A stretch of DNA of 64,000 nucleotides from Pseudomonas cavernicola. GTDB taxonomy: Bacteria; Pseudomonadota; Gammaproteobacteria; Pseudomonadales; Pseudomonadaceae. A model generated the notes under the pieces. The model did not search any database. It was not told where the DNA came from and saw nothing but the letters and a program-made list of their open reading frames with translations. How positions within the stretch are numbered: position 1 is the first letter of the stretch; each line of letters opens with the position of its first letter. A program made the translations under genes and the position numbers. Below, piece by piece: positions 1-64,000 of this stretch. The stretch is from contig NZ_QYUR01000002.1 of assembly GCF_003596405.1 (NCBI RefSeq), positions 636,501-700,500 of the forward strand. Direction: 5' to 3'.

Positions 1-961
1 GGCGCTGCTCCACCAGGGCAAGGTTCAGCAGCCGCTCGATCAGTTGCTGCAGGCGCGCGCTCTCGTTCTGGATATTGCCGACGAAGCGCTGGCGCTGCGC
101 GACCGGCATCTCACCTTCGAGCAGTTCGGCGGCACCACGGATGGCCGCCAGCGGGCTCTTCAGTTCGTGGGTCAGGGTGTGCACATAGCGCTCGACATAG
201 GCCTTGCCCTCCAGCTCGTTGCGCATGTACTCAAGCGCCTCGGCCAGTTGCGCCAGCTCGCCGCCGCGCAGCCTGGGCAGTTCTCCACGCTCACCGGCCG
301 AGACCGCGCGGGCATAGCGGGTCAACCGGCGCAACGAGCCGCTCAGCCACCAGGACAGCACGCCACCGACCAGCAGGCCGAGGGCGATCAGCCCGGCGCC
401 GAACCACGCCAGGCGCCGCTGCGAGCGTTCGATGTAGGGTTGCACGGTACGGCTCGGCTTGCTCACCGACACCACGCCAATGATTTGCCCGTGATCATTG
501 ATCGGCGCCGCCACGTACATCACCGAGGAATCGGGATCGCCCGCGGTCTCGCGGGTCGAGCGAGCCCCGTATTGACCGCGCAGGGTCAGGTAGACATCGT
601 TCCAGCGTGAGTAATCCTGGCCCACCGCCTGGCCGCTGGAATCCAGCAGAACCATGCCCTGCGCGTCGGTGACGTAGATGCGGTGGCTCACCGCCGTCTT
701 GGTCACGTCCCAGATCCGGGCCTGCGGCTGGCGCTGGCCATAGGCCTGGAACAGTTCCTGCCAGCGGCTCTGGTTCAGGCGCCCGGCGCGCAGGTCATCG
801 CGCAGCAACTCGGCCAAGAGGTTGGCGGTGTCCACCAGGGTTTCCTCGGTGGACTGGCGCACGCCGGGACGAATCTCCTCCATCACCGTGCTTAAGACAA
901 ACCAGCCGGACAGCCCGACGAACAGAAAGTAGACCAGGAAGATGCGGATGCCGAGCGGCAT
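1..961 (-). CDS. creC: Sensor histidine kinase CreC (3' part, cut by window edge)
   Basis: Inner-membrane sensor kinase expected to phosphorylate the adjacent response regulator CreB. The minus-strand frame is open from an ATG at 961 to the window edge. It starts MPLGIRIFLVYFLFVG, a first membrane segment. A periplasmic sensor region follows, then a second hydrophobic segment with a HAMP-like linker, and the phosphoacceptor H-box HELKSP around position 160. The ATP-binding domain lies outside the window. The ATG shares one base with the creB stop (TGATG), so the two are translationally coupled. The CreC assignment rests on the partner and general architecture; the missing kinase domain limits certainty. 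Confidence 0.85.
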   Translation of the reverse strand, partial: MPLGIRIFLVYFLFVGLSGWFVLSTVMEEIRPGVRQSTEETLVDTANLLAELLRDDLRAGRLNQSRWQELFQAYGQRQPQARIWDVTKTAVSHRIYVTDAQGMVLLDSSGQAVGQDYSRWNDVYLTLRGQYGARSTRETAGDPDSSVMYVAAPINDHGQIIGVVSVSKPSRTVQPYIERSQRRLAWFGAGLIALGLLVGGVLSWWLSGSLRRLTRYARAVSAGERGELPRLRGGELAQLAEALEYMRNELEGKAYVERYVHTLTHELKSPLAAIRGAAELLEGEMPVAQRQRFVGNIQNESARLQQLIERLLNLALVEQR

Positions 962-1644
962 CACGTGAGCCTCAGGCTGTAACCCAGGCCCCGATGGGTC
1001 TGGATCGGCTCGGCGTCAGGCGCCACCAGGCGCAGCTTGGCGCGCAGGCTCTTGATATGACTGTCCACGCTGCGCTCGTAGCCGACGTCACTGGCAACGC
1101 CGGTGGCATCCAGCAGTTGCTCGCGGGAAAACACCCGCTCCGGCTGGCCGAACAGGGCTTGCAACAGGCAGAACTCGTGGCGGGTCAGGCCGAGCAGTTG
1201 ACCGTGGTAGTGGATCTGGTAACGCTCGAGGTCGAGGCGGAACGGCCCGGCCTGGCTCCACGCGGCAGGCTCCGCTGGACGCGGCTGCACACGCTTGAGG
1301 ATGGCCTTGACCCGTGCGGCCACCTCGCGCGGGCTGAACGGTTTGGTCACGTAATCGTCGGCGCCGATCTCCAGGCCCACCACCCGGTCGATTTCGGCAT
1401 TGCGCGCGGTGAGAAACAACACCGGCACCTCGGAGAAACGCCGCAGTTGCTTGCACGCCTCGAAGCCGCTCATGTCTGGCAGGCCGACATCGAAAATCAG
1501 CAGGTCCGCCGGTGTCGCCCGCTGAAACTCCAGCGCCGCGCCGGCCAGCGCCACCCAGTGGGTACTGAAACCCTCGCTTTGCAGGGCATAGATCAGGGTG
1601 TCGGCGATTGCCGCTTCATCTTCAACGATCAGAACCTGTGGCAT
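961..1644 (-). CDS. creB: Response regulator CreB (OmpR family)
   Basis: DNA-binding response regulator of the CreBC system. The receiver domain (residues 1-115) shows the acidic pair in VEDE, phospho-acceptor Asp52 in IFDVGLPD and Lys101 in VTKPF. The C-terminal half is a winged-helix OmpR domain ending GLGYSLRLT. I chose the ATG at 1644 (MPQVLIVEDE) because it matches the usual CreB N-terminus, although an in-frame GTG exists at 1668. No strong Shine-Dalgarno is visible before either start. In Pseudomonas CreBC is linked to global metabolic control and beta-lactam response; nothing here shows its targets. Confidence 0.88.
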   Translation of the reverse strand: MPQVLIVEDEAAIADTLIYALQSEGFSTHWVALAGAALEFQRATPADLLIFDVGLPDMSGFEACKQLRRFSEVPVLFLTARNAEIDRVVGLEIGADDYVTKPFSPREVAARVKAILKRVQPRPAEPAAWSQAGPFRLDLERYQIHYHGQLLGLTRHEFCLLQALFGQPERVFSREQLLDATGVASDVGYERSVDSHIKSLRAKLRLVAPDAEPIQTHRGLGYSLRLT

Positions 1645-1752
1645 AAGCAAGCAATCCGGCAGCAACACGATAGCCGCACGGTGCCGAAACCGGCGCTAAG
1701 GGTCAACCGCGACCTGGCGGTCGCCGTCATGCCAGGCGCATGCCCACAGCAA

Positions 1753-2253
1753 TCAGCACTTAGGTTTGCCAGCGGTGAAGCGGCGCGCCGGGTTGACCGC
1801 CGCGTCGAACTCGCGCAATGCCTTGGCGCCGATCAACAGCGGATAGTTGAAACTGCTGCGGTCGGTCAGGTTGACCTCGATGGTGCGCGTCACACCAGCC
1901 AGGCACATCTGCAGATCCACCACCGGGCGCTTCACCACCTCGGGGTCTTCCTCACCATCCTCCTCATCGGCGCGGCTTTTGATCTTGCTGATGCGCGCCA
2001 GGCGATGCTCGTAGACCGTGTCATCCGCCCCTTTTGTCGCCAGGCGGAAGCGCACCCACTCTTCACCATCGCGCTTGAAACTCTCGATATCCTTGGCCGA
2101 CAGCGAGGCGGTCAGCGCGCCGGTGTCCATCTTGGCTTTGAAGGTCTGGTTGATTTCCGGCAGCTTGATGTATTCGTAGCGGCCATAAATGGTCGGTTCG
2201 GCGGCCAGAACAGGCAGCGCCATGAGGGCCAGCAGGGCGAGAGTACGTTTCAT
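1753..2253 (-). CDS. Exported retropepsin-like (RimB/COG4067-type) protein
   Basis: A 166-residue protein with a clear Sec signal peptide (residues 1-18, cleavage near AEP). It belongs to the family often labelled 'ATP-dependent zinc protease' but predicted to have a retropepsin fold. The putative catalytic motif KMDTGALTASLSA (D-T-G-A) is near residue 42, and the family C-terminal block PLLIGAKALREFDAAVNP is present. The exported form lacks any other domain. It lies upstream of creB in the same direction with a gap of about 110 bp, so a shared transcript is possible. The substrate is unknown. Confidence 0.75.
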   Translation of the reverse strand: MKRTLALLALMALPVLAAEPTIYGRYEYIKLPEINQTFKAKMDTGALTASLSAKDIESFKRDGEEWVRFRLATKGADDTVYEHRLARISKIKSRADEEDGEEDPEVVKRPVVDLQMCLAGVTRTIEVNLTDRSSFNYPLLIGAKALREFDAAVNPARRFTAGKPKC

Positions 2254-2526
2254 GCGCAGTGTTACTCCGAGCTAAGGATGTAGGGGTAGGACTGAATTGA
2301 CCGCAGTCGGTTCTTTTTACTAGCTCCGCAGTGAAAAGGAGGTGCTGATTTTGTCAGAAACTCCTCGCCCCAAGCGCCAGCCCGAGCGCGCAGGCCGCCC
2401 GCGCCGAATGCTTGCAGACCGCCAAAACCCTACCTCGATCGACTTCGACGCCGCCCAAAGATGCGCGCTACGGCGAAGCATCGGCCTGAGGCGGGTGCCG
2501 CGGCTCAGTAGCGCCCGCAGCAGCGA

Positions 2527-3108
2527 TCAGGCGCCGTTGCCGACACCCCAGAGGCTGCCCAGGTTGCCCAGCAGCGAGCCAGCAACGCCCTGCTGGCCGA
2601 GGTACTGCAGCAGCAGCGGGGCGAACTGGCCGATCATCCCTCCGTCCATGCCCAGGGCGCTGAACGCCTGATTCAGATCCTGCAGGCTATTCACATTCGC
2701 CAGCGCGGCATTGGCTTCGCCACTCACCGGGGTTCCCGCCGACTGGCCGAGCAAGCCGCTGAGGGCGCTCATCTGGCTCAGGCCATTGTTACCCTCGAGT
2801 TTTTCCAGACCTGGAACGGTCTGGGTCAGTTGGCTGTACTCGGCGCCAGGCAGTTGATTCTTCGCCAGCCCGAGCAAGGCCCCCGTACCGCCCACCGCCT
2901 GTTGCGGCGTCAACTTGAGGCTGCTCAGCGTCTGCAGCAACTCAAGGTTCTGCGGATTGCCCAGCAAGCTTGCCGTGTCACTGCCATTGCCGTTGCCGCC
3001 TGTAGCGGCCGACACCACATTGGCGGCGTCGCTCAAGCTGAAAGCAAAGGCCGGGCAGGCCGCCAGGGAAAGAGCTGCGACCAGGGCAAGGCTACGTGGA
3101 GCGTTCAT
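2527..3108 (-). CDS. Exported DUF2780-type protein
   Basis: A 193-residue secreted protein with signal peptide MNAPRSLALVAALSLAAC and a probable cleavage site after AFA. The mature part is rich in Leu, Gly, Asn and Gln and has no charged active-site motif. It resembles the DUF2780 (VcgC/VcgE-like) family, whose role is unknown. The longer frame reaches 3237, but ATG 3108 begins the signal peptide and is preceded by GAGG within range, so I start there. It stands alone, with fdhA upstream on the same strand across a repeat-filled gap. Confidence 0.7.
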   Translation of the reverse strand: MNAPRSLALVAALSLAACPAFAFSLSDAANVVSAATGGNGNGSDTASLLGNPQNLELLQTLSSLKLTPQQAVGGTGALLGLAKNQLPGAEYSQLTQTVPGLEKLEGNNGLSQMSALSGLLGQSAGTPVSGEANAALANVNSLQDLNQAFSALGMDGGMIGQFAPLLLQYLGQQGVAGSLLGNLGSLWGVGNGA

Positions 3109-3293
3109 CGGTAAAAAACCTCTTCGGGGAAAGTCCTGCCAAGGAGATGCCGCCGGCAGGTAAATGAGCCACCGGTTTGACTGGGCCGGAGCAGACGATG
3201 TTCCCGTCTTGCGCAAGATTATCCGTTGCCCGGCCATGGAAGGCGACAGGCGGGAGGCGATCGCGTTGGATAATCAGAAGAACGCAGAGGTAG

Positions 3294-3436
3294 GTTGGTA
3301 CGTGGATTGGTGCGTAGGTTGGTGCTGAGCCGAAGGCGATGCCCAACAACCGGCCTGCAAGGCCGGGCTGTCGTGCAAAGGGAGTCGCTGAGCGACTCCT
3401 TGTTGGGCATCGCTGCGCTCAGCGCCAACCTACAGG
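3294..3436. repeat. Palindromic repeat, TAGGTTGGTGCTGAGC family, copy 1
   Basis: An imperfect inverted repeat just after the fdhA stop. It runs from TAGGTTGGTGCTGAGC and GATGCCCAACA to TGTTGGGCATCGCTGCG and CAGCGCCAACCTACA. An inner hairpin, GAGTCGCTGAGCGACTC, sits in the middle. A second copy is at 37990-38125 and a half copy at 43500-43565. It may fold at the 3' end of the fdhA mRNA. Confidence 0.75.
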
Positions 3437-4636
3437 TTAGGCGGCGCTGAACAGCTTGTGCGGATCCATGACGAATTTCTTCGGCACCCCGGCATCGAAC
3501 TCGTGGTAACCGCGCGGCGCGTCGTCCAGGCTGATCACCTGCACGCCGACGACCTCGGCAATGTTGATCCGGTCCCACATGATCGCCTGCATCAGCTGGC
3601 GGTTGTACTTCATCGTCGGGGTCTGGCCGGTATGGAAGCTGTGTGACTTGGCCCAGCCGAGGCCGAAGCGGATGTTCAGGCTGCCATGCTTGGCGGCTTT
3701 ATTGACCGCACCCGGGTCTTCGGTGACATACAGGCCGGGGATACCGATACTGCCGGCCACCCGCACCACGCCCATCAGCGCGTTGAGCACGTCGGCCGGG
3801 GCCTCATGCTGCGCGCCGTCATGCCCGTGGCCGCGGGCCTCGAAGCCGACCGCATCGACCGCGCAATCGACTTCCGGCTCACCCAGCAGGTTGGCGATCT
3901 GCTCGTGCAGCGGGGTGTCCTGGGTCAGGTCGGCGATCTCGAAGCCCTGAGCCTTGGCATGCGCCAGACGCAGTGGGTTGACGTCGCCGACTATCACCAC
4001 CGCGGCGCCGAGCAGGCGCGCCGAGGCCGCCGCGGCCATGCCGACCGGGCCGGCACCGGCAATATACACCGTGCTGCCGGGGCCCACACCGGCGGTCACC
4101 GCGCCGTGGTAGCCGGTCGGCAGGATGTCGGAGAGGCATGTCAGGTCGCGGATCTTCTCCATCGCACTGTCGCGGTCCGGCAGCTTCAGCAGGTTGAAGT
4201 CGGCGTACGGCACCAGTACGTATTCGGCCTGGCCGCCGACCCAGTCGCCCATGTCGACGTAGCCATAGGCACCGCCGGGGCGCGCCGGGTTGACCGACAG
4301 GCAGACGCCGGTGTTCTGTTCCTTGCAGCTACGGCAACGGCCGCAGGCGACGTTGAACGGCACAGAGACCAGGTCACCGATCTGCAGGTTTTCCACGTCA
4401 CGGCCCTTCTCGATCACCTCACCGGTGATCTCGTGACCGAGCACCAGCCCGACCTGGGCCGTGGTCCGACCGCGCACCATGTGCTGATCGGAGCCGCAGA
4501 TATTGGTCGAGACCACGCGCAGGATCACGCCATGGTCGATGCGCTTGCCGCGCGGGTCTTCCATTTTCGGATAGGGGATGGTCTGCACCTCGACCTTGCC
4601 TGCGCCGAGATACACGACACCACGATTACCAGACAT
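3437..4636 (-). CDS. fdhA: Glutathione-independent formaldehyde dehydrogenase FdhA
   Basis: Cytosolic NAD+-dependent zinc medium-chain dehydrogenase that oxidises formaldehyde to formate. It would remove the formaldehyde released by sarcosine and dimethylglycine demethylation. At 399 residues it has the same length as the P. putida enzyme and matches it closely from MSGNRGVVYLG to PHKLFSAA. Catalytic-zinc ligands are in NICGSDQH and LGHE, the structural-zinc cysteines in CGRCRSCKEQNTGVC, and the nucleotide-binding glycines in GAGPVGMAAA. ATG 4636 is chosen over 4669 because it has GAGGTG upstream and gives the family length. It lies downstream of purU in the same direction. Confidence 0.96.
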   Translation of the reverse strand: MSGNRGVVYLGAGKVEVQTIPYPKMEDPRGKRIDHGVILRVVSTNICGSDQHMVRGRTTAQVGLVLGHEITGEVIEKGRDVENLQIGDLVSVPFNVACGRCRSCKEQNTGVCLSVNPARPGGAYGYVDMGDWVGGQAEYVLVPYADFNLLKLPDRDSAMEKIRDLTCLSDILPTGYHGAVTAGVGPGSTVYIAGAGPVGMAAAASARLLGAAVVIVGDVNPLRLAHAKAQGFEIADLTQDTPLHEQIANLLGEPEVDCAVDAVGFEARGHGHDGAQHEAPADVLNALMGVVRVAGSIGIPGLYVTEDPGAVNKAAKHGSLNIRFGLGWAKSHSFHTGQTPTMKYNRQLMQAIMWDRINIAEVVGVQVISLDDAPRGYHEFDAGVPKKFVMDPHKLFSAA

Positions 4637-4731
4637 GCTTTCACCTCGCTTTTGTTGTTGTGAGAACACGGCCCTTGGATTTCCAAGGGTCGCGCGGCCT
4701 TACATTGCAGCGGTATATGTCTTGCGGATGC

Positions 4732-5589
4732 TTACAAAATCACGGTGCGATTGGCGTTGAGGAACACCCGCCGCTCGATATGGAAGCCGATAGCCTTGGC
4801 TAGGGTCAGGCACTCGATGTCGCGGCCCTTGGCGATCAGGTCTTCGGGATAATCGGTGTGGTCTACCGGCTCGACGCCCTGGGCGATGATCGGGCCTTCA
4901 TCCAGGTCGTTATTGATGTAATGCGCCGTCGCGCCGACCAGCTTGACGCCTTTCTGATAGGCCTGGTGATACGGCTTGGCACCCTTGAAACCGGGTAGCA
5001 GCGAATGGTGGATATTGATCGCCCAGCCATCCAGCTTGCGGCACAGTTCCGGCGACAACACCTGCATATAGCGGGCGAGAATCACCAGTTCGGCACCGGT
5101 TTCTTCGATCACCTGCCAGACCTTGCGCTCCTGCCCGGCCTTGTCGTGCGGGTCGAGGGCGAAGTGGTGATAGGGAATCCCATGCCAGCGCGCCAGCGGT
5201 TCAAGATCCGGGTGATTGGAGACCACCGCCACCACCTCCATCGGCAATTGGCCGATGCGCTGGCGGTAGAGCAGGTCATTCAGGCAGTGATCGGCCTTGG
5301 AGACCATGATCACCACCTTGCTGCGGTAGTTCGGCGGGGTCAGCTCGAAGTTCATGTCGAACGCCGCGACACGCTCGGCCAAGCCCTCGCGGAATTCCTG
5401 CTCCGCGAAGGTATCCGGCTGGCGGAATTCGATGCGAATGAAGAAGCGACTCGACAGCCGATCATCGAAGCTATGGTGCTCGGTGACATAGCAGCCCTGT
5501 TCGAACAGGTAGCGCGTCACCGCATCCACCGTGCCCAACAGACTCGGGCAGTCGGCGGTGAGAATCCAGGTATCGGGTGTGCGGCTCAT
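4732..5589 (-). CDS. purU: Formyltetrahydrofolate deformylase PurU
   Basis: Hydrolyses 10-formyl-tetrahydrofolate to formate and tetrahydrofolate, balancing the one-carbon pool loaded by sarcosine oxidation. 285 residues: an N-terminal ACT domain (about 10-85, beginning WILTADCPSLLG) and a formyltransferase domain with the catalytic block NIHHSLLPGFKG and the His/Asp segment ATAHYINNDLDEGPI. ATG 5589 (MSRTPDTW) is preferred to 5628, which would add residues encoded by a repeat. It sits between soxG and fdhA, as in PAO1 (PA5420), separated from soxG by a palindromic repeat. Confidence 0.95.
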   Translation of the reverse strand: MSRTPDTWILTADCPSLLGTVDAVTRYLFEQGCYVTEHHSFDDRLSSRFFIRIEFRQPDTFAEQEFREGLAERVAAFDMNFELTPPNYRSKVVIMVSKADHCLNDLLYRQRIGQLPMEVVAVVSNHPDLEPLARWHGIPYHHFALDPHDKAGQERKVWQVIEETGAELVILARYMQVLSPELCRKLDGWAINIHHSLLPGFKGAKPYHQAYQKGVKLVGATAHYINNDLDEGPIIAQGVEPVDHTDYPEDLIAKGRDIECLTLAKAIGFHIERRVFLNANRTVIL

Positions 5590-5615
5590 GTGCGTACTCC
5601 GATGGGGTATTTCGT

Positions 5616-5737
5616 TAATCGTTCCCACGCTCCAGCGTGGGAACGCAGCCTGTGACGCTCTGCGTCACCGCCGTAGAGCTGGACGCGGAGCGTCCGGGGA
5701 GGCATTCCCACGCAGAGCGTGGGAACGATCGGACGTA
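5616..5737. repeat. Pair of short palindromes between soxG and purU
   Basis: Two copies of a near-perfect palindrome: CGTTCCCACGCTCCAGCGTGG at the left, and ATTCCCACGCAGAGCGTGG ending GGAACGATCGG at the right. A GC-rich spacer lies between, containing GACGCTCTGCGTC, itself palindromic. They occupy the whole soxG-purU gap and could form stem-loops in the transcript. Confidence 0.7.
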
Positions 5738-5747
5738 CACGTGCTCC

Positions 5748-6377
5748 CTACTCCTTGATCGCCAGCCCATACTCCTGGCTGGCATCCTGCAGCCACAGCC
5801 AGTAGTAGTCGGAGAAGCTGCGGCGAACCAGCAGTTCCCAGGTCTCCTCGCCGGTGCGGCGAATCACCAGTTGCGACTTGGCGAACACCGTGCCGACCGC
5901 TTTACCGACCGGGAAGTTTCTCGGGTGTACGTCATAGCTGGTGGACTTCATCAACAGCTCGCGGACTTTCGGCCCGCTCAGCTCAAGAATCGTCTGCCCG
6001 CCGCTGACGTTGACCACCTGATGATGTTGCTCAGCCAGTGCTTCACGCAGGCGCTGCTCGGCGGCCAGCTCTTCGCCACTCGGGACGATCAGCAGCCACT
6101 CATCCGGGCCCATCCACTGCAACGAGGTGTCGCCCTGGCTGACCAAGGTCAACGCGCCGGGCAGCTCCAGTCCGGTGGCCTTGTGCACGCCGCCGGCAAA
6201 CGCCGCGTCATGAGCATCGCCACGAATGGTCAGGTGACCGAGCAACTTCTTCTCGCGCAGGTGGATACCGGCATTAGCTTTGCCCTTGCCAGCCAGCTCA
6301 TGGAGACCGGTGTGGAACAGCGGCGACTCGGCGTGGGCCGCATCCGGACGCTGTTTGTAGACGTTTACTGAAGTCAT
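5748..6377 (-). CDS. soxG: Sarcosine oxidase gamma subunit SoxG
   Basis: Gamma subunit (209 residues) of heterotetrameric sarcosine oxidase, a GcvT-like fold protein without its own redox cofactor. It starts MTSVNVYKQRPDAAHAESPLF, and the middle block GPDEWLLIVPSGEE is typical of SoxG. It is the last sox gene, about 80 bp after soxA. That gap carries a short repeat. The upstream sequence has a GAGG at suitable distance from ATG 6377. Confidence 0.93.
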   Translation of the reverse strand: MTSVNVYKQRPDAAHAESPLFHTGLHELAGKGKANAGIHLREKKLLGHLTIRGDAHDAAFAGGVHKATGLELPGALTLVSQGDTSLQWMGPDEWLLIVPSGEELAAEQRLREALAEQHHQVVNVSGGQTILELSGPKVRELLMKSTSYDVHPRNFPVGKAVGTVFAKSQLVIRRTGEETWELLVRRSFSDYYWLWLQDASQEYGLAIKE

Positions 6378-6417
6378 AGGGGCCTCGCTTGCTTGTGCAC
6401 CAGGCTATCGAAATGAA

Positions 6418-6450
6418 CCGTCATCCCCGCGTAGGCGGGGACCCAATAAA
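6418..6450. repeat. Short palindromic repeat (GTCATCCCCGCG type) between soxA and soxG
   Basis: CCGTCATCCCCGCGTAGGCG followed by GGGACCCAATAAA: a stem of CCCCGC and GCGGGG around TA. The same unit recurs at 59690-59727 next to etfA. A degraded form, CGTCGTCCCCGCCTACGCGG, is at about 16108-16127. Confidence 0.6.
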
Positions 6451-6458
6451 GAGATGCT

Positions 6459-9400
6459 CTAGACATTCTGCTGATCCCCTTTCGGATCGAAGAACACCGA
6501 GCTGACGATTTCGGCCTCGATCATGCGGCCGTCCACCAGAGGCGCGAAAACCTTCTCGCCAAGGCGCTTCAGCCCGCCTTTGACCAGCGCCAGCGCGAAG
6601 CTGTAGCCGAGGCTGCTGCTGTAGTAGCTGGAGGTGACGTGACCGACCATCGCCATCGGGATCTGCTGTTTGGCGTCGAACACCAACTGCGCGCCTTCCG
6701 GCAGCACGATGTTGGGGTCGACCGGCTTGAGCCCGACCAGTTGCTTGCGGTTTTCCTTCACGCAGTCTTCACGGTTCATCCCGCGCCAGCCGATCCAGGA
6801 GAATGGTTTAGTGCGGCCAACACACCAGCCCATGTTCAGGTCGTCCGGGGTCACCGAACCGTCGGTGTCTTGGCCGATGATGATGAAGCCCTTCTCGGCC
6901 CGCAGCACGTGCATGGTCTCGGTGCCGTACGGGGTCAGGTTGTACTTCTTGCCGGCCTCGACGATTTTTTCCAGCACGCCCATGGCGTAGTCGGCCTGCA
7001 CGTTGACTTCGTAAGACAGCTCACCGGTGAAGGAGATGCGGAACACCCGCGCCGGCACGCCGCCGACCTGACCTTCTTTCCAGGTCATGAAGGGGAAGCC
7101 ATCTTTGTCCAGATCGATGTCCGTCACTTCGGCCAGCAGCTTGCGGCTGTTCGGCCCGGACAGGGTCATGGTCGCCCAGTGGTCGGTTACCGAGGTGAAA
7201 TACACCTTGAGGTCCGGCCACTCGGTCTGGTGGTAGATTTCCAGCCACTGCATGACGCGCGCAGCGCCGCCGGTGGTGGTGGTCATCAGGAAGTGATTGT
7301 CGGCGAGACAGGCGGTTACGCCGTCGTCGAAGACCATGCCGTCTTCCTTGCACATCAGGCCATAGCGGGCCTTGCCGACATCGAGCTTGGTCCAGGCGTT
7401 GGTGTACACGCGGTTGAGAAACTCGCGAGCATCCGGGCCCTGAATGTCGATCTTGCCGAGGGTCGAAGCATCGAGAATACCGACGCTGTCGCGCACCGCC
7501 TTGCATTCGCGGCCGACCGCTGCGTGCAGATCTTCACCGTTTTTCGGGAAGTACCAAGGACGCTTCCACTGGCCTACATCTTCAAACTCGGCGCCGTTCT
7601 TCAGGTGCCAGTTGTGCAATGCGGTGTAACGCACCGGATCGAACAGCGCGCCGCAGTTACGTCCGGCTACCGCACCGAAGGTTACCGGGGTGTAGTTCGG
7701 GCGGAACATGGTGGTGCCCATCTGCGGGATGCTGATGCCCAGCGAACGCGCGGCGATGGCCAGCCCGTTGATATTGCCCAGCTTGCCCTGATCGGTACCG
7801 AAGCCCAGCGCGGTGTAGCGCTTGACGTGCTCGACCGACTCGAAGCCCTCGCGGGTCGCCAGTTCGATACCGGCGGCGGTGACGTCGTTCTGCAGGTCGA
7901 CGAATTGCTTCGGTCCCCGAGCAGTCGGTTTTTCGTGCGGCACCTGGAACAACGCCACGCTGGCCTCTTCATGGCGCCCGAAGACTTTTGGCAGCTCGCC
8001 GCTGACCGGAGCGAACCCAGCATCACCGGCAGCTTTGACGCCGGCTTCGAAACCATCGGCAAGCACATCCCCGAGGGCGAACACACCGTTCACCGCACCG
8101 GCGCAAACCCGCTGCTGGAAACCTTCACCGGGCACAAATGCAAGGATGTCTTCACGCCAGCTCGGTTTGCCACCCAGGTGCGAAGCCAAATGCACGACCG
8201 GGCTGTAGCCGCCGGAGGTGGCGACCAGGTCGCACTCCAGCCACTCGCCAGGGCTGGTGACTTTATGCGCCAGCGGATCGATCGCCGCCACCCGCGCTGC
8301 GCTGACGCGCTTGCTGCCACGGGTTTCGATGACCGCGCTGCCGGTGAGAACCCGCAGGCCTTTCGCGCGCGCTTCCTCGACCCAGGCACCACGCGGGTTT
8401 GGCCGGGCATCGGCGATGGCGACCACTTTCAGGCCAGCCTCAAGCCAGTCCAACGCAACGCGATAGGCGTAATCGTTGGTGGTCGACAGCACCAGCTGTT
8501 TGCCCGGCGCCACGCCATAACGGCGCACATAGGTGGAGACCGCGCCGGCCAGCATATTGCCCGGTACATCGTTGTTGCCATAGACCAGCGGACGCTCGTG
8601 GGCGCCGGTAGCCAGCACCACACACTTGGCACGCACGCGGTGCATGCGTTGACGCGCCTCTTGGAAACTAAAAGCGCCCAGCGGCGCGGTTTCGCCGATG
8701 TGATCGAAACGACGCTCATGAATAGTCAGGAAGTTGTGGTCGTGGTAGCCGTGCACCGTGGCGCGCGGCAACAGCAGCACCTCGGGCATGGCCTTGAGCT
8801 CGGCGATAGCTTTGCCCACCCAGTCGGAGGCCGGTTTGCCGTCGAGGCTTTCGCGGCTGTCCAGCAGGTGGCCGCCGAACTCTTCCTGTTCGTCCGCCAA
8901 AATCACCCGCGCACCGGCACGACCGGCGGCCAATGCGGCAGCCAGGCCCGCAGCACCGCCACCGACCACCAGCACATCGCAGTGCTGGTTCATGTAGTCA
9001 TAGCGATCCGGGTCGTTTTCTTTCGGCGCGCGGCCCAAGCCTGCGGCCTTGCGGATGTACTTCTCGTAGGTCATCCACATCGACTGCGGATACATGAAGG
9101 TCTTGTAGTAGAAACCGGGTGACATCATCTCGCCGCCGACCTTACCGAGAATGCCCATCAGGTCGTTGTTGACGCTCGGCCAGCCGTTGGTGCTGCTCGC
9201 CACCAGGCCGCTGTACAGCGCCTGTTGCGTGGCACGCACGTTGGGGATCTGGGTTTCTTCGCGCGAACCGATCTGCAGCACCGCGTTCGGCTCTTCGGCG
9301 CCGGCGGCGACGATGCCGCGTGGCCGCGAGTATTTGAAGCTGCGACCGATGATATCGACGCCGTTGGCCAGCAGCGCGGCGGCCAGGGTGTCACCGGCAT

Positions 9401-9491
9401 AACCCTGATAGGTCTCGCCATTGAACTTGAAGGTCAAAGGCTGGCTGCGGTTGATCCGCCCACCTTTGCTCAGGCGATTGATCTGGCTCAT
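6459..9491 (-). CDS. soxA: Sarcosine oxidase alpha subunit SoxA
   Basis: Large subunit (1010 residues) of the cytoplasmic heterotetrameric enzyme that oxidatively demethylates sarcosine to glycine, passing the methyl carbon to tetrahydrofolate. Domains in order: a 2Fe-2S-like N-terminal region (about 15-100); an NAD-binding Rossmann unit with VLVVGGGAAGLAAALAAGRA near residue 175; a long linker; and a C-terminal GcvT/aminomethyltransferase domain (about 600-1000) that binds folate. The start overlaps the soxD stop by 4 bp (ATGA), showing tight coupling. Length and domain order match the Pseudomonas enzyme. Confidence 0.96.
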   Translation of the reverse strand: MSQINRLSKGGRINRSQPLTFKFNGETYQGYAGDTLAAALLANGVDIIGRSFKYSRPRGIVAAGAEEPNAVLQIGSREETQIPNVRATQQALYSGLVASSTNGWPSVNNDLMGILGKVGGEMMSPGFYYKTFMYPQSMWMTYEKYIRKAAGLGRAPKENDPDRYDYMNQHCDVLVVGGGAAGLAAALAAGRAGARVILADEQEEFGGHLLDSRESLDGKPASDWVGKAIAELKAMPEVLLLPRATVHGYHDHNFLTIHERRFDHIGETAPLGAFSFQEARQRMHRVRAKCVVLATGAHERPLVYGNNDVPGNMLAGAVSTYVRRYGVAPGKQLVLSTTNDYAYRVALDWLEAGLKVVAIADARPNPRGAWVEEARAKGLRVLTGSAVIETRGSKRVSAARVAAIDPLAHKVTSPGEWLECDLVATSGGYSPVVHLASHLGGKPSWREDILAFVPGEGFQQRVCAGAVNGVFALGDVLADGFEAGVKAAGDAGFAPVSGELPKVFGRHEEASVALFQVPHEKPTARGPKQFVDLQNDVTAAGIELATREGFESVEHVKRYTALGFGTDQGKLGNINGLAIAARSLGISIPQMGTTMFRPNYTPVTFGAVAGRNCGALFDPVRYTALHNWHLKNGAEFEDVGQWKRPWYFPKNGEDLHAAVGRECKAVRDSVGILDASTLGKIDIQGPDAREFLNRVYTNAWTKLDVGKARYGLMCKEDGMVFDDGVTACLADNHFLMTTTTGGAARVMQWLEIYHQTEWPDLKVYFTSVTDHWATMTLSGPNSRKLLAEVTDIDLDKDGFPFMTWKEGQVGGVPARVFRISFTGELSYEVNVQADYAMGVLEKIVEAGKKYNLTPYGTETMHVLRAEKGFIIIGQDTDGSVTPDDLNMGWCVGRTKPFSWIGWRGMNREDCVKENRKQLVGLKPVDPNIVLPEGAQLVFDAKQQIPMAMVGHVTSSYYSSSLGYSFALALVKGGLKRLGEKVFAPLVDGRMIEAEIVSSVFFDPKGDQQNV

Positions 9492-9817
9492 GCCTTTCCT
9501 CCTGCTGCGCGGCTGGTCAGCGGAGCGCTCTTGGGCTTGGCGGTCACGCTCGGCTTCTCGCCAATTTTGTAGGTTTCGAAAATTTCGTAGCTGATCGTGT
9601 CACGGGTGGCGTTGAAGTACTGCCGGCAGCCGGCCGCGTGAATCCACAGCTCGTGGTGCACGCCGCGCGGGTTGTCGCGGAAGAACAGGTAATCGCCCCA
9701 TTCCTCATCGGTGCAGCCATTCGGATCGAGCGGGCGCGGAATGTGCGCCTGGCCGGCCGAGTGGAATTCCTCTTCGGAGCGCAGTTCGCCACAGTGAGGG
9801 CAGAATATTTGCAGCAT
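9488..9817 (-). CDS. soxD: Sarcosine oxidase delta subunit SoxD
   Basis: Small zinc-binding subunit of sarcosine oxidase, 109 residues. The zinc ligands are in MLQIFCPHCGELRSEEEFH with further Cys/His downstream (CRQYF, HAAG). The block PRPLDPNGCTDEEWGDYLF is diagnostic. Gene order soxB-soxD-soxA-soxG is the standard one. A roughly 210-bp gap with CTCTCCC repeats separates it from soxB. Confidence 0.95.
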   Translation of the reverse strand: MLQIFCPHCGELRSEEEFHSAGQAHIPRPLDPNGCTDEEWGDYLFFRDNPRGVHHELWIHAAGCRQYFNATRDTISYEIFETYKIGEKPSVTAKPKSAPLTSRAAGGKA

Positions 9818-9895
9818 TTGCAGTACCTCCAGAATTCTTTACTCCCCTCGCCTTTGTATGGCGTAAGGGGCAAGGGGCAACATCACTCTCGGTCT

Positions 9896-10010
9896 ACCCC
9901 CTCTCCCTTCAGGGAGAGGGCTGGGGAGAGGGGCTCCCGTGCAGGCCGAACCCACCCTCTCCCGCCCTTCGGGCACCCTCTCCCATAAATGGGAGAGGGT
10001 CATCAGCCGT
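9896..10010. repeat. CTCTCCC/GGGAGAGG repeat element between soxB and soxD
   Basis: A chain of short inverted units: CCCTCTCCCTTCAGGGAGAG, then GGGCTGGGGAGAGG, then CCACCCTCTCCCGCCC and ACCCTCTCCC ATAAAT GGGAGAGGGT. Related elements lie at 11301-11400, 60985-61110 and 63122-63230, always in gaps of the sox or dgc operons. Confidence 0.8.
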
Positions 10011-10028
10011 CGCCTTTCAGGCGACCTT

Positions 10029-11279
10029 TTAGTGGGCGACGCCGGCGGCGCCGTGCTCGTCGATCAAGGCACCGTTATAGAAACGGTCCATGGCGAAGGG
10101 TTTGGCCAGCGCGTCCATCTCGCCGGTGGCGAGGCTCGCGGCAAACACATGACCGGAACCCGGCGTGGCCTTGAAGCCACCGGTGCCCCAACCGCAGTTG
10201 AAGAACAGGTTCGGCACCGGAGTTTTACTGATTATCGGGCAGGCATCCGGCGTGGTATCGACGATGCCGCCCCATTGGCGGTTCATCCGCACGCGGCTGA
10301 GCACCGGGAACATCTCGACGATGGCTTGCAGGGTGTGTTCGATGGTCGGGTAGGAACCGCGCTGGCCGTAACCGACGTAGCCGTCGATACCGGCGCCGAT
10401 CACCAGGTCGCCCTTGTCCGACTGGCTGATATAGCCATGCACGGCGTTGGACATGATCACGCTGTCGATAATCGGCTTGATCGGCTCGGACACCAGCGCC
10501 TGCAACGGGTGCGACTCGATCGGCAGGCGGAAGCCGGCGAGCTTGGCCATGTGCCCGGAGTTACCGGCAGTGACCACGCCAACGCGCTTGCCGCCGATAA
10601 AACCACGGTTGGTTTCGACGCCGATCACCGCACCGTTTTCCTTGCGGAAGCCGGTTACTTCAGTCTGTTGAATCAGGTCGACACCGAGGGCGTCGGCGGC
10701 GCGGGCAAAACCCCAGGCCACGGCATCGTGACGGGCGACGCCGCCGCGACGCTGCAGGGAGGCGCCCATCACCGGGTAACGAGTGTTCTTCGAGCAATCC
10801 AGGTAGGGGATCATCGCCTCTACCTCTTTGGCATTGAGCACTTCGCCGTCGATGCCATTGAGACGGTTGGCGCTGACCCGCCGCTCGATGTCACGCATGT
10901 CCTGCAGTGTGTGGCCGAGGTTGAACACACCGCGCGGCGAGTACATGACGTTGTAGTTGATGTCTTGCGACAACCCTTCCCACAGCTTCATGGCGTGCTC
11001 GTAGATCGCCGCCGACTCGTCCCACAGGTAGTTGGAACGAACGATGGTGGTGTTGCGCGCAGTGTTACCGCCGCCCAGCCAACCCTTCTCGACCACCGCG
11101 ACATTCTTGATGCCGTGGACCTTGGCCAGGTAGTAAGCGGTGGCCAAGCCATGGCCGCCACCGCCGACGATGACCACGTCATATACCGGTTTCGGCGTGG
11201 GGTTACGCCACATACGCTGCCAGTTTTCGTTATGGCTGAGCGAGTGTTTGAGCAGGCCGAAGCCGGAATAACGTTGCAT
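10029..11279 (-). CDS. soxB: Sarcosine oxidase beta subunit SoxB
   Basis: FAD-containing catalytic subunit, 416 residues, the family length. The N-terminal Rossmann motif is VVIVGGGGHGLATAYYLA (about 34-51). The block GWLGGGNTARNTTIVRSNY near residue 70 is the region where FMN attaches covalently through a His in characterised enzymes. A C-terminal FAD-domain block, FNCGWGTGGFKATPGSGH, is also present. ATG 11279 (MQRYSGFGLL) is chosen because the upstream frame is encoded by repeat sequence. It follows glyA in the same direction across a repeat-containing gap. Confidence 0.96.
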   Translation of the reverse strand: MQRYSGFGLLKHSLSHNENWQRMWRNPTPKPVYDVVIVGGGGHGLATAYYLAKVHGIKNVAVVEKGWLGGGNTARNTTIVRSNYLWDESAAIYEHAMKLWEGLSQDINYNVMYSPRGVFNLGHTLQDMRDIERRVSANRLNGIDGEVLNAKEVEAMIPYLDCSKNTRYPVMGASLQRRGGVARHDAVAWGFARAADALGVDLIQQTEVTGFRKENGAVIGVETNRGFIGGKRVGVVTAGNSGHMAKLAGFRLPIESHPLQALVSEPIKPIIDSVIMSNAVHGYISQSDKGDLVIGAGIDGYVGYGQRGSYPTIEHTLQAIVEMFPVLSRVRMNRQWGGIVDTTPDACPIISKTPVPNLFFNCGWGTGGFKATPGSGHVFAASLATGEMDALAKPFAMDRFYNGALIDEHGAAGVAH

Positions 11280-11300
11280 GTGGATGCTCCTGGTTTTACT

Positions 11301-11400
11301 CCCCTCTCCCACGTGTGGGAGAGGGGCTGGGGGAGAGGGTTTGGCGACATCGCCCTCTCCCGCCCTTTGGGCACCCTCTCCCGCAGACGGGAGAGGGGAT
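11301..11400. repeat. CTCTCCC/GGGAGAGG repeat element between glyA and soxB
   Basis: Same architecture as the soxB-soxD element: CCCCTCTCCCACGTGTGGG plus AGAGGGGCTGGGGGAGAGG, then CCCTCTCCCGCCCTTTGGGC and CCCTCTCCCGCAGACGGGAG. Shared pieces with 9896-10010 include CCCTCTCCCGCCCTT and GGGCACCCTCTCCC. Confidence 0.8.
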
Positions 11401-11408
11401 CAGTCAGC

Positions 11409-12662
<1,254 letters not shown>

Positions 12663-13134
12663 CTCGGATCTCCTGCGACAATCGCGTGTCACGTTTATTG
12701 TTGGGGCCGCCCTACCCAGGTTGATTCGGCACCCGCCAAGCCTGATGCGGCCCGGCGACGGTGACGCGGCCAGCGGTGGTCGGCCTGTGGTTCTGCGTTG
12801 CTACCGATTCTGCGAAATACCCAGGCACCGCGTTTGCCTGTTTACGACGTCAAAATGCTCAAACTGACCAAGCACAGCCGCCGCTGAGCGAAATTACCGC
12901 CCCAGCGGCTAGCTATTTGCGACAACCCGCCTGAGCGTAGCCCGCAAATGTTTCCGTGGCCGCCAAAACCAGCGCCTGACGGCGCTCAACCCAGGGCTGA
13001 ATGGGTGTAAGCTCGGCCCTGGCGGGATGACTTTCCACGCCCTCGAAAACAATAAAAACAACACAGCTGTCTTAGGCCTTCGGCAGAGGCCCCGCATCCC
13101 AAATGCGACAGTTGTAGTAGTGGAGGAACACCAG
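12663..13134. other. Divergent regulatory region glyA / SouR-like regulator
   Basis: A 472-bp non-coding region between two divergent starts. It should hold the glyA-sox promoter and regulator binding site(s). I see a sigma-54-like match on the plus strand (separate entry) and no other confident element. The region is less GC-rich near 12835-12890. Confidence 0.6.
12821..12840 (+). promoter_or_regulatory. Candidate sigma-54 promoter upstream of the SouR-like gene
   Basis: CCAGGCACCGCGTTTGCCTG contains GGCAC-N5-TTGC with the invariant GG and GC 10 bp apart, as in -24/-12 promoters. It points toward the regulator gene at 13135, which would leave a leader of roughly 285 nt. This is a sequence match only; the flanking bases are imperfect. 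Confidence 0.3.
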
Positions 13135-14154
13135 ATGGCAACTGCCACCCAACCAGCAGGACTGGTCAATGTCCGCTCGAGCGAAGCGCCCGCCGCTCGG
13201 GTCAAGACCTTCGGCTTTCTGCTGATCCCCAACTTCACCACCATCGGCTTCGCCTCGGCGATCGAAACCTTGCGCATGGCCAACCTGGCGGCCAAACAGA
13301 CGCTCTACAAGACCCTGCTGATCGCCGCCGATGAGCAGCCGGTGAGTGCCAGCAACGGCATGCGCGTGGTGCCGGACTTTACGATTGCCGACGCGCCCAA
13401 GCTCGATGCGTTGTTCGTGGTCGGCTCCAACCCAATCAATCCTAAAAACGACCGCACGATGCTCAACTGGTTGCGCAAACTGGCCCATGAGCACGTTCCG
13501 CTGGGCGGGATCTGCACCGGTAGCCACTTGCTGGCCTGCGCCGATCTGCTCAAGGGCTACCGCTGCACCATCCACTGGGAAGACATCGAACAACTGAAAG
13601 AGAAGTTTCCAGGGATCATCATCTCCAACCAGCTGTTCGAGCTGGATCGCGACCGCTACACCTGCTCGGGTGGTACGGCCTCGATGGACATGACCCTGCA
13701 GCTGATCGCCCGTGAGCCGAACGGCGTGGAGATTGCCATCCGCGCCGCCGAGTTACTGCTCTGCGACCGGATGCGCGGCGCTCGCGAACAGCAGCGCGTG
13801 CCGCTGCGGCAAAAACTCGGGCATGCCCAACCGAAGCTGAGCCAGATCGTCGGGCTGATGGAGGCTAACCTGGAAGAGCCGCTGGAACTCGACGAAATCG
13901 CCCGACTCAACGAGGTCTCGGTGCGCCAGCTCGAACGGCTGTTCCACAAATACCTGCAACGCACGCCCAGCCAGTACTACCTGGAACTGCGCCTGAACCG
14001 CGCGCGCGAACTGCTCCTGCGCAGCGAGTCGCAGGTGCGCGATATCGCCCTGTCCTGCGGCTTCGCCTCACCGGCGCATTTCTCCAAGTGCTACAGCCGC
14101 TTCTTCGGCATGTCGCCCAGAGGTGAGCGCAAGCACAGCGTTTTGCATGCCTGA
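13135..14154 (+). CDS. GlxA/AraC-family regulator, SouR-like
   Basis: A 339-residue transcriptional activator of the GbdR/CdhR/SouR group. The N-terminal DJ-1/PfpI-like ligand domain (about 20-190) begins VKTFGFLLIPNFTTIGFASA and contains GGICTGSHLLA. The C-terminal AraC double helix-turn-helix (about 235-335) includes VSVRQLERLFHKYL and DIALSCGFASPAHFSKCY. ATG 13135 is chosen for its strong TGGAGGAA Shine-Dalgarno 8 bp upstream; the frame is open back to 13027. It is divergent from glyA-soxBDAG. By position it is the likely sarcosine-responsive activator of sox, like SouR of P. aeruginosa. Ligand identity is inferred. Confidence 0.8.
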   Translation: MATATQPAGLVNVRSSEAPAARVKTFGFLLIPNFTTIGFASAIETLRMANLAAKQTLYKTLLIAADEQPVSASNGMRVVPDFTIADAPKLDALFVVGSNPINPKNDRTMLNWLRKLAHEHVPLGGICTGSHLLACADLLKGYRCTIHWEDIEQLKEKFPGIIISNQLFELDRDRYTCSGGTASMDMTLQLIAREPNGVEIAIRAAELLLCDRMRGAREQQRVPLRQKLGHAQPKLSQIVGLMEANLEEPLELDEIARLNEVSVRQLERLFHKYLQRTPSQYYLELRLNRARELLLRSESQVRDIALSCGFASPAHFSKCYSRFFGMSPRGERKHSVLHA

Positions 14155-14181
14155 CGGGCAGTTTTTAGCTCATTGCGCAAA

Positions 14182-14227
14182 CAACAAAAAACGCCGCCCC
14201 CCTAAGGAGTACGGCGTTTTTTTGTTG
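14182..14227. terminator. Bidirectional rho-independent terminator
   Basis: The stem is AAAAAACGCCG pairing with CGGCGTTTTTTT around a CCCCCTAAGGAGTA loop. There is an A-tract on one side and a T-tract on the other. It lies between the convergent regulator gene (ends 14154) and the MFS gene (stop at 14246), so it can serve both. Confidence 0.9.
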
Positions 14228-14245
14228 CGTCCGAGTCAGTCCGAC

Positions 14246-15589
14246 TCAGTCAGGCAAGGCATGGTGCGCGGTTTCACGAACCGCCAAGGTCGCCAGTAGC
14301 GCCACCGCCGCGGCCACGACCAGAAACCAGGCCGGTGCCATCTTGTCGCCGCTGACGCTGATCAGCCAGGTGGCAATGAACGGCGCCGTACCGCCAAACA
14401 ACGCATTTGCGGTATTGAAGCTGAAGGCGAAACCGCTGTAGCGCACCCGAGTCGGGAAGATCTCGGTGAGGAAGCACGGCAGGGTGCCATCGTTCATGGC
14501 CAGCATCAGACCGAAGGCGATTTGAATCAGCAGGATCACCATGAAGCTCTGCCCGTTGAGCAGCGAGAACAACGGCACCGTCAGCCCGAGGAACAGCACC
14601 GAGGCAGCGACCAGCATGGTCTTGCGGCCGAAACGGTCGGACAACTTGCCCATCAGGAAGATGAAACCGATATAGGTCGCCAGCGAAACCGTCGAGGCCA
14701 TAAAGGAGTCGGTTTCCGACATGCCCATTTCCGCCGAGAGGTAGGTCGGCATGTAGCTGAGGACCAGATAGAAAGCCACCGCGTTCAGGCAGGTCACACC
14801 AATCGCCACCAGCACTTTGAGGCGATACACGCCGAACAGTTGGCGAATCGGCGCCTTGTGCTCAGCCTCCTTGTTTTCCAGGGCCTTTTCCATTTCCAGG
14901 AACTTCGGCGTGTCCTGCAGGCGCAGACGGATGTAGCGGCCGATCAGGCCCAGCGGTGCCGCCAGCAGGAACGGCAGGCGCCAGCCCCACTCATGCAGTT
15001 GCTGGCTGTCCAGCAGGTTGTACAGCACCGCCACGAACAGCGAGCCGAACAACAGCCCCGCCGCCGTACTCGCCGGCACCAGGCAGGTGTAGAAGCCGCG
15101 CTTGTTGTCCGGTGCATATTCGGCCAGGAAGGCCGACGCCCCGGCATATTCGCCAGAGGCGGAGAAGCCCTGAACCAGCCTGATCAGCAACAGCAGCAAG
15201 GGTGCCCACATCCCGACCTGGGCATAGGTGGGCAGGAAGGCGATGCCGAAGGTGGCGGCGGACATGATCAGGATCGACCACGCCAGCGCATTGCGGCGCC
15301 CGTGGCGATCACCAATGTGGCCCCAGATGATCCCGCCGATTGGGCGCACGATGAAGGAAATGGCGAACACCGCAAAAGCCGCCAGCAGGCCGGAGGTTTT
15401 GTCGGTTTGCGGGAAGAACACCACCGCGATCACGGTAGCCAGATAGCCATAGGCGGCGTAGTCGAACCACTCGACGAAGTTGCCGATGAAACTGGCGACC
15501 GATGCCCGCCGCAAGGCTTTGCGTTCTACCGACATCGCGCGACCTCGCGGCGTATCGCCGTACGCTTGCGCTCCGCTCACAGTGCTCAT
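14246..15589 (-). CDS. MFS transporter, metabolite:H+ symporter (MHS) type
   Basis: A 447-residue inner-membrane transporter with twelve predicted hydrophobic segments. MHS signatures are present: SFIGNFVEWFDYAAYGYLA near the N-terminus, RPIGGIIWGHIGDRHGRR after segment 2, GFSASGEYAGASAFLAEYAP near segment 5, and the MGKLSDRFGRK loop in the middle. The family contains ProP, KgtP and ShiA, so a compatible solute, betaine-like compound or organic acid is plausible; the substrate cannot be read from sequence. ATG 15589 is chosen for GGGAGGTG upstream (the frame is open to 15643). It lies next to betaine/sarcosine genes. Confidence 0.85.
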   Translation of the reverse strand: MSTVSGAQAYGDTPRGRAMSVERKALRRASVASFIGNFVEWFDYAAYGYLATVIAVVFFPQTDKTSGLLAAFAVFAISFIVRPIGGIIWGHIGDRHGRRNALAWSILIMSAATFGIAFLPTYAQVGMWAPLLLLLIRLVQGFSASGEYAGASAFLAEYAPDNKRGFYTCLVPASTAAGLLFGSLFVAVLYNLLDSQQLHEWGWRLPFLLAAPLGLIGRYIRLRLQDTPKFLEMEKALENKEAEHKAPIRQLFGVYRLKVLVAIGVTCLNAVAFYLVLSYMPTYLSAEMGMSETDSFMASTVSLATYIGFIFLMGKLSDRFGRKTMLVAASVLFLGLTVPLFSLLNGQSFMVILLIQIAFGLMLAMNDGTLPCFLTEIFPTRVRYSGFAFSFNTANALFGGTAPFIATWLISVSGDKMAPAWFLVVAAAVALLATLAVRETAHHALPD

Positions 15590-16207
15590 TGCCCACCTCC
15601 CGACAGCAGCGCAAGCTGCTCGGACTGGGCCACGCAAGAACAAACTTTACTAGCTTTCATATCTACTTACCGTCCGCATAAGAATATTTGTTTTAAGGAG
15701 CGATAAAAACAGAGAGCCACAACTTGCAGAGGCTTTAAACTGCAAGCCCACGCAATGCAAACTTCAGGAATTCACCCATCGCCCATGCCGCTGTACTTAT
15801 TACAGCTTCGGCAGTTGGATAATGAATCCCGTGCTTTCGCCAATTGTTAAACAACATTCGGCAAAGCCTTCAGATTTTGTTATTAGAATCAAACACAGCA
15901 CATCGCGACTGCAGGGGCTTCAAAGCAACGCCAAAAGGAGTTGAAGCAGCCATTGCCAGGGATCGGACCTTTACAGCCAGCCGATCAAGCCCTATGCAGT
16001 TGACACTCCAGTCCGCCCCTGGTTTCAGGCTCTCCAACTCAAAAACAATCAACCCAACTGTCTTACCACTAACACTGGTCAAGGAGTACCTGAGCCAGTA
16101 CTTGTTCGTCGTCCCCGCCTACGCGGAATGACAACTTACGTAGAACTCCCTTAAGACCCAGCACAGCGCACCAGCAAATATTCAGGCGTAATGCGCTGCG
16201 CACGGAC
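15590..16207. other. Intergenic region upstream of the MFS gene, no gene seen
   Basis: 618 bp, less GC-rich than its neighbours. The only recognisable item is a degraded copy of the CCCCGC repeat at about 16108-16130. A plus-strand frame at 15844-16131 has no ribosome binding site and no family resemblance. Confidence 0.6.
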
Positions 16208-17419
16208 TTATTTACGGATAATGTTTTTCTCCGGCCCGTAGGGGAACTTGGTGATGTTCTCGGCGCCATTCTCTTTAACGATCAGAATGTCATGCTCGCG
16301 ATAACCGCCGGCACCCGGCAGGCCTTCGGGCAGCATGATCATCGGCTCAATGGACACCACCATGCCCGGCTCGAGAACCGTGTCGATATCCTCGCGCAGC
16401 TCCAGACCCGCCTCGCGGCCGTAGTAGTGGCTGAGCGTGCCGAACGAGTGGCCGTAGCCGAAGGTGCGGTATTTCAGAAGGTCGTGCTTGAGGAAGATCT
16501 CATTCAGCTCGCGGGCGATGTCGCAGCAGCGCGCGCCGGGCTTGATCAGCTTGAGGCCGGCCTCGTGCACCTCGACGTTGACGTTCCACAGGCGCAGGTG
16601 CTCATCCGAGCAATGGTCGAGGAACAACGTGCGCTCCAGCGCAGTGTAGTAACCGGCGATCATCGGGAAGCAGTTAAGGCTGAGGATGTCGCCCTTGTTG
16701 ACCTTGCGGCTGGTCACCGGATTATGCGCGCCGTCGGTGTTGATGCCGGACTGGAACCAGGTCCAGGTGTCCATCAACTCGCCATTCGGGAAGGTTCGGG
16801 CGATTTCCCGCACCATCGCCTGGGTGGCGTGCAGCGCCACTTCATACTCCGGCACCTGATCGCGCAATGCTTCGACCACCGCCGCGCCACCGATATCGGC
16901 AATCCGCGCGCCGTGGCGAATCATCACCTGCTCTTCCGCCGACTTGATCATGCGCATGCGCATGCACGGTGCGGCGATGTCGACCAGCTGCGCCTGCGGA
17001 TAACGCGCGGCGAGCTTCTCGTGGTTCTGCAGGTTCAGGTGATCGAACTCGATACCGATGCGCCCCGCCTTCGGCAGCGCCTGCTGGATGGCGACGAAGT
17101 AGTTGTCGCGCTGCCAGTCGGTGTAGACGATGTTTTCGGTGCCGACGGTGCGGCGCCAGGGCTGGCCACCGTCGATGTTGGCGCTGATCGACACCACCTT
17201 GTCCTGGGTGACCACCAACGCATAGGGACGGCCGAAGGAGCAGTAGAGGAAATCGCTGTAGTAGTTGACGTTGTGGTACGAGGTGAAGACCGCAGCGTCA
17301 ATGTCCTGGGCCGCCATGTAGGCGCGCAGCTTGGCCTGACGCTCGGCGTATTCCTGCTCGGAGAAGGTCGGTTGGACTTTCTCGCCATTCTGGATTTGCA
17401 GCGTTTTTGGCATTTGCAT
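16208..17419 (-). CDS. Creatinase (creatine amidinohydrolase)
   Basis: Cytosolic homodimeric enzyme hydrolysing creatine to sarcosine and urea, supplying sarcosine to SoxBDAG. At 403 residues it equals the P. putida enzyme in length, and it matches it nearly throughout, from MQMPKTLQIQNG to PYGPEKNIIR. The fold is the M24 pita-bread type without the metal ligands. Catalytic His232 is present in DGAHNPVT (residue 232 by direct count). The blocks TWTWFQSGINTDG and GYGHSFGTLSHYYGREAG are also characteristic. It is transcribed away from the 74-bp block at 17470-17543, which is also found before the ABC importer. Confidence 0.95.
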   Translation of the reverse strand: MQMPKTLQIQNGEKVQPTFSEQEYAERQAKLRAYMAAQDIDAAVFTSYHNVNYYSDFLYCSFGRPYALVVTQDKVVSISANIDGGQPWRRTVGTENIVYTDWQRDNYFVAIQQALPKAGRIGIEFDHLNLQNHEKLAARYPQAQLVDIAAPCMRMRMIKSAEEQVMIRHGARIADIGGAAVVEALRDQVPEYEVALHATQAMVREIARTFPNGELMDTWTWFQSGINTDGAHNPVTSRKVNKGDILSLNCFPMIAGYYTALERTLFLDHCSDEHLRLWNVNVEVHEAGLKLIKPGARCCDIARELNEIFLKHDLLKYRTFGYGHSFGTLSHYYGREAGLELREDIDTVLEPGMVVSIEPMIMLPEGLPGAGGYREHDILIVKENGAENITKFPYGPEKNIIRK

Positions 17420-17469
17420 GATCTGTATTCCTTGTCATTGTGAGCGTTTCGGTATGCCGCTTTTGGCCG

Positions 17470-17543
17470 GCCCCTGGAGAGCATTGCAGCAGATACCCGG
17501 GAGCAACTTTTGTACGTTTGCGACCCGAAGTTGGTTAGATCCG
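17470..17543 (-). promoter_or_regulatory. 74-bp conserved block, copy A, upstream of creatinase
   Basis: From GCCCCTGGAGAGCATTGCAG to GTTGGTTAGATCCG (plus strand). It matches 24387-24460 at 68 of 74 bases without gaps. Both copies lie upstream of a minus-strand creatinine-pathway gene and downstream of a GbdR-like regulator 3' end. The likely role is a shared promoter/operator; the protein that binds is not shown by the sequence. Confidence 0.55.
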
Positions 17544-17619
17544 AATAGTGGACACCAGGGCAAAAAAAACCGGCCCCGAAAGATCTCGAGGCCGGATGGG
17601 TGACGCGTCAGTGATGCTC

Positions 17620-17790
17620 TCAATGCAGCGGCGGGGAATTCATACGGCGGCGGTGCACTCGCTCATCTTTGGGCGGCACGCCATATTGTTCGCGGTAGCG
17701 CTTGGAGAAGTGCTGGGTTGAAATGAAGCCGCACTCAGCCGCCACCTGCATCACCTGACGTGGGTCCATGCCGTTTGGAAGGGTGGAACA
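17620..17790 (-). pseudogene. Truncated 3' end of a GbdR-like AraC regulator gene
   Basis: The minus-strand frame ends with about 45 residues (QVMQVAAECGFISTQHFSKR through RVHRRRMNSPPLH). These align with the C-terminus of the complete regulator at 24666-25673 (MVQVAVDCGFVSAQHFSKC ... RSNPLPLH). Only the second helix-turn-helix remains, with no start, no first helix and no ligand domain. Homology stops near 17785, where unrelated DNA and then the permease terminator begin. This is a decayed or duplicated fragment. Confidence 0.8.
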
Positions 17791-17822
17791 GGCGCGCCAG
17801 GAGCACTGACGGAGGGGGGAAG

Positions 17823-17853
17823 GAAAAAGCCGGCCTGCTCTGGGAGCAGGCCG
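17823..17853 (-). terminator. Rho-independent terminator of the permease gene
   Basis: A perfect 10-bp stem, CGGCCTGCTC / GAGCAGGCCG, with a short loop. On the minus strand it is followed by GCTTTTTCC. It lies about 40 bp after the permease stop at 17894. Confidence 0.88.
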
Positions 17854-17893
17854 TAAAGAGGTGAGCGATAGACGGCGCCAGGTGGGCCTAGCG

Positions 17894-19288
17894 TCAAACG
17901 CTTTCCGTTGAAGCCACTTCAATGGTTTGCACGGTACTTTTCTTGGCGTTGAAGATTGAGCCCGTACATACGATGGACAGTGTGAGCGCACCGGTAGCGA
18001 TCACTTCCATACGATGCTCTGGCAAAATCAGCATAACGACCAGAATGCTCAAGATACAGAAAATAACCAGATAGCTGAGCCATGGGTAAAACCACATCTT
18101 GAATGCAATGGGCTGTCCCGATTCATTCAATTTCTTGCGAAGTTTGAGCTGGGAAACAGCAATGACGAGGTACACCAGCAGTGCGACAGCTCCCGAACTG
18201 GCCAGCAGGAAGGAGAACACTTCGTTGGGCGCGAAGTAATTGAGCGCTGTGGTCAGAAAACCGACGGCTGTGCTCGCCAGTACCGCAACATATGGCACCC
18301 CGGACGATGAAGTTTTCTGCAGCACTTGAGGGCCATCCCCGCGCTTGCTCAGGGAGTAGACCATGCGCGAGGCTGTATAGATGGCTGAGTTGAGGCAGCT
18401 GGCCACCGCTATCAGTACAACGATATCGACAATCATCTTCGCCTGTGGAACGTTCATCAGCTCAAGCGCTCGCTGATAAGAACCCACCTCCCCAAGCAGG
18501 GGGTCGTTCCAGGGGACGATGGAGATGATGAGGAATACCGAGACAATATAGAAAATCCCCATTCGCCAGACGACCGAGTTTGTCGCGCGGATGATCTGCT
18601 TGGCGGGGTTCTGGGATTCGGCCGCTGCAATCGTGACGATTTCCGTGCCCATGAAGCTGAATACGGTGATGAGCATCGCGCCGATGACAGCCGTCATGCC
18701 ATTGGGCATGAAACCACCAAACGCGTTGCTTAACTGCATGACACCACTCACCTCTCTACCCGGCAATGCGCCCGCCAGGGCGAGCCCGCCGATGGCGATG
18801 AAGCCCAATACGGCAATGACTTTGAGCATGGCGAACCAGAACTCGAACTCCCCGTAACGAGCCACGCTGAACAGGTTGGTTACCGTCAATAGACCGGTGA
18901 CCGCGATTGCAAACTCCCACGTCTGCACCGCAGGGAACCAGGCGTGCAAGATAGCGGCGGCGGCGATGGCTTCGATAGGAATGACCAATACCCAGAACCA
19001 CCAGTACAGCCAGCCGATGGTAAAGCCCGCGCTGCGTCCCATCGCACGCTCGGCATAGGTCGAAAATGATCCGGTATCGGGTGAGGCTACAGCCATTTCT
19101 CCCAGCATGCGCATGACCAGAACGACCAGCGTACCGGAAAAAATGTAAGCCAGAATCGCCGCGGGACCGGCGGATGCGATGGCGTGCCCTGAGCCGATGA
19201 ATAGGCCGGCACCGATGGCGCCGGCAATGGAAAGCATGGTGACATGACGCTGCTTGAGGCCTGGGGCCAAAGTGGAGCTGTTGGACAT
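17894..19288 (-). CDS. APC-family amino acid permease
   Basis: A 464-residue inner-membrane permease of the amino acid transporter (AAT/GABA permease-like) group with about twelve hydrophobic segments. Signatures: MLSIAGAIGAGLFIGSGHAI in segment 1; MRMLGEMAVASPDTGSFSTY; and the loop MGTEIVTIAAAESQNPAKQI. It sits between creatinase and creatininase on the same strand and ends at its own terminator. Sarcosine, creatine or a related amino acid is a reasonable inferred substrate. The Shine-Dalgarno is AAAAGGG before ATG 19288. Base composition is somewhat lower in GC than in neighbouring genes. Confidence 0.85.
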   Translation of the reverse strand: MSNSSTLAPGLKQRHVTMLSIAGAIGAGLFIGSGHAIASAGPAAILAYIFSGTLVVLVMRMLGEMAVASPDTGSFSTYAERAMGRSAGFTIGWLYWWFWVLVIPIEAIAAAAILHAWFPAVQTWEFAIAVTGLLTVTNLFSVARYGEFEFWFAMLKVIAVLGFIAIGGLALAGALPGREVSGVMQLSNAFGGFMPNGMTAVIGAMLITVFSFMGTEIVTIAAAESQNPAKQIIRATNSVVWRMGIFYIVSVFLIISIVPWNDPLLGEVGSYQRALELMNVPQAKMIVDIVVLIAVASCLNSAIYTASRMVYSLSKRGDGPQVLQKTSSSGVPYVAVLASTAVGFLTTALNYFAPNEVFSFLLASSGAVALLVYLVIAVSQLKLRKKLNESGQPIAFKMWFYPWLSYLVIFCILSILVVMLILPEHRMEVIATGALTLSIVCTGSIFNAKKSTVQTIEVASTESV

Positions 19289-19365
19289 GATATTTACCCT
19301 TTTTATTCTACTAGGAGGGTGAAGGATCAGCTGTGGGTTGTTATTTCGGGCCTCAGGGGTGCTCT

Positions 19366-20151
19366 TTATGTTGCTAAATCAAACGCCTCCCGTACTGCGG
19401 CGCTGATGCCGGAGACACAGACGCTCAGGATCAGCTCGCCCTTCTCGCGGCTGGCCGTTTTCGCCGAAGACAGCGTGCCCGGCGCCGGGGTGCGCTCGGG
19501 AATGACCGGGAACACGTCGTAAGGCGGAAAGGTGGCGGGCGGATGGTCCACGACCTTGTCCAGATCGACCAGCTGGGGGTACAGGGCCAGCATCAGCGAA
19601 GTCTCGAAGACGCCGCCGTGCTCGATATCCCAGCCCAGGAAACCGTCCGGATACAGACGCCCGATCACCTGGGGATCGCGGACGAAGTCCCAGTACGAGA
19701 GCGCCACGACCTTGAAATCGTCCACCCCGGCGTAGCGCAACTCGCGCAAGGCCAGATCGATGCCTTCGACTATGAACATCGAGTTCTCGTAGTGGCCGTT
19801 CATCATCACCAGGCGGCGCACGCCATGGCGCGCGAGCTCGCGGATGATGTCCTGGACCGTGTGCGTCAGGGTGGCGCCGTCGAGGCTGGTGGTGCCGGGG
19901 AAGTGGTTGCCGCCACCGGACTTCTGCTGCGACTTGTAGCCGTACTGGATCCCCGGCAGCACCAGCGCGCCGATGCGCTCGGCGACCCGCTGGCACACCG
20001 CGGTGGGCAGCAGCACATCGACGTTCATGCACATGTGGTGGCCATGCTGCTCGAGCGCGCCGACCGGCAGCATCGCCACGCAGTTACCCTCGGCGACCTT
20101 GGCTTCGTACTCCTTCCAGGTCAGCTCACCTATGAAAACACTCTTGCTCAT
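19366..20151 (-). CDS. crnA: Creatininase (creatinine amidohydrolase)
   Basis: Zinc/manganese enzyme interconverting creatinine and creatine, the first step of the pathway completed by creatinase. 261 residues, very similar to the P. putida enzyme from MSKSVFIGELTWKEYEAKV onward. Metal-site residues lie in VGALEQHGHHMCMNVD (Glu/His), NGHYEN and the WDIEHGGVFETS segment; the YKSQQKSGGGNHFPGT loop is diagnostic. It follows the ABC importer genes with a 55-bp gap and precedes the permease by about 77 bp, so one transcript through importer, creatininase and permease is likely. Confidence 0.95.
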   Translation of the reverse strand: MSKSVFIGELTWKEYEAKVAEGNCVAMLPVGALEQHGHHMCMNVDVLLPTAVCQRVAERIGALVLPGIQYGYKSQQKSGGGNHFPGTTSLDGATLTHTVQDIIRELARHGVRRLVMMNGHYENSMFIVEGIDLALRELRYAGVDDFKVVALSYWDFVRDPQVIGRLYPDGFLGWDIEHGGVFETSLMLALYPQLVDLDKVVDHPPATFPPYDVFPVIPERTPAPGTLSSAKTASREKGELILSVCVSGISAAVREAFDLAT

Positions 20152-20206
20152 CGATATTTCTCCAACATTTCCGGGTCCGGCCGGAGTGCCGACCGGGATC
20201 TGATGC

Positions 20207-21295
20207 TCACTCGCCGCGCAGGATCAGCGCACGCGCGCCGTCCCACTCGGCGAAGATCTGCTGTCCGCCGTGCAGGCCGAGCCGGTCGTAATCGGCATGC
20301 GGTTTCTGCACCTGCAGCTCGAGCCCGCCGCCGGCTTCGAGGTGGATGTTGACCATCGAGCCGATGAACTCTTCACCGACCACGGTGCAGGCCAGCCGGT
20401 TGGGCCGGCCAGGCTGCGCGGTGAGGTCGATATGCTCGGCGCTCAGGCAGACGGTGACCAGATCGCCGGGGGCGACCGACTTACCGTCCGGCAGACGCGC
20501 CTGGAACTCGCCGTGCTCCGAGCCGACATGGACCAAGCCCGCATCGTCGAAGCCGGTGACGGTACCGGTGAGGATGTTCTTGCCGCCGACGAACTCGGCG
20601 ACGAAGCGGTTGTGCGGCTCGAGGAAAACCTCCTGCGGCGAGCCAATCTGTTCGACCCGGCCCCGGCTCATGATCACCACGCGATCGGCCATCGCGAAGG
20701 CTTCGGACTGACTGTGGGTGACGTAGACGAAGGTGATGCCAAGATCCTTCTGCAGCCCGGTCAACACGCTCTGCATGCGCACGCTCAGGTTGGCGTCGAG
20801 TGCGCTCAGCGGCTCGTCGAGCAGCAGGATCGGCGGCTCGGTAACCAGCGAGCGCGCCAGCGCCACGCGTTGGCGCTGGCCGCCGGAGAGCTGGCTGATG
20901 TCGCGCGCGGCGAACTCCTCAAGCCCGAGCCGCTCGAGCCAATGCAGCGCCTTCTTGCGCCGCTCGGCCTTGGCCATACCGCGCATCCGCAGACCGAACT
21001 CGACGTTCTCGAGCACGTTGAGAAACGGGAACAGCGCCAGGTTCTGCCAGACCAGCGGCGTCTCCCGCTCCCAGGAGTAGAGGTCATTGATCCGCTCGCC
21101 GTTGAGGCGTATCTCGCCTTCGCTCGGCTTGTCGAGGCCGGCGAGCATGCGCAGCGTCGTGGTCTTGCCGCAGCCGCTCGAGCCCATGATCGCGACGAAC
21201 TCGCCCTTGTAGATCTCGAGGTTCATGCGCTCGACGGCTAGGTAGCTGCCGAAGTGCTTGACCACATTGTCGAATACCACCAGCGGTTGAGTCAT
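20207..21295 (-). CDS. ABC importer ATP-binding protein (PotA-like)
   Basis: A 362-residue nucleotide-binding subunit of a spermidine/putrescine-type importer. Walker A is GSSGCGKTT (38-46), the signature LSGGQRQRV (136-144), and Walker B lies around LLLDEPLSALDA. The C-terminal 110 residues form a TOBE-type regulatory domain. It is the last of four ABC genes in the order binding protein, permease, permease, ATPase, all on the minus strand and followed by creatininase. Creatinine or creatine uptake is inferred from context only. Confidence 0.9.
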   Translation of the reverse strand: MTQPLVVFDNVVKHFGSYLAVERMNLEIYKGEFVAIMGSSGCGKTTTLRMLAGLDKPSEGEIRLNGERINDLYSWERETPLVWQNLALFPFLNVLENVEFGLRMRGMAKAERRKKALHWLERLGLEEFAARDISQLSGGQRQRVALARSLVTEPPILLLDEPLSALDANLSVRMQSVLTGLQKDLGITFVYVTHSQSEAFAMADRVVIMSRGRVEQIGSPQEVFLEPHNRFVAEFVGGKNILTGTVTGFDDAGLVHVGSEHGEFQARLPDGKSVAPGDLVTVCLSAEHIDLTAQPGRPNRLACTVVGEEFIGSMVNIHLEAGGGLELQVQKPHADYDRLGLHGGQQIFAEWDGARALILRGE

Positions 21296-21335
21296 GGCTG
21301 AAATCCTTCCGATTCGGGTGTTTGTCAGGGTCGCC

Positions 21336-22133
21336 TCAGGCGCTCGCCGGCTTCTGCCGCCGCATCAGCAGCACCTGCGCGAGGATTACCAAGGTCATCG
21401 TCGTGATGAAGACGATCGTGCCGATCGCGTTGATGGTCGGGCTCACCTGCCCTTGCAGCGTATTGAGGATGCGTACCGGCACCGTCTCGTTGAGCCCTGA
21501 CACGAACCAGGCGACGGCGAACTCGTCGAAGGAAACGGCCATGGTCACGAACAGCGCGGCGAAGATGCTCGGTGCCGCGAACGGCAGGATCACAAAGCGC
21601 ATGGCCTTCCATTGACTGGCGCCAAGGTTCCACGCCGCCGCCTCGATGTTGGGATCCATCTGCGCCAAGCGCATCCGGATCACCGCCATCGCGAACGGCG
21701 CGCACATCACGATGTGGCTGACTATCACCGAGTGGATCTCGCCGGAAAGCCCGATCCGCGACAGGAAAGCCAGCATCGCCAGCCCCATGATCACGACTGG
21801 GATGGTCGGCGGCAGCAGTGCGAGCGCCATGTATATCGGCTTGCCGAAGAAGTGGTAGCGGAAATCGGTGTAGGCCGCAGTGAAGCCGAGCAGGGTCGAC
21901 ACCAGCGACACCACCACACCCACCATCAGGCTGTTCCTGAATGCCTGCCACACCGCCGGGTCGGCGGCGATCGTCTCGTACCAGTGCAGGCTGAAGCCGC
22001 CCAGCGGCAGGGACGGGAAGCGGTCGATGTTGAATGAGAACACGAAGCTGCCGGCGATCGGCGTGAAGATGAAGATGAACACCAGCACGACGTAACTGCG
22101 CAGCAACAGGTTGATCAGGCGATTCTCGTTCAT
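21336..22133 (-). CDS. ABC importer permease (PotC-like)
   Basis: A 265-residue membrane subunit with six hydrophobic segments and the EAA-type loop EAAAWNLGASQWKAMRFVIL that contacts the ATPase. ATG 22133 is used because it overlaps the preceding permease stop (ATGA at 22130-22133). The longer frame to 22610 is simply open inside the upstream gene. Partner of the PotB-like permease. Confidence 0.9.
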   Translation of the reverse strand: MNENRLINLLLRSYVVLVFIFIFTPIAGSFVFSFNIDRFPSLPLGGFSLHWYETIAADPAVWQAFRNSLMVGVVVSLVSTLLGFTAAYTDFRYHFFGKPIYMALALLPPTIPVVIMGLAMLAFLSRIGLSGEIHSVIVSHIVMCAPFAMAVIRMRLAQMDPNIEAAAWNLGASQWKAMRFVILPFAAPSIFAALFVTMAVSFDEFAVAWFVSGLNETVPVRILNTLQGQVSPTINAIGTIVFITTMTLVILAQVLLMRRQKPASA

Positions 22134-23056
22134 GCGCGCCTCCGGTAAGCGAAGCGGACTGATCCGAAGGCCGTGATCAGCAGCGTCACGATCATCATCG
22201 TTGCAATCACTGCCGCGCGTGGCCATTGCTGACCGGACTTGGTGGTGTCGGTGATCAGCGTGCTCAAGGTCGGCGGCTGGCCACCGCCCAGGTAGAGTGG
22301 GCTGACAAAGTCGCCGAAGGTTAGGATGAAGCAGAACAGCGCCGCGACGACTATGCCGATCCGCGCCGACGGCACCACCACCTGGAACACCGTTCGCAGT
22401 CGTCCGCAGCCGAGGTTGTGCGCCGCCTCGATCAGCGAGCGGTCGATGTACATCAGGCTGAACAGCTGCAGTAGCACCACCAGCGGCAGGCACAGCGTGA
22501 AGTAGCCGACATAGGTGCCGAACGCGGTGTTCAGCATTGGAATCGGCCCCAGCCCGAGCAGGCCGAGCGCGGCGTTGAGGATGCCGTTGTCGCTGAGGAA
22601 CACCTGCCACGAATAGGTGCGCACTAGGTAGCTGGTGAAGAACGGCGTGATCAGCAGCAGCACTATCAGCTGCTTAGCCGATTCGCGGAACTTGAAGGCG
22701 ATCGTGTAGGCGCAGGGAAAGGCCACCATACTGACCAACACCGTTGCACCCGCGGCCATCCCGAGGGTGTGCAAATAGGCGTCCCAGAAGAACCCGCGGC
22801 TGAGCATGTAGCTCCAGTTCAGCCACTCGAACGTCGGCACCATCCGGAAATTGCGCACGACCCAGAAGCTGATCGCGACCAGGAACACCAACGGAAAGAC
22901 GAAGAAGATCAGCTGCCAGATCAGGATCGGCATCGAGAAACTGAGGCCGTACCAAGGCAAGCGGAATGTTTTCTTGCCGCCATATGCCTGCGCGAGCGGC
23001 TTAGAGCCACTCATGTCAGCACTGATCGGCGGGGCATATATCTTGCGTGAGACCAT
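22130..23056 (-). CDS. ABC importer permease (PotB-like)
   Basis: A 308-residue membrane subunit with six hydrophobic segments, a longer N-terminal cytoplasmic part (about 40 residues) and the EAA-type loop EAAHNLGCGRLRTVFQVVVP. The start is ATG 23056 with GGGAG upstream; a GTG at 23065 is also in frame. It is separated from the binding-protein gene by about 24 bp. Confidence 0.9.
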   Translation of the reverse strand: MVSRKIYAPPISADMSGSKPLAQAYGGKKTFRLPWYGLSFSMPILIWQLIFFVFPLVFLVAISFWVVRNFRMVPTFEWLNWSYMLSRGFFWDAYLHTLGMAAGATVLVSMVAFPCAYTIAFKFRESAKQLIVLLLITPFFTSYLVRTYSWQVFLSDNGILNAALGLLGLGPIPMLNTAFGTYVGYFTLCLPLVVLLQLFSLMYIDRSLIEAAHNLGCGRLRTVFQVVVPSARIGIVVAALFCFILTFGDFVSPLYLGGGQPPTLSTLITDTTKSGQQWPRAAVIATMMIVTLLITAFGSVRFAYRRRA

Positions 23057-23080
23057 TACGACCACTCCCGCGTTTTTTCG

Positions 23081-24208
23081 TCAGGCGCCCTTGTATTCCG
23101 ACCAGAAGTCGTTCCACTCCTCCAGACTCTGCTGGACCGGAAGCTCGCGGTACTTGATGCGGCCATCCCGGATGTCATCCATGACGTTGCGCTGGCCGAG
23201 CACCATGCTTTGGCGCTTCGCTTCGGCGGGATCAGCCTGGCTCAACAGTTCCCAACCTTTCTTGCTCGGGATCAGAGCCGGATAGGCGGCCATCTTCGCC
23301 GACTTGACCTGACCTTCCGGCGAGGTGATGTACTGGATGAACTTCTTCGCCAGTTCGGGGCTGCTCGCCTTCTTGGCGATGCAGTAGGACTCAGTCCATT
23401 GCAATCCACCTTCCTCCGGCACCACGGTCTTCACCGGGGCGCCGGCGCGCTGCAGGACACCGGTGATCCAGTCGCCGATGCCGCACATCGCATGGATCTG
23501 ACCGTTCTTCAGCGATGAAAAGGTTCCGCCGTAATCGAAGAATCCGCCGATCTGCGGGCGTAGGCTCATCATCTTCTGCTTGACGGCTTGCCAGTGCGCC
23601 TCGTCGATGTCGTACGGACGCGAATTGCCGCTCAGCAGGCTGATCTGTCCCAGATTCGGCAGGTGCCAGTCGAAATGCCCGACCTTGCCCTTGAGGCTTT
23701 CGTCCCAGAACACGTTATAGCTGCGCACCTTGGCTTCGGAAACAAGCTGGGTGTTGTAGGCGATGCCGAGAAAGCCGAAGCGGATCAGGACCGAATACAG
23801 TTCGTTGTCCTGCCAGTGCCCGGGGAAGCGCTGGAATTCGGGGAAGAAGTCGTCGAAGGGGTAGTCGGCTGGGTCGAGTCGCTCGATGTAGCCGGCGGCG
23901 TTGAGTTGCTGCACGTATTCGGCGTCAGACAGGATCAAGTCGAAGGTGCCGGGTGGGGACTGCGAGATCAGCCCGAGCATGTTGTCACCGCCGGTGTAAT
24001 ACTTGGCCCTGACCTTGATCCCGTGCTGGCGCTCGAAGTCGGCGACTATGTCCGGCTCGGCATGCCCGGCCCATGCCAGGATGACCAGCTCTTTTTCCTC
24101 TGCGGCAAAGCTTCTCAAGGGTAGGAAGCTAGAAAGGGCCGCGCTACCCGCCAGAATGCCCGTGGTCTGGAGAAATGTCCGGCGCGAAAGGTCGATGCGA
24201 TTTTTCAT
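23081..24208 (-). CDS. ABC importer periplasmic binding protein (PotD-like), Tat signal
   Basis: A 375-residue solute-binding protein of the polyamine-type family. It carries a twin-arginine signal, LSRRTFLQTTG (about 7-17), with a hydrophobic core ending RSFAA. The mature part starts EEKELVILAWAGHAEPDIV and includes FDLILSDAEYVQQLNAAG and MCGIGDWITG. The first gene of the importer operon, it has the 74-bp block (copy B) about 180 bp upstream. The ligand is probably a creatinine/creatine-like cation, by association with creatinase and creatininase; homologues bind polyamines, so that remains possible. Confidence 0.88.
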   Translation of the reverse strand: MKNRIDLSRRTFLQTTGILAGSAALSSFLPLRSFAAEEKELVILAWAGHAEPDIVADFERQHGIKVRAKYYTGGDNMLGLISQSPPGTFDLILSDAEYVQQLNAAGYIERLDPADYPFDDFFPEFQRFPGHWQDNELYSVLIRFGFLGIAYNTQLVSEAKVRSYNVFWDESLKGKVGHFDWHLPNLGQISLLSGNSRPYDIDEAHWQAVKQKMMSLRPQIGGFFDYGGTFSSLKNGQIHAMCGIGDWITGVLQRAGAPVKTVVPEEGGLQWTESYCIAKKASSPELAKKFIQYITSPEGQVKSAKMAAYPALIPSKKGWELLSQADPAEAKRQSMVLGQRNVMDDIRDGRIKYRELPVQQSLEEWNDFWSEYKGA

Positions 24209-24665
24209 TATTTTCTCTCCTCGGTGATGGAAAGGTGCTTCTGTCCTTCTGTCCTTGCCTCTTGCTTTCTTCTCTGCCCTGGCGCGTCAGCGGTGGATGC
24301 GGGGAGGGAATTCCCCCTCCCGCAAAGGCCGGCTGCGACATCTTTTACGTTAGTCGAAGGTACCCGACGGGATGCAGCATTGGCGCGCCCCTGGAGAGCA
24401 TTTCAGCAGATCCCCAGGAGCAACTTTTGTACGTGTGCGACCCGAAGTTGGCCAGATCCGCCCAACTGTTTTTGCCCGCTTCAGGCACGCCAAAGCGCCG
24501 ACACCAAGGTGTCGGGTGAGCCGTTTTTCTTGCAGGTTTCAGGGACGAAAAAGAGGCGAGCGCGAACGCTTCTGCGCGGGCGATTGGCGGCGTGTCGTGG
24601 CCCATCCATCGCCTCTCATCTGAAGGGCAACAGGTGAGCCTTCGATAGAACGGAAAGCTATGCCA
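24209..24665. other. Regulatory region of the importer operon
   Basis: 457 bp between the GbdR-like gene and the binding-protein gene. It holds copy B of the 74-bp block. The remainder, 24470-24660, has GC-rich low-information sequence and no gene I can support. Confidence 0.6.
24387..24460 (-). promoter_or_regulatory. 74-bp conserved block, copy B, upstream of ABC importer
   Basis: From GCCCCTGGAGAGCATTTCAG to GTTGGCCAGATCCG, 68/74 identical to 17470-17543. It is located between the complete GbdR-like gene and the importer it may control. Conservation between two non-coding sites that both precede creatinine genes argues for a functional operator. Confidence 0.55.
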
Positions 24666-25673
24666 TCAATGCAGCGGCAGGGGATTCGAGCGGCAGCGGT
24701 GCAGCCGCTCTTCGGTCGGCGACACGGCAAAAAGTTCGCGGTAGCACTTAGAAAAGTGCTGAGCCGAAACGAAGCCGCAGTCCACCGCCACCTGCACCAT
24801 CGGCAACGCGGTCTGCTTGAGCAGCTGCCGGGCGCGGATCAGTCGCAACTTCAGGTAATAGCGCGAGGGTGTGCAATACAGGTACTTCTGGAACAGCCGC
24901 TCCAGCTGCCGCCGTGAAACGCACAAATAGTCGGCCAGCTCATCGAGACTGAGGGGCTCGCGCAGGTTGCTCTCCATCAGCGCCACCACTTCCTGCAGCT
25001 TCGGTTGCGAGTTGCCGAGGATGTGTTTGAGCGGCAGGCGTTGGTGTCCCTGCTCATTGCGCAGGTGTTCGAAGGCCAGGGTTTCGCAGATCTGCGCCAC
25101 CAGTTCAGGCCCATGCCCGTGGCCGATCAGGCGCAACATCATGTCCAGCGGCGCCGTGCCACCCGAGGCGGTGTAACGATCACGGTCGATCACGAACAAT
25201 TGTGGGCTGATCGCGACCTGCGGGAAGCCCTCCTGCATTTCCAGCAGGTATTCCCAGTCGACACTGCAGTCGTAGCCATCGAGCAGGCCGGCAGCGGCCA
25301 GGGCCCAACTGCCGGAACACAAACCGCCCAGATGCAACCCCTGCTCGGCCTGCGCCCTGAGCCAGGCCGCCTGTTCCGCGGTGCAACTGCGTTGGATACC
25401 CTTGCCGCCACAGACAATTAGCGCATCCATCGCCGGAGCCGTGCTGCTGGCGGCACTGGGTGAAATCTGCAGGCCGTTGCTGGCCCACACCGGGCGCCCA
25501 TCCAGGGTCAGGGTGTGCCAGCGGTACAGCTCCTGCCCGGACAACTGGTTGGCCAGGCGCAGGGGTTCCACGGCGGAGGCCATGGCCATCAGCGTGAAGT
25601 TGTTGACCAGCAGAAAGCCGATGGACTCGAGCGCACGCGTGTGTGGCGCATGCCGGGTGTATTCAGTAGCCAT
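24666..25673 (-). CDS. GbdR-like GlxA/AraC-family regulator
   Basis: 335 residues. The DJ-1/PfpI-like domain (about 15-190) begins ESIGFLLVNNFTLMAMASAV and continues ANQLSGQELYRWHTLTLDGR, a pattern close to GbdR of P. aeruginosa. AraC helix-turn-helix motifs are in VSRRQLERLFQKYL and VQVAVDCGFVSAQHFSKCY. The C-terminus is about 30 residues shorter than I recall for GbdR, so it may be a paralogue dedicated to creatinine. It lies upstream of the ABC/creatininase genes and 21 bp downstream of sdaB, a neighbour of gbdR in PAO1. Confidence 0.8.
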   Translation of the reverse strand: MATEYTRHAPHTRALESIGFLLVNNFTLMAMASAVEPLRLANQLSGQELYRWHTLTLDGRPVWASNGLQISPSAASSTAPAMDALIVCGGKGIQRSCTAEQAAWLRAQAEQGLHLGGLCSGSWALAAAGLLDGYDCSVDWEYLLEMQEGFPQVAISPQLFVIDRDRYTASGGTAPLDMMLRLIGHGHGPELVAQICETLAFEHLRNEQGHQRLPLKHILGNSQPKLQEVVALMESNLREPLSLDELADYLCVSRRQLERLFQKYLYCTPSRYYLKLRLIRARQLLKQTALPMVQVAVDCGFVSAQHFSKCYRELFAVSPTEERLHRCRSNPLPLH

Positions 25674-25694
25674 GGCGCTGCTCCTCCGCTCGGC

Positions 25695-27071
25695 TCAGCA
25701 CTCGATGGCACTGACGGCCAGACCGCCGCGCGAGGTTTCCTTGTACTTGTCGTGCATGTCGGCGCCGGTGTCGCGCATGGTACGGATCACCCGATCCAAC
25801 GAGATGAAGTGTTCGCCGTCGCCACGCAGGGCCATCTGCGCCGCGTTGATCGCCTTCACCGCCGCTATCGCGTTACGCTCGATGCACGGCACCTGCACCA
25901 GCCCGCCGACCGGGTCGCAGGTCAGCCCGAGGTTGTGCTCCAGGCCGATCTCGGCGGCGTTCTCCAGCTGTCCCGGGGTGGCACCGAGGATTTCCGCCAG
26001 GCCGGCGGCGGCCATCGCGCAGGCCGAACCGACCTCGCCCTGACAGCCGACTTCGGCGCCGGAGATCGAGGCGTTTTTCTTGCAGAGGATGCCCACCGCT
26101 GCGGCGGCAAGGAAGTAATCGATCACGTCCGCCTCGCTCACCGCCGGGCTGAAGCGCACGTAATAATGCAGCACCGCCGGGATGATCCCCGCCGCGCCGT
26201 TGGTCGGCGCCGTGACCATTCGCCCACCGGCGGCGTTTTCTTCGTTCACCGCCAGGGCGAACAGGTTGACCCATTCCATGCCGCTGAGGGTCGTGCCGAT
26301 CACGTTGGGCTTGCCCAGCTCCTGCAGGCTGCGGTGCAGCTTGGCGGCGCGGCGTTTGACGTTGAGCCCGCCCGGCAGCACGCCTTCATGCTTGAGGCCC
26401 TGCTCGACGCAGTCGCGCATGGCCTGCCACAGACGCATCAGGCCTTGGCGGATTTCCGCTTCGCTGCGCCAGGCCTTTTCGTTGGCCAGCATCAGTTCGG
26501 ACACCCGCAGGCCATGTTCCTGGCACAGACGCAGCAGTTCGGCGGCGCTGGAGAAGTCGTACGGCAGCTGGGTCTGGTCCTGATCCAACGAGCCGCTGGC
26601 GGCCTGGGCGGCATCCACCACGAAGCCACCGCCGACCGAGTAGTAGGTGTCGCGGTGCAGCTCGCCGCTCGCGCCTTCGACGATCAGGGTCATGGCGTTC
26701 GGGTGGTAGGGCAGGTTTTCGTCGAGCAGCAGCAGGTCGCGCGCCCAGTCGAACGGCACCTCGAAGTGGCCATCGAGCAGCAGGCACTGGCTCGCGCGCA
26801 GGGCGGCGATGCGTGGGCCGATCTGCGCCGGGTCGATGGCGTCCGGCCATTCGCCCATCAGCCCCATGATCACCGCGTTGTCGCTGCCGTGCCCGACCCC
26901 GGTGGCGGACAGCGAGCCATACAGGCGCACCTCAACGCGGCGCACCTGCGCCAACACGCCGCGCTCGCGCAGCCCCTGCACGAACAGCGCGGCGGCGCGC
27001 ATCGGCCCCACCGTGTGCGAGCTAGAGGGGCCGATACCAATCTTGAACAGGTCGAATACGCTGATGGCCAT
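25695..27071 (-). CDS. sdaB: L-serine ammonia-lyase
   Basis: A 458-residue single-chain iron-sulfur L-serine dehydratase converting serine to pyruvate and ammonia, the exit from the glycine-GlyA route. The N-terminal beta domain starts [20 protein letters not shown]. The C-terminal alpha domain carries cluster cysteines in [20 protein letters not shown] and [18 protein letters not shown]. It sits beside a GbdR-like regulator as sdaB does in PAO1. The ATG at 27071 has AGGAAA upstream. Confidence 0.94.
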
Positions 27072-28102
27072 GCCGGTTTCCTGAGCTGAACTGGCGCCAG
27101 GATGAAGCGCGCCTTGCGTTGGATTGTCAGCCGGCTAGCAAGGGCAAAGCTGTCTAACCTCGACCCAAACGTGTTCATACTCGCCGCCGTGCCGGCCTCA
27201 TCTTGCGTGTCGATTCGAGCGCTTAGCCCTTTGCCAGAGCGGGGCTGGCTGGCACGGGGCAGCCAATGGCTAGTGGCCTGTACGGCTAGTTGGTTAACTC
27301 AAGTTCGGATGCCTGGAGTCCCGAGACAAGGCGCCGTGACGAGTCATAGCTGGGCTATGACGAGGAGCGGCAACGCAGTATCGGGGCTTCAGGCGCCGAA
27401 ATTGACTAATGGAACTAGCCACACAGGCCACTAGGTACGTCACGCTGCGGGCGCTTGCGACATGACTGAAGAGAACGGCTAGGCCAGCACGCCCAAGACA
27501 GGCGGCGGCATGAGGGACAACGCAGGCGTCACGCCTGGCCGAAAGCTGTGCCGGAAGGCTGAAACAGCCAGGCCGCCCTACTGATAGTTCAATATCGTCA
27601 AAAAAATATCTTTTTAATTACATCTATTTAGATAGATAAAAATATTTCAAGAAGAAAAGTGCCGGCACATTGACAGCCTTGCTCAGCAGAACTTAAGTCT
27701 GACTGTAGGTGTGTGTGTGACCGGTGGCGGGGAATGCGGCGCAGGAGAGGGCGTTGCGTCCTATGTCAGGTCTATCGCTAGGGAGAAGATCATGGACAAA
27801 GCATCGTTCATCTACGGAGTGGTCGTGCTTTTCCCGCCTGCGAGTTTTTCACCCCAACTGCATGGCCCGCCGTCGATCTGACCAGCAACGCCGTCCTCTG
27901 GCGCGCTGTCATCGCGGGTAAAACCACCTGTCCTTGACCACTGAGTAGGCGCAAGCCACTCAGCCGCGATCAGCTGAGGCGTTACCCCAAATCCCTGTCA
28001 TTCAATCTTCTTCGTTCAAATACGGAGGGGTTTTTTGCAGCCATGAATTAAGCATGGCCGCAGCCAGCACTGAGGAATGCACTACCAAGGAGAAGAGCTG
28101 CC
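27072..28102. other. About 1 kb non-coding leader to the MCO island
   Basis: It contains the 165-bp hairpin element (separate entry), an AT-rich stretch at 27590-27660 unlike the surrounding GC-rich DNA, and a small possible ORF at 27792-27881 with GGGAGAAG before ATG. The latter part should hold the promoter of the first MCO gene. No confident gene. Confidence 0.5.
27270..27434. repeat. 165-bp MITE-like long hairpin
   Basis: The ends are inverted: CTAGTGGCCTGTACGGCTAG at 27270 pairs with the complement of CTAGCCACACAGGCCACTAG ending at 27434. Pairing continues through TGCCTGGAGTCCCGAGAC with GTATCGGGGCTTCAGGCG. It closes on GTCATAGC TGGG CTATGAC in the centre. Almost the whole element can fold into one stem. 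Confidence 0.75.
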
Positions 28103-29983
28103 ATGAAATCAAAACTCTTGGCTAACTGGAAAGGCAAACTGCAAGCGGGCACGTGGGGGATATCCATCCAGGCGAGTGGCTGGAAACCCCTCTCGCCCGC
28201 CCCATTGGACGAAGCCGACGGCGCCGGCCGGCGCTCCTTCCTGAAGCTCGGCGCAGCCGCGATGGCGGCGCCGCTCCTGCTGCGGGCGCGTATCAGCACG
28301 GCCGGGGACGATGATGATGACGCAAGCCCGCCGGTGTTCCCCCCCAGCCCGCCGACCAAGCCGTGGCAGGAGAGGCTACCCGACGCGATCACGCCACTCG
28401 CCCCGCTCGACCAGCTCAACCCGCTAACCCCGGCCCCCAGCGTGACGGCGAATACTGCGGGCGAAGAAGAGTGCGGCCGGGGCGCGCACCAGCGCCATGA
28501 CGAACTCCTTGACGCGGTTGGCGTGACACAGACTGTTTACGCGCTGAATGCCGTGGAGCGGCCCGATTGGCAGTTCCATCCGGACTATCCGAAACAGCCG
28601 GTCTGGGTCTTCGAAAGCGACAACCCGGATAAGAGCCAATTCAGTCCGGTGTTCTTCGCCCGTTATGGCCAGCCCATCCTCTGCCGCTTCCGCAATCGGC
28701 TGCCGCAGAATCACACCGGCTTCGGCTCGCCCGAGATCTCCGTGCACCTGCACAATCTGCATGCGCCATCGGAGAGCGATGGCTTCCCCGGCGACTACTT
28801 CAGCCCGACCAAGGCCGGGCCGACCCTGAGCGCGCCGGGGAAATGGAAAGACCACTTCTACCCCAACATCTATGCCGGCTACGACCAGCAGAAAACCCCC
28901 CTCGGCGATCCGAACGAGGCCCTCGGCACGCTGTGGTTTCACGACCACACCCTGGACTTCACCGCGCCGAACAACGTCCGCGGCTTGTTCGGCTTTTACC
29001 TGTTGTTCGACAACCTCGACTCGGGCGACGAGGGCCCGCAAAGCAGCGGGCTGCGGCTGCCGAGCCATCCCTACGATTACACCCTGAGCTTTGGCGATCG
29101 GCGCTTCGACGCCAACGGCCGGCTGTTCTACGACCAGTTCAATCCCGAGGGGGTGCTCGGCGACAAGGTGATAGTCAATGGCAAGATCGAGCCGGTGTTG
29201 CGCGTCGCCAAACGCAAGTATCGCCTGCGCCTGCTGAATATCGGCCCGAGCCGTAATTACGAGCTGTATCTGGCGCGGGCCAACGGCGTCGTGCAGACCT
29301 TCACCTACATCGCCAACGACGGCAACCTGTTGCCGGCGCCGCTGCTGAACCAGGCCAGGGTGCGCATCGGCGTGGCCGAACGCGCGGATATCGTCGTGGA
29401 CTTTTCCAGGTATCCGATCGGCACCGAGCTGTACATCGTCAACCGCCTCGAGCAGATCACTACGCGCAAGCCTGGAGCCGTAAAGGCGCCGGGCACCCAA
29501 CTGCTGAAGATCATCGTCGACCGCACCGCGGCGGATGTCAGCGTGGTGCCGAGCGCGCTTCGCCCGCTGCCGCCGCTACCCACTGCTGCAGAAATCGCGG
29601 CATTTCCGGTTCGCCGCTGGGTGTTTAACCGCAGTGGTGGCTTGTGGACGATTAACGATCAGCTGGTCGACGTGCAAACCCCGCGCGCCCAGATCCGCCA
29701 AGGCGAGTACGAGGTATGGGAGCTGGTGAATATCGACAACGGCTGGATCCACCCGATCCACATCCACTTCGAGGAGGGACGCATCCTCAGCCGGAATTTT
29801 GAGGGGAAAAACGTCCCGATCCCGGCACACGAGCAAGGCCGCAAGGACGTCTTCATGCTCCGCGGACCCGAGACCATTCGGGTGCTCTTGCGCTTCCGCG
29901 ACTTCAAAGGGAAATACGTCATGCACTGTCACAACCTGATCCACGAGGATCACGCGATGATGCTGCGCTTCGACATCGTCTGA
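28103..29983 (+). CDS. Multicopper oxidase MCO1, putative Tat substrate
   Basis: A 626-residue three-cupredoxin oxidase of the CotA/bilirubin-oxidase-like type. Copper-ligand motifs are all present: HLH (215-217), HDH (280-282), HPIHIH (550-555) and HCHNLIHEDHAMM (608-620), the last with Cys609 and axial Met619 of the type 1 site. The twin-arginine signal GRRSFLKLGAAAMAAPLLL starts near residue 43, after an unusually long 40-residue leader; a Shine-Dalgarno (AAGGAGAAG) precedes ATG 28103. No Met-rich copper-resistance segment is seen. It is followed by its SCO partner after 40 bp. It should reduce O2 while oxidising an unknown substrate outside the cytoplasm. Confidence 0.85.
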   Translation: MKSKLLANWKGKLQAGTWGISIQASGWKPLSPAPLDEADGAGRRSFLKLGAAAMAAPLLLRARISTAGDDDDDASPPVFPPSPPTKPWQERLPDAITPLAPLDQLNPLTPAPSVTANTAGEEECGRGAHQRHDELLDAVGVTQTVYALNAVERPDWQFHPDYPKQPVWVFESDNPDKSQFSPVFFARYGQPILCRFRNRLPQNHTGFGSPEISVHLHNLHAPSESDGFPGDYFSPTKAGPTLSAPGKWKDHFYPNIYAGYDQQKTPLGDPNEALGTLWFHDHTLDFTAPNNVRGLFGFYLLFDNLDSGDEGPQSSGLRLPSHPYDYTLSFGDRRFDANGRLFYDQFNPEGVLGDKVIVNGKIEPVLRVAKRKYRLRLLNIGPSRNYELYLARANGVVQTFTYIANDGNLLPAPLLNQARVRIGVAERADIVVDFSRYPIGTELYIVNRLEQITTRKPGAVKAPGTQLLKIIVDRTAADVSVVPSALRPLPPLPTAAEIAAFPVRRWVFNRSGGLWTINDQLVDVQTPRAQIRQGEYEVWELVNIDNGWIHPIHIHFEEGRILSRNFEGKNVPIPAHEQGRKDVFMLRGPETIRVLLRFRDFKGKYVMHCHNLIHEDHAMMLRFDIV

Positions 29984-30023
29984 TGTGCGCGCCAACCCCA
30001 TCCGTGACGCTGGAGGTATGCAG

Positions 30024-30653
30024 ATGAACACTCGCAGAAATCTCTTGGTCGGCCTCGGCGCCGCCGCGCTCGGCGTTGTCGCCTGGCGCACCGGCAGCGA
30101 CACCCGCCGGCTCGAAGCTCAGCCGGCTGGCGCCGATACAACTGGCGCCAGCTATTTCCCGAACATCACGCTCTACACCCACGAAGGCAAACCGGTGAAG
30201 GTCTACGACGACCTGATTCGCGGCAAAGTGGTCGCCTTCAACATGATGTACACACTCTGTGGCGGCTTTTGCCCGACCATGACGGCGAACCTGCGGGGCG
30301 TGCAGAAGCTGTTGGGCGAGCGCGCCGGGCGTGACGTCTTCATGTACTCGATCTCACTGCAGCCGGAGCTGGATACGCCACAGATCCTCAAGGCCTACGC
30401 CGAGCAGCATCACGTCGGCCCAGGCTGGTCGTTCTTGACCGGTGCGCCCGCCGACATCGAACTGCTGCGCCGGCGCCTCGGCTTCTACGATGTCGATCCG
30501 CTGGTCGACGGCAACAAAGCGAGCCATACCGGCATGGTCCGGATCGGTAATGACCGCAACAACCGCTGGACCATGGCTGCGGCGCGCTCAGTTCCCGAAC
30601 AGATCTTTGCCGCCATCAATCATGTCGACAATAGCGTCGTGCATACGGCGTAG
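30024..30653 (+). CDS. SCO1/SenC-family protein, pair 1
   Basis: A 209-residue thioredoxin-fold copper chaperone. The copper site consists of Cys79 and Cys83 (CGGFC) and His168 in GNKASHTG. The N-terminus MNTRRNLLVGLGAAALGVVA combines a twin arginine with a hydrophobic stretch, so it may be Tat-exported and stay anchored. ATG 30024 is chosen because the same MNTRR start is conserved in all three paralogues, with GGAGG 7 bp upstream; the frame is open to 29985. It probably loads copper into MCO1 or maintains its thiols. Confidence 0.85.
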   Translation: MNTRRNLLVGLGAAALGVVAWRTGSDTRRLEAQPAGADTTGASYFPNITLYTHEGKPVKVYDDLIRGKVVAFNMMYTLCGGFCPTMTANLRGVQKLLGERAGRDVFMYSISLQPELDTPQILKAYAEQHHVGPGWSFLTGAPADIELLRRRLGFYDVDPLVDGNKASHTGMVRIGNDRNNRWTMAAARSVPEQIFAAINHVDNSVVHTA

Positions 30654-30785
30654 GGTGGGTTAGCCGTAGGCGTAACCCACCACCCGAACCGCACGCGGCG
30701 CTGCTCTGCGGCACCGTTGTGGGCGGTGTCTGTTGCTGACACCGCTGGTGGGTTACGCCGCTACGCGACTAACCCACCCTACACT
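30650..30785. repeat. Palindromic repeat, GTAGGGTGGGTTAGCC family, after SCO1
   Basis: CGTAGGGTGGGTTAGCCGTA with GGCGTAACCCACC at the left pairs with GGTGGGTTACGCCGCTACGC and GACTAACCCACCCTACA at the right. A related copy follows the second SCO gene at 33612-33723. It could act as a terminator or mRNA 3' stabiliser. Confidence 0.75.
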
Positions 30786-31033
30786 TGATGACTTAAGGCG
30801 GCTCGGGATCAGTGCGTAATTAAATCCGACGAAAGCGACGGGTTAGCGTCGCTTTCAACTTTACGATTCCTAGGTCTTGGACTTTAGTCTAATCATTGAC
30901 GTTTTGAGCGGCATCGAAGAACGAGCCGCGGGACAGTCACCGTCAAGCTAGCGCTGGGGAGGGCAACCGCCATGAACCAAGCATTCATGGGGAGTTGGCA
31001 GCGCAAATTGGCAGCTGGGGGTAGGTATGCCCC
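30654..31033. other. Gap between pair 1 and pair 2
   Basis: 380 bp: the palindromic repeat, then an AT-richer segment (30790-30900) that may hold a promoter for the second pair. A short upstream ORF starts at 30972 (separate entry). Confidence 0.5.
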
Positions 31034-31037
31034 ATGA
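30972..31037 (+). CDS. 21-codon leader ORF overlapping the MCO2 start
   Basis: It encodes MNQAFMGSWQRKLAAGGRYA-P. It has a better ribosome binding site (GGGGAGGG) than the MCO2 gene itself, and its TGA stop lies in the ATGA that starts MCO2. The peptide resembles the extra N-terminal leader of MCO1 (LLANWKGKLQAGTWG), so it is probably the ancestral leader thrown out of frame. Translational coupling to MCO2 is an inference. Confidence 0.45.
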   Translation: MNQAFMGSWQRKLAAGGRYAP

Positions 31038-32944
31038 AAAGCAAGGCTTGGAAATCCAGGTCGAAGCGTTCCAAGGATTTACCCGACGGCGAAGCAAGAC
31101 GCTCATTCCTCAAATTATCCGCCGCGGCAATGGCGGCGCCGCTGCTCCTGCGAGCACGCAACAGCGCTGCCGTGGAGTGGGTCACCACGCCCCAGCCGAT
31201 CTTCCCCCCCAGCCCGACCACCAGGCCCTGGCTGGAGGAACTGCCCAGGCAGATCGTGCCGATCGCGCCGCTCGACCCACTAATAACCCCGCTAACCCCG
31301 AGTCCCACTGTGGACGCAAATATCGCAGGCGGCGAAGCCGGGCGAGCGCCGCACCAGCGTTACGCCGAGCTCATCGCAAGGTTCGGAGCGCCGCAACTCT
31401 ATGAGTTAAGTGCCGTGGAGAATCCCGCATGGGTGACCCATCCGGACCTGCCCAACCAGACCGTCTGGGCTTACCGCAGCGCCACACCGAACGCGACCGT
31501 GCCCGCCACCATCTTCGCGCGTTATGGCAAGCCGATCCTCTGCCGCATCCACAACGAACTGCCGCAGGATCACGTCGGCTTCGGCAGCCCGGAGATCTCC
31601 ACCCACCTGCACAATCTGCATACGCCCTCGGAGAGCGACGGCTTCCCGGGCGATTTCTACAGCCCGAATCTGGCCGGCCCGACCCTAACTGCGCCAGGGG
31701 AATTCAAGGACCACTTCTACCCCAACATCTATGCCGGTTACGACGAGCAGAAAACCCCTCTCGGCGATCCGAACGAGGCCCTGGGCACTCTGTTCTTCCA
31801 TGACCACACCCTGGATTTCACCGCGCCGAACGTCTACCGAGGCCTGGTGGGGTTTTACCTGTTGTTCGACGACCTCGACTCGGGCGACGAACGCGATCCC
31901 AACGGGCTGCGGCTGCCGAGCCATCCCTACGACTACCCGCTGGCCTTCGGCGACCGGCGATTCACCCCGCTCCCGGACGGCCAGCTGTTCTTCGACCAGC
32001 TCCATGCCGAAGGCGTGCTCGGCGACAAGGTGGTGGTCAACGGCAAGATCGAACCGGTGTTGCGCGTGGATCGCCGCAAATATCGCCTGCGCCTGCTCAA
32101 CAGCGGGACCAGCCGCTTCTACGAGTTCTATCTGGTCACCCCGGGCAACGTCGTGCAGCGCTTCGACTACATTGCCAACGACGGCAACCTGTTGCCGGAA
32201 ACGCTGCGCAACCAGACCAAGGTGCGGCTCGGCGTGGCCGAGCGCGGCGACATAGTGGTGGACTTTTCCAAGTATCAGATCGGCACCGAGCTCTACCTGG
32301 TCAACCGGATCCGCCAGCTCAGCACCCGTGGGCCCAAGGACGTGAAGGCGCCAGGCACCCGCGTGCTCAAGTTCATCGTCGACCGCGACCCGCCGGAGCA
32401 GGACATGAGCCAGGTGCCGGACAAGCTGCGGGACTTGCCGGAGCTACCCACCGATGAGGAAATCGATAAATTACCGGTGCGGCGCTGGGAGTTCGATCGC
32501 AAGAATGGCCTGTGGGTGGTTAACCAGCAGCTGTTCGACGTGGACAACCCGCGGGCCAAGATCAAGCAAGGCGACGCCGAGGTCTGGGAATTGGTGGATG
32601 ACGCCGGCGGCTGGTCCCATCCCATCCACATCCACTTCGAGGAAGGCATCATCCTCAGCAAGACCGTCGATGAGATAGAGGTGCCAGTGCCGCTGCACGA
32701 GCGCGGCCGCAAGGACGTCTTCGTGCTGGAAAAAACCATGGCCATGCGGGTGCTGCTGCGCTTCCGCGATTTCAAAGGCAAGTACGTCATGCACTGTCAC
32801 AACGTGATCCATGAAGATCACGCGATGATGGTGCGCTGGGACATCGTGGGCGAGGGCGAGGAGGACGTGGACGTGGGCGAGGACGTGGACGTGGACGTGG
32901 ACGTGGACGTGGACAATGACGATGACGATGACGATGACGACTGA
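31034..32944 (+). CDS. Multicopper oxidase MCO2 with Asp-rich tail
   Basis: A 636-residue paralogue of MCO1. Copper motifs: HLH near 191-193, FHDHTLDFTAPN, HPIHIHFEEG, and HCHNVIHEDHAMM starting at residue 587. The twin-arginine signal RRSFLKLSAAAMAAPLLL starts near residue 22. The C-terminus carries about 30 extra residues of Val-Asp and then Asp only, encoded by GACGTG and GATGAC tandem units; neither MCO1 nor MCO3 has this. ATG 31034 is coupled to the preceding leader ORF. It is followed by SCO2 after 42 bp. Confidence 0.85.
   Translation: MKSKAWKSRSKRSKDLPDGEARRSFLKLSAAAMAAPLLLRARNSAAVEWVTTPQPIFPPSPTTRPWLEELPRQIVPIAPLDPLITPLTPSPTVDANIAGGEAGRAPHQRYAELIARFGAPQLYELSAVENPAWVTHPDLPNQTVWAYRSATPNATVPATIFARYGKPILCRIHNELPQDHVGFGSPEISTHLHNLHTPSESDGFPGDFYSPNLAGPTLTAPGEFKDHFYPNIYAGYDEQKTPLGDPNEALGTLFFHDHTLDFTAPNVYRGLVGFYLLFDDLDSGDERDPNGLRLPSHPYDYPLAFGDRRFTPLPDGQLFFDQLHAEGVLGDKVVVNGKIEPVLRVDRRKYRLRLLNSGTSRFYEFYLVTPGNVVQRFDYIANDGNLLPETLRNQTKVRLGVAERGDIVVDFSKYQIGTELYLVNRIRQLSTRGPKDVKAPGTRVLKFIVDRDPPEQDMSQVPDKLRDLPELPTDEEIDKLPVRRWEFDRKNGLWVVNQQLFDVDNPRAKIKQGDAEVWELVDDAGGWSHPIHIHFEEGIILSKTVDEIEVPVPLHERGRKDVFVLEKTMAMRVLLRFRDFKGKYVMHCHNVIHEDHAMMVRWDIVGEGEEDVDVGEDVDVDVDVDVDNDDDDDDDD
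32849..32943 (+). repeat. Hexanucleotide/trinucleotide repeat encoding acidic tail
   Basis: Runs of GGCGAG, GAGGACGTG, GACGTG (about six units) and GATGAC/GACGAT (about four units) within the 3' end of MCO2. All unit lengths are multiples of three, so copy changes alter tail length but not frame. Confidence 0.8.
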
Positions 32945-32986
32945 ATGCTGCGCGGCAACGACGCTCATGAGCCTGGAGGAATGCAG

Positions 32987-33613
32987 ATGAACACTCGCAG
33001 AGATCTATTGGCCGGCATCGGCGCCCTCGGCGCCGCCGCGCTCGGCTGGGCTGCCTGGCGCGAGGTCGGCGAAGCACCGCAACGCCTTCGCAGCGCGGCC
33101 GCCGCTGGCGGTCGCTTGCCGAACACGCTGCTCTATACCCACGAAGGCAAGGCGGTCAGCTTCTACGACGACTTGATCCGCGGCAAAGTGGTCGCCATCA
33201 ACATGATGTATGCATCCTGCGCGGGGATTTGCCCGACCGCGACGGCGAACCTGCGGCTGGTGCAGCAGCTGTTGGGCCAACGCCTGGGGCGCGACGTCTT
33301 CATGTACTCGATCACCCTGCAGCCCGAGCTGGACACGCCGCAGAACCTGAGGGAATACGTCGAGTTGCACCATATCGAGCCGGGCTGGTTGTTCTTGACC
33401 GGCGCGCCCGCCAACATCGAGCAGTTGCGCTATAGCCTCGGCTTCTACGACCCCGACCCGCTGGTCGACGGCAACAAGGCGTCCCACTCCGGCATGCTGC
33501 GCGTCGGCAACGACGCCTACCAGCGCTGGACCATGGCGCCCGCACTGGCCACGCCCAAGCAGATCCTCGCCACCATCAATCATGTGGACAGATCCAGGGT
33601 GCACAGCGCTTAG
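32987..33613 (+). CDS. SCO1/SenC-family protein, pair 2
   Basis: A 208-residue paralogue of SCO1 with Cys motif CAGIC and distal His in GNKASHSG. The N-terminal MNTRRDLLAGIGALGAAALG again combines twin arginine and a hydrophobic core. ATG 32987 has TGGAGGA upstream and is the start conserved among the three copies. It would serve MCO2, whose stop is 42 bp upstream. Confidence 0.85.
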   Translation: MNTRRDLLAGIGALGAAALGWAAWREVGEAPQRLRSAAAAGGRLPNTLLYTHEGKAVSFYDDLIRGKVVAINMMYASCAGICPTATANLRLVQQLLGQRLGRDVFMYSITLQPELDTPQNLREYVELHHIEPGWLFLTGAPANIEQLRYSLGFYDPDPLVDGNKASHSGMLRVGNDAYQRWTMAPALATPKQILATINHVDRSRVHSA

Positions 33614-33723
33614 GGCTGTAGGGTGGGTTAGCCGTAGGCGTAACCCACCAGCCGGCCTGCACGCGGCGGTGCTTGACGGCACCACTGGTGGGTTATGCCG
33701 CTACGCGACTAACCCACCCTACA
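33612..33723. repeat. Palindromic repeat, GTAGGGTGGGTTAGCC family, after SCO2
   Basis: TGTAGGGTGGGTTAGCCGTA and GGCGTAACCCACC pair with GGTGGGTTATGCCGCTACGC and GACTAACCCACCCTACA. It is the same element as at 30650-30785 with a shorter centre. It lies between the convergent SCO2 and cytochrome c genes. Confidence 0.75.
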
Positions 33724-33781
33724 AAAGGCTACGGCCCGATTCAACATTCAACTGGTACATAGCCTTGAAAGCGAGCGGTGG

Positions 33782-34699
33782 CTAGTCCAGGGCGCGCGGT
33801 TTGATGCGCTCTGCAACCACACTGCCGTCAGCCGCGATGCGACCACGCACTTGCACATAGTCCCCCGCGACCGGGGCGTTATCCACGCGGGTGGCCGAGT
33901 CGACGATCAGCCTCAACCCATCCAGCGTCCAGCCGGCACCGAGCCTGCCGTGCAAACGCACCCGCGCGCCGCTCGGGCTGGGCGCGGCATTGCCTTGCGC
34001 ATCCCGCGCGCCCTGGTTGATCCAGGCGCTGATCAAGGCGATTTCCGCATCATCCAGATACGGCGGTCCATCGTGTGGCATGCGCGGCAGCGCCTGCCCG
34101 CGAATACGCCGCACCAGCTCGCTGGCCTCGGCAAAACCCGGCACCACCCGCGCGCGCTCGGCGCGGGAAACCGTCGCCTGGTAGGAGGTCAGCACATAGC
34201 CCTCGGGCGCCCGCCCCTCGGCGTGGCATTTGGCACAGCGCTGGGCAAAGATCGGCGCAACACGGGCATAGCTGACCGGTTCACCCGGCTGCGCTCGCAG
34301 CTCCGCACGGGCCACGGCAGCCGCCGGAGGTGGCGCACCGTGCGGCAACCCGGCAGCCACCCAGCGCTCGAACAGGTCGATCTCCTGCTCAGTGAGAAAC
34401 GGTGGCCCGGTCATCGGCATGCGCGGCAGGCTGAGGCCTTTGAGCCGGCGGATCAGCTCACTCTCGGCCGGATTACCGGCCTTGACCACCGGGCCGTTTT
34501 GGCTGCCGGCCAGCAGGTTGTCGAGACTGTCGAGCTTGAGTCCCAGCGGCGCCGCTGGCCCGCTATGGCAGAGCACGCAGCGCGTTTGCACAAGCGCCGC
34601 GAGATCCGCATAGGTCACTTCCTCGGCGTGGCCCGTGGGCGCAGCGAGCAACACCGGCAGCAGGTACAACGACGTCATTCGGTACAGGTTCTGGTTCAT
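33782..34699 (-). CDS. Exported diheme-type cytochrome c with C-terminal DUF5666-like domain
   Basis: 305 residues: a signal peptide (MTSLYLLPVLLAAPTGHA), then two similar units of about 100 residues. Each has one heme motif (CVLCH and CAKCH) and a distal Met block (LPRMPMTGPPFL and LPRMPHDGPPYL). The two units resemble planctomycete-type (PSC1) cytochrome domains. The last 70 residues, from VRLHGRLGAGWTLDG to DGSVVAERIKPRALD, look like a DUF5666/OB-fold unit. ATG 34699 is chosen for GAGGCGGG upstream; 34678 is an alternative. It is convergent with pair 2 and could donate or accept electrons for the oxidases (inference). Confidence 0.7.
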   Translation of the reverse strand: MNQNLYRMTSLYLLPVLLAAPTGHAEEVTYADLAALVQTRCVLCHSGPAAPLGLKLDSLDNLLAGSQNGPVVKAGNPAESELIRRLKGLSLPRMPMTGPPFLTEQEIDLFERWVAAGLPHGAPPPAAAVARAELRAQPGEPVSYARVAPIFAQRCAKCHAEGRAPEGYVLTSYQATVSRAERARVVPGFAEASELVRRIRGQALPRMPHDGPPYLDDAEIALISAWINQGARDAQGNAAPSPSGARVRLHGRLGAGWTLDGLRLIVDSATRVDNAPVAGDYVQVRGRIAADGSVVAERIKPRALD

Positions 34700-35466
34700 C
34701 CGCACACCCGCCTCAGGCGCGCTCGCGCACTCGCAAATAACGGCTTGGCTCTTGTAGGAGCGAGCGGGCATGGCAGAAAAGCATCGCTCGCGATGCTCGC
34801 TCCCACATTCATTTCCGGGCGCTGCAAGCGAGCTACTACAAGGCCGCCAAGGTGTAGCTCTAGCGCATACGGAAAGAGAGCGTTATTCAGCAACAGCACA
34901 GCTGGCGGAGAGGCCCAGCCTCGGAGTACCTGCCATAGCCCACAGGCTTAACAGCTGATATCAATGAGCCATAACAATCTATTGAACCTCTGGCAGAACA
35001 GTTATTTGCATACTTATCAAGAACGGTTCTGATCTAAACTGGTCATCGACACCTTTAGCAACATAGTTCAGTTCCAAGGAGGATTTCGACGTTTTGCAGA
35101 GCGTTGTGTTGAATAGGCAAGGGCACGACGCCCGGTGCCAGCGTCAACACAACGACGGAGAAAATCATGGACAGCGAGCAACGCACTCGCATGCTGGCGC
35201 CGCCGCCAACCGGCGCTTTCGCGGCCTATCAGCCTACCCCCGCCCGGCAACTCCATACCGACCGTTTGTTCGGTGTCGTCAACGCCCAGAACCACTTACG
35301 ACTGAGCGCTGATAAGCGAAAGCGATTCAGAGGCGTTCGGCTGTGGGCGTTATCCCAATGCCCGATCGCCGAACGCCTGGTTCGAACACGGAGCTGACGT
35401 TTTGCCACCCTGCCAGGTGCCGGGCGGCAGTTAGCGAGGAGCAAGCCGCGTGAGAGAAGCACCGCC
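34700..35466. other. 767-bp region before pair 3
   Basis: It holds a REP element (34753-34807), an AT-rich part at 34960-35060 likely to include a promoter, and a possible small ORF at 35167-35397 (76 codons) after ACGGAGAAAATC. That ORF has no family resemblance and low coding character, so I do not call it a gene. Confidence 0.5.
34753..34807. repeat. Classical Pseudomonas REP element
   Basis: TGTAGGAGCGAGC is inverted as GCTCGCTCCCACA, with GCATCGCTCGCGATGC in the centre. This is the well-known REP consensus of fluorescent pseudomonads. Confidence 0.85.
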
Positions 35467-37332
35467 ATGAAACCTACAGACTTGAGACACAGGAAAGGTC
35501 AACTGCCGAACCCGCAAGACTCAGCCGATGTCGAGGCCCGGCGCTCGTTCCTTAAGCTCGGCGCTGCCGCCATGCTGACGCCGCTACTGCTGAACGGACG
35601 CAGCGCTGTCGCCGATGATGATCCAGAGCCCCCGGTATTCCCCCCGAGCCCGCCCACCACGCCGTGGCTGGTGACACTGCCCAACGCGATCACGCCGCTC
35701 CAAGCGGTCGCCGCCCTGAACCCGAGCCCCACCGTGGCGGCGAATACTGCGAACGGCGAAGCGGGGCGAGCGCCGCACCAACGTTTCGCCGAGCTCACCG
35801 GAGTGCTCGGCGCACCGCTACTGTACGAGCTGAAGGCCAAGGAGCGCCCCGATTGGGTGTTCCATCCGGCCTATCCGCCGCAGCGCATCTGGGGTTACGA
35901 AGGCACCACGCCGGGTGCGACCAGCCCGGGCCCGACGATCTTCGCGCGCTATGGCCGGCCGATCCTCTGCCGCATACGCAACCAACTGCCGCAGAATCAT
36001 GTCGGTTTCGGCACGCCGGAGATCTCCACCCACCTGCACAACTTGCATACGCCGTCGGAGAGCGATGGCTTCGCGGGCGACTACTACAGTGCGAACAAGG
36101 CGGGCCCGACCCTGACCGCGCCTGGGGCATTCAAAGACCACTTCTACCCGAACATCTATGCCGGCTACGACCAGCTGCAGAACCATATCGGCGATCCGAA
36201 CGAGGCCCTGGGCACGCTGTTCTACCATGACCACACCATGGACTTCACTTCGCCGAACATAGTGCGCGGCTTGTTCGGTTTCTACTTTATTTTCGACCCG
36301 CTCGACTCGGGCAACGAGCGTGATCCAACCCCCGGCGCCCTGCGGCTGCCGAGCCATCCTTACGACTACCCGTTGAGCTTTGCGGATAAGCGCTTCGACG
36401 CCAACGGCATCCTGTTCTACGACCAGGTCAACCCCGATGGGGTGCTCGGCGACAAGGTATGCGTAAACGGTTACATCGAACCGGTGCTCAGGGTGGCGGC
36501 CCGCAAGTATCGCTTCCGCCTGCTCAATGTCGGGCCCAGCCGTTTCTATGGCCTGTCCCTGGTGACGGCGAGCAATGTGCGGCAGACCTTCACCTACATC
36601 GCCAACGACGGCAACCTGTTGCCGGCGCCGCTGCTGAACCAGACCCTGGTCAGCTTTTCCGTGGCGGAGCGCGCCGACATAGTGGTGGACTTTTCCCGCT
36701 ACCCGATCGGTACCGAACTCTATCTGATCAACCGGCTCCGTCAGGACAACACCCGCGGACCTGATGGAACTGGAATCGGGAGTAATGGCCCGCGCATCCT
36801 CAAGTTCATCGTCGACCGCTTCCCGCCACAGCAGGACCTGAGCCAGGTACCGGCTGCGCTGCGCCCGCTGCCGCCACTCAGTCTCGCCGAAATCGCCGCC
36901 GCGCGAGTTCGCCGCTGGGATTTCGACCACGACCGCGGGGTGTGGGTGATTAACGACCGGCTGTTCAACGTGAATCGCGCCAGCGCCCTGATCCCCCAAG
37001 GCGCCGCCGAGGTGTGGGAACTGATCAATGACGACGACGGCTGGCAACACCCGATCCATATCCACTTCGAGGAGGGGCGCATCATCAGCAAGACCAGGGA
37101 GGGGAAAAACGTGCCGGTGCCGCTGCACGAACGGGGGCGCAAGGACGTTTACTTGCTCGGCGAGGATGAGACCGTGCGGGTATTCATCCGCTTCCGCGAC
37201 TTCAATGGGAAGTACCTCATGCACTGCCACAACCTGATCCACGAGGACCACGCGATGATGCTGCGCTTTGACATCGTGGCGCAAAGCGGCAACCAGGGCC
37301 CCGGCGGCGGAGGCAGCAGCGGCACCGGCTAA
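35467..37332 (+). CDS. Multicopper oxidase MCO3, putative Tat substrate
   Basis: A 621-residue paralogue of MCO1 and MCO2. Copper motifs: HLH at 189-191, YHDHTMDFTSPN, HPIHIHFEEG, and HCHNLIHEDHAMM starting at 586. The twin-arginine signal RRSFLKLGAAAMLTPLLL starts near residue 25. The C-terminus ends in a Gly/Ser-rich tail (GPGGGGSSGTG) in place of the acidic tail of MCO2. In the second copper motif Tyr precedes HDH where the others have Phe. It is followed by SCO3 after 40 bp. Confidence 0.85.
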   Translation: MKPTDLRHRKGQLPNPQDSADVEARRSFLKLGAAAMLTPLLLNGRSAVADDDPEPPVFPPSPPTTPWLVTLPNAITPLQAVAALNPSPTVAANTANGEAGRAPHQRFAELTGVLGAPLLYELKAKERPDWVFHPAYPPQRIWGYEGTTPGATSPGPTIFARYGRPILCRIRNQLPQNHVGFGTPEISTHLHNLHTPSESDGFAGDYYSANKAGPTLTAPGAFKDHFYPNIYAGYDQLQNHIGDPNEALGTLFYHDHTMDFTSPNIVRGLFGFYFIFDPLDSGNERDPTPGALRLPSHPYDYPLSFADKRFDANGILFYDQVNPDGVLGDKVCVNGYIEPVLRVAARKYRFRLLNVGPSRFYGLSLVTASNVRQTFTYIANDGNLLPAPLLNQTLVSFSVAERADIVVDFSRYPIGTELYLINRLRQDNTRGPDGTGIGSNGPRILKFIVDRFPPQQDLSQVPAALRPLPPLSLAEIAAARVRRWDFDHDRGVWVINDRLFNVNRASALIPQGAAEVWELINDDDGWQHPIHIHFEEGRIISKTREGKNVPVPLHERGRKDVYLLGEDETVRVFIRFRDFNGKYLMHCHNLIHEDHAMMLRFDIVAQSGNQGPGGGGSSGTG

Positions 37333-37372
37333 GTGAGGCGCCAGCAACGCTCACAGGCCAGGAGGATTGCAA

Positions 37373-37993
37373 ATGAACACTCGCAGAAATCTCTTAGTCG
37401 GCATGAGCGCGGCCGCGCTCGGCGTGCTCGCCTGGCGCGGGGCCAGCGAAGAACCGCAGCGCGCTCGTAGCGGCGCTGCGGACGGCGGCTACTTCCCGAA
37501 CACGCCGCTGTATACCCACGAAGGCAAGGCAGTCAGGTTCTATGATGATCTGGTCCGCGGCAAAGTGGTCGCCATCAACATGATGTACACCTCGTGCACA
37601 GGGATTTGCCCAACCACGACGGCGAACCTGCGGCTGGTGCAGAAGCTGTTGGGTGAGCGCGTGGGCCGCGACGTCTTCATGTATTCGATCACCCTGCAGC
37701 CCGAGGTGGACACGCCGCAGATCCTGAAGGAATACGTCGAGAGGCACCACATCGAGCCCGGCTGGTTGTTCTTGACAGGCGAGCCCGCCGACATCGAGCA
37801 ACTGCGCTTTAGCCTCGGCTTCTACAGTCCCGACCCGCTGGTCGACGGCAATAAGGCCAACCATTCCGGCATTCTGCGCATCGGCAACGACGCCTACGAG
37901 CGCTGGACCATGGCGCCCGCGCTGGCTGAGCCGGAGCAGATCCTGGCCACTATCAATCATGTGGACAGATCCGTCGTGCATACGGCGGCGTAG
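37373..37993 (+). CDS. SCO1/SenC-family protein, pair 3
   Basis: A 206-residue paralogue with CTGIC and distal His in GNKANHSG. It starts MNTRRNLLVGMSAAALGVLA at ATG 37373. The upstream in-frame codon here is TTG (37367), which shows that the internal ATG is the conserved start. The Shine-Dalgarno is AGGAGG. Partner of MCO3. Confidence 0.85.
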   Translation: MNTRRNLLVGMSAAALGVLAWRGASEEPQRARSGAADGGYFPNTPLYTHEGKAVRFYDDLVRGKVVAINMMYTSCTGICPTTTANLRLVQKLLGERVGRDVFMYSITLQPEVDTPQILKEYVERHHIEPGWLFLTGEPADIEQLRFSLGFYSPDPLVDGNKANHSGILRIGNDAYERWTMAPALAEPEQILATINHVDRSVVHTAA

Positions 37994-38125
37994 GTTGGTG
38001 CTGAGCCAAAGGCGATGCCCAACAACCGGCCTGCAAGGCCGGGCTGCCAAGCGAAAACCCGAATACCGGGAGTCGCGAGGCGACTTCATGTTGGGCATCA
38101 CTGCGTTCAGCGCCAACCTACGTTC
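37990..38125. repeat. Palindromic repeat, TAGGTTGGTGCTGAGC family, copy 2
   Basis: TAGGTTGGTGCTGAGCCAAA and GGCGATGCCCAACAACCGG pair with TGTTGGGCATCACTGCGTTC and AGCGCCAACCTACG. It is nearly the same as 3294-3436 near fdhA, including GGCCTGCAAGGCCGGGCTG. Confidence 0.75.
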
Positions 38126-38138
38126 AGCGCCAACCTAT

Positions 38139-38215
38139 GTTGACGGTCAGGCTCAGCCTATCCGGCGCCTAACGCGCCGTGCAAAAGCGCCCGCGCGCCG
38201 CTCGGGCGGGGCGCA
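38139..38215 (-). pseudogene. Remnant of a cytochrome c gene 3' part
   Basis: GACGGTCAGGCTCAGCC, then GCCGTGCAAAAGCGCCCGCG and CGCCGCTCGGGC, align with the cytochrome gene at about 33900-33985 (GACGATCAGCCTCAACCC ... GCCGTGCAAACGCACCCGCG, CGCCGCTCGGGC) with one short gap. It has the same orientation and the same place relative to a SCO gene, suggesting the unit MCO-SCO-cytochrome was duplicated and this cytochrome was lost. Confidence 0.6.
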
Positions 38216-38533
38216 AGCGAATCCTGTCGTCAAGCAGATCAAGCATCAAACAGCCTGATTTCTTCCCTGCACCTCGGCCAAGGCGCTTGGGGATGTAGCC
38301 GGCTGAAACCGAAGGTTGAGGCTGGCAGTCTGCGGCTGAATTTTTCATTTCCGACAAGCAGTTACAGAACGGATGTCCTAATTTTCCTTTATCTCGACAT
38401 ACCCCCGTGCATCTTTCGCCTGGCAGGGTGCTGGTGCGCGAATTCGGGGGAGCGCGAACACGAGGTCACTTTGACCCCGGAGAGCGGCTTCAAGGCGTTA
38501 AGCTCCGCCTTTCCGGCAGTGCCAATGTGCCAC
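38216..38533. other. Intergenic region, nothing recognised
   Basis: About 320 bp between the cytochrome remnant and the secreted-protein gene on the opposite strand. Moderately AT-rich around 38340-38400. No gene, repeat or clear terminator seen. Confidence 0.5.
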
Positions 38534-39028
38534 CTAGAAGGAAGGGGTGGAGAAGTTGGCGATAGCCGCCCTAAGCTGTCCGTTGTCGACATCGAAGGTC
38601 AGGGTGAAGGACGCGAGCACCGGGCGCGCCGATTCGGTCGCGTTGGCGTTCACCGGGGTGATGGGGAAAGTGAGCTCTACCAGATCACTAGGCCGGAGCG
38701 GCCGGACCACCGTGTTCTCGCCATGCGCGAAGTACCTTGCCCCTGTCGATTGCCCGACGCCGATCACGTTGAGGAAATCGATGGAAAGGATGACACCGGG
38801 CGGGCCGTCAAAGTCGGGATCGGTGAACATGGTGCTCCTGATGCGTGCCTGCCCCTTAAGGGCAATGTTTTCCGTAGCCCCGTCCAACGTGCCCTCGATC
38901 GGGACGATGAGCTGGGATGTCTGGCGCGCTGGTGAGGGAGCGGCAGAGGCGCTCTCCCAGATCAGGCTGCCCACGATCCCGGCGAGCGCCAGGAGGGCAG
39001 ACGTGAATCTCGGGTGACCGGTGTTCAT
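38534..39028 (-). CDS. Secreted protein of unknown function in the MCO4 operon
   Basis: 164 residues with a signal peptide (residues 1-29, cleavage after ASA). The mature part appears beta-rich, with no cysteines: PIEGTLDGATENIALKGQAR, then VILSIDFLNVIGVGQSTG and LASFTLTFDVDNGQLRAAIA. I recognise no family. It is the last gene of the operon, 29 bp after the SCO::cytochrome gene, with GAGGAGG before ATG 39028. A role with the oxidase, as a substrate-binding or accessory protein, is only inferred from operon position. Confidence 0.75.
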   Translation of the reverse strand: MNTGHPRFTSALLALAGIVGSLIWESASAAPSPARQTSQLIVPIEGTLDGATENIALKGQARIRSTMFTDPDFDGPPGVILSIDFLNVIGVGQSTGARYFAHGENTVVRPLRPSDLVELTFPITPVNANATESARPVLASFTLTFDVDNGQLRAAIANFSTPSF

Positions 39029-39057
39029 TTTTGCCTCCTCGACTCCTTTCGGAGTTC

Positions 39058-40059
39058 CTATGAGCCCGGAGCGTCGCTCATGGGCTGGGGCATCATCGGG
39101 GGCGTCGAGTCTTTCCCTTCCGGATGCTCGTGGGCTGCGCTTTGCGCCTCGAGATACTGGATCAGAGCCTCCACATCGCCATCGCCCAGGTGCAGGTTGG
39201 GCATCCGCACCGCGTTGTATCTGGCGTACAGGTCCATGGCGATCGGGTCCTGCTCCGCCAGCATCTCGTCCGGCGTCTTGATGAACCGCCTGAGCCACGC
39301 CTGGTCGCGGCGGCTCGTGACACCCAGCAGGTCCGGCCCCAAGGCATCCCCTTTGCCGATGGTGTGGCAGGCGGAACATCGGCTGCGGAAGAGATAGCCC
39401 CCTGCGTCCAGCCCTTCGATCGGGGGGGCGGCCGTGTAACTTTTGCCCATGTCCTCCTGCCGATTTTGCCAACCCAGCAGGAACGTGCTGAGCTTCATGG
39501 CGAGGAAGCGTGGGTTGTCCAGAGCGGATTGCCGCATCCATTGGCCGGTCGGCTCGTTGCCGATCATGAGGCTGGAAAGGTGGCCGTCCGGGTCGTCGGC
39601 GTCCGTGCGCGACCACAACCCCAGCTTCTTCTGCACGAGGGTGATGTCTTCTTTCTTTCCGGTGAGGAACAGCCATCCGGGACCCGCGTGAAACTTCTCT
39701 GCATAGGCCTTGAGCACCGCTGGCGTATCGCGTTTGGGGTCGATGCTGATCGAGTAGAAGAAGATCTCTTTCCCCACCCGGTCGCCCAGCAACCGCTGCA
39801 CCTGAGCCAGCTTTGCGGTGCTGAGAGGGCACTTGTCCGGGCAGTGGGTGTAGATCACGTTGATCACCACAGCCTTGCCCTTGAGCAGATCGTCATAGAA
39901 GCGGACCCTCTTCCCGTCCTGCGTGACCAGGGGGACATTGGGAAAATAGTCTGCCCCCCATCGCTCCGCGCTAAGGGCGGGGCCGATCCACAGAAGAGCC
40001 CCGGCGCCGGCGAGCCATACGCAGGCTGCCGTGATGCATGCCCACTGGGGCCTTTGCAT
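39058..40059 (-). CDS. SCO::cytochrome c fusion protein
   Basis: 333 residues, exported or anchored by the N-terminal hydrophobic stretch (about 8-30). Residues 35-200 are a SCO domain with Cys73 and Cys77 (CPDKC) and a candidate His at 160 (DDPDGHLSS). Residues 215-300 are a class I cytochrome c with CSACH (Cys228, Cys231, His232) and probable axial Met286 (RMPNLH). ATG 40059 follows AAAGGAG. It sits between MCO4 and the secreted protein and is the likely copper and electron partner of MCO4. Its C-terminal tail is His/Met/Pro-rich (HEHPEGK, PPMMPQPMS). Confidence 0.85.
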   Translation of the reverse strand: MQRPQWACITAACVWLAGAGALLWIGPALSAERWGADYFPNVPLVTQDGKRVRFYDDLLKGKAVVINVIYTHCPDKCPLSTAKLAQVQRLLGDRVGKEIFFYSISIDPKRDTPAVLKAYAEKFHAGPGWLFLTGKKEDITLVQKKLGLWSRTDADDPDGHLSSLMIGNEPTGQWMRQSALDNPRFLAMKLSTFLLGWQNRQEDMGKSYTAAPPIEGLDAGGYLFRSRCSACHTIGKGDALGPDLLGVTSRRDQAWLRRFIKTPDEMLAEQDPIAMDLYARYNAVRMPNLHLGDGDVEALIQYLEAQSAAHEHPEGKDSTPPMMPQPMSDAPGS

Positions 40060-40126
40060 GGTACCCGCTCCTTTCAGTTCCAATTGACACCTCGCCCGGC
40101 GCCGATGCGCCGACGTCGCAGACGCA

Positions 40127-42361
40127 TTACCGAAACGCGGTCGAGAGAATGTCGGTCGGGTCCACGAACGTCACACCCTGGGGCGTCGGCATCGGGGTCG
40201 GCAGCGGCCTCAGGAACGCGCCGCCCGCGTCGTTGATCTCCCAGCGCAACAGCATGGCGTTGTCCTCGTGGGTGGTGTTGTGGCAGTGCTCCATGAACAT
40301 CCCGCCAAAGTCCCGGAACTGCATGGTGATGGTGACACTGCCACCCGGACGCAGCCGATAGACATCCTTGCGGCCGCGCTCCCACGCCGGGACGTTGCTC
40401 AGCTTGCCGTCGCGGGCGAGGATCTGGCCCTCTTCGAAGTGGATGTGAATCGGATGATCCCAGCCGCCGCCACCGTTTCTCAGGGTCCAGATCTCACGAG
40501 TGCCGAAGCGCGGCGCGGCCGAAATGCGCCCGAAGTCGGCGGCGAGCATGTCTCTCCCGTTGGTCTTGATGCCCCAGGGACCGAAGAACGACGAGACGGG
40601 GTCGCTCGTGGTCTGCTTGGCACCCCGCCCGAACTCGAAGATTCGCTTCGCTGCCACGGGAATCCTGGACAGATCCGGGTTTGGGCAGAGGACGGCAGGC
40701 ACTCGGCTCACATCGGGCCTGGCGGGATCCCGGACGATCCGGAACTCGAAAAACTTCCCGACGCAGGGATCGGACGAAATCCCCGAAAGGGCCTCCCGCA
40801 GCGAGAGGTCTTCATGTGGCTTCCTGCCGTTCTCGTGCTCGGCGAGGTTCACCATCCAGACCTTGTCGCCCACCCGATAGCGGGAAAAGTCGATCACGAT
40901 GTCGTAGCGCTCCGCGATGCCCAGCTCGTCGAGTTCGGTGAGGACCACCGGGCTCGGCAGCAGGTTCCCGTCGTTGGCGATCATGATCAAGGGTGAAGCA
41001 TCGCTCAAGGCGATCTTGAAGAACCGGGCGACGGCCCCGTTGAGGATGCGGAAGCGGTATTTGCGCCGCTCGACCTCGAAGTAGGGCTTGTAGACGAGGT
41101 TCACGGTCATCACATCGCCCAGGAACCCGTCGAAGTCGAAGATATTCATCGCCAGCTGCCCGTCCCCGTCCCAGGCTTTGTCCGCCAGCATGAGGTTCAC
41201 GTCGAAGTCGAGGTTGCCAAACGACTTGTCCCTGCCGCTGGGCAATCTGAGATTCACCCCGTCGTTGATCTCCTCGTTGCCGCGATCGAGGCTGCTGTAG
41301 ATGTTGAACATCCCGGCGTTGCCCTTGTACACGTTCTGGGCGGTGAAACTGAACATGTGGTCGTGGAACCAGTGGGTGCTCATGGTCTCGCGGAAGTCGC
41401 CGGCGAGCTTGTCGATGCCACCGGCGTCATTAGGGCTGCCGCAGCGGGAATCCGTGGCCTCCAGGTTGAAGCTGAAGTAGCCGCCATGGCAGATCGGGTA
41501 GTGGTAGTCGTAGAACTGGCCGGGGAAGAAAAAGGCCCCGGTGAAGCCGTCGTTCTCCGCCCCATGGTGCCCGTTATGCTCATGGGTGCTCAGCGTGTGT
41601 ATCCCGAATCCGCCGTTTTGGGTCGGGTCGACCGGCAGGCGGTTGTGATGGCGGAAGAGGATGGACTCGTGGTAGCGACCGATCAGCAGCTTGGGTGGCA
41701 AGGTCCCGTTGAACGTCCAGAGCGCGAGTGGCCCTTGGTCCGGCAGGCCCGGATGGAAGCGCGGGCGCAAGGCCGCCGTCGGGTCGATGCCGGAATTGAG
41801 GCTCGATGGGACGCCGGGATTGTAGAGGGTGTTGGCCTTGGCACCCTCCTGCGTGACCTCCACGGCCACGGTGGGAAAGAAATCGTGCCACTGCTGGTGG
41901 GCCCAGATCGGTCCCGGAGGGCGGCCCTCGATGGGGCCGGTGCGCCCGCCCAGCACGGCGGGCACGGGCTGCTGGGTGGTGTTCGCCTGCTCTGTCGGGT
42001 CGAACCCCGGACGGCCAGGAAACGCCGGGAGTGGATTCATCACGCCCTTGCCGGGCGTATACGCTTTGCGCGGCAGGACATCGAAGCGAGGCATGGGCTG
42101 GGTGAAGGCCTGGACGCCGAACAGCGGGCTCGGCGGCAACCCGGTCGGGACATTGAAATCATCGGCATACGCACTGCTAGTGAAGGGACTCAGGCCGTGG
42201 ATCGGGACCAACAGTCCCCCTGTCGTGACGAGGCCCCACTTGATGAAGTCGCGTCGTGTAACCTCTCCCTGGGAGTAAGCCTTTACTAACTCCGCAAGAT
42301 TCCGTCTCGCGTTCTCGGCTTCTCTGAGTCGAGCTTTGGATACATTCGGTGGAAGGTACAT
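40127..42361 (-). CDS. Large multicopper oxidase MCO4, putative Tat substrate
   Basis: 744 residues, a divergent three-domain oxidase. The twin-arginine signal is TRRDFIKWGLVTTGGLLVP near residue 36, after a charged leader. Copper motifs: STHEHNGHH, THWFHDHMFSF, HPIHIHFEEG and HCHNTTHEDNAML (HCHx3Hx4M, so the type 1 axial ligand is Met). Compared with MCO1-3 it has about 100 extra residues in the first cupredoxin region. ATG 42361 has AAGGAGGTG upstream; the in-frame GTG at 42367 lies in that site. It leads a three-gene operon. The substrate is unknown. Confidence 0.85.
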   Translation of the reverse strand: MYLPPNVSKARLREAENARRNLAELVKAYSQGEVTRRDFIKWGLVTTGGLLVPIHGLSPFTSSAYADDFNVPTGLPPSPLFGVQAFTQPMPRFDVLPRKAYTPGKGVMNPLPAFPGRPGFDPTEQANTTQQPVPAVLGGRTGPIEGRPPGPIWAHQQWHDFFPTVAVEVTQEGAKANTLYNPGVPSSLNSGIDPTAALRPRFHPGLPDQGPLALWTFNGTLPPKLLIGRYHESILFRHHNRLPVDPTQNGGFGIHTLSTHEHNGHHGAENDGFTGAFFFPGQFYDYHYPICHGGYFSFNLEATDSRCGSPNDAGGIDKLAGDFRETMSTHWFHDHMFSFTAQNVYKGNAGMFNIYSSLDRGNEEINDGVNLRLPSGRDKSFGNLDFDVNLMLADKAWDGDGQLAMNIFDFDGFLGDVMTVNLVYKPYFEVERRKYRFRILNGAVARFFKIALSDASPLIMIANDGNLLPSPVVLTELDELGIAERYDIVIDFSRYRVGDKVWMVNLAEHENGRKPHEDLSLREALSGISSDPCVGKFFEFRIVRDPARPDVSRVPAVLCPNPDLSRIPVAAKRIFEFGRGAKQTTSDPVSSFFGPWGIKTNGRDMLAADFGRISAAPRFGTREIWTLRNGGGGWDHPIHIHFEEGQILARDGKLSNVPAWERGRKDVYRLRPGGSVTITMQFRDFGGMFMEHCHNTTHEDNAMLLRWEINDAGGAFLRPLPTPMPTPQGVTFVDPTDILSTAFR

Positions 42362-42645
42362 TCGCACCTCCTTGCTCGCAGTATCCCCCGACGTACTAAT
42401 TCCCCTGCTGCCTGAAAGATGCAGGGCCTCAGCGTGTCACTTCGGACCCACTATCGAGCCGAAAATACAGCGCTCTCGCGGTGGCCTCCGCTATACAAGC
42501 ACCGCACCCCAGTCACCTATGTGTCTTTGGGGCACAAGTGGAGCAGAATCTCACCTTCACCGCCTATATATCCCGTTTAACGGTTAAATTGTGGCGGATG
42601 CCTTCTCTAAGCTTAGCTGAGCAAAAATCGAACTAAAGGGGGGAA

Positions 42646-43353
42646 CTAAAGGGGTCGTAAAAATTTATTTTTAAGCGGCGGCCGCCACCGATTACATTGC
42701 CCAACCACGCGACCTAAATTTCGCTCAACTGACTCACGGAAGCGCTCATTACCCAGCGGATAGTTGTGAGTCAACGCCTCACGCATGACATGCAAGGCTG
42801 AAGCCTCGAGGTGCTCCGTGAACAACTGTCGATAGGCCTGTTGCCGCTGAGAGGCATCTTCGCCCAACTGCTGATAGAGAAGATGATCCGCCACCACCCC
42901 ATTCGGCATTCCCCAGGCATGCCAGCCATAGCTTGACCAAGGATATTCCTCCGGAGCCGCAACCATGCCTGCTCGCAGGGGGTTCAGCTCGATGTAGCGA
43001 TAGCAGGTCAGCAGATTCTCGGCAGCGTTGACCAGGCTTGCTTTGTGCCGCCCCTCCCACAGCGTGCCCGTGTGCCGATGGGTTCGGTTGATGTTCAGCA
43101 CATACAGGCGTCCCACATTCTGCATCACCCGCGAAATACCCTCAGTATCCGCCGGCGTCATCAGCAGATGGACGTGATTGGTCATCAACACATAAGCATG
43201 CAGCTCCACCCGATAGCGCTTCAGCGCATCGGCCAGTGCCGCGAGGTAAAAACGGTAGTCGTCCTCATGGAAGAAACTGGCAGCGCGATTGTTTCCGCGC
43301 TGCACCACATGGGCCGGCACACCAGGCAGATACATCCGGTGTTTACGAGGCAC
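42646..43353 (-). CDS. RAYT (REP-associated tyrosine transposase), copy 1
   Basis: A 235-residue Y1/TnpA-REP family transposase. The HUH motif is NHVHLL (His60, His62), and the block CYRYIELNPLRAGM carries the probable catalytic tyrosine. It starts MPRKHRMYLPGVPAHVVQRG. The gene is enclosed by an inverted repeat whose left arm overlaps its stop codon. It lies at the boundary between the MCO island and ltaE, so it may have helped place the island. It appears intact. Confidence 0.88.
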   Translation of the reverse strand: MPRKHRMYLPGVPAHVVQRGNNRAASFFHEDDYRFYLAALADALKRYRVELHAYVLMTNHVHLLMTPADTEGISRVMQNVGRLYVLNINRTHRHTGTLWEGRHKASLVNAAENLLTCYRYIELNPLRAGMVAAPEEYPWSSYGWHAWGMPNGVVADHLLYQQLGEDASQRQQAYRQLFTEHLEASALHVMREALTHNYPLGNERFRESVERNLGRVVGQCNRWRPPLKNKFLRPL

Positions 43354-43423
43354 GGCAAACTCCTTTTGCCAAAAAACACGACCAACAGCTTAGTTGATCG
43401 AAAATAAATCACTACGACCCCTT
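42648..43423. mobile_element. Compact RAYT element with inverted ends
   Basis: The left end is AAAGGGGTCGTAAAAATTTA-TTTT (42648-42671). The right end, AAAATAAATCACTACGACCC-CTT (43401-43423), is its imperfect complement. The transposase fills almost all the interior. No target-site duplication can be identified. Confidence 0.65.
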
Positions 43424-43499
43424 GAGTTAGGCCGGGCCTTCAGGTAGGGCTCCGTTCGCTCACTAGATTCCCCCTGCGCGGGAATCCAATCAAGTTCGA

Positions 43500-43565
43500 G
43501 ACCGAGCATTAGGAGTCGCGAGACGACTCCATGTTGGGCATCACTACGTTCAGCGCCAACCTACG
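43500..43565. repeat. Half copy of the TAGGTTGGTGCTGAGC repeat
   Basis: TTAGGAGTCGCGAGACGACT followed by TGTTGGGCATCACTACGTTC and AGCGCCAACCTACGTTGACG: the right half of the element at 37990-38125, including the GTTGACG continuation. It lies in the gap before ltaE. Confidence 0.65.
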
Positions 43566-43697
43566 TTGACGATCAGACTCGGCCGTGGCCACGCTGGAAA
43601 ACCCAAAGCCCACGCAAAAAACCCAGACAGACAACCGCCCCGGCGCGAAACATTCCCGCTAAAGTGAGCCGCATAGCCGCAGACAGGAACGCGCCAC

Positions 43698-44741
43698 ATG
43701 ACCGACAACACGCAACAATTCGCCAGCGACAACTACTCCGGTATCTGCCCGGAAGCCTGGGCCGCCATGGCCGAGGCCAATCACGGCCACGAGCGCGCCT
43801 ACGGTGACGACCAGTGGACCGCCCGCGCCGCCGATCACTTCCGCCGCCTGTTCGAAACCGACTGTGAAGTGTTCTTCGCCTTCAACGGCACCGCCGCCAA
43901 CTCGCTGGCGCTGTCGGCGCTGTGCCAGAGCTATCACAGCGTCATCTGCTCCGAGACCGCCCACGTCGAGACCGACGAGTGCGGTGCCCCGGAGTTCTTC
44001 TCCAATGGCTCCAAACTGCTCATCGCACGCACCGAGAACGGTAAGCTGACACCCGCGGCGATCCGCGAGATTGCCCTCAAGCGCCAGGACATTCACTACC
44101 CCAAGCCACGGGTGGTCACCCTCACCCAGGCCACCGAGGTCGGCAGCGTCTACCGTCCGGACGAGATTCGTGCCATCAGCGCCACCTGCCGCGAGCTTGG
44201 CCTCAACCTGCACATGGACGGCGCGCGCTTCGCCAACGCCTGCGCCTTCCTCGGCTGTGCCCCTGCGGAGCTGACCTGGCAGGCCGGTGTCGACGTGCTC
44301 TGCTTCGGCGGCACCAAGAACGGCATGGCCGTCGGCGACGCCATCCTGTTCTTCAACAAGGACCTGGCCGAAGACTTCGACTACCGCTGCAAACAGGCCG
44401 GCCAACTGGCCTCGAAGATGCGCTTCCTCTCCGCGCCCTGGGTCGGCCTGCTGCAGGACGACGCCTGGCTGTATTACGCCAACCACGCCAACCACTGCGC
44501 GCGCCTGCTCGCCGAGTTGGTCAGCGACATCCCCGGCGTCAGCCTGATGTTCCCGGTCGAAGCCAACGGCGTGTTCCTGCAAATGTCTGAACCCGCGGTC
44601 GAGGCCCTGAGCGCCCGCGGCTGGCGCTTCTACACCTTCATCGGTGCCGGCGGCGCGCGCTTTATGTGTTCGTGGGATACCGCAGAAGAGCGGGTACGGG
44701 AGTTGGCGCGGGATATCCGGGAAGTGATGCGAACCGCTTAA
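43698..44741 (+). CDS. ltaE: Low-specificity L-threonine aldolase
   Basis: A 347-residue PLP enzyme cleaving threonine/allo-threonine to glycine and acetaldehyde. The PLP lysine is Lys207 in CFGGTKNGMAVG. The block NLHMDGARFANACAFLG is typical. In PAO1 a threonine aldolase gene lies between gbcAB and glyA1 (PA5413), consistent with this position. ATG 43698 is preceded by AGGAACG. The last 81 bp are partly repeated 810 bp downstream. Confidence 0.93.
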   Translation: MTDNTQQFASDNYSGICPEAWAAMAEANHGHERAYGDDQWTARAADHFRRLFETDCEVFFAFNGTAANSLALSALCQSYHSVICSETAHVETDECGAPEFFSNGSKLLIARTENGKLTPAAIREIALKRQDIHYPKPRVVTLTQATEVGSVYRPDEIRAISATCRELGLNLHMDGARFANACAFLGCAPAELTWQAGVDVLCFGGTKNGMAVGDAILFFNKDLAEDFDYRCKQAGQLASKMRFLSAPWVGLLQDDAWLYYANHANHCARLLAELVSDIPGVSLMFPVEANGVFLQMSEPAVEALSARGWRFYTFIGAGGARFMCSWDTAEERVRELARDIREVMRTA

Positions 44742-44934
44742 GGTGCACGGAGCTTATATAAGCCGGTTACAAGCCAGAGAGCCTAATCGCCATCGGATAT
44801 AGCTTGTTGGGCCTCGCGCAAGCAATTAAGCCTAGACAGCCGCGAGCGCCCACTATGCTTCATCGTGCCGCCGACCAAACTTGGCGAGGGCTTATCGCCC
44901 ATGACACGAGGTTGAGAACGAGGAGGATAGCACC

Positions 44935-45375
44935 ATGGTCAAAATCGAAATCAGCTTAGTCATCAACCGCCCCGTCGAGGAGGTGTTCGCCTTTGTCTCC
45001 AATTACGAAAACCTCCCCCGTTGGAGATCGATTGCCTTAGAAGTCAGGAAGACTTCAGAGGGCCCCAGCCGCGTGGGCACTAGCTACACAGGAAAATTCA
45101 GCTTTCTGGGCCTACCCTTCGACGCAGTCTTTGAGGTCATCGAACACGAGCCGAGTCGCAAGTGCACGATCAAGACCACCACCCGACCGTTTCCACTCGA
45201 GACGCGCTACAGCTTCGAGCCGGTGGAGAATGCCACCCGCATCACTCTTGTCTCCGAAGGCTCGCCAGGCGCTTTCTTCAAATTGGCCGAGCCTCTGGTT
45301 GCGAGCATGGGGAAAAGGCTGTTCGAGGCCGATCTGCATAATCTGAAAGAGCTGCTGGAAGCCCAGGCCCTATGA
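44935..45375 (+). CDS. SRPBCC-family protein
   Basis: A 146-residue START/Bet v 1-like domain protein, probably cytosolic. It begins MVKIEISLVINRPVEEVFAF, with the family motif VSNYENLPRWRSI. It lacks any catalytic signature, so ligand and function are unknown. AGGAGGATAG precedes ATG 44935. It lies between ltaE and a relic of the ltaE 3' end and looks like a late insertion. Confidence 0.75.
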   Translation: MVKIEISLVINRPVEEVFAFVSNYENLPRWRSIALEVRKTSEGPSRVGTSYTGKFSFLGLPFDAVFEVIEHEPSRKCTIKTTTRPFPLETRYSFEPVENATRITLVSEGSPGAFFKLAEPLVASMGKRLFEADLHNLKELLEAQAL

Positions 45376-45394
45376 ACGCCTGAGACGACTAATC

Positions 45395-45454
45395 AAAGGG
45401 GACAGCTTTATTTTCTGAGGCTGCCAAGGTTTGGAAAGATAGATCCGTCCCCTT
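45395..45454. mobile_element. Relic of a RAYT/IS200-like element (ends only)
   Basis: AAAGGGGACAGCTTTATTTT faces GATAGATCCGTCCCCTTT about 20 bp away. The arms match the AAAGGGG...TTATTTT ends of the intact element at 42648-43423, but no transposase remains between them. Confidence 0.5.
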
Positions 45455-45470
45455 TACCCATCTTTACCCA

Positions 45471-45551
45471 CTTATGTGTTCATGGGATACCGCAGAAGAG
45501 CGCGTGCGGGAGTTGGCCGCGGATATTGGGCTGGTGATGACCGCCGGCTAA
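45471..45551 (+). pseudogene. Remnant of an ltaE 3' end
   Basis: 81 bp whose translation MCSWDTAEERVRELAADIG ends VMTAG and stop. It parallels the last 26 codons of ltaE (MCSWDTAEERVRELARDIR ... VMRTA). It is about 80 percent identical at DNA level, so it is either an old duplication or the tail of a different allele. Confidence 0.75.
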
Positions 45552-45762
45552 CGCCCAACCCAGTTGCCGCTCGTGTCAGGGCGGCAGCGGCCGATTCAGC
45601 CCGAGCCGCGCCGATCTATACTCCATGCACGCATGCACGCCTTTTCTGCCTAGCGGGAGTTCAAACACAGCGGACTAGCGCCAGCCCCTCAGCGGCGTCG
45701 TTCGCCACTGCCATTTGCAGCCGATGAAGCCTCAGCTTTCGTAGGCTCGCGAGGAGTTCACC

Positions 45763-46545
45763 ATGTCTCGTGCTCTCAAACTTTGGCCCCTGCTGACGGG
45801 CACCCACCGTTATGAGAAGACCGTGTCGACCCGCGGGCGCGGCCATGGGCAGTTCATTCAAGCGCCGATCCTCGCGTACCTGATCGAGACACCCAACGGC
45901 CGCATTCTCTACGACGTCGGCTGCGACTACCGCAAGGTGGCCGATCCCAATTTGAGTAAACAGTACTTCGAGCCGATGCGCCCTCAGTTCGAGCCGCCCA
46001 CCATGCATGAAGAGCAGCGCATCCCGCGCTATTTGGCGAAATTGGGGCTGACGCCAGCCGATATCGATGTGGTCTTCATCGGCCACCTGCACTTCGACCA
46101 CGCCGGCGGCATCTGCGACTTGCCGGGCTGCGAGGTGCATCTGCACGCCGACGAACTGGCGGCCGCGCGTACCGGCCTGGATGAGGGGGTGTTTGCCGAC
46201 GAACTGACCAATGCCGATCAATGGCGCCTGCAAACCGGCGAATACACCGTCGCCCCAGGCGTCGAAGCCATCTCCAGCCCTGGCCACACCGCCGGGCACA
46301 TGTCGTTGTTCATCGAGTTACCGAAAGGCCGGCCGGTGATCCTCTGCGGCGACGCCGCCGATCTCAGCGAGAATCTGACGGAGGAAATCGCCCCCGGTTA
46401 CTGCTGGCAAGACAACGAAGCGCTGGCCCTCGCCAGTATCCGCAAACTCAACGCGCTGGCCCGCGACGAAGACGCTCAACTCTGGCCTAACCACGATATG
46501 GCCTTCTACCAAAGCTTGCCGAGGTTCCCGCTGTGGCGGGACTGA
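45763..46545 (+). CDS. Metallo-beta-lactamase-fold hydrolase, AHL-lactonase-like
   Basis: A 260-residue cytosolic metal hydrolase. The metal motif HLHFDHAGG (His108, His110, Asp112, His113) and a further His in SPGHTAGHMSLF are present, as are the Asp in CGDAAD and a C-terminal His in WPNHDMAF. The fold and length fit N-acyl-homoserine lactonases and related lactonases. Actual quorum quenching cannot be told from sequence. The start ATG 45763 has GAGGAG at good distance. Confidence 0.82.
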   Translation: MSRALKLWPLLTGTHRYEKTVSTRGRGHGQFIQAPILAYLIETPNGRILYDVGCDYRKVADPNLSKQYFEPMRPQFEPPTMHEEQRIPRYLAKLGLTPADIDVVFIGHLHFDHAGGICDLPGCEVHLHADELAAARTGLDEGVFADELTNADQWRLQTGEYTVAPGVEAISSPGHTAGHMSLFIELPKGRPVILCGDAADLSENLTEEIAPGYCWQDNEALALASIRKLNALARDEDAQLWPNHDMAFYQSLPRFPLWRD

Positions 46546-46593
46546 GGTTGCGCTGACAACCTATGCCCGGGGAGCGCCTGAGCACCCGGGCAA

Positions 46594-46854
46594 TTGGATT
46601 ATCGGATCGAATACAAACGTGAACTGCTGGCCGGCGGCGTGGTCTCCATTCAGTCCGCGAGCCTGGAGGTCCACGACAAGTCGATTCGCTTCACCCATGA
46701 GATACCCAACGCCGAAACCGGCGAGCTGCCGGCGAGCACCGTATTGGTCGGCCTGCACCTCGACATGGCCACCAGGAAAGCCCGCCCCCTGCCGGCCGAC
46801 GTGCGCGAGCGCATAGCGCTCATGATCGACGAAGGCCGCTGGATTGATAATTGA
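46594..46854 (+). pseudogene. C-terminal half of a hotdog thioesterase-like protein
   Basis: 86 codons opening at TTG 46594, directly after an in-frame stop at 46579. The peptide DYRIEYKRELLAGGVVSIQS through LVGLHLDMATRKARPLPADV resembles the second half of 4HBT_2/YbgC thioesterases. The first half with the catalytic Asp is missing, and there is no Shine-Dalgarno. It is most likely a truncated gene, with a small standalone protein possible. Confidence 0.5.
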
Positions 46855-46897
46855 ACTATCTGATCGTTAGAGGCCTGGATCAGGCCACGGAGCAACC

Positions 46898-47191
46898 ATG
46901 CAAAAAATCGCGAGCTTCATGTTGATTGGCGCCAGCGCCCTGGCCCTGTCGGGATGCTTCGGGCAAACGTCCGAAGTCGACCAGTCGTACCTCTGCACTT
47001 ACAGCACCGATGCGCAAGCCGAGCGGTGCAAAGACGGACAACTGGCCTGGTTCAAGCCCGAGCAATGGAACAACGAGCAGCTGCCGCTCAGTGTGGCGGC
47101 GGCCTATTGCGACTTTAACCATGAGGTCATGTACAACAAAGCCGGGGTTATCTGCGTGTTCACCAACAAACGCATGAACCTCGTCAAATAA
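46898..47191 (+). CDS. Small lipoprotein, function unknown
   Basis: 97 residues with a lipoprotein signal (MQKIASFMLIGASALALSGC, lipobox LSGC, Cys20). The mature part has four more cysteines (YLCTY, AERCKD, AYCDF, VICVF) that could form two disulfides in the periplasm. No family recognised. It stands alone between the thioesterase fragment and the second RAYT region. Confidence 0.7.
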   Translation: MQKIASFMLIGASALALSGCFGQTSEVDQSYLCTYSTDAQAERCKDGQLAWFKPEQWNNEQLPLSVAAAYCDFNHEVMYNKAGVICVFTNKRMNLVK

Positions 47192-47302
47192 GCATCGGGC
47201 TATAGGTGCGGACTGCGTCGAATCGCGGTGCTGGAAGGGCGCGCGATGGCTGGGCGGCGCAGCAAATAGCCCGGATTACCTCACTTACCCCCGCAGACAA
47301 AT

Positions 47303-47395
47303 CGCTTTGCGACATGTCCGCCCTACGAGCTTACGGAGCGAAACGAGAATGCAATCGTAGGGTGGACATGGCGAAGCTTTGTCCACCGCAAACGC
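47303..47395. repeat. REP-like element left of RAYT copy 2
   Basis: GCGACATGTCCGCCCTACGA and CGTAGGGTGGACATGGCGAA with GCTTTGTCCACC. The right unit is inverted relative to the element at 47986-48020. Confidence 0.7.
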
Positions 47396-47449
47396 CGAGG
47401 GTTGGCTAGACTTCGGCAGTCAATGAATAACGGACACAAGGATGAGTCC

Positions 47450-47983
47450 ATGCCCCACTATCGTCGTACCTGGGTGCCGGGTGGCACCTACTTCTTTACT
47501 GTCAACCTGCATGACCGCCGCAGCGATCTGTTGATCCGCGAGATCGCTCTGCTGCGCCGGGTCGTGGCCGAAGTCAAAAAGCGTCACCCGTTCCAAATCG
47601 AGGCCTGGGTGGTACTGCCCGAGCATATGCACTGCCTCTGGACATTGCCGCCGGCGGACTGCGATTACGCGAAGCGCTGGATGGTAATCAAGCAATTGTT
47701 ATGTCGCGGCTTGCCTGCCACTGACACCTCCTCCGCCCTCCAGCCCAAACGCGGGCGGGAGCGTGGCGTCTGGCAAAGGCGCTACTGGGAGCACCTGATC
47801 CGCGACGAGGAGGACTACAGGCGCCACTTCGATTACATCCATATCAACCCGGTTAAGCATGGATGGGTGCCTAGGGGGCGTGACTGGCCATTTTCCAGTT
47901 TTCACCGAGCAGTGCGTTCGGGGATCTACTCGGCGGATTGGGCCGGCGATGTTGGCGTGGAAGTGCCGGGCTCGGAGTGGTGA
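47450..47983 (+). CDS. RAYT (REP-associated tyrosine transposase), copy 2
   Basis: A 177-residue TnpA-REP family protein. It begins MPHYRRTWVPGGTYFFTVNL, with the HUH motif PEHMHCLW (His59, His61) and the tyrosine block FDYIHINPVKHG. It belongs to a different RAYT subgroup from copy 1, which is longer and starts MPRKHRMYLPG. ATG 47450 follows AAGGATGAG. The gene is bracketed by inverted REP units, the arrangement expected of a REP/RAYT system. It appears intact. Confidence 0.88.
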   Translation: MPHYRRTWVPGGTYFFTVNLHDRRSDLLIREIALLRRVVAEVKKRHPFQIEAWVVLPEHMHCLWTLPPADCDYAKRWMVIKQLLCRGLPATDTSSALQPKRGRERGVWQRRYWEHLIRDEEDYRRHFDYIHINPVKHGWVPRGRDWPFSSFHRAVRSGIYSADWAGDVGVEVPGSEW

Positions 47984-47985
47984 AT

Positions 47986-48020
47986 TGTGGCGGACAAGGC
48001 TGCGCCATGTCCGCCCTACA
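47986..48020. repeat. REP-like element right of RAYT copy 2
   Basis: GTGGCGGACAAGGCTGCGCC then ATGTCCGCCCTAC. Its reverse complement, GTAGGGCGGACATGGCGCAG, matches the unit left of the transposase. Confidence 0.75.
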
Positions 48021-48088
48021 CGAGAGTGTCCTCGGCACACCCCTTCAGCGCCTGCCTATACTGCAAAAACCTGCGCTTGGAGGTCGTC

Positions 48089-50134
48089 ATGTCGAACTAC
48101 TCGGTCGAAAATATTCGCACGGTCGCCCTGGTCGGCCACGGCGACAGCGGCAAGACGACCTTGGCCGAGGCGCTGCTCCAGCGTAGCGGCGCCATCCCCG
48201 TGATGGGCACGCTGGAGCGTGGTGACACGGTCTGCGACTTCGACCCGATGGAGCGTGAATACCGCCATTCATTGGCGGCAGCGCTGGTGCACTTCAGCCA
48301 TGCCGGCGCCGAGATCAACCTGATCGACAGCCCCGGCTTCCCCGACTTCATCGGTCATGCAATCCCCGCGCTGGCGGCGGTGGAAACCGCGCTGGTGGTG
48401 GTTAACGCGCAGAACGGCATCGAATTGACCACCCAGCGGATGATGAACGCGGCGCGCGAGCGCGGACTGTGCCGGATGCTGGTGGTCAACAAGATCGATG
48501 CCGAGCGAATCGACCTGCCGGCGCTGGTCGCCGATCTGCGCGAGACGTTCGGCAAGGAGGTGCTACCGATCAACCTGCCAGGCGATGGCGGCAACCGGGT
48601 GGTCGACTGCTTCTTCGACCCGGCCGGCGAGGCGGACTTCTCGTCGGTGGCCGAGGCGCACCAGGCGCTGGTGGATCAGGTGGTCGAGGTCGACGAAGAG
48701 CTGATGGCGCGCTACCTGGAACAGGGCGAGATCACCCCGGAGGAACTACACGCCCCCTTCGAGCGGGCGCTGCGCGAGGGGCATCTGATCCCCCTGTGCT
48801 TCGTCTCGGGGCGCAGCGGCGCTGGCGTGAGCGAGCTGCTCGAGATACTGGCGCGGCTCGCGCCCAATCCTCTCGAAGGCAACCCACCACTGTTTTTCAA
48901 GGGCGAAGGCGCTGCGGCGAAACCCTTCCGCTCTGTCCCCGATCAGGAACGCCACGTACTGGCCCATGTGTTCAAGGTGGTGATGGACCCGTTCGTCGGC
49001 AAGCTCGGCGTGTTCCGCGTACACCAGGGCACGGTGCAGCGCGACATGCAGCTGTTCGTCGGCGATGGCAAGAAGCCGTTCAAAGTCGGGCACCTGCTGC
49101 GCCTGCAGGGCAAACGCTATGACGAGGTGGCGCGGCTGATTCCCGGCGATTTCGGCGCTGTGAGCAAGATCGACGAGATCGAGTTCGACGCCGTGCTGCA
49201 CGACTCCCATGACGAGGACAATATCCACCTCAAGCCGCTCGCCTTCCCCACCCCGATGCAGGGGCTGGCCATCGAGGCGAAGCGGCGCGGCGACGAGCAG
49301 CGGATATCCGAAGTGCTGCACCGGCTGCTGGCCGAAGACCCCTGCGTGAAACTCGATTACCACCCGACTACCCAAGAGACTGTGCTGCGCGGCATGGGCG
49401 AGTTGCACCTGCGCTACCTGCTCGATCGCCTGGCCGGCACCTACAAGCTCGAAGTGCAGACCCAGCCGCCGCGCGTGCCCTACCGCGAAACCATCACCCG
49501 TGCGGCCGAGGGCCATAGCCGGCACAAGAAGCAGACCGGCGGCGCCGGCCAGTTCGGCGAAGTGTTCCTGCGCGTCGAGCCGCTGCCGCGCGGCAGTGGC
49601 TTCGAGTTCGTCGACGAGGTGAAGGGCGGAGTGATCCCTGGGCAGTTCATTCCCTCGGTGGAAAAAGGTGTGCGCTCGATGCTGGCGACCGGGCCCCTGG
49701 CCGGCTATCCGGTCGAGGATGTGAAAGTGACGGTCTACGACGGCAAGAGCCACTCGGTCGACTCCAAGGACATCGCTTTCCAGGCGGCCGGGCGCAAGGC
49801 GATGCTGGAAGGTCTGCGTGCGGCGGGGTGCATCGTGCTGGAACCGATCGTCGCCATCGAGATCACCACGCCCGAAGCCAAGCTCGGTGACATCACCACC
49901 GACCTGATCGGCCGCCGCGGCCAGGTGGCTGGCACCGAAACCCTGTCGCAGAGCATGGTGCTGATCCGCGGCCAGGTGCCGCTGGCCGAACTGGACGGCT
50001 ATGGCGGCCGACTCAAGTCCATCACCGCCGGCCACGGCGCCTACAGCCTGGTGCTGAGCCACTACAGCGCCGTGCCCCTGGACGTGCAGCAACAACTGGC
50101 CGCCGGTTATAAAGCCGAGCAGGAGGAGGATTGA
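48089..50134 (+). CDS. Elongation factor G-like GTPase
   Basis: A 681-residue translational GTPase paralogue. The P-loop is GHGDSGKTT (16-24), with the Gly-Asp-Ser replacing the canonical AHIDAGKTT. The G3-like DSPGFPDF motif, NKID (G4), EF-G domains III-V and the block TGGAGQFGEVFLRVEPL are present. It is shorter and more divergent than the essential FusA, like the second EF-G-type proteins of Pseudomonas (FusA2). ATG 48089 follows TTGGAGGTC; the frame is open to 47987. Its role in ribosome recycling or translocation is unknown. No ribosomal genes are nearby. Confidence 0.82.
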   Translation: MSNYSVENIRTVALVGHGDSGKTTLAEALLQRSGAIPVMGTLERGDTVCDFDPMEREYRHSLAAALVHFSHAGAEINLIDSPGFPDFIGHAIPALAAVETALVVVNAQNGIELTTQRMMNAARERGLCRMLVVNKIDAERIDLPALVADLRETFGKEVLPINLPGDGGNRVVDCFFDPAGEADFSSVAEAHQALVDQVVEVDEELMARYLEQGEITPEELHAPFERALREGHLIPLCFVSGRSGAGVSELLEILARLAPNPLEGNPPLFFKGEGAAAKPFRSVPDQERHVLAHVFKVVMDPFVGKLGVFRVHQGTVQRDMQLFVGDGKKPFKVGHLLRLQGKRYDEVARLIPGDFGAVSKIDEIEFDAVLHDSHDEDNIHLKPLAFPTPMQGLAIEAKRRGDEQRISEVLHRLLAEDPCVKLDYHPTTQETVLRGMGELHLRYLLDRLAGTYKLEVQTQPPRVPYRETITRAAEGHSRHKKQTGGAGQFGEVFLRVEPLPRGSGFEFVDEVKGGVIPGQFIPSVEKGVRSMLATGPLAGYPVEDVKVTVYDGKSHSVDSKDIAFQAAGRKAMLEGLRAAGCIVLEPIVAIEITTPEAKLGDITTDLIGRRGQVAGTETLSQSMVLIRGQVPLAELDGYGGRLKSITAGHGAYSLVLSHYSAVPLDVQQQLAAGYKAEQEED

Positions 50135-50259
50135 GCTGCCACCCGAGCCAGCCAAGGTCTTTGCAGCCGCACCAGGCAGCCGCCAAATTATCCGCTATGG
50201 TTTCAGGCTGAACTGTTTCTGCCTCATGCCCCTCCCCGCAATCAGTAGGAACGACCTGT

Positions 50260-50892
50260 ATGTCTGTCACCCCTGAAGTCATCCTCTTCCACTCCCCGCA
50301 CACCCGCTCCACCGGGGCACTGACCCTGCTCGAAGAGCTCGGCACACCGTACCAGTTGCACGTGCTGAACCTGCAAACGGGCGAGCAGCGGGAGCCGGCG
50401 TATCTGGCGATCAACCCGATGGGCAAGGTGCCGGCGATCAAGCATGGCGATGCCGTGATCACCGAGCAGGGCGCGGTCTTTCTCTACCTCGCGGATCTGT
50501 TCCCGGAGGCCGGGTTGACTCCGGCCATCGGCGATCCGTTGCGCGGGCCTTTTCTACGCTGGATGTTCTATTACGGCTCGTGCTTCGAGCCGGCGCTGGT
50601 CGACCGCGCGCAAAAGCGCGAGCCTGCGCCGCCTGCAATGTCGCCCTATGGTGACTTCGACACCATGCTGCGCACCTTGAACGAGCAACTCGGCAAAGGC
50701 CCTTACCTGCTCGGCGAAAAGTTCACCGCCGCCGATGTGCTGTGGGGCACGGCACTGACCTGGACCACGATGTTTGGGCTGGTGCCGCTATCGCCGGTGA
50801 TCAAGGCTTATATCGAGCGAGTGAATGCGCGGCCAGCCGTGGCGCGGGTCAGGGCCAAAGACGAGGAACTGGCCGCCGCTCAAGCCAAGTGA
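50260..50892 (+). CDS. Glutathione S-transferase
   Basis: A 210-residue cytosolic GST. The N-terminal thioredoxin-like domain (5-82) has HSPHTRSTGALTLLEELGTP and the cis-Pro block MGKVPAIKHGD. The helical C-terminal domain has the N-capping segment GEKFTAADVLWG. A Ser/Thr near residue 17 could activate glutathione. AGGAACG lies before ATG 50260. It is convergent with a second GST gene. Confidence 0.85.
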   Translation: MSVTPEVILFHSPHTRSTGALTLLEELGTPYQLHVLNLQTGEQREPAYLAINPMGKVPAIKHGDAVITEQGAVFLYLADLFPEAGLTPAIGDPLRGPFLRWMFYYGSCFEPALVDRAQKREPAPPAMSPYGDFDTMLRTLNEQLGKGPYLLGEKFTAADVLWGTALTWTTMFGLVPLSPVIKAYIERVNARPAVARVRAKDEELAAAQAK

Positions 50893-50916
50893 ATCACCTT
50901 CAGGCTAAAGCGGCAG

Positions 50917-50947
50917 AGCCCCCAGCCCTGGCAATGCGCTGGGGGCT
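50917..50947. terminator. Hairpin between convergent GST genes
   Basis: AGCCCCCAGC pairs with GCTGGGGGCT around an 11-base loop. There is no long U-tract, so function as a bidirectional terminator is tentative. Confidence 0.45.
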
Positions 50948-50963
50948 AGCACTGGCCAGACTG

Positions 50964-51578
50964 TTAGGCCAGCCAGTGCAAGCCTTCGGTCTTCATGGCT
51001 TTCTGCACCGCCGGCCGGGCGGCGATCCGTTGCAGATAGCCTTGCAGTTCCTCGGTGTTCGGCAGCTCGAACTTGAGATAGGGCGCCCATCCCGACAGGA
51101 CGAACAGGTAGGCATCCGCCGCGGTGAAGCTGTTGCCGGTCAGGTATTGCTTGCCGCGCAACTGCGCGGAGACCCAGCCGAATTTCTTCTGCAGGCGGCT
51201 GATGAAGATCGCCTTGCTCGCCGCGTCGAACGTCGGGTCGAACAGTGGCGCAAAAGATTGGTGCACCTCCGAGTTGAGGTAGCACTGCCATTCCATCACG
51301 CGATAGCGCGCCTGGCTCCCGGCGGCCGGCATCAGCTCGGTATTGCCGGCTTTGTCGCTGATGTACTGGGTGATGACCGGCCCCTCGGTCAGCCGCTCAC
51401 CGTTGTCCAGTTCCAGCGTGGGCACGTAGCCCTTGGGGTTGATGCCGTAGTAATCGGCGCCGGTCTCGGTCTTGTGCGTCTCGAGGTCGACCCGCTCGAG
51501 GCTAAAGGGCAAGCCGGATTCGTGCAGGACGATATGGGGGGCGAGCGAGCAGGCGCCGGGTGAGTAGTAAAGTTTCAT
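50964..51578 (-). CDS. Beta-class glutathione S-transferase
   Basis: A 204-residue GST of the bacterial beta class. It begins MKLYYSPGACSLAPHIVLHE, with the class-defining Cys10. The blocks NPKGYVPTLELDNGE and LTGNSFTAADAYLF match the G-site and the N-cap. It is unrelated in detail to the neighbouring GST at 50260. Confidence 0.92.
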   Translation of the reverse strand: MKLYYSPGACSLAPHIVLHESGLPFSLERVDLETHKTETGADYYGINPKGYVPTLELDNGERLTEGPVITQYISDKAGNTELMPAAGSQARYRVMEWQCYLNSEVHQSFAPLFDPTFDAASKAIFISRLQKKFGWVSAQLRGKQYLTGNSFTAADAYLFVLSGWAPYLKFELPNTEELQGYLQRIAARPAVQKAMKTEGLHWLA

Positions 51579-51747
51579 GGCTATGGCTCCGCAGGGATGC
51601 GTGACAGCCCGCAGACTGGGCTGAGCGCGGGCGCTGCCGGAACCTTCGCAGCAACGCCGGCGCGTGACCCGACTCAGCTTAGATCAGTCCTGCGCAAGGC
51701 TCCCTGCCCTTCGTCGCCCTGCCAGGCACAAGCACCGCGGAGACGCT

Positions 51748-52848
51748 TCAGTACTCGATGCTCACATCACCCTTGGGCACGCTGCAGCAGGAGAGGATGT
51801 AACCCTCGGCCACATCTTCATCGGTGATCCCGCCGTTGTGCTCCATCTCCACCTCGCCAGCGGTTTTCATCACCTTGCAGGTGCCGCAGATACCCATGCC
51901 GCAGGCTTTGGGGATATGCAGGCCAAGCTTGGCGGCGGCGGCATGCACGGTCTCCCCAGGCGCCACGCGGATGCTTTTGCCGGTATTGGTGAACGCCACT
52001 TGATGCAGATCGGCGGCATCCACCTCGGGGGCCTCGGCGGCCTGTTCGGCATGCTCGATGGCATCGGCGCGAGCTTCCGGTGGTGTCGCACCGAAAGACT
52101 CTTCATGGTAGCGCTTCATGTCGAAACCATTGGCTTCGAGCAGGCGCTTGACCGCGTGCATGTAGGGCGTCGGTCCGCAGCAGAAGATTTCCCGCTCCAT
52201 AAAGTCCGGAGCAATCAGTTCGAGCATCTTCTGATTGAGGTAGCCGCGATATCCCGACCAGGTTTCGCCAATCTCGTAGCGCTCGCAGATCAGGTGCAAT
52301 TTGAAGTTGTTGATCCGCGAAGCCATGTGGCGTAGCTCGCGGTGGTAGATGATGTCGCGTGGCGCCCGCGCACTGTGGACGAAGACCATGTCGACATTGC
52401 CGTTGGTGTCGAAGAACCAGCGCGCCATCGACATCACCGGCGTGATCCCCACCCCGCCGCTGAGGTAGAGCACTTTATCGCTCGGGAAATCCATGGCGTT
52501 GAACAGCCCCACCGGGCCGTGCACAGGCAGCTCGTCGCCCTCTTTCATATTGTCGTGCAGCCAGTTGGAGACCTTGCCGCCCGGCACGCGCTTGATGGTC
52601 AGAGAGAAACTGTAAGGCACCGAGGGCGAACTGGAGATGGTGTAGGAGCGCATGATCGGCTGGCCGTCGATCTCCAGCTCCAGGGTGACGAACTGCCCCG
52701 GCTTGAAGAAGAACATGATCGGCTGGTCGGCCATGAAACAGAAGGTGCGCACATCCCAGGTTTCCTGGATCACCTTGACGCAACGCACCAGATGGCGGCC
52801 ATTGGCCCAGGTCCGGGTGTTGACTGGATTAAGGAAGGTGTTCGACAT
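51748..52848 (-). CDS. gbcB: Glycine betaine monooxygenase reductase GbcB
   Basis: A 366-residue reductase that passes NAD(P)H electrons to the Rieske oxygenase GbcA. FAD-binding block RSYTISSSPSVPYSFSL (67-83), NAD-binding GGVGITPVMSMARW (131-144), then FCCGPTPYM; C-terminal plant-type 2Fe-2S cluster with Cys316, Cys321, Cys324 (ACGMGICGTCKV) and Cys354/355. Gene order is divergent from gbcA. ATG 52848 begins MSNTFLNPVNT. Confidence 0.95.
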   Translation of the reverse strand: MSNTFLNPVNTRTWANGRHLVRCVKVIQETWDVRTFCFMADQPIMFFFKPGQFVTLELEIDGQPIMRSYTISSSPSVPYSFSLTIKRVPGGKVSNWLHDNMKEGDELPVHGPVGLFNAMDFPSDKVLYLSGGVGITPVMSMARWFFDTNGNVDMVFVHSARAPRDIIYHRELRHMASRINNFKLHLICERYEIGETWSGYRGYLNQKMLELIAPDFMEREIFCCGPTPYMHAVKRLLEANGFDMKRYHEESFGATPPEARADAIEHAEQAAEAPEVDAADLHQVAFTNTGKSIRVAPGETVHAAAAKLGLHIPKACGMGICGTCKVMKTAGEVEMEHNGGITDEDVAEGYILSCCSVPKGDVSIEY

Positions 52849-53439
52849 GCTTCGCTCCCGCCATTTTTAGAGTGCCGCTGCCCGAACCATAGCTCAGTAC
52901 GCAGTGGGCAAGCGCCCGCCAGCAGAAACGCTGATACAGGCTGATGGAGCCGATTGTGGGCAAGGCAATAAGCAGCCACTTACCTATCAGCGACATCTAC
53001 ATACTTATCGCGACCAGCCCCTAACCACCGGGGCTCGCGCGTCGGAAACGGATGCGAGCATGTCGCCCATGGATAAGGCTCCGCGCACGCCCGACCCCAC
53101 ACTCCAATCCAGTCGAGCCGTACCGGAGCATCCGCCAGCGGCCGAATCAGAGCGCGATCCAGGCCGTGTGAAAACGTGGCGAGCGAAGGTTAGACAAGGC
53201 GCAACGCAGCGAAGCGGAGTAACAGCCGCAGGCTGGCCCGAAGGGCGAGCGCCAGTGAGTCAAGACAGGTGAAAAAGCGCAGTTTACGAGTTGTAAATGA
53301 GCATTTAAGGCCTGTTTTTAACGCTGTATAACCGAGCGCAGTAGTTTTCACACAGCCTGGACCACAGCGCCTTGCGTGCAGACCATAACCGCCACTTTTT
53401 CGCTGGCCGCCAGCCGCGACCAGCCATGAGGACTTACCG
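52849..53439. other. gbcB-gbcA divergent regulatory region
   Basis: 591 bp that should contain both gbc promoters and a GbdR site. About one third is a MITE-like element (53159-53360). No sigma factor motif could be assigned with confidence. Confidence 0.6.
53159..53360. mobile_element. 202-bp MITE-like element with 17-bp inverted ends
   Basis: The left end CCAGGCCGTGTGAAAAC and right end GTTTTCACACAGCCTGG are inverted with one mismatch. The interior has no ORF of its own and includes CGAAGGTTAGACAAGGCGCA and TTAACGCTGTATAACCGAGC. It is placed about 80 bp before the gbcA start. Confidence 0.8.
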
Positions 53440-54732
53440 ATGGATGTCACCACTACCCTGAGTTTGGGCGATCCGCTGGAACCAGCACGCAAGGCCACCG
53501 CCGAAATGCTGCAGACCCGCGAACGCACCTATTCGCTGCCGCAACCCTTCTACTGCGACGAGCGGCTGTTCGATATCGACATGCAGGAGATCTTCCAGAA
53601 GGAATGGCTGATCGCCGGCATGACCTGCGAGATCCCGGCCAAGGGCAACTACCTGACCCTGCAGATCGGCAAGAACCCGATCATCGTGATCCGCGGTGCC
53701 GAGGGCGTGGTGCACGCCTTCCATAACGTCTGCCGCCATCGCGGCTCGCGCCTGTGCACCAGCGAGAAGGGCAAGGTCGCCAAGCTGGTGTGCAACTACC
53801 ACCAGTGGACCTACGAGCTGGACGGCCGCCTGCTGTTCGCCGGCACCGAGATGGGCGCCGACTTCGACATGAATCAGTACGGCCTCAAGCCGGTCAAGGT
53901 GAAGACCGCCGGCGGCTACATCTTCGTCTCGCTGGCCGAGAACCCGCCGGCCATCGACGAGTTCCTCGCCACCCTGGCCCATTACATGGAGCCCTACGAC
54001 ATGGAGAACACCAAGGTGGCGGTGCAGACCACCTTGATGGAGAAGGCCAACTGGAAACTGGTGCTGGAGAACAACCGCGAGTGCTACCACTGCAGCGGCT
54101 CGCACCCGGAATTGCTGAAGACCCTGCTGGAGTGGGACGACGTCACCGACCCGCGCGCCGATCAGGCCTTCAAGGACCACGTGGCCGCCTCCGCCACCGC
54201 CTGGGAGGCGGAGAAGATTCCCTACGCCCACGCCGAATTCGGCCTGCGCAATCGCATCGTGCGCATGCCGCTGCTCAAGGGCACGGTGTCGATGACCATG
54301 GACGGTAAGCAAGGCAGCAAGAAGCTCATGGGCCGGATCAAGAACCCCGACCTCGGCTCGATGCGCATCCTGCATCTGCCGCACTCGTGGAACCACTGCA
54401 TGGGCGACCATGTGATCGTGTTCACCGTGTGGCCGATCAGCGCCCAGGAAACCATGGTCACCACCAAGTGGCTGGTGCACAAGGACGCGGTCGAGGGCGT
54501 AGATTACGACGTGGCCCGCCTGCGTGAAGTCTGGGATGCCACCAACGATCAGGATCGCCGGCTGGCCGAAGAGAACCAGCGCGGCATCAACTCCACCGCC
54601 TACCAGCCCGGCCCGTACTCGAAAACCTACGAGTTCGGCGTGGTCAACTTCGTCGACTGGTACAGCGAACGCCTGCTGAGCAACCTCGGCGCGGCGCCAG
54701 CGGCCTATCTGCGCGGGATCAAGAGCCAGTAA
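53440..54732 (+). CDS. gbcA: Glycine betaine monooxygenase oxygenase subunit GbcA
   Basis: A 430-residue Rieske non-heme iron oxygenase converting glycine betaine to dimethylglycine and formaldehyde. Rieske cluster: Cys98-x-His100 and Cys118-x2-His121 (CRHRGSR, CNYHQWTYELDGR). The iron site lies around NNRECYHCSGSHPE (His residues). The C-terminus is FVDWYSERLLSNLG. It works with GbcB encoded on the opposite strand. A terminator follows the stop. Confidence 0.96.
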   Translation: MDVTTTLSLGDPLEPARKATAEMLQTRERTYSLPQPFYCDERLFDIDMQEIFQKEWLIAGMTCEIPAKGNYLTLQIGKNPIIVIRGAEGVVHAFHNVCRHRGSRLCTSEKGKVAKLVCNYHQWTYELDGRLLFAGTEMGADFDMNQYGLKPVKVKTAGGYIFVSLAENPPAIDEFLATLAHYMEPYDMENTKVAVQTTLMEKANWKLVLENNRECYHCSGSHPELLKTLLEWDDVTDPRADQAFKDHVAASATAWEAEKIPYAHAEFGLRNRIVRMPLLKGTVSMTMDGKQGSKKLMGRIKNPDLGSMRILHLPHSWNHCMGDHVIVFTVWPISAQETMVTTKWLVHKDAVEGVDYDVARLREVWDATNDQDRRLAEENQRGINSTAYQPGPYSKTYEFGVVNFVDWYSERLLSNLGAAPAAYLRGIKSQ

Positions 54733-54741
54733 GGTGACCTG

Positions 54742-54780
54742 CGAAGCCCCGCACCTTCTGGTGCGGGGCTTCGTTTTTTC
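54742..54780 (+). terminator. Rho-independent terminator of gbcA
   Basis: A 13-bp perfect stem, GAAGCCCCGCACC / GGTGCGGGGCTTC, with loop TTCT, followed by GTTTTTT. Confidence 0.95.
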
Positions 54781-54804
54781 CAGTTCCCTTTCCGGAGCCC
54801 CGCC

Positions 54805-54924
54805 ATGTCGACTGTGAATCTGTGTTTCGTCATCGCGCTGGCGGGCTATGGGCTATATGCCTGCTTCCGGCATGACCGGACGGGGCAGGATCAGCGAAGC
54901 TCCAAAGCGACGCCTAAAACGTAG
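54805..54924 (+). CDS. Small 39-residue hydrophobic protein
   Basis: ATG 54805 after CCGGAGCC encodes MSTVNLCFVIALAGYGLYAC followed by a charged tail, FRHDRTGQDQRSSKATPKT. The first 20 residues form one membrane segment. No family recognised. PAO1 also has small hypothetical genes in this interval. The last 78 bp lie inside the tandem repeat and are copied, without a start, at 55109-55187. Confidence 0.5.
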   Translation: MSTVNLCFVIALAGYGLYACFRHDRTGQDQRSSKATPKT

Positions 54925-55371
54925 GCTGGGTAGAGCCGCTTTTGGCGAAACCCAGCAGGGCCAATGCTGGGTTTCGCTTCGCTCTACCCAGCCTACGGAT
55001 ACGGGCTTTACGCAGTTAGTAGGGTGGAATCCCCGGAGGGGCTTCCACCGCCTGCCGCGAGCCCAATTTGGTGGATTACGCCGCTGCGCGGCTAATCCAC
55101 CCTACCTGCTATGGGCTATATGCCTGCTTCCGGCACGAGCGGACGGGGCAGGATCAGCGAAGCTCCAAAGCGACGCCTAAAACGTAGGCTGGGTAGAGCC
55201 GCTTTTGGCGAAACCCAGCAGGGCCAATGCTGGATTTCGCTTCGCTCTACCCAGCCTACGGATATGGGCTTTACGCAGTTAGTAGGGTGGAATCCCCGGA
55301 GGGGCTTCCACCGCCTGCCGCGAGCCCAATTTGGTGGATTACGCCGTTGCGCGGCTAATCCACCCTACCTG
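54846..55371. repeat. Tandem direct repeat, two units of 263 bp
   Basis: Unit 1 is 54846-55108 and unit 2 is 55109-55371. Both start CTATGGGCTATATGCCTGCT and end GGCTAATCCACCCTACCTG, with only a few substitutions between them. Each contains two palindromes: CGTAGGCTGGGTAGAGC with CTCTACCCAGCCTACG, and GTAGGGTGGAATCC with GGTGGATTACGCCGC. A third partial GCTCTACCCAGCCTAC follows. Confidence 0.9.
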
Positions 55372-55420
55372 CTGCGCTCTACCCAGCCTACAGACCCCGA
55401 TAGGTAAGCGAATCAGCCAC

Positions 55421-56545
55421 TCAATCCAGCCGTTTATGCACGCGGGTCACCGCGATGCTGAACATCAGCACCGCAAACAGCCCCAACGCCGCCAACTCGA
55501 CCCATAGCTCAGCGAGCCCAGCGCCGCGCAGCATGATGCCGCGCGCCAGCCGCAGGTAATGGGTCAACGGCAGCAATTCGGCCAGCTGTTGCGCAAGCCT
55601 GGGCATGCCGGCGAAAGGGAACATGAAGCCGGACAACAGGATCTGCGGCAGGAAGGTGAAAAACGCCATCTGCATGGCTTGGAACTGGGTCTTCGCCAGG
55701 GTCGAGAGAAATACCCCAAGCCCCAGGCTGGCGACGATGAACAGCAGTGTCGCCAGGTACAGCTCGCCCAGCGAGCCACGCACCGGCACCGTGAACAGCG
55801 CCTTGCCGAACAGCAGTACCAGGCTCATCTGCACTAAACCAATGGCGATGAAGGGCAACACCTTGCCGATGGTCAGCTCCCACGGCGACAGCGGCGTGGC
55901 GATCAGCATCTCCATGTTGCCGCGCTCGCGCTCACGCACCAGGGTGATGGCGGTGAACATCACCAGGGTCATGGTCAGGATCACCCCGATCAGCCCCGGC
56001 ACCGTGTTCAGCGCCGCCACCCGCTCCGGGTTGTAGAAGTTCACCACCTCGACACCCGCCGACAGGCTCCAGTTCGGCAGTGGGTAGTTCGCCAGCTGGC
56101 GGGCCGCGGCCTGCACCGTCTGATCCGAGCCATCCACCACCAGTTGCAACGGCCGGCGCTCCTGCAGCAGGCCGCTCTGCGACGGGCGGCCCTGCCGCTG
56201 TGCCGGCCCGCGCTCCAGGCGCGCCTCGAAATCCGCCGGCACCACCAGCGCCACGCTGATCCGCCCCTGGCGCAGCAAGTGGTCGATCTGCTGCGGGCTC
56301 GAGAGCCGGTAACGCAGGTTGAGCACCCGGCTGGAGGCGATCTCGGCGATCACCTCGCGCGAGCGCGCGGTGTTGGCCTGGTCCAGTACCGCCGCATCCA
56401 GCCCGCGCACGTCCATATTGATGGCGTAGCCGAACAGCACCAGTTGGAGGATCGGGATGCCGGCGATCATGGCGAACGTCAGCCGATCGCGGCGCAGCTG
56501 GCGCAACTCCTTGCGCACGATGGCGATGATCCGCCGCAGGTTCAT
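55421..56545 (-). CDS. ABC-2 type export permease (YbhS/YbhR-like)
   Basis: A 374-residue inner-membrane permease. One N-terminal membrane segment (RLTFAMIAGIPILQLVLFGY), a large periplasmic loop (about 45-175) and five or more C-terminal segments are visible. The LPQILLSGFMFPFAGMP block is typical of ABC-2 exporters. ATG 56545 overlaps the ATPase stop (ATGA). Only one permease gene is present, so it would act as a homodimer or pair with a product encoded elsewhere. Confidence 0.85.
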   Translation of the reverse strand: MNLRRIIAIVRKELRQLRRDRLTFAMIAGIPILQLVLFGYAINMDVRGLDAAVLDQANTARSREVIAEIASSRVLNLRYRLSSPQQIDHLLRQGRISVALVVPADFEARLERGPAQRQGRPSQSGLLQERRPLQLVVDGSDQTVQAAARQLANYPLPNWSLSAGVEVVNFYNPERVAALNTVPGLIGVILTMTLVMFTAITLVRERERGNMEMLIATPLSPWELTIGKVLPFIAIGLVQMSLVLLFGKALFTVPVRGSLGELYLATLLFIVASLGLGVFLSTLAKTQFQAMQMAFFTFLPQILLSGFMFPFAGMPRLAQQLAELLPLTHYLRLARGIMLRGAGLAELWVELAALGLFAVLMFSIAVTRVHKRLD

Positions 56546-57495
56546 GCGCCCTCCTGCACGGGTTGCGCCGGACGTTGGGTGACGGCAACGAAGACGTCCT
56601 CCAGGTTCGGCTCGGTCTCCACTACCCGCGCGTGTATACCCTGTTCCTGCAACCGCCGAGCGATCCGCTCGCGGCCGTCCGCTGCGCCGCTGAGCACCCG
56701 CAGGCTGGCGCCGATTTGCGCCTGGGCGAGAACTTCCGGTATGCCCTTGAGGGCGAGTTGCGCCTGGCGTGGCTGGCTGCACTCGACCAGGAAGGGTCGG
56801 CCCGGCAAATGCGCCATCAGCTCACGCGGACTGCCGTCAGCCACCAGCCGGCCGGTGTCGAGAATGCCCAGGCGCGTGCAACGCTCGGCTTCGTCCATGT
56901 AGTGCGTGGACACCAGCAACGTGGTACCGGCGTCGGCCAGCTCGAACAGCGAATCCCAGAACTCCCGCCGCGACTGCGGATCGACCGCACTGGTCGGCTC
57001 GTCGAGCAGCAACAGGTCCGGCTTGTGCAGCACCGCGGCGGCCAGGGCTAGCCGTTGCCTCTGCCCGCCACTGAGAGTGCCGGCCAACTGCCGCGTCAAC
57101 TCGCCGAGCCAATAGCGTTCCAGCAACTCCTCGATGCGCTGGCGGCTGGCGGTCTTCGACAGGCCGTGCACGCTGGCGAGGAACTGCAGGTTTTCAGCCA
57201 CACTGAGGTCTTCATACAACGAGAACTTCTGCGTCATGTAGCCGATACGCCGCTTCAACGCCTCGGCATCGCGGGGAATCCGGCAGCCCAGCACCTCGAT
57301 CTCACCCGCGCTGGGCCGCAGCAGGCCGCAGAGCATGCGGATGGTGGTGGACTTACCGCTGCCATTCGGGCCGAGAAAGCCGAACACCTCGGCACGCTGG
57401 ACCTTGAGGTCGAGGCGATTGACCGCGGTCAGCTCGCCGAAGCGTTTGCTCAGCCCGCGCGCCTGGATGACCGGCACCGGCTCATTGGTGTTCAT
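56542..57495 (-). CDS. ABC exporter ATP-binding protein (YbhF-like, single domain)
   Basis: 317 residues. Walker A GPNGSGKST (42-50), signature LSGGQRQRL (141-149), Walker B LLLDEPTSAVDP. A C-terminal accessory region of about 80 residues follows. It overlaps the permease gene by 4 bp and the membrane fusion gene by 14 bp, so the three form one operon. The E. coli YbhF protein has two ATPase domains; this one has a single domain. Confidence 0.88.
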   Translation of the reverse strand: MNTNEPVPVIQARGLSKRFGELTAVNRLDLKVQRAEVFGFLGPNGSGKSTTIRMLCGLLRPSAGEIEVLGCRIPRDAEALKRRIGYMTQKFSLYEDLSVAENLQFLASVHGLSKTASRQRIEELLERYWLGELTRQLAGTLSGGQRQRLALAAAVLHKPDLLLLDEPTSAVDPQSRREFWDSLFELADAGTTLLVSTHYMDEAERCTRLGILDTGRLVADGSPRELMAHLPGRPFLVECSQPRQAQLALKGIPEVLAQAQIGASLRVLSGAADGRERIARRLQEQGIHARVVETEPNLEDVFVAVTQRPAQPVQEGA

Positions 57496-58462
57496 CGACG
57501 ATCCGCTCGGCGCTCAGCGGCAGGCCGGCTGGCAACTGCCGCGCCGCCTCGCCCTCCAGCAGCAACTCGGCGCGATAGACCAAGCGGCTGGCGTCGTCAC
57601 CGGTCAGCGCGAAATACGGGGTGAAACTGGCCTCGCTGCTAATGCTACGCACCTTGGCAGCAAAGGGTTCGGCGATGCCCTCGACCTTCACCCGCAACGG
57701 TTCACCGATGTGCAAGGCGCTACGCTGCGAGGCCGGCACGAACACCCGCGCATAGGGCGCCTCGCCCACCAGCAGGCTGACCACGGCGGCGCCTTGTGGC
57801 GGCTGGTCACCAGGCTTGAACGGCAATGAGTCGACCCGCCCGGCACGCGGCGCGCGCACGCTCAGGTGCTGGCGGCCGACCTGCAGTTGCGCCAGATTGC
57901 CCTGTGCGGCCTCAAGCGCCGCCGCCGCCTGTTCGATCTGTTCCACACGGCTGCCGCTCTTCAACTCGCGCAGTTGGGCGCTGGCATTGGCCAGCTCGGC
58001 GCGCGCCTGGTCACGGCTGGCGCGGGCTTTATCCAACTCGGCGATAGCCACCAGACTGCGCTTGTAGAGTTTTTCGATGCGGCTGAAGTCCTGTTCGGCG
58101 GCAGTCAGCACAGCGCGGTCACGGCGCAGGACCGCCTGAGCCGCATCGATGGTTTCCAGCCTTGCACCATTGCTCAGCTCGCTCAGCCGTGCCTGCGCCT
58201 GGGCGACTTCGCCCTGGGCCTGGGCGATGCGCGCGTCCTGGCGGCGCGGGTCGAGCTCCAGCAACAGTTGGCCGGCCTGTACCCTGTCGCCCTCGGCAGT
58301 ATGCCAGGCAAGGATGGTTTCCGAGGCTTCGGCCGGCAGGCTGACCCGGTCCCACTCCAGGGTGCCGAGCAGGGTCGGGTGGCCCTCGCCTTCGCAACCG
58401 GAAACGGCGATCAGCAGCAGCCATAAAGGGAGGAGCCACCCACGCTCTGCACGCACGCTCAA
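57482..58462 (-). CDS. HlyD-type membrane fusion protein (YbhG-like), putative lipoprotein
   Basis: A 326-residue periplasmic adaptor. The N-terminal hydrophobic segment ends LLIAVSGCEGE, a possible lipobox. Lipoyl/barrel-sandwich halves flank an alpha-helical hairpin coiled coil (about 80-190, rich in Ala, Gln, Glu and Arg). The block LSVRAPRAGRVDSLPFKPGD is typical. It probably links the ABC exporter to an outer-membrane channel. The exported substrate is unknown. The operon is unrelated in function to the surrounding betaine genes. Confidence 0.85.
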   Translation of the reverse strand: MSVRAERGWLLPLWLLLIAVSGCEGEGHPTLLGTLEWDRVSLPAEASETILAWHTAEGDRVQAGQLLLELDPRRQDARIAQAQGEVAQAQARLSELSNGARLETIDAAQAVLRRDRAVLTAAEQDFSRIEKLYKRSLVAIAELDKARASRDQARAELANASAQLRELKSGSRVEQIEQAAAALEAAQGNLAQLQVGRQHLSVRAPRAGRVDSLPFKPGDQPPQGAAVVSLLVGEAPYARVFVPASQRSALHIGEPLRVKVEGIAEPFAAKVRSISSEASFTPYFALTGDDASRLVYRAELLLEGEAARQLPAGLPLSAERIVDEHQ

Positions 58463-58596
58463 ACCTCGTTGAGTTCGTTATGAACAAGCGTAGGCCATAC
58501 GCCGCCAGCGCCGGCAGCGCCCATACTGAGCATGAAGCGGCACATGGCCGGCGCCGGGCAAGGCAGCCGGCCCAAGCATAGGGGTGGGATAAAGCC

Positions 58597-58815
58597 ATGC
58601 GGCACAAGCCTCACGAGCCGACCTGCGACTGGTGCCTGCTGCGCCTGGACGATAACGGCAATGAGTTTGTCGTCAGTTGCGGCCACACCCGGGGAGAGGC
58701 GCTAAGCCTGGCCCACGCGTACCAGGCGCGCGGGCACAAACAGCTGTACTGGGCCCAGCAACGTCCTGGTGCAACGCCGACCGAGCAACCCAGCCTACGG
58801 ATGGCGCCCGACTAG
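58597..58815 (+). CDS. Small conserved-looking protein, function unknown
   Basis: 72 residues starting MRHKPHEPTCDWCLLRLDDN with a CxxC pair (CDWC), a third Cys and His in VSCGHTRGEA, then a helical part LSLAHAYQARGHKQLYWAQQ. The Cys/His pattern could bind zinc. GGTGGGAT lies upstream of ATG 58597. Its stop overlaps the etfB stop region from the opposite strand by 4 bp. I recognise no family. Confidence 0.55.
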   Translation: MRHKPHEPTCDWCLLRLDDNGNEFVVSCGHTRGEALSLAHAYQARGHKQLYWAQQRPGATPTEQPSLRMAPD

Positions 58816-59585
58816 CGCAGCACGCCCTCTTCGAGCAGCAGTTTGAAGACGGCTTCGGCGCCGTCTTGCGGGCTGAGGTCTTTCAGCACTTGCCCGCCAC
58901 CGCCCGCAGCCTTGGCCGTGGCGGCTTTCATCCGCTCGGCACCGGTTTTCGCCTTGATCACCTTGAGGCGCTTGGGCCGTGGCCGGGCCGGTTGGAACTG
59001 CGCGGTGGCGAGCAAGACATCGTCGATCACTTCGACCGCTTCGGCCTTCAGCACGCCGCGCCGGGCCGGGCCGAAGGCACTTTGCCGAGCGGTCGGCGCC
59101 GCGTTATCGACACTGGCGAGAAATGGCAGGCGCACCTTCAAACGCCGCCGCTGGCCACGCGGCAAGGCTTGCAGTACTTGAGCGACACCGTTCTCGACCT
59201 TCTCCACTTCAGCCAGCCCAACCACCAGCGGCCAGCCGAGTTTTTCCGCCAGCAGGAAGGGCAGCATCCCCGAGCCTTCGCCAGTTTCCGCCTGGCTACC
59301 AGTGAGTACAAGCTGGGCGCCGGACTCGCTCAGATAGCTCGCCAGCACCGGCAAGGCGTCAGCGCCTCGCGGTTGTTCGAGCACGCTGAGCTCAGTCAGG
59401 CCCATACCCAGATAAGCGCGCAGTGCTTCTTCCTGAGTATCGCCGGCGTGCAGCACTTGCAGCCGCTCACCGGCCAGACGCAGGCCCAATTCGACCGCGC
59501 GGGCATCCTGTTCGGCGCGGCGGGCGCGACCCGAGGTGGGATGCGCGCCGACGGAAACCAGGGCAATGATGTTCAGATCAGTCAT
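58812..59585 (-). CDS. etfB: Electron transfer flavoprotein beta subunit of the dimethylglycine pathway
   Basis: A 257-residue ETF beta-type subunit. It begins MTDLNIIALVSVGAHPTSGR and has the family blocks LVLTGSQAETGEGSGMLPFL and LPRGQRRRLKVRLPFL. It is more divergent than housekeeping EtfB. With EtfA it accepts electrons from the DgcAB dimethylglycine demethylase. It follows etfA on the minus strand after a gap with one short repeat. Confidence 0.88.
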   Translation of the reverse strand: MTDLNIIALVSVGAHPTSGRARRAEQDARAVELGLRLAGERLQVLHAGDTQEEALRAYLGMGLTELSVLEQPRGADALPVLASYLSESGAQLVLTGSQAETGEGSGMLPFLLAEKLGWPLVVGLAEVEKVENGVAQVLQALPRGQRRRLKVRLPFLASVDNAAPTARQSAFGPARRGVLKAEAVEVIDDVLLATAQFQPARPRPKRLKVIKAKTGAERMKAATAKAAGGGGQVLKDLSPQDGAEAVFKLLLEEGVLR

Positions 59586-59689
59586 GGAGCCCCCGTAATG
59601 CTATGTGCCGAGACGCACTCGATTTGCCTGCGAGACCTGCTTGGATGGGAATGACGGTAGTTGGGGTTTGACCGCGATGTCATTGCAAC

Positions 59690-59727
59690 CGCTGTCGTCC
59701 GCGCGAAGGCGGGGACCCAATAAACAG
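59690..59727. repeat. Short palindromic repeat between etfA and etfB
   Basis: CGTCCGCGCGAAGGCGGGGA followed by CCCAATAAAC. It shares GGCGGGGACCCAATAAA with the soxA-soxG repeat at 6418-6450. Confidence 0.6.
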
Positions 59728-59732
59728 GCGCA

Positions 59733-60956
59733 TCAGGCCGCATCGCGATTACCTCCCGCGCGGTATTCGGCGACCCGCTGGATCAATGCGCTGAGGATCG
59801 CGGCGGAATCGCCGATCACCGCCAGATCGGCACGTTTGATCATGTCGCAGCCGGGGTCGAGGTTGATCGCCACGACTTTGTCACAGCCGCCGATACCTTG
59901 CAGGTGCTGGATCGCGCCGGAAATCCCGACCGCCAGATAGACCCGCGCGGTGACCCAGGTGCCGGTCGCGCCGACCTGGCGATTACGCGCCATGTGGCCA
60001 TCGTCCACCGCCACCCGCGAGGCCCCCTCAGTCGCGCCGAGAGCCTCGGCGGCACGATGGAACAGCGCCCAATCCTTCACGCCGTTACCGCCGGAAACGA
60101 TGAATTCGGCCTCGGCCATCGGCGTCGCCGCCGGGTCGACTGCCACCGCACCAAGATCCTCGATGCGCGGCAGGCTACGAGCGACAGGCTGCTCCAACGT
60201 GACCGGCAGCACTTCATGGCGCGTATCGCTGACCGGCTCGGCACATTCGCTCGCCGCCAGGATCAGCCGCGCCAGCGGCCGCACCAGGTCTTCACGGCCA
60301 GCACCGGCACGACCGATGCACTGTTCATCGGTGACCTGCCAGACCCGCGTCGCCGGGCGTTCGCCCAGGAGCGCAGCGAGGCGCCGCCCGAGCTCACCAC
60401 CACCGGTGCGGCTGTCTGGCAGCAACCAATGGCGTGGCTGGAACTGCCGCTCCACGGCGCCGAGCGCCTGCACTTGCTGCTCAGGTGAATAGCCGGAATA
60501 TTGCGCACCTTCGAGTTGCAGCAGGCGGTCGACGCCGGCGACATCGAAGGTGGTTTCTTTATGTTCGCCAAACACCACCGCCAACACTGTGCCGTCGTTG
60601 CCCGCCAACTTGCGGGCCAGGCCCAGCAGGTCGCGGTCGTGGGTGGTCAGGCGGCCACCGACCATGTCCGGCACTACCACGATGTGGAAGCGCGGCTGGG
60701 CAATGACGTGCAACGGCAGTTGAACCACGGCGGCCTGCGTCGCACGCTTGCTCGCGCCACCTTGCTGGGCGCCGCTACGGTCGATCCGTTTGATCCCGTT
60801 AGGACCGATGAAGCCGACCGCATGGGGGTTCTTGCGGATCACCCCATTGGGGCCCATCCAACTGGTTTCGCTGCGCTGCATGGCCGCATGCAGCGGGTGC
60901 AGGCGGTTACGCGCAATCCATTCGGCGCGCGGGTCACGGCGGATGATGTCGCTCAT
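59733..60956 (-). CDS. etfA: Electron transfer flavoprotein alpha subunit of the dimethylglycine pathway
   Basis: 407 residues, longer than housekeeping EtfA (about 310) because of a 90-residue N-terminal extension. That extension includes GPNGVIRKNPHAVGFIGPNG and a basic linker. The C-terminal FAD domain shows VAVDDGHMARNRQVGATGTW, AVGISGAIQHLQGIGG and VVAINLDPGCDMIKRADLAV. ATG 60956 (MSDIIRRDP) is used in place of the in-frame codon at 60974. It is located between dgcB and etfB. Confidence 0.9.
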   Translation of the reverse strand: MSDIIRRDPRAEWIARNRLHPLHAAMQRSETSWMGPNGVIRKNPHAVGFIGPNGIKRIDRSGAQQGGASKRATQAAVVQLPLHVIAQPRFHIVVVPDMVGGRLTTHDRDLLGLARKLAGNDGTVLAVVFGEHKETTFDVAGVDRLLQLEGAQYSGYSPEQQVQALGAVERQFQPRHWLLPDSRTGGGELGRRLAALLGERPATRVWQVTDEQCIGRAGAGREDLVRPLARLILAASECAEPVSDTRHEVLPVTLEQPVARSLPRIEDLGAVAVDPAATPMAEAEFIVSGGNGVKDWALFHRAAEALGATEGASRVAVDDGHMARNRQVGATGTWVTARVYLAVGISGAIQHLQGIGGCDKVVAINLDPGCDMIKRADLAVIGDSAAILSALIQRVAEYRAGGNRDAA

Positions 60957-60984
60957 GCGGGCACCTCCAGGCATGCAGGGACAA

Positions 60985-61110
60985 TCCCCTCGCCCCTTAG
61001 GGGGAGAGGGTTAGGGAGAGGGGGTTGCAGGCGACTGAGGAAGCCGCGGCAAAGCGCCCTCTCCCCCGCCCCCTCTCCCTGCTTTCTATAAAAGAAAGGC
61101 GGGAGAGAGA
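60985..61110. repeat. CTCTCCC/GGGAGAGG repeat element between dgcB and etfA
   Basis: Units CCCCTTAGGGGGAGAGGG, TTAGGGAGAGGGGGTT, then GCCCTCTCCCCCGCCCCCTC and TCCCTGCTTTCTATAAAAGA. It shares CCCTCTCCCTGCTTTCTATA with the copy at 63122-63230 on the other side of dgcB. Confidence 0.8.
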
Positions 61111-61131
61111 AGTAAACGCGTGCGAATGTCA

Positions 61132-63081
61132 TCAATTCACCCCCGCCGCTGCGCGTTTAGCTGGCGCGTTTGGCGCCCCTTCGATCAACACATCGGCCAC
61201 CAGCTCGGCGATGTCCTTGATCTGCGGCCGCGGTTCGACCACGCCTTCGAGCATCGCCGTGCATTGCGGGCAACCGACCGCTACCAGTTCGGCGCCGGTT
61301 TCCTTGATGTCGACCATGCGCATATCGGGAATCCGCTGTTTGCCGGGGATGTCGGTGATCGGTGCACCGCCGCCACCGCCGCAGCAACGCGAACGGAAGC
61401 CGGAACGCTCCATCTCCTTCACCTCGATGCCGAGGGCGCGCAGCACCTCGCGCGGCGCCTCGTATTCGCCGTTGTAGCGGCCGAGGTAGCAGGGGTCGTG
61501 ATAGGTCACGCTGCCCCCCTTGTGCTGACCCAGGTTGAGCTGTTTCTCGGCGATCAGCTCGGCGATATAGGTGCTGTGGTGCAGCACTTCATAGTTGCCG
61601 CCCAGCGCCCCATATTCGTTTTTCAGCACATGGAAGCTATGCGGATCGCAGCTGACGATGCGCTTGAAGCGGTACTTGGCCAGGGTCTCGATATTGCGTT
61701 TGGCCAGTTGCTGGAAGGTCGCTTCATCGCCCAGACGGCGGGCCACGTCACCGCTGTCGCGCTCTTCCAGGCCAAGCACGGCGAAGTCGACGTTGGCGGC
61801 CTTGAGCACTTTGACGAAGGCGCGCAGGGTTCTTTGATTGCGCATATCGAAGGCACCATCACCGACCCAGAACAGCACGTCCGCGCTTTTCTTCTCGCTC
61901 AACAGATCGAGGTTCAGGTCCGCCGCCCAGTTCATCCGCCCGCCAGGGGCGAAGCCGCCGGGGTTGTCGGTGGCGATCAGGTTATCCAGCACCTCGGCGC
62001 CCTTGTTCGGCGTTGCGCCTTTTTCCAGGGTTAGATGGCGACGCATGTCGACGATGGCATCGACGTGCTCGATCATCATCGGGCATTCCTCGACACAGGC
62101 ACGGCAGGTGGTGCAGGACCACAACGTGTCGGCTTCGAGCAGGCCTTTGCCTTGCAGAAACACAATCGGCTGATGGGGATCGCCGGCATGTTCACCGACC
62201 GGAATGCCCGGATAGGGACTGCCGAAATAACCTTTGTCGCTACCGCCAGCCAGGCCGACGACCATGTCCTGAATCAGCTTCTTCGGGTTCAACGGTTGGC
62301 CGGCGGCAAACGCCGGGCAGGCTGCTTCGCACCTGCCGCATTGCACACAGGCGTCGAAACCGAGCAGTTGATTCCAGGTGAAGTCCTTGGGCTTTTCCAC
62401 GCCCAACGGCGCCATCGGGTCGCTCAGGTCCAGCGCTTTCAGGCCAGTCGAACGGCCACCACCGAAGCGTTCGGCGCGGCGGTGCCAGGCCAAATGCAGG
62501 GCGCCGGCGAAGGCGTGCTTCATCGGCCCGCCCCAGGTCATGCCGAAGAACATTTCCGACACGCCCCAGGCCACACCAAGGGCCAACACCCCGGCCAGCA
62601 GCCAGCCACCGAAGTTTTCCGGAAGGATGCCAGCCACCGGCAGGGTGGCGATAAAGAAGCTCACCGAGAAGGCCATCAGGCTTTTCGGCAGCCGGCTCCA
62701 TGGCCCTTTCGACAGACGAGCCGGTGGATTGCGCCGACGTTTGGCCACGAACAGCGCGCCAACGAACATCAAGGCAGTGGCCGCCAACAGGGCGAAACCG
62801 AGGATGCGGTTATGCAGGCCAAAGCCATGCACGATGATCGCCAGCAGCGCCGCCAGCACGAAGCCACCAGCCGTCGCCACGTGGGTCTTGGACATGTATT
62901 TGTCGCGCTCGACCACATGGTGCAAATCGACCAGGTAGCGCCTTGGCATCGCCAGCAGGCCGCCAATCAAGTCGACCTTCGAGGCTCGACCCTGATTCCA
63001 CATCAGCATGCGTTTCACTGCACCAATGACGGCCAGCGCCAGGGCGGTGAACAGCAGGATAGGGAGAATGGTGTTCAACAT
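61132..63081 (-). CDS. dgcB: Dimethylglycine demethylase iron-sulfur subunit DgcB
   Basis: A 649-residue membrane-anchored electron-transfer subunit. Hydrophobic segments lie at about 3-22, 70-112 and 135-175. Two 4Fe-4S motifs follow: CVQCGRCEAACP (Cys245, 248, 251, 255) and CTTCRACVEECP (Cys323, 326, 329, 333). The C-terminal part has CCG-domain sequences (TYHDPCYLGRYNGEY, RSRCCGGGGGAPI), as in heterodisulfide-reductase D. It carries electrons from DgcA toward the ETF/respiratory chain. GGAGACC precedes ATG 63081. Confidence 0.92.
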   Translation of the reverse strand: MLNTILPILLFTALALAVIGAVKRMLMWNQGRASKVDLIGGLLAMPRRYLVDLHHVVERDKYMSKTHVATAGGFVLAALLAIIVHGFGLHNRILGFALLAATALMFVGALFVAKRRRNPPARLSKGPWSRLPKSLMAFSVSFFIATLPVAGILPENFGGWLLAGVLALGVAWGVSEMFFGMTWGGPMKHAFAGALHLAWHRRAERFGGGRSTGLKALDLSDPMAPLGVEKPKDFTWNQLLGFDACVQCGRCEAACPAFAAGQPLNPKKLIQDMVVGLAGGSDKGYFGSPYPGIPVGEHAGDPHQPIVFLQGKGLLEADTLWSCTTCRACVEECPMMIEHVDAIVDMRRHLTLEKGATPNKGAEVLDNLIATDNPGGFAPGGRMNWAADLNLDLLSEKKSADVLFWVGDGAFDMRNQRTLRAFVKVLKAANVDFAVLGLEERDSGDVARRLGDEATFQQLAKRNIETLAKYRFKRIVSCDPHSFHVLKNEYGALGGNYEVLHHSTYIAELIAEKQLNLGQHKGGSVTYHDPCYLGRYNGEYEAPREVLRALGIEVKEMERSGFRSRCCGGGGGAPITDIPGKQRIPDMRMVDIKETGAELVAVGCPQCTAMLEGVVEPRPQIKDIAELVADVLIEGAPNAPAKRAAAGVN

Positions 63082-63121
63082 CGTTGGTCTCCTTCGCGGG
63101 ACCTAAAAGCAGCGCCAATCC

Positions 63122-63230
63122 AGTCCCCTCTCCACTTGGGGAGAGGGTTAGGGAGAGGGCAAGGTGTGGCAGCCCTCTCCCCCGGCCCCTCTCCCTGCTT
63201 TCTATAAAAGAATGGAGGGCGAGGGGAGGT
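63122..63230. repeat. CTCTCCC/GGGAGAGG repeat element between dgcA and dgcB
   Basis: GTCCCCTCTCCACTTGGGGA, GAGGGTTAGGGAGAGGG, then GCCCTCTCCCCCGGCCCCTC and TCCCTGCTTTCTATAAAAGA. It is a close copy of 60985-61110. Confidence 0.8.
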
Positions 63231-63232
63231 CA

Positions 63233-64000
63233 TCAGAAGTCCTTACACAGCCGTATGGCGTCATAAATCGCCGCATGGGTATTGCGCTGTGCCACGCAGT
63301 CACCGATGCGGAACAGCAGGTAACCCTCACCCGGCTCGCTCAGGCACGGCTGCGGCTTGATCGCGAACAGTGCCTCGACATCGATTTGGCCGTTGTTGCG
63401 CGAGCCGGCTTTGAGCGCGTAGTAGATTTCTTCGTCGGGGCGCACGCCGTTTTCGATGACAACCTGGTCGATCACCCGCTCTTCCTTGGCGCCGGTGTAT
63501 TCGTTCTCGAGCACCGCGACCAGCTTGTCGCCCTCGCGATAGACCTTCTCCAGCATCATGTCGCCGGTCATGATCACTTCTTTCGGGTACATGCTGCGGT
63601 AGAAGGTCGGGAACGAGGTGCCGCCGACGGCCACGCCCGGCTTGATGTCGTCGGTGACGATCTCGACCTGGGCGCCTTTGTGGGCGAGGAAGTCCGCCAC
63701 CGACACGCCGCCGAATTCGCAGATGGTGTCGTAGACCAGCACGTTCTTGCCCGGCGCGACCTTGCCGTCGAGCACGTCCCAGCTGCTGACCACCAGGCCA
63801 TCGGCAGCGCCCCAATGTTCATTCTGCTCGAGGAACGGATGCCCGCCGTTGGCCAGCACCACCACATCCGGGCGCAGGTCGAGGATGGTCGCCGCGTCGG
63901 CGGCGGTGCCCAGGCGCAGGTCGATTTTCAAACGTGCCAGCTCCAACTGGTACCAGCGGGTGATGCCGGCGATCTGGTCGCGCTGCGGCGCCTTCGACGC
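63233..64000 (-). CDS. dgcA: Dimethylglycine demethylase flavoprotein DgcA (3' part)
   Basis: The C-terminal 255 or so residues of the FMN/FAD oxidoreductase that demethylates dimethylglycine to sarcosine. The frame is open across the window edge at 64000 (residues SKAPQRDQIAGITRWYQLEL), so the N-terminal TIM-barrel domain lies outside. The visible part is the trimethylamine-dehydrogenase-like nucleotide-binding region, with DVVVLANGGHPFLEQNE and LVYDTICEFGGVSVADFLA. It is followed by dgcB across a repeat-filled gap. Confidence 0.9.
   Translation of the reverse strand, partial: ASKAPQRDQIAGITRWYQLELARLKIDLRLGTAADAATILDLRPDVVVLANGGHPFLEQNEHWGAADGLVVSSWDVLDGKVAPGKNVLVYDTICEFGGVSVADFLAHKGAQVEIVTDDIKPGVAVGGTSFPTFYRSMYPKEVIMTGDMMLEKVYREGDKLVAVLENEYTGAKEERVIDQVVIENGVRPDEEIYYALKAGSRNNGQIDVEALFAIKPQPCLSEPGEGYLLFRIGDCVAQRNTHAAIYDAIRLCKDF

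What the first reader, a model, noticed from the sequence alone, without database searches (positions are those of the whole stretch)
28103..37993. Three tandem MCO-SCO pairs: a copper-oxidase array of unknown substrate
Three paralogous three-domain multicopper oxidases, each followed at 40-42 bp by its own SCO1/SenC chaperone, run head to tail, with a cytochrome c gene facing them. All copper ligands are intact in all three, and all three carry a twin-arginine signal RRSFLKL. SCO proteins normally serve cytochrome oxidase CuA; dedicating one to each laccase-like enzyme is unusual, and keeping three diverged copies suggests distinct substrates or conditions. I cannot tie this layout to a described system such as CopA or a manganese-oxidase cluster.
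Basis: partly seen in the sequence, partly recalled or inferred. Interest (0 to 1): 0.78.

Follow-up and report, generated by a model that had tools for sequence, protein, structure and literature searches.

The report
Tandem copper oxidase-SCO gene pairs
A Pseudomonas carries a cluster of four probably exported copper oxidases, each followed by a gene for an SCO-type copper protein; the pairing is a recurring pattern also seen beside known manganese- and iodide-oxidizing enzymes, but three of these copies belong to a branch whose substrate is unknown.

Summary
The array is real: three MCO-SCO pairs at 28103-37993 with motif-inferred copper ligands intact, RRSFLKL signals and 40-42 bp spacers.

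SCO behind MCO is common in this enzyme clan (82 of 109 related genes examined), not odd. Published precedents: mcoA-SCO and the mnxG operon (Mn(II), P. putida GB-1) and ioxA-ioxB (iodide, Iodidimonas). I recovered the Q-1 iox locus and loci with both published mcoA gene orders. MCO4 is McoA's sister; MCO1-3 form a separate clade in which I found no characterised member.

MCOs and SCOs co-vary, but not strictly: the fifth unit is a mosaic (unit 1-like front, unit 2-like back), and some loci have two MCOs and one SCO. SCOs of the MCO1-3 clade keep Cys-Cys-His (45 of 45 full-length); IoxB-type partners lost it (26 of 27).

Best reading: exported oxidases helped by SCO in maturation, amplified and reshuffled locally; Mn(II) is the likeliest single substrate, untested. 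New variant of a known kind.

The parts
28103..29983 (+). MCO1, multicopper oxidase, 626 aa, RRSFLKL signal
30024..30653 (+). SCO1, SCO1/SenC protein with CGGFC and distal His
31034..32944 (+). MCO2, 636 aa, with an Asp-rich C-terminal tail
32987..33613 (+). SCO2, with CAGIC and distal His
33782..34771 (-). Diheme cytochrome c (CxxCH at residues 65 and 179) with DUF5666 domain, between pairs 2 and 3
35467..37332 (+). MCO3, 621 aa
37373..37993 (+). SCO3, with CTGIC and distal His
38534..39028 (-). Small protein without Pfam match, with a hydrophobic N terminus and a predicted all-strand fold, third gene of the MCO4 module
39058..40083 (-). SCO4: SCO1/SenC domain fused to a cytochrome c domain
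40127..42367 (-). MCO4, 746 aa, sister of McoA-type Mn oxidases
30650..30783 (.). Repeat elements behind SCO1, repeated behind SCO2
33618..33723 (.). Second copy of those repeats, behind SCO2

Best explanation
This is a locally amplified set of exported multicopper oxidases from one clan that also holds the Mn(II) oxidase McoA and the iodide oxidase IoxA. MCO4 belongs to the McoA branch; MCO1-3 belong to a separate sister clade. The SCO behind each oxidase most likely helps its maturation, by delivering copper or keeping thiols reduced with its CxxxC and His. The mature oxidase takes electrons from a small extracellular reductant at its type 1 copper and reduces O2 to water. The diheme cytochrome c and the cytochrome c domain of SCO4 are candidate redox partners. 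The likeliest single substrate is Mn(II): about one in three for MCO1-3, about one in two for MCO4. The copies arose by duplication of whole MCO-SCO units and then exchanged parts by recombination. Shown: anatomy, family placement, conserved pairing, mosaic unit. Inferred: role of SCO, redox partners, substrate.
For: Placement: 52-row tree, MCO4 with McoA-type rows (11 rows, SH-aLRT 100), IoxA clade (11 rows, 99), MCO1-3 clade (23 rows, 96); a 109-row tree without McoA rows also gives the IoxA and MCO1-3 clades. McoA assignment by gene order: L145 and L148 match the two published mcoA contexts. Pairing: 82 of 109 MCO ORFs; 16 of 16 MCO1-3-type genes in five other Pseudomonadaceae genomes. Copper ligands: 45 of 45 full-length SCOs of the MCO1-3 clade keep C-C-H. 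Co-variation: r=0.819 over 56 pairs, above all 2000 within-genome shuffles. Mosaic fifth unit. Mn link: P. resinovorans MO-1, a strong Mn oxidizer, has 8 mcoA homologues (PMC5854784); Mn-oxidizing Pseudomonas sp. MOB-449 is named as source of a 62% MCO3 relative and an 83% MCO4 relative (Mn oxidation from the title of PMC9634551). This genome gave no McoA-type match and no twin SCOs.
Against: No functional data for any MCO1-3 relative. MCO4 is only 40-42% identical to McoA-type proteins. R. capsulatus CutO, another exported MCO, matures without SenC (PMC8456105 passages). The IoxA clade keeps an SCO-like gene without copper ligands, so the partner can do something other than carry copper by that site. 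18 of 64 MCO1-3-clade genes have no SCO called directly behind, and 3 of 5 MCO4-type genes in relatives lack the SCO-cytochrome c gene. MOB-449's carriage of these genes does not show that they oxidize Mn.
Confidence: 0.5

Rival explanations
1. An iodide-oxidase system like iox, turning iodide into I2.
For: IoxA is in the same clan and also has an SCO-like gene directly behind; MCO3 is 41% identical to IoxA of Q-1.
Against: MCO1-3 lie outside the IoxA clade. No IoxC or IoxE match in this genome (those empty answers had no positive control). The SCOs keep C-C-H, while 26 of 27 IoxB-type partners do not.
Confidence: 0.08
2. Copper detoxification: the enzymes oxidize Cu(I) in the periplasm like CueO or CopA.
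For: MCO fold and Tat signal; weak NCBIfam matches to CueO and, for MCO1, CopA.
Against: All NCBIfam scores lie far below the curated cut-offs. The genome holds other MCO genes, at C8:315631 and in C6, that score higher with Cu-oxidase_2 (not classified further). No copper-resistance genes were noticed beside the array.
Confidence: 0.1
3. Laccase-like oxidation of phenols, pigments or polymer fragments, with the copies tuned to different organics.
For: The nearest solved structures are bilirubin oxidase and CotA; purified IOX also oxidizes phenolic compounds (PMC9415286).
Against: Only 26-32% identity to those enzymes in the fold search. No aromatic-degradation gene stood out beside the array.
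Confidence: 0.25
4. The SCO is not a copper chaperone but a lasting redox or structural partner of the oxidase.
For: SCO4 and the SCOs of McoA-type genes are fused to cytochrome c. IoxB kept its place but lost the copper ligands.
Against: All 45 full-length SCOs of the MCO1-3 clade keep C-C-H, which a purely structural role would not need.
Confidence: 0.3
5. The copies are redundant and serve dosage, not distinct substrates.
For: Ligands identical; SCO2 and SCO3 are more alike than MCO2 and MCO3 and the fifth unit is a mosaic.
Against: MCO dS between copies is about 0.6, so they are not recent; MCO3 is nearer to genes of other Pseudomonas than to MCO1 or MCO2.
Confidence: 0.25

Closest known systems
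mcoA-SCO pair of Pseudomonas putida GB-1 and relatives (Mn(II) oxidase McoA)
   Same: MCO with an SCO directly behind; in L145 and L148, which match the published mcoA gene orders, the SCO has a cytochrome c domain like SCO4; MCO4 is the sister branch.
   Different: MCO4 is shorter (746 aa against 935-1140 aa for most relatives listed) and 40-42% identical; no mnxS or mnxR-type genes seen beside it. MCO1-3 are a different clade, with SCOs without cytochrome c.
mnxG operon of P. putida GB-1 (Mn oxidase)
   Same: An MCO with SCO genes in one operon.
   Different: MnxG-like ORFs are about 1950 aa, the SCOs are twins and come after another gene; no twin SCOs in this genome.
iox cluster of Iodidimonas Q-1 (iodide oxidase IoxA, with IoxB-F)
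   Same: Same clan; SCO-like gene directly behind the MCO.
   Different: IoxA clade is separate; IoxB lacks C-C-H; IoxC and IoxE follow and are not MCOs.
   Same: JM0905a and LFM046 hold several MCO1-3-type and MCO4-type modules; MO-1 has 8 mcoA homologues.
   Different: In JM0905a and LFM046 the modules that I read lie at separate places; here four lie together. MO-1's arrangement was not seen.
Bilirubin oxidase (Myrothecium) and CotA (Bacillus)
   Same: Fold and copper motifs.
   Different: 26-32% identity in the fold search; no SCO gene in front of or behind the Priestia relative L113.

Membership tests
McoA-type Mn(II) oxidase (MCO4) | Groups with McoA-type MCOs in a tree | tested here: met
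   11-row clade, SH-aLRT 100; McoA rows assigned by gene order, GB-1 sequence itself not compared
McoA-type Mn(II) oxidase (MCO4) | SCO with cytochrome c domain directly behind | tested here: met
   39058-40083; same in L145 and L148
McoA-type Mn(II) oxidase (MCO4) | Oxidizes Mn(II) | not testable with these tools
   needs assay
McoA-type Mn(II) oxidase (MCO1-3) | Groups with McoA-type MCOs in a tree | tested here: not met
   MCO1-3 lie in their own 23-row clade
iox iodide oxidase (MCO1-3) | MCO inside the IoxA clade | tested here: not met
iox iodide oxidase (MCO1-3) | IoxC and IoxE present | tested here: inconclusive
   no match in this genome, but the tool warns that an empty answer without a control shows nothing; none seen among the ORFs of the array region
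CueO, PhsA, FtsP, CopA (NCBIfam) | Score over the curated cut-off | tested here: not met
   best scores 19-152 bits against cut-offs of 479-950
SCO1/SenC | PF02630 over the gathering score | tested here: met
   60-81 bits against 22.8 for all four
SCO1/SenC | CxxxC and distal His | tested here: met
   all four window SCOs
SCO1/SenC | Delivers copper to its partner | not testable with these tools
   needs biochemistry

The most novel reading that the evidence does not exclude
MCO1-3 stand for a separate, uncharacterised oxidation system beside the Mn (McoA) and iodide (IoxA) branches, with its own substrate. The array works as a recombination reservoir in which the copper-carrying third domain and the SCO behind it travel as one block, so that new oxidase-SCO combinations arise by crossing-over between units.
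Probability: 0.3. Interest if true: 0.7.

Novelty: new variant of a known kind. Interest (0 to 1): 0.42.

Why it matters
It turns an array of unknown meaning into a testable one: a strain with several MCO-SCO modules of the McoA/IoxA clan in which the searches here found no McoA-type gene and no twin-SCO (mnxG-type) operon. If it oxidizes Mn(II), these modules are candidate new Mn oxidases; if not, the clan's substrate range is wider than known. The contrast between SCO partners that keep their copper ligands and IoxB-type partners that lost them is a natural experiment on what an SCO does for a multicopper oxidase.

Tried and rejected
My first guess, that the three MCO-SCO pairs equal ioxA-F, was dropped after reading the Q-1 locus: IoxC and IoxE are not MCOs. 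Base composition of the array (GC 0.61-0.66) is like its surroundings and says nothing on import. Promoter and terminator scans gave no more than shuffles. A response-regulator census placed the nearest match on this contig stretch near window 1309-1635, about 27 kb from the array. The fold search of the small protein gave no match at E<=0.001. 'Manganese oxidase' as a source's name for MCO4 relatives was treated as a label only. MoxA of Pedomicrobium and the GB-1 McoA sequence were not at hand. The co-variation test used 56 pairs, after leaving out SCOs under 150 aa, SCOs without CxxxCP and loci that are duplicates of others. Loci L142-L144 were not examined; L145-L152 are 8 places chosen from the 50 listed there.
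Full report
WHAT IS THERE. Each MCO has a Cu-oxidase_2 domain, RRSFLKL near the N terminus, and the motifs HxHNxH, HPIHIHFEEG and HCHNxIHEDHAM; twelve positions inferred to bind copper are identical in MCO1-3 (roles recalled from the family). The MCO3 model (mean pLDDT 86.4) matches bilirubin oxidase best in fold (E 1.6e-46), then CotA. A cytochrome c with two CxxCH motifs and a DUF5666 tail sits between pairs 2 and 3 on the other strand. From the far side a fourth module converges: MCO4, an SCO fused to a cytochrome c domain, and a small protein without Pfam match. The genome (5.6 Mb; a Pseudomonas by the names of its nearest proteins) has five SCO1/SenC matches. Four are these; the fifth scores best and lies beside an ORF that I recognise from memory as a UbiA-type prenyltransferase, so it is probably the cytochrome-oxidase SCO. 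A fifth MCO, 83% identical to MCO1, lies on contig C8, and the SCO behind it is cut short.

HOW COMMON IS THE PAIRING. The sample was found through the MCO, so this is the rate among relatives, not among all MCOs. The 27 others include second MCOs in MCO-SCO-MCO loci (L083, L085, L090, L092, L101), tandem MCOs (L055, L076, L098), three IoxA-type genes with IoxC behind (L046, L049, L052), L079 where the SCO lies in an overlapping longer ORF, L112 where it lies 570 bases on, L082 where it lies in front, and some near contig ends.

In a draw of 79 Pseudomonadaceae genomes, MCO1-3- or MCO4-type genes (over 800 bits) occur in 6: this one and 5 of 7 genomes of one other genus; in none of the 6 other genomes of the window's own genus. 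In a wider draw none of 10 others of that genus matched at E<=1e-40, with at most three candidates scored per genome. In the five other genomes, 16 of 16 MCO1-3-type genes have a CxxxC SCO behind; one of these MCO genes (L129) is in two overlapping pieces. Of 5 MCO4-type genes, 2 have the SCO-cytochrome c gene and 5 the small protein. Of 17 McoA-type genes read (9, 8 chosen), 14 have an SCO-cytochrome c gene behind; the 3 without are one tandem run in L123. Homologues of the window's cytochrome c turned up in 3 of the loci L028-L156: L081, L103, L109.

DO SUCH SCOs OCCUR ALONE? In 12 genomes (8 with MCOs of this clan, 4 without such MCOs), 36 SCO matches score 54-91 bits, all in the 8. 24 lie beside MCO1-3-, MCO4- or McoA-type genes; 12 form six twin pairs. 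I read four twins: three share an operon-like run with a 1947-1971 aa ORF carrying HCHxxxH, as published for mnxG; in the fourth (L154) I saw none. The 4 genomes have only SCOs of 128 bits or more, plus in two of them marginal 22-23 bit matches.

CLOSEST KNOWN SYSTEMS. A review gives ioxA as an MCO and ioxB, D and F as SCO1/SenC homologues, with IoxC and IoxE unclear (PMC9415286, passages). The Q-1 record itself came up as L044 and shows IoxA to IoxF in order. PMC11409713 (passages and section 8) reports an SCO1/SenC gene immediately behind mcoA in P. putida GB-1, MS-1 and DSV-1, and two SCO genes in the mnxG operon. L145 shows MCO (1131 aa) - SCO - GGDEF/EAL - phosphonate-binding - phage integrase, the GB-1 mcoA order; L148 shows kinase - MCO (949 aa) - SCO - kinase - sigma54-type regulator, the MS-1/DSV-1 order. 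I therefore take this clade as McoA; the GB-1 sequence was not compared. P. resinovorans MO-1, described as a strong Mn(II) oxidizer, has 8 mcoA homologues by BLASTP (PMC5854784, whole text); strain MOB-513 has one at 31% (PMC9765421, passages). So multi-copy MCO families of this kind are already in print as putative Mn oxidases. Other papers seen only in passages: PMC8218464, PMC5928188, PMC10556733, PMC12335899, PMC6769254, PMC8456105, PMC11930936, PMC3056050, PMC9634551 (one reference-list passage and the listing).

TREE. On 52 rows with two distant MCOs (Priestia, Paenarthrobacter) as outgroup (IQ-TREE quick, mixture model), MCO4 groups with McoA types (11 rows, SH-aLRT 100), IoxA types form an 11-row clade (99), MCO1-3 types a 23-row clade (96). 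The 109-row tree, with no McoA rows, gives IoxA (30 rows, 99) and MCO1-3 (64 rows, 97) clades. Both are quick trees and the tool warned of long branches. MCO1 and MCO5 are sisters with MCO2 next; MCO3 groups with Pseudomonas sp. 2FG (88%). The order among the large clades is open.

CO-VARIATION AND ITS LIMITS. Over 56 MCO1-3-type pairs from 34 genomes the MCO and SCO distances correlate at r=0.819; shuffling SCOs within genomes reaches at most 0.763 (0 of 2000), full shuffles at most 0.327. Linked inheritance alone can produce this. Against strict dedication, the C8 unit resembles unit 1 up to about nt 1486 (276 of 333 informative sites) and unit 2 behind it (123 of 158); 0 of 2000 shuffles fit as well. 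Its SCO fragment is 88% identical to SCO2 and 65% to SCO1. SCO2 and SCO3 agree at 99 of 186 two-against-one sites in the SCO part, against 173 of 560 in the MCO part. The break is near codon 495, where the C-terminal Cu-oxidase_2 domain begins (residue 493 in MCO1), so that domain and the SCO moved together; one crossover between tandem units explains it without selection for matching partners.

SCO LIGANDS. Aligned to SCO3, 45 of 45 full-length SCOs of the MCO1-3 clade have C-C-H, as do 3 of 3 of the MCO4-type rows and 4 of 4 others. In the IoxA clade 26 of 27 do not, with no Cys in either column; the exception is L063, the first branch of that clade. IoxB of Q-1 is among the 26. The passages that I read do not mention this; a search for IoxB and IoxD found three papers, one unrelated, and the original iox paper is not held, so I cannot say that it is new.

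SELECTION. dN/dS between MCO1, 2 and 3 is 0.40-0.42 at dS about 0.6; of nine comparisons with three other genomes, eight are lower than 0.40 and one is 0.45. This shows purifying selection, not distinct substrates.

MECHANISM. By family knowledge these enzymes take electrons at type 1 copper and reduce O2 to water. That the SCO helps maturation is an inference: R. capsulatus CutO matures without SenC, and IoxB shows that the partner can lose its copper site. Mn(II) is favoured because MCO4 is McoA's sister, because Mn oxidizers hold both types, and because McoA-type genes and twin SCOs were not found in this genome. Iodide is disfavoured; organics stay open.

VERDICT. A real array; its pairing is known in kind; the MCO1-3 branch, the four-module cluster and the mosaic unit are new in detail as far as I could see.

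Noticed in passing
L044 and 25 further IoxA-clade loci or units: The SCO-like gene behind IoxA-type MCOs lacks Cys-Cys-His in 26 of 27 cases while keeping its place, so IoxB-type proteins probably do not bind copper as SCO does.
   Followed up: partly
L014 6941-9154 (contig C8 of this genome): A fifth MCO-SCO unit, mosaic of unit 1 and unit 2, with an intact MCO and a truncated SCO.
   Followed up: yes
38534-39028: Small protein with seven predicted strands, no Pfam match and no PDB match at E<=0.001, behind 5 of 5 MCO4-type genes in relatives, also where the SCO is absent.
   Followed up: partly
32846-32941: MCO2 ends in an Asp-rich repeat tail; no other of the 109 MCOs examined has one of that kind by the script's cut-off.
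   Followed up: no
30650-30783, 33618-33723 and 42646-43353: Repeats with GTGGGTTA/TAACCCAC ends behind SCO1 and SCO2, and a Y1-type transposase gene beside MCO4; they may be REP elements and their transposase (recalled type).
   Followed up: no
L123 5179-14979: Three McoA-type MCOs in tandem without SCO between them, in another Pseudomonadaceae genome.
   Followed up: no
L038 1437-14370: Ferruginivarius sediminum carries two tandem iox-type runs, with MCOs about 70% identical to IoxA of Q-1.
   Followed up: no
MCO rows: An acidic pair follows HPxHxH (HPIHIHFEEG) in 45 of 50 clan members and in 0 of 2 outgroup rows.
   Followed up: no
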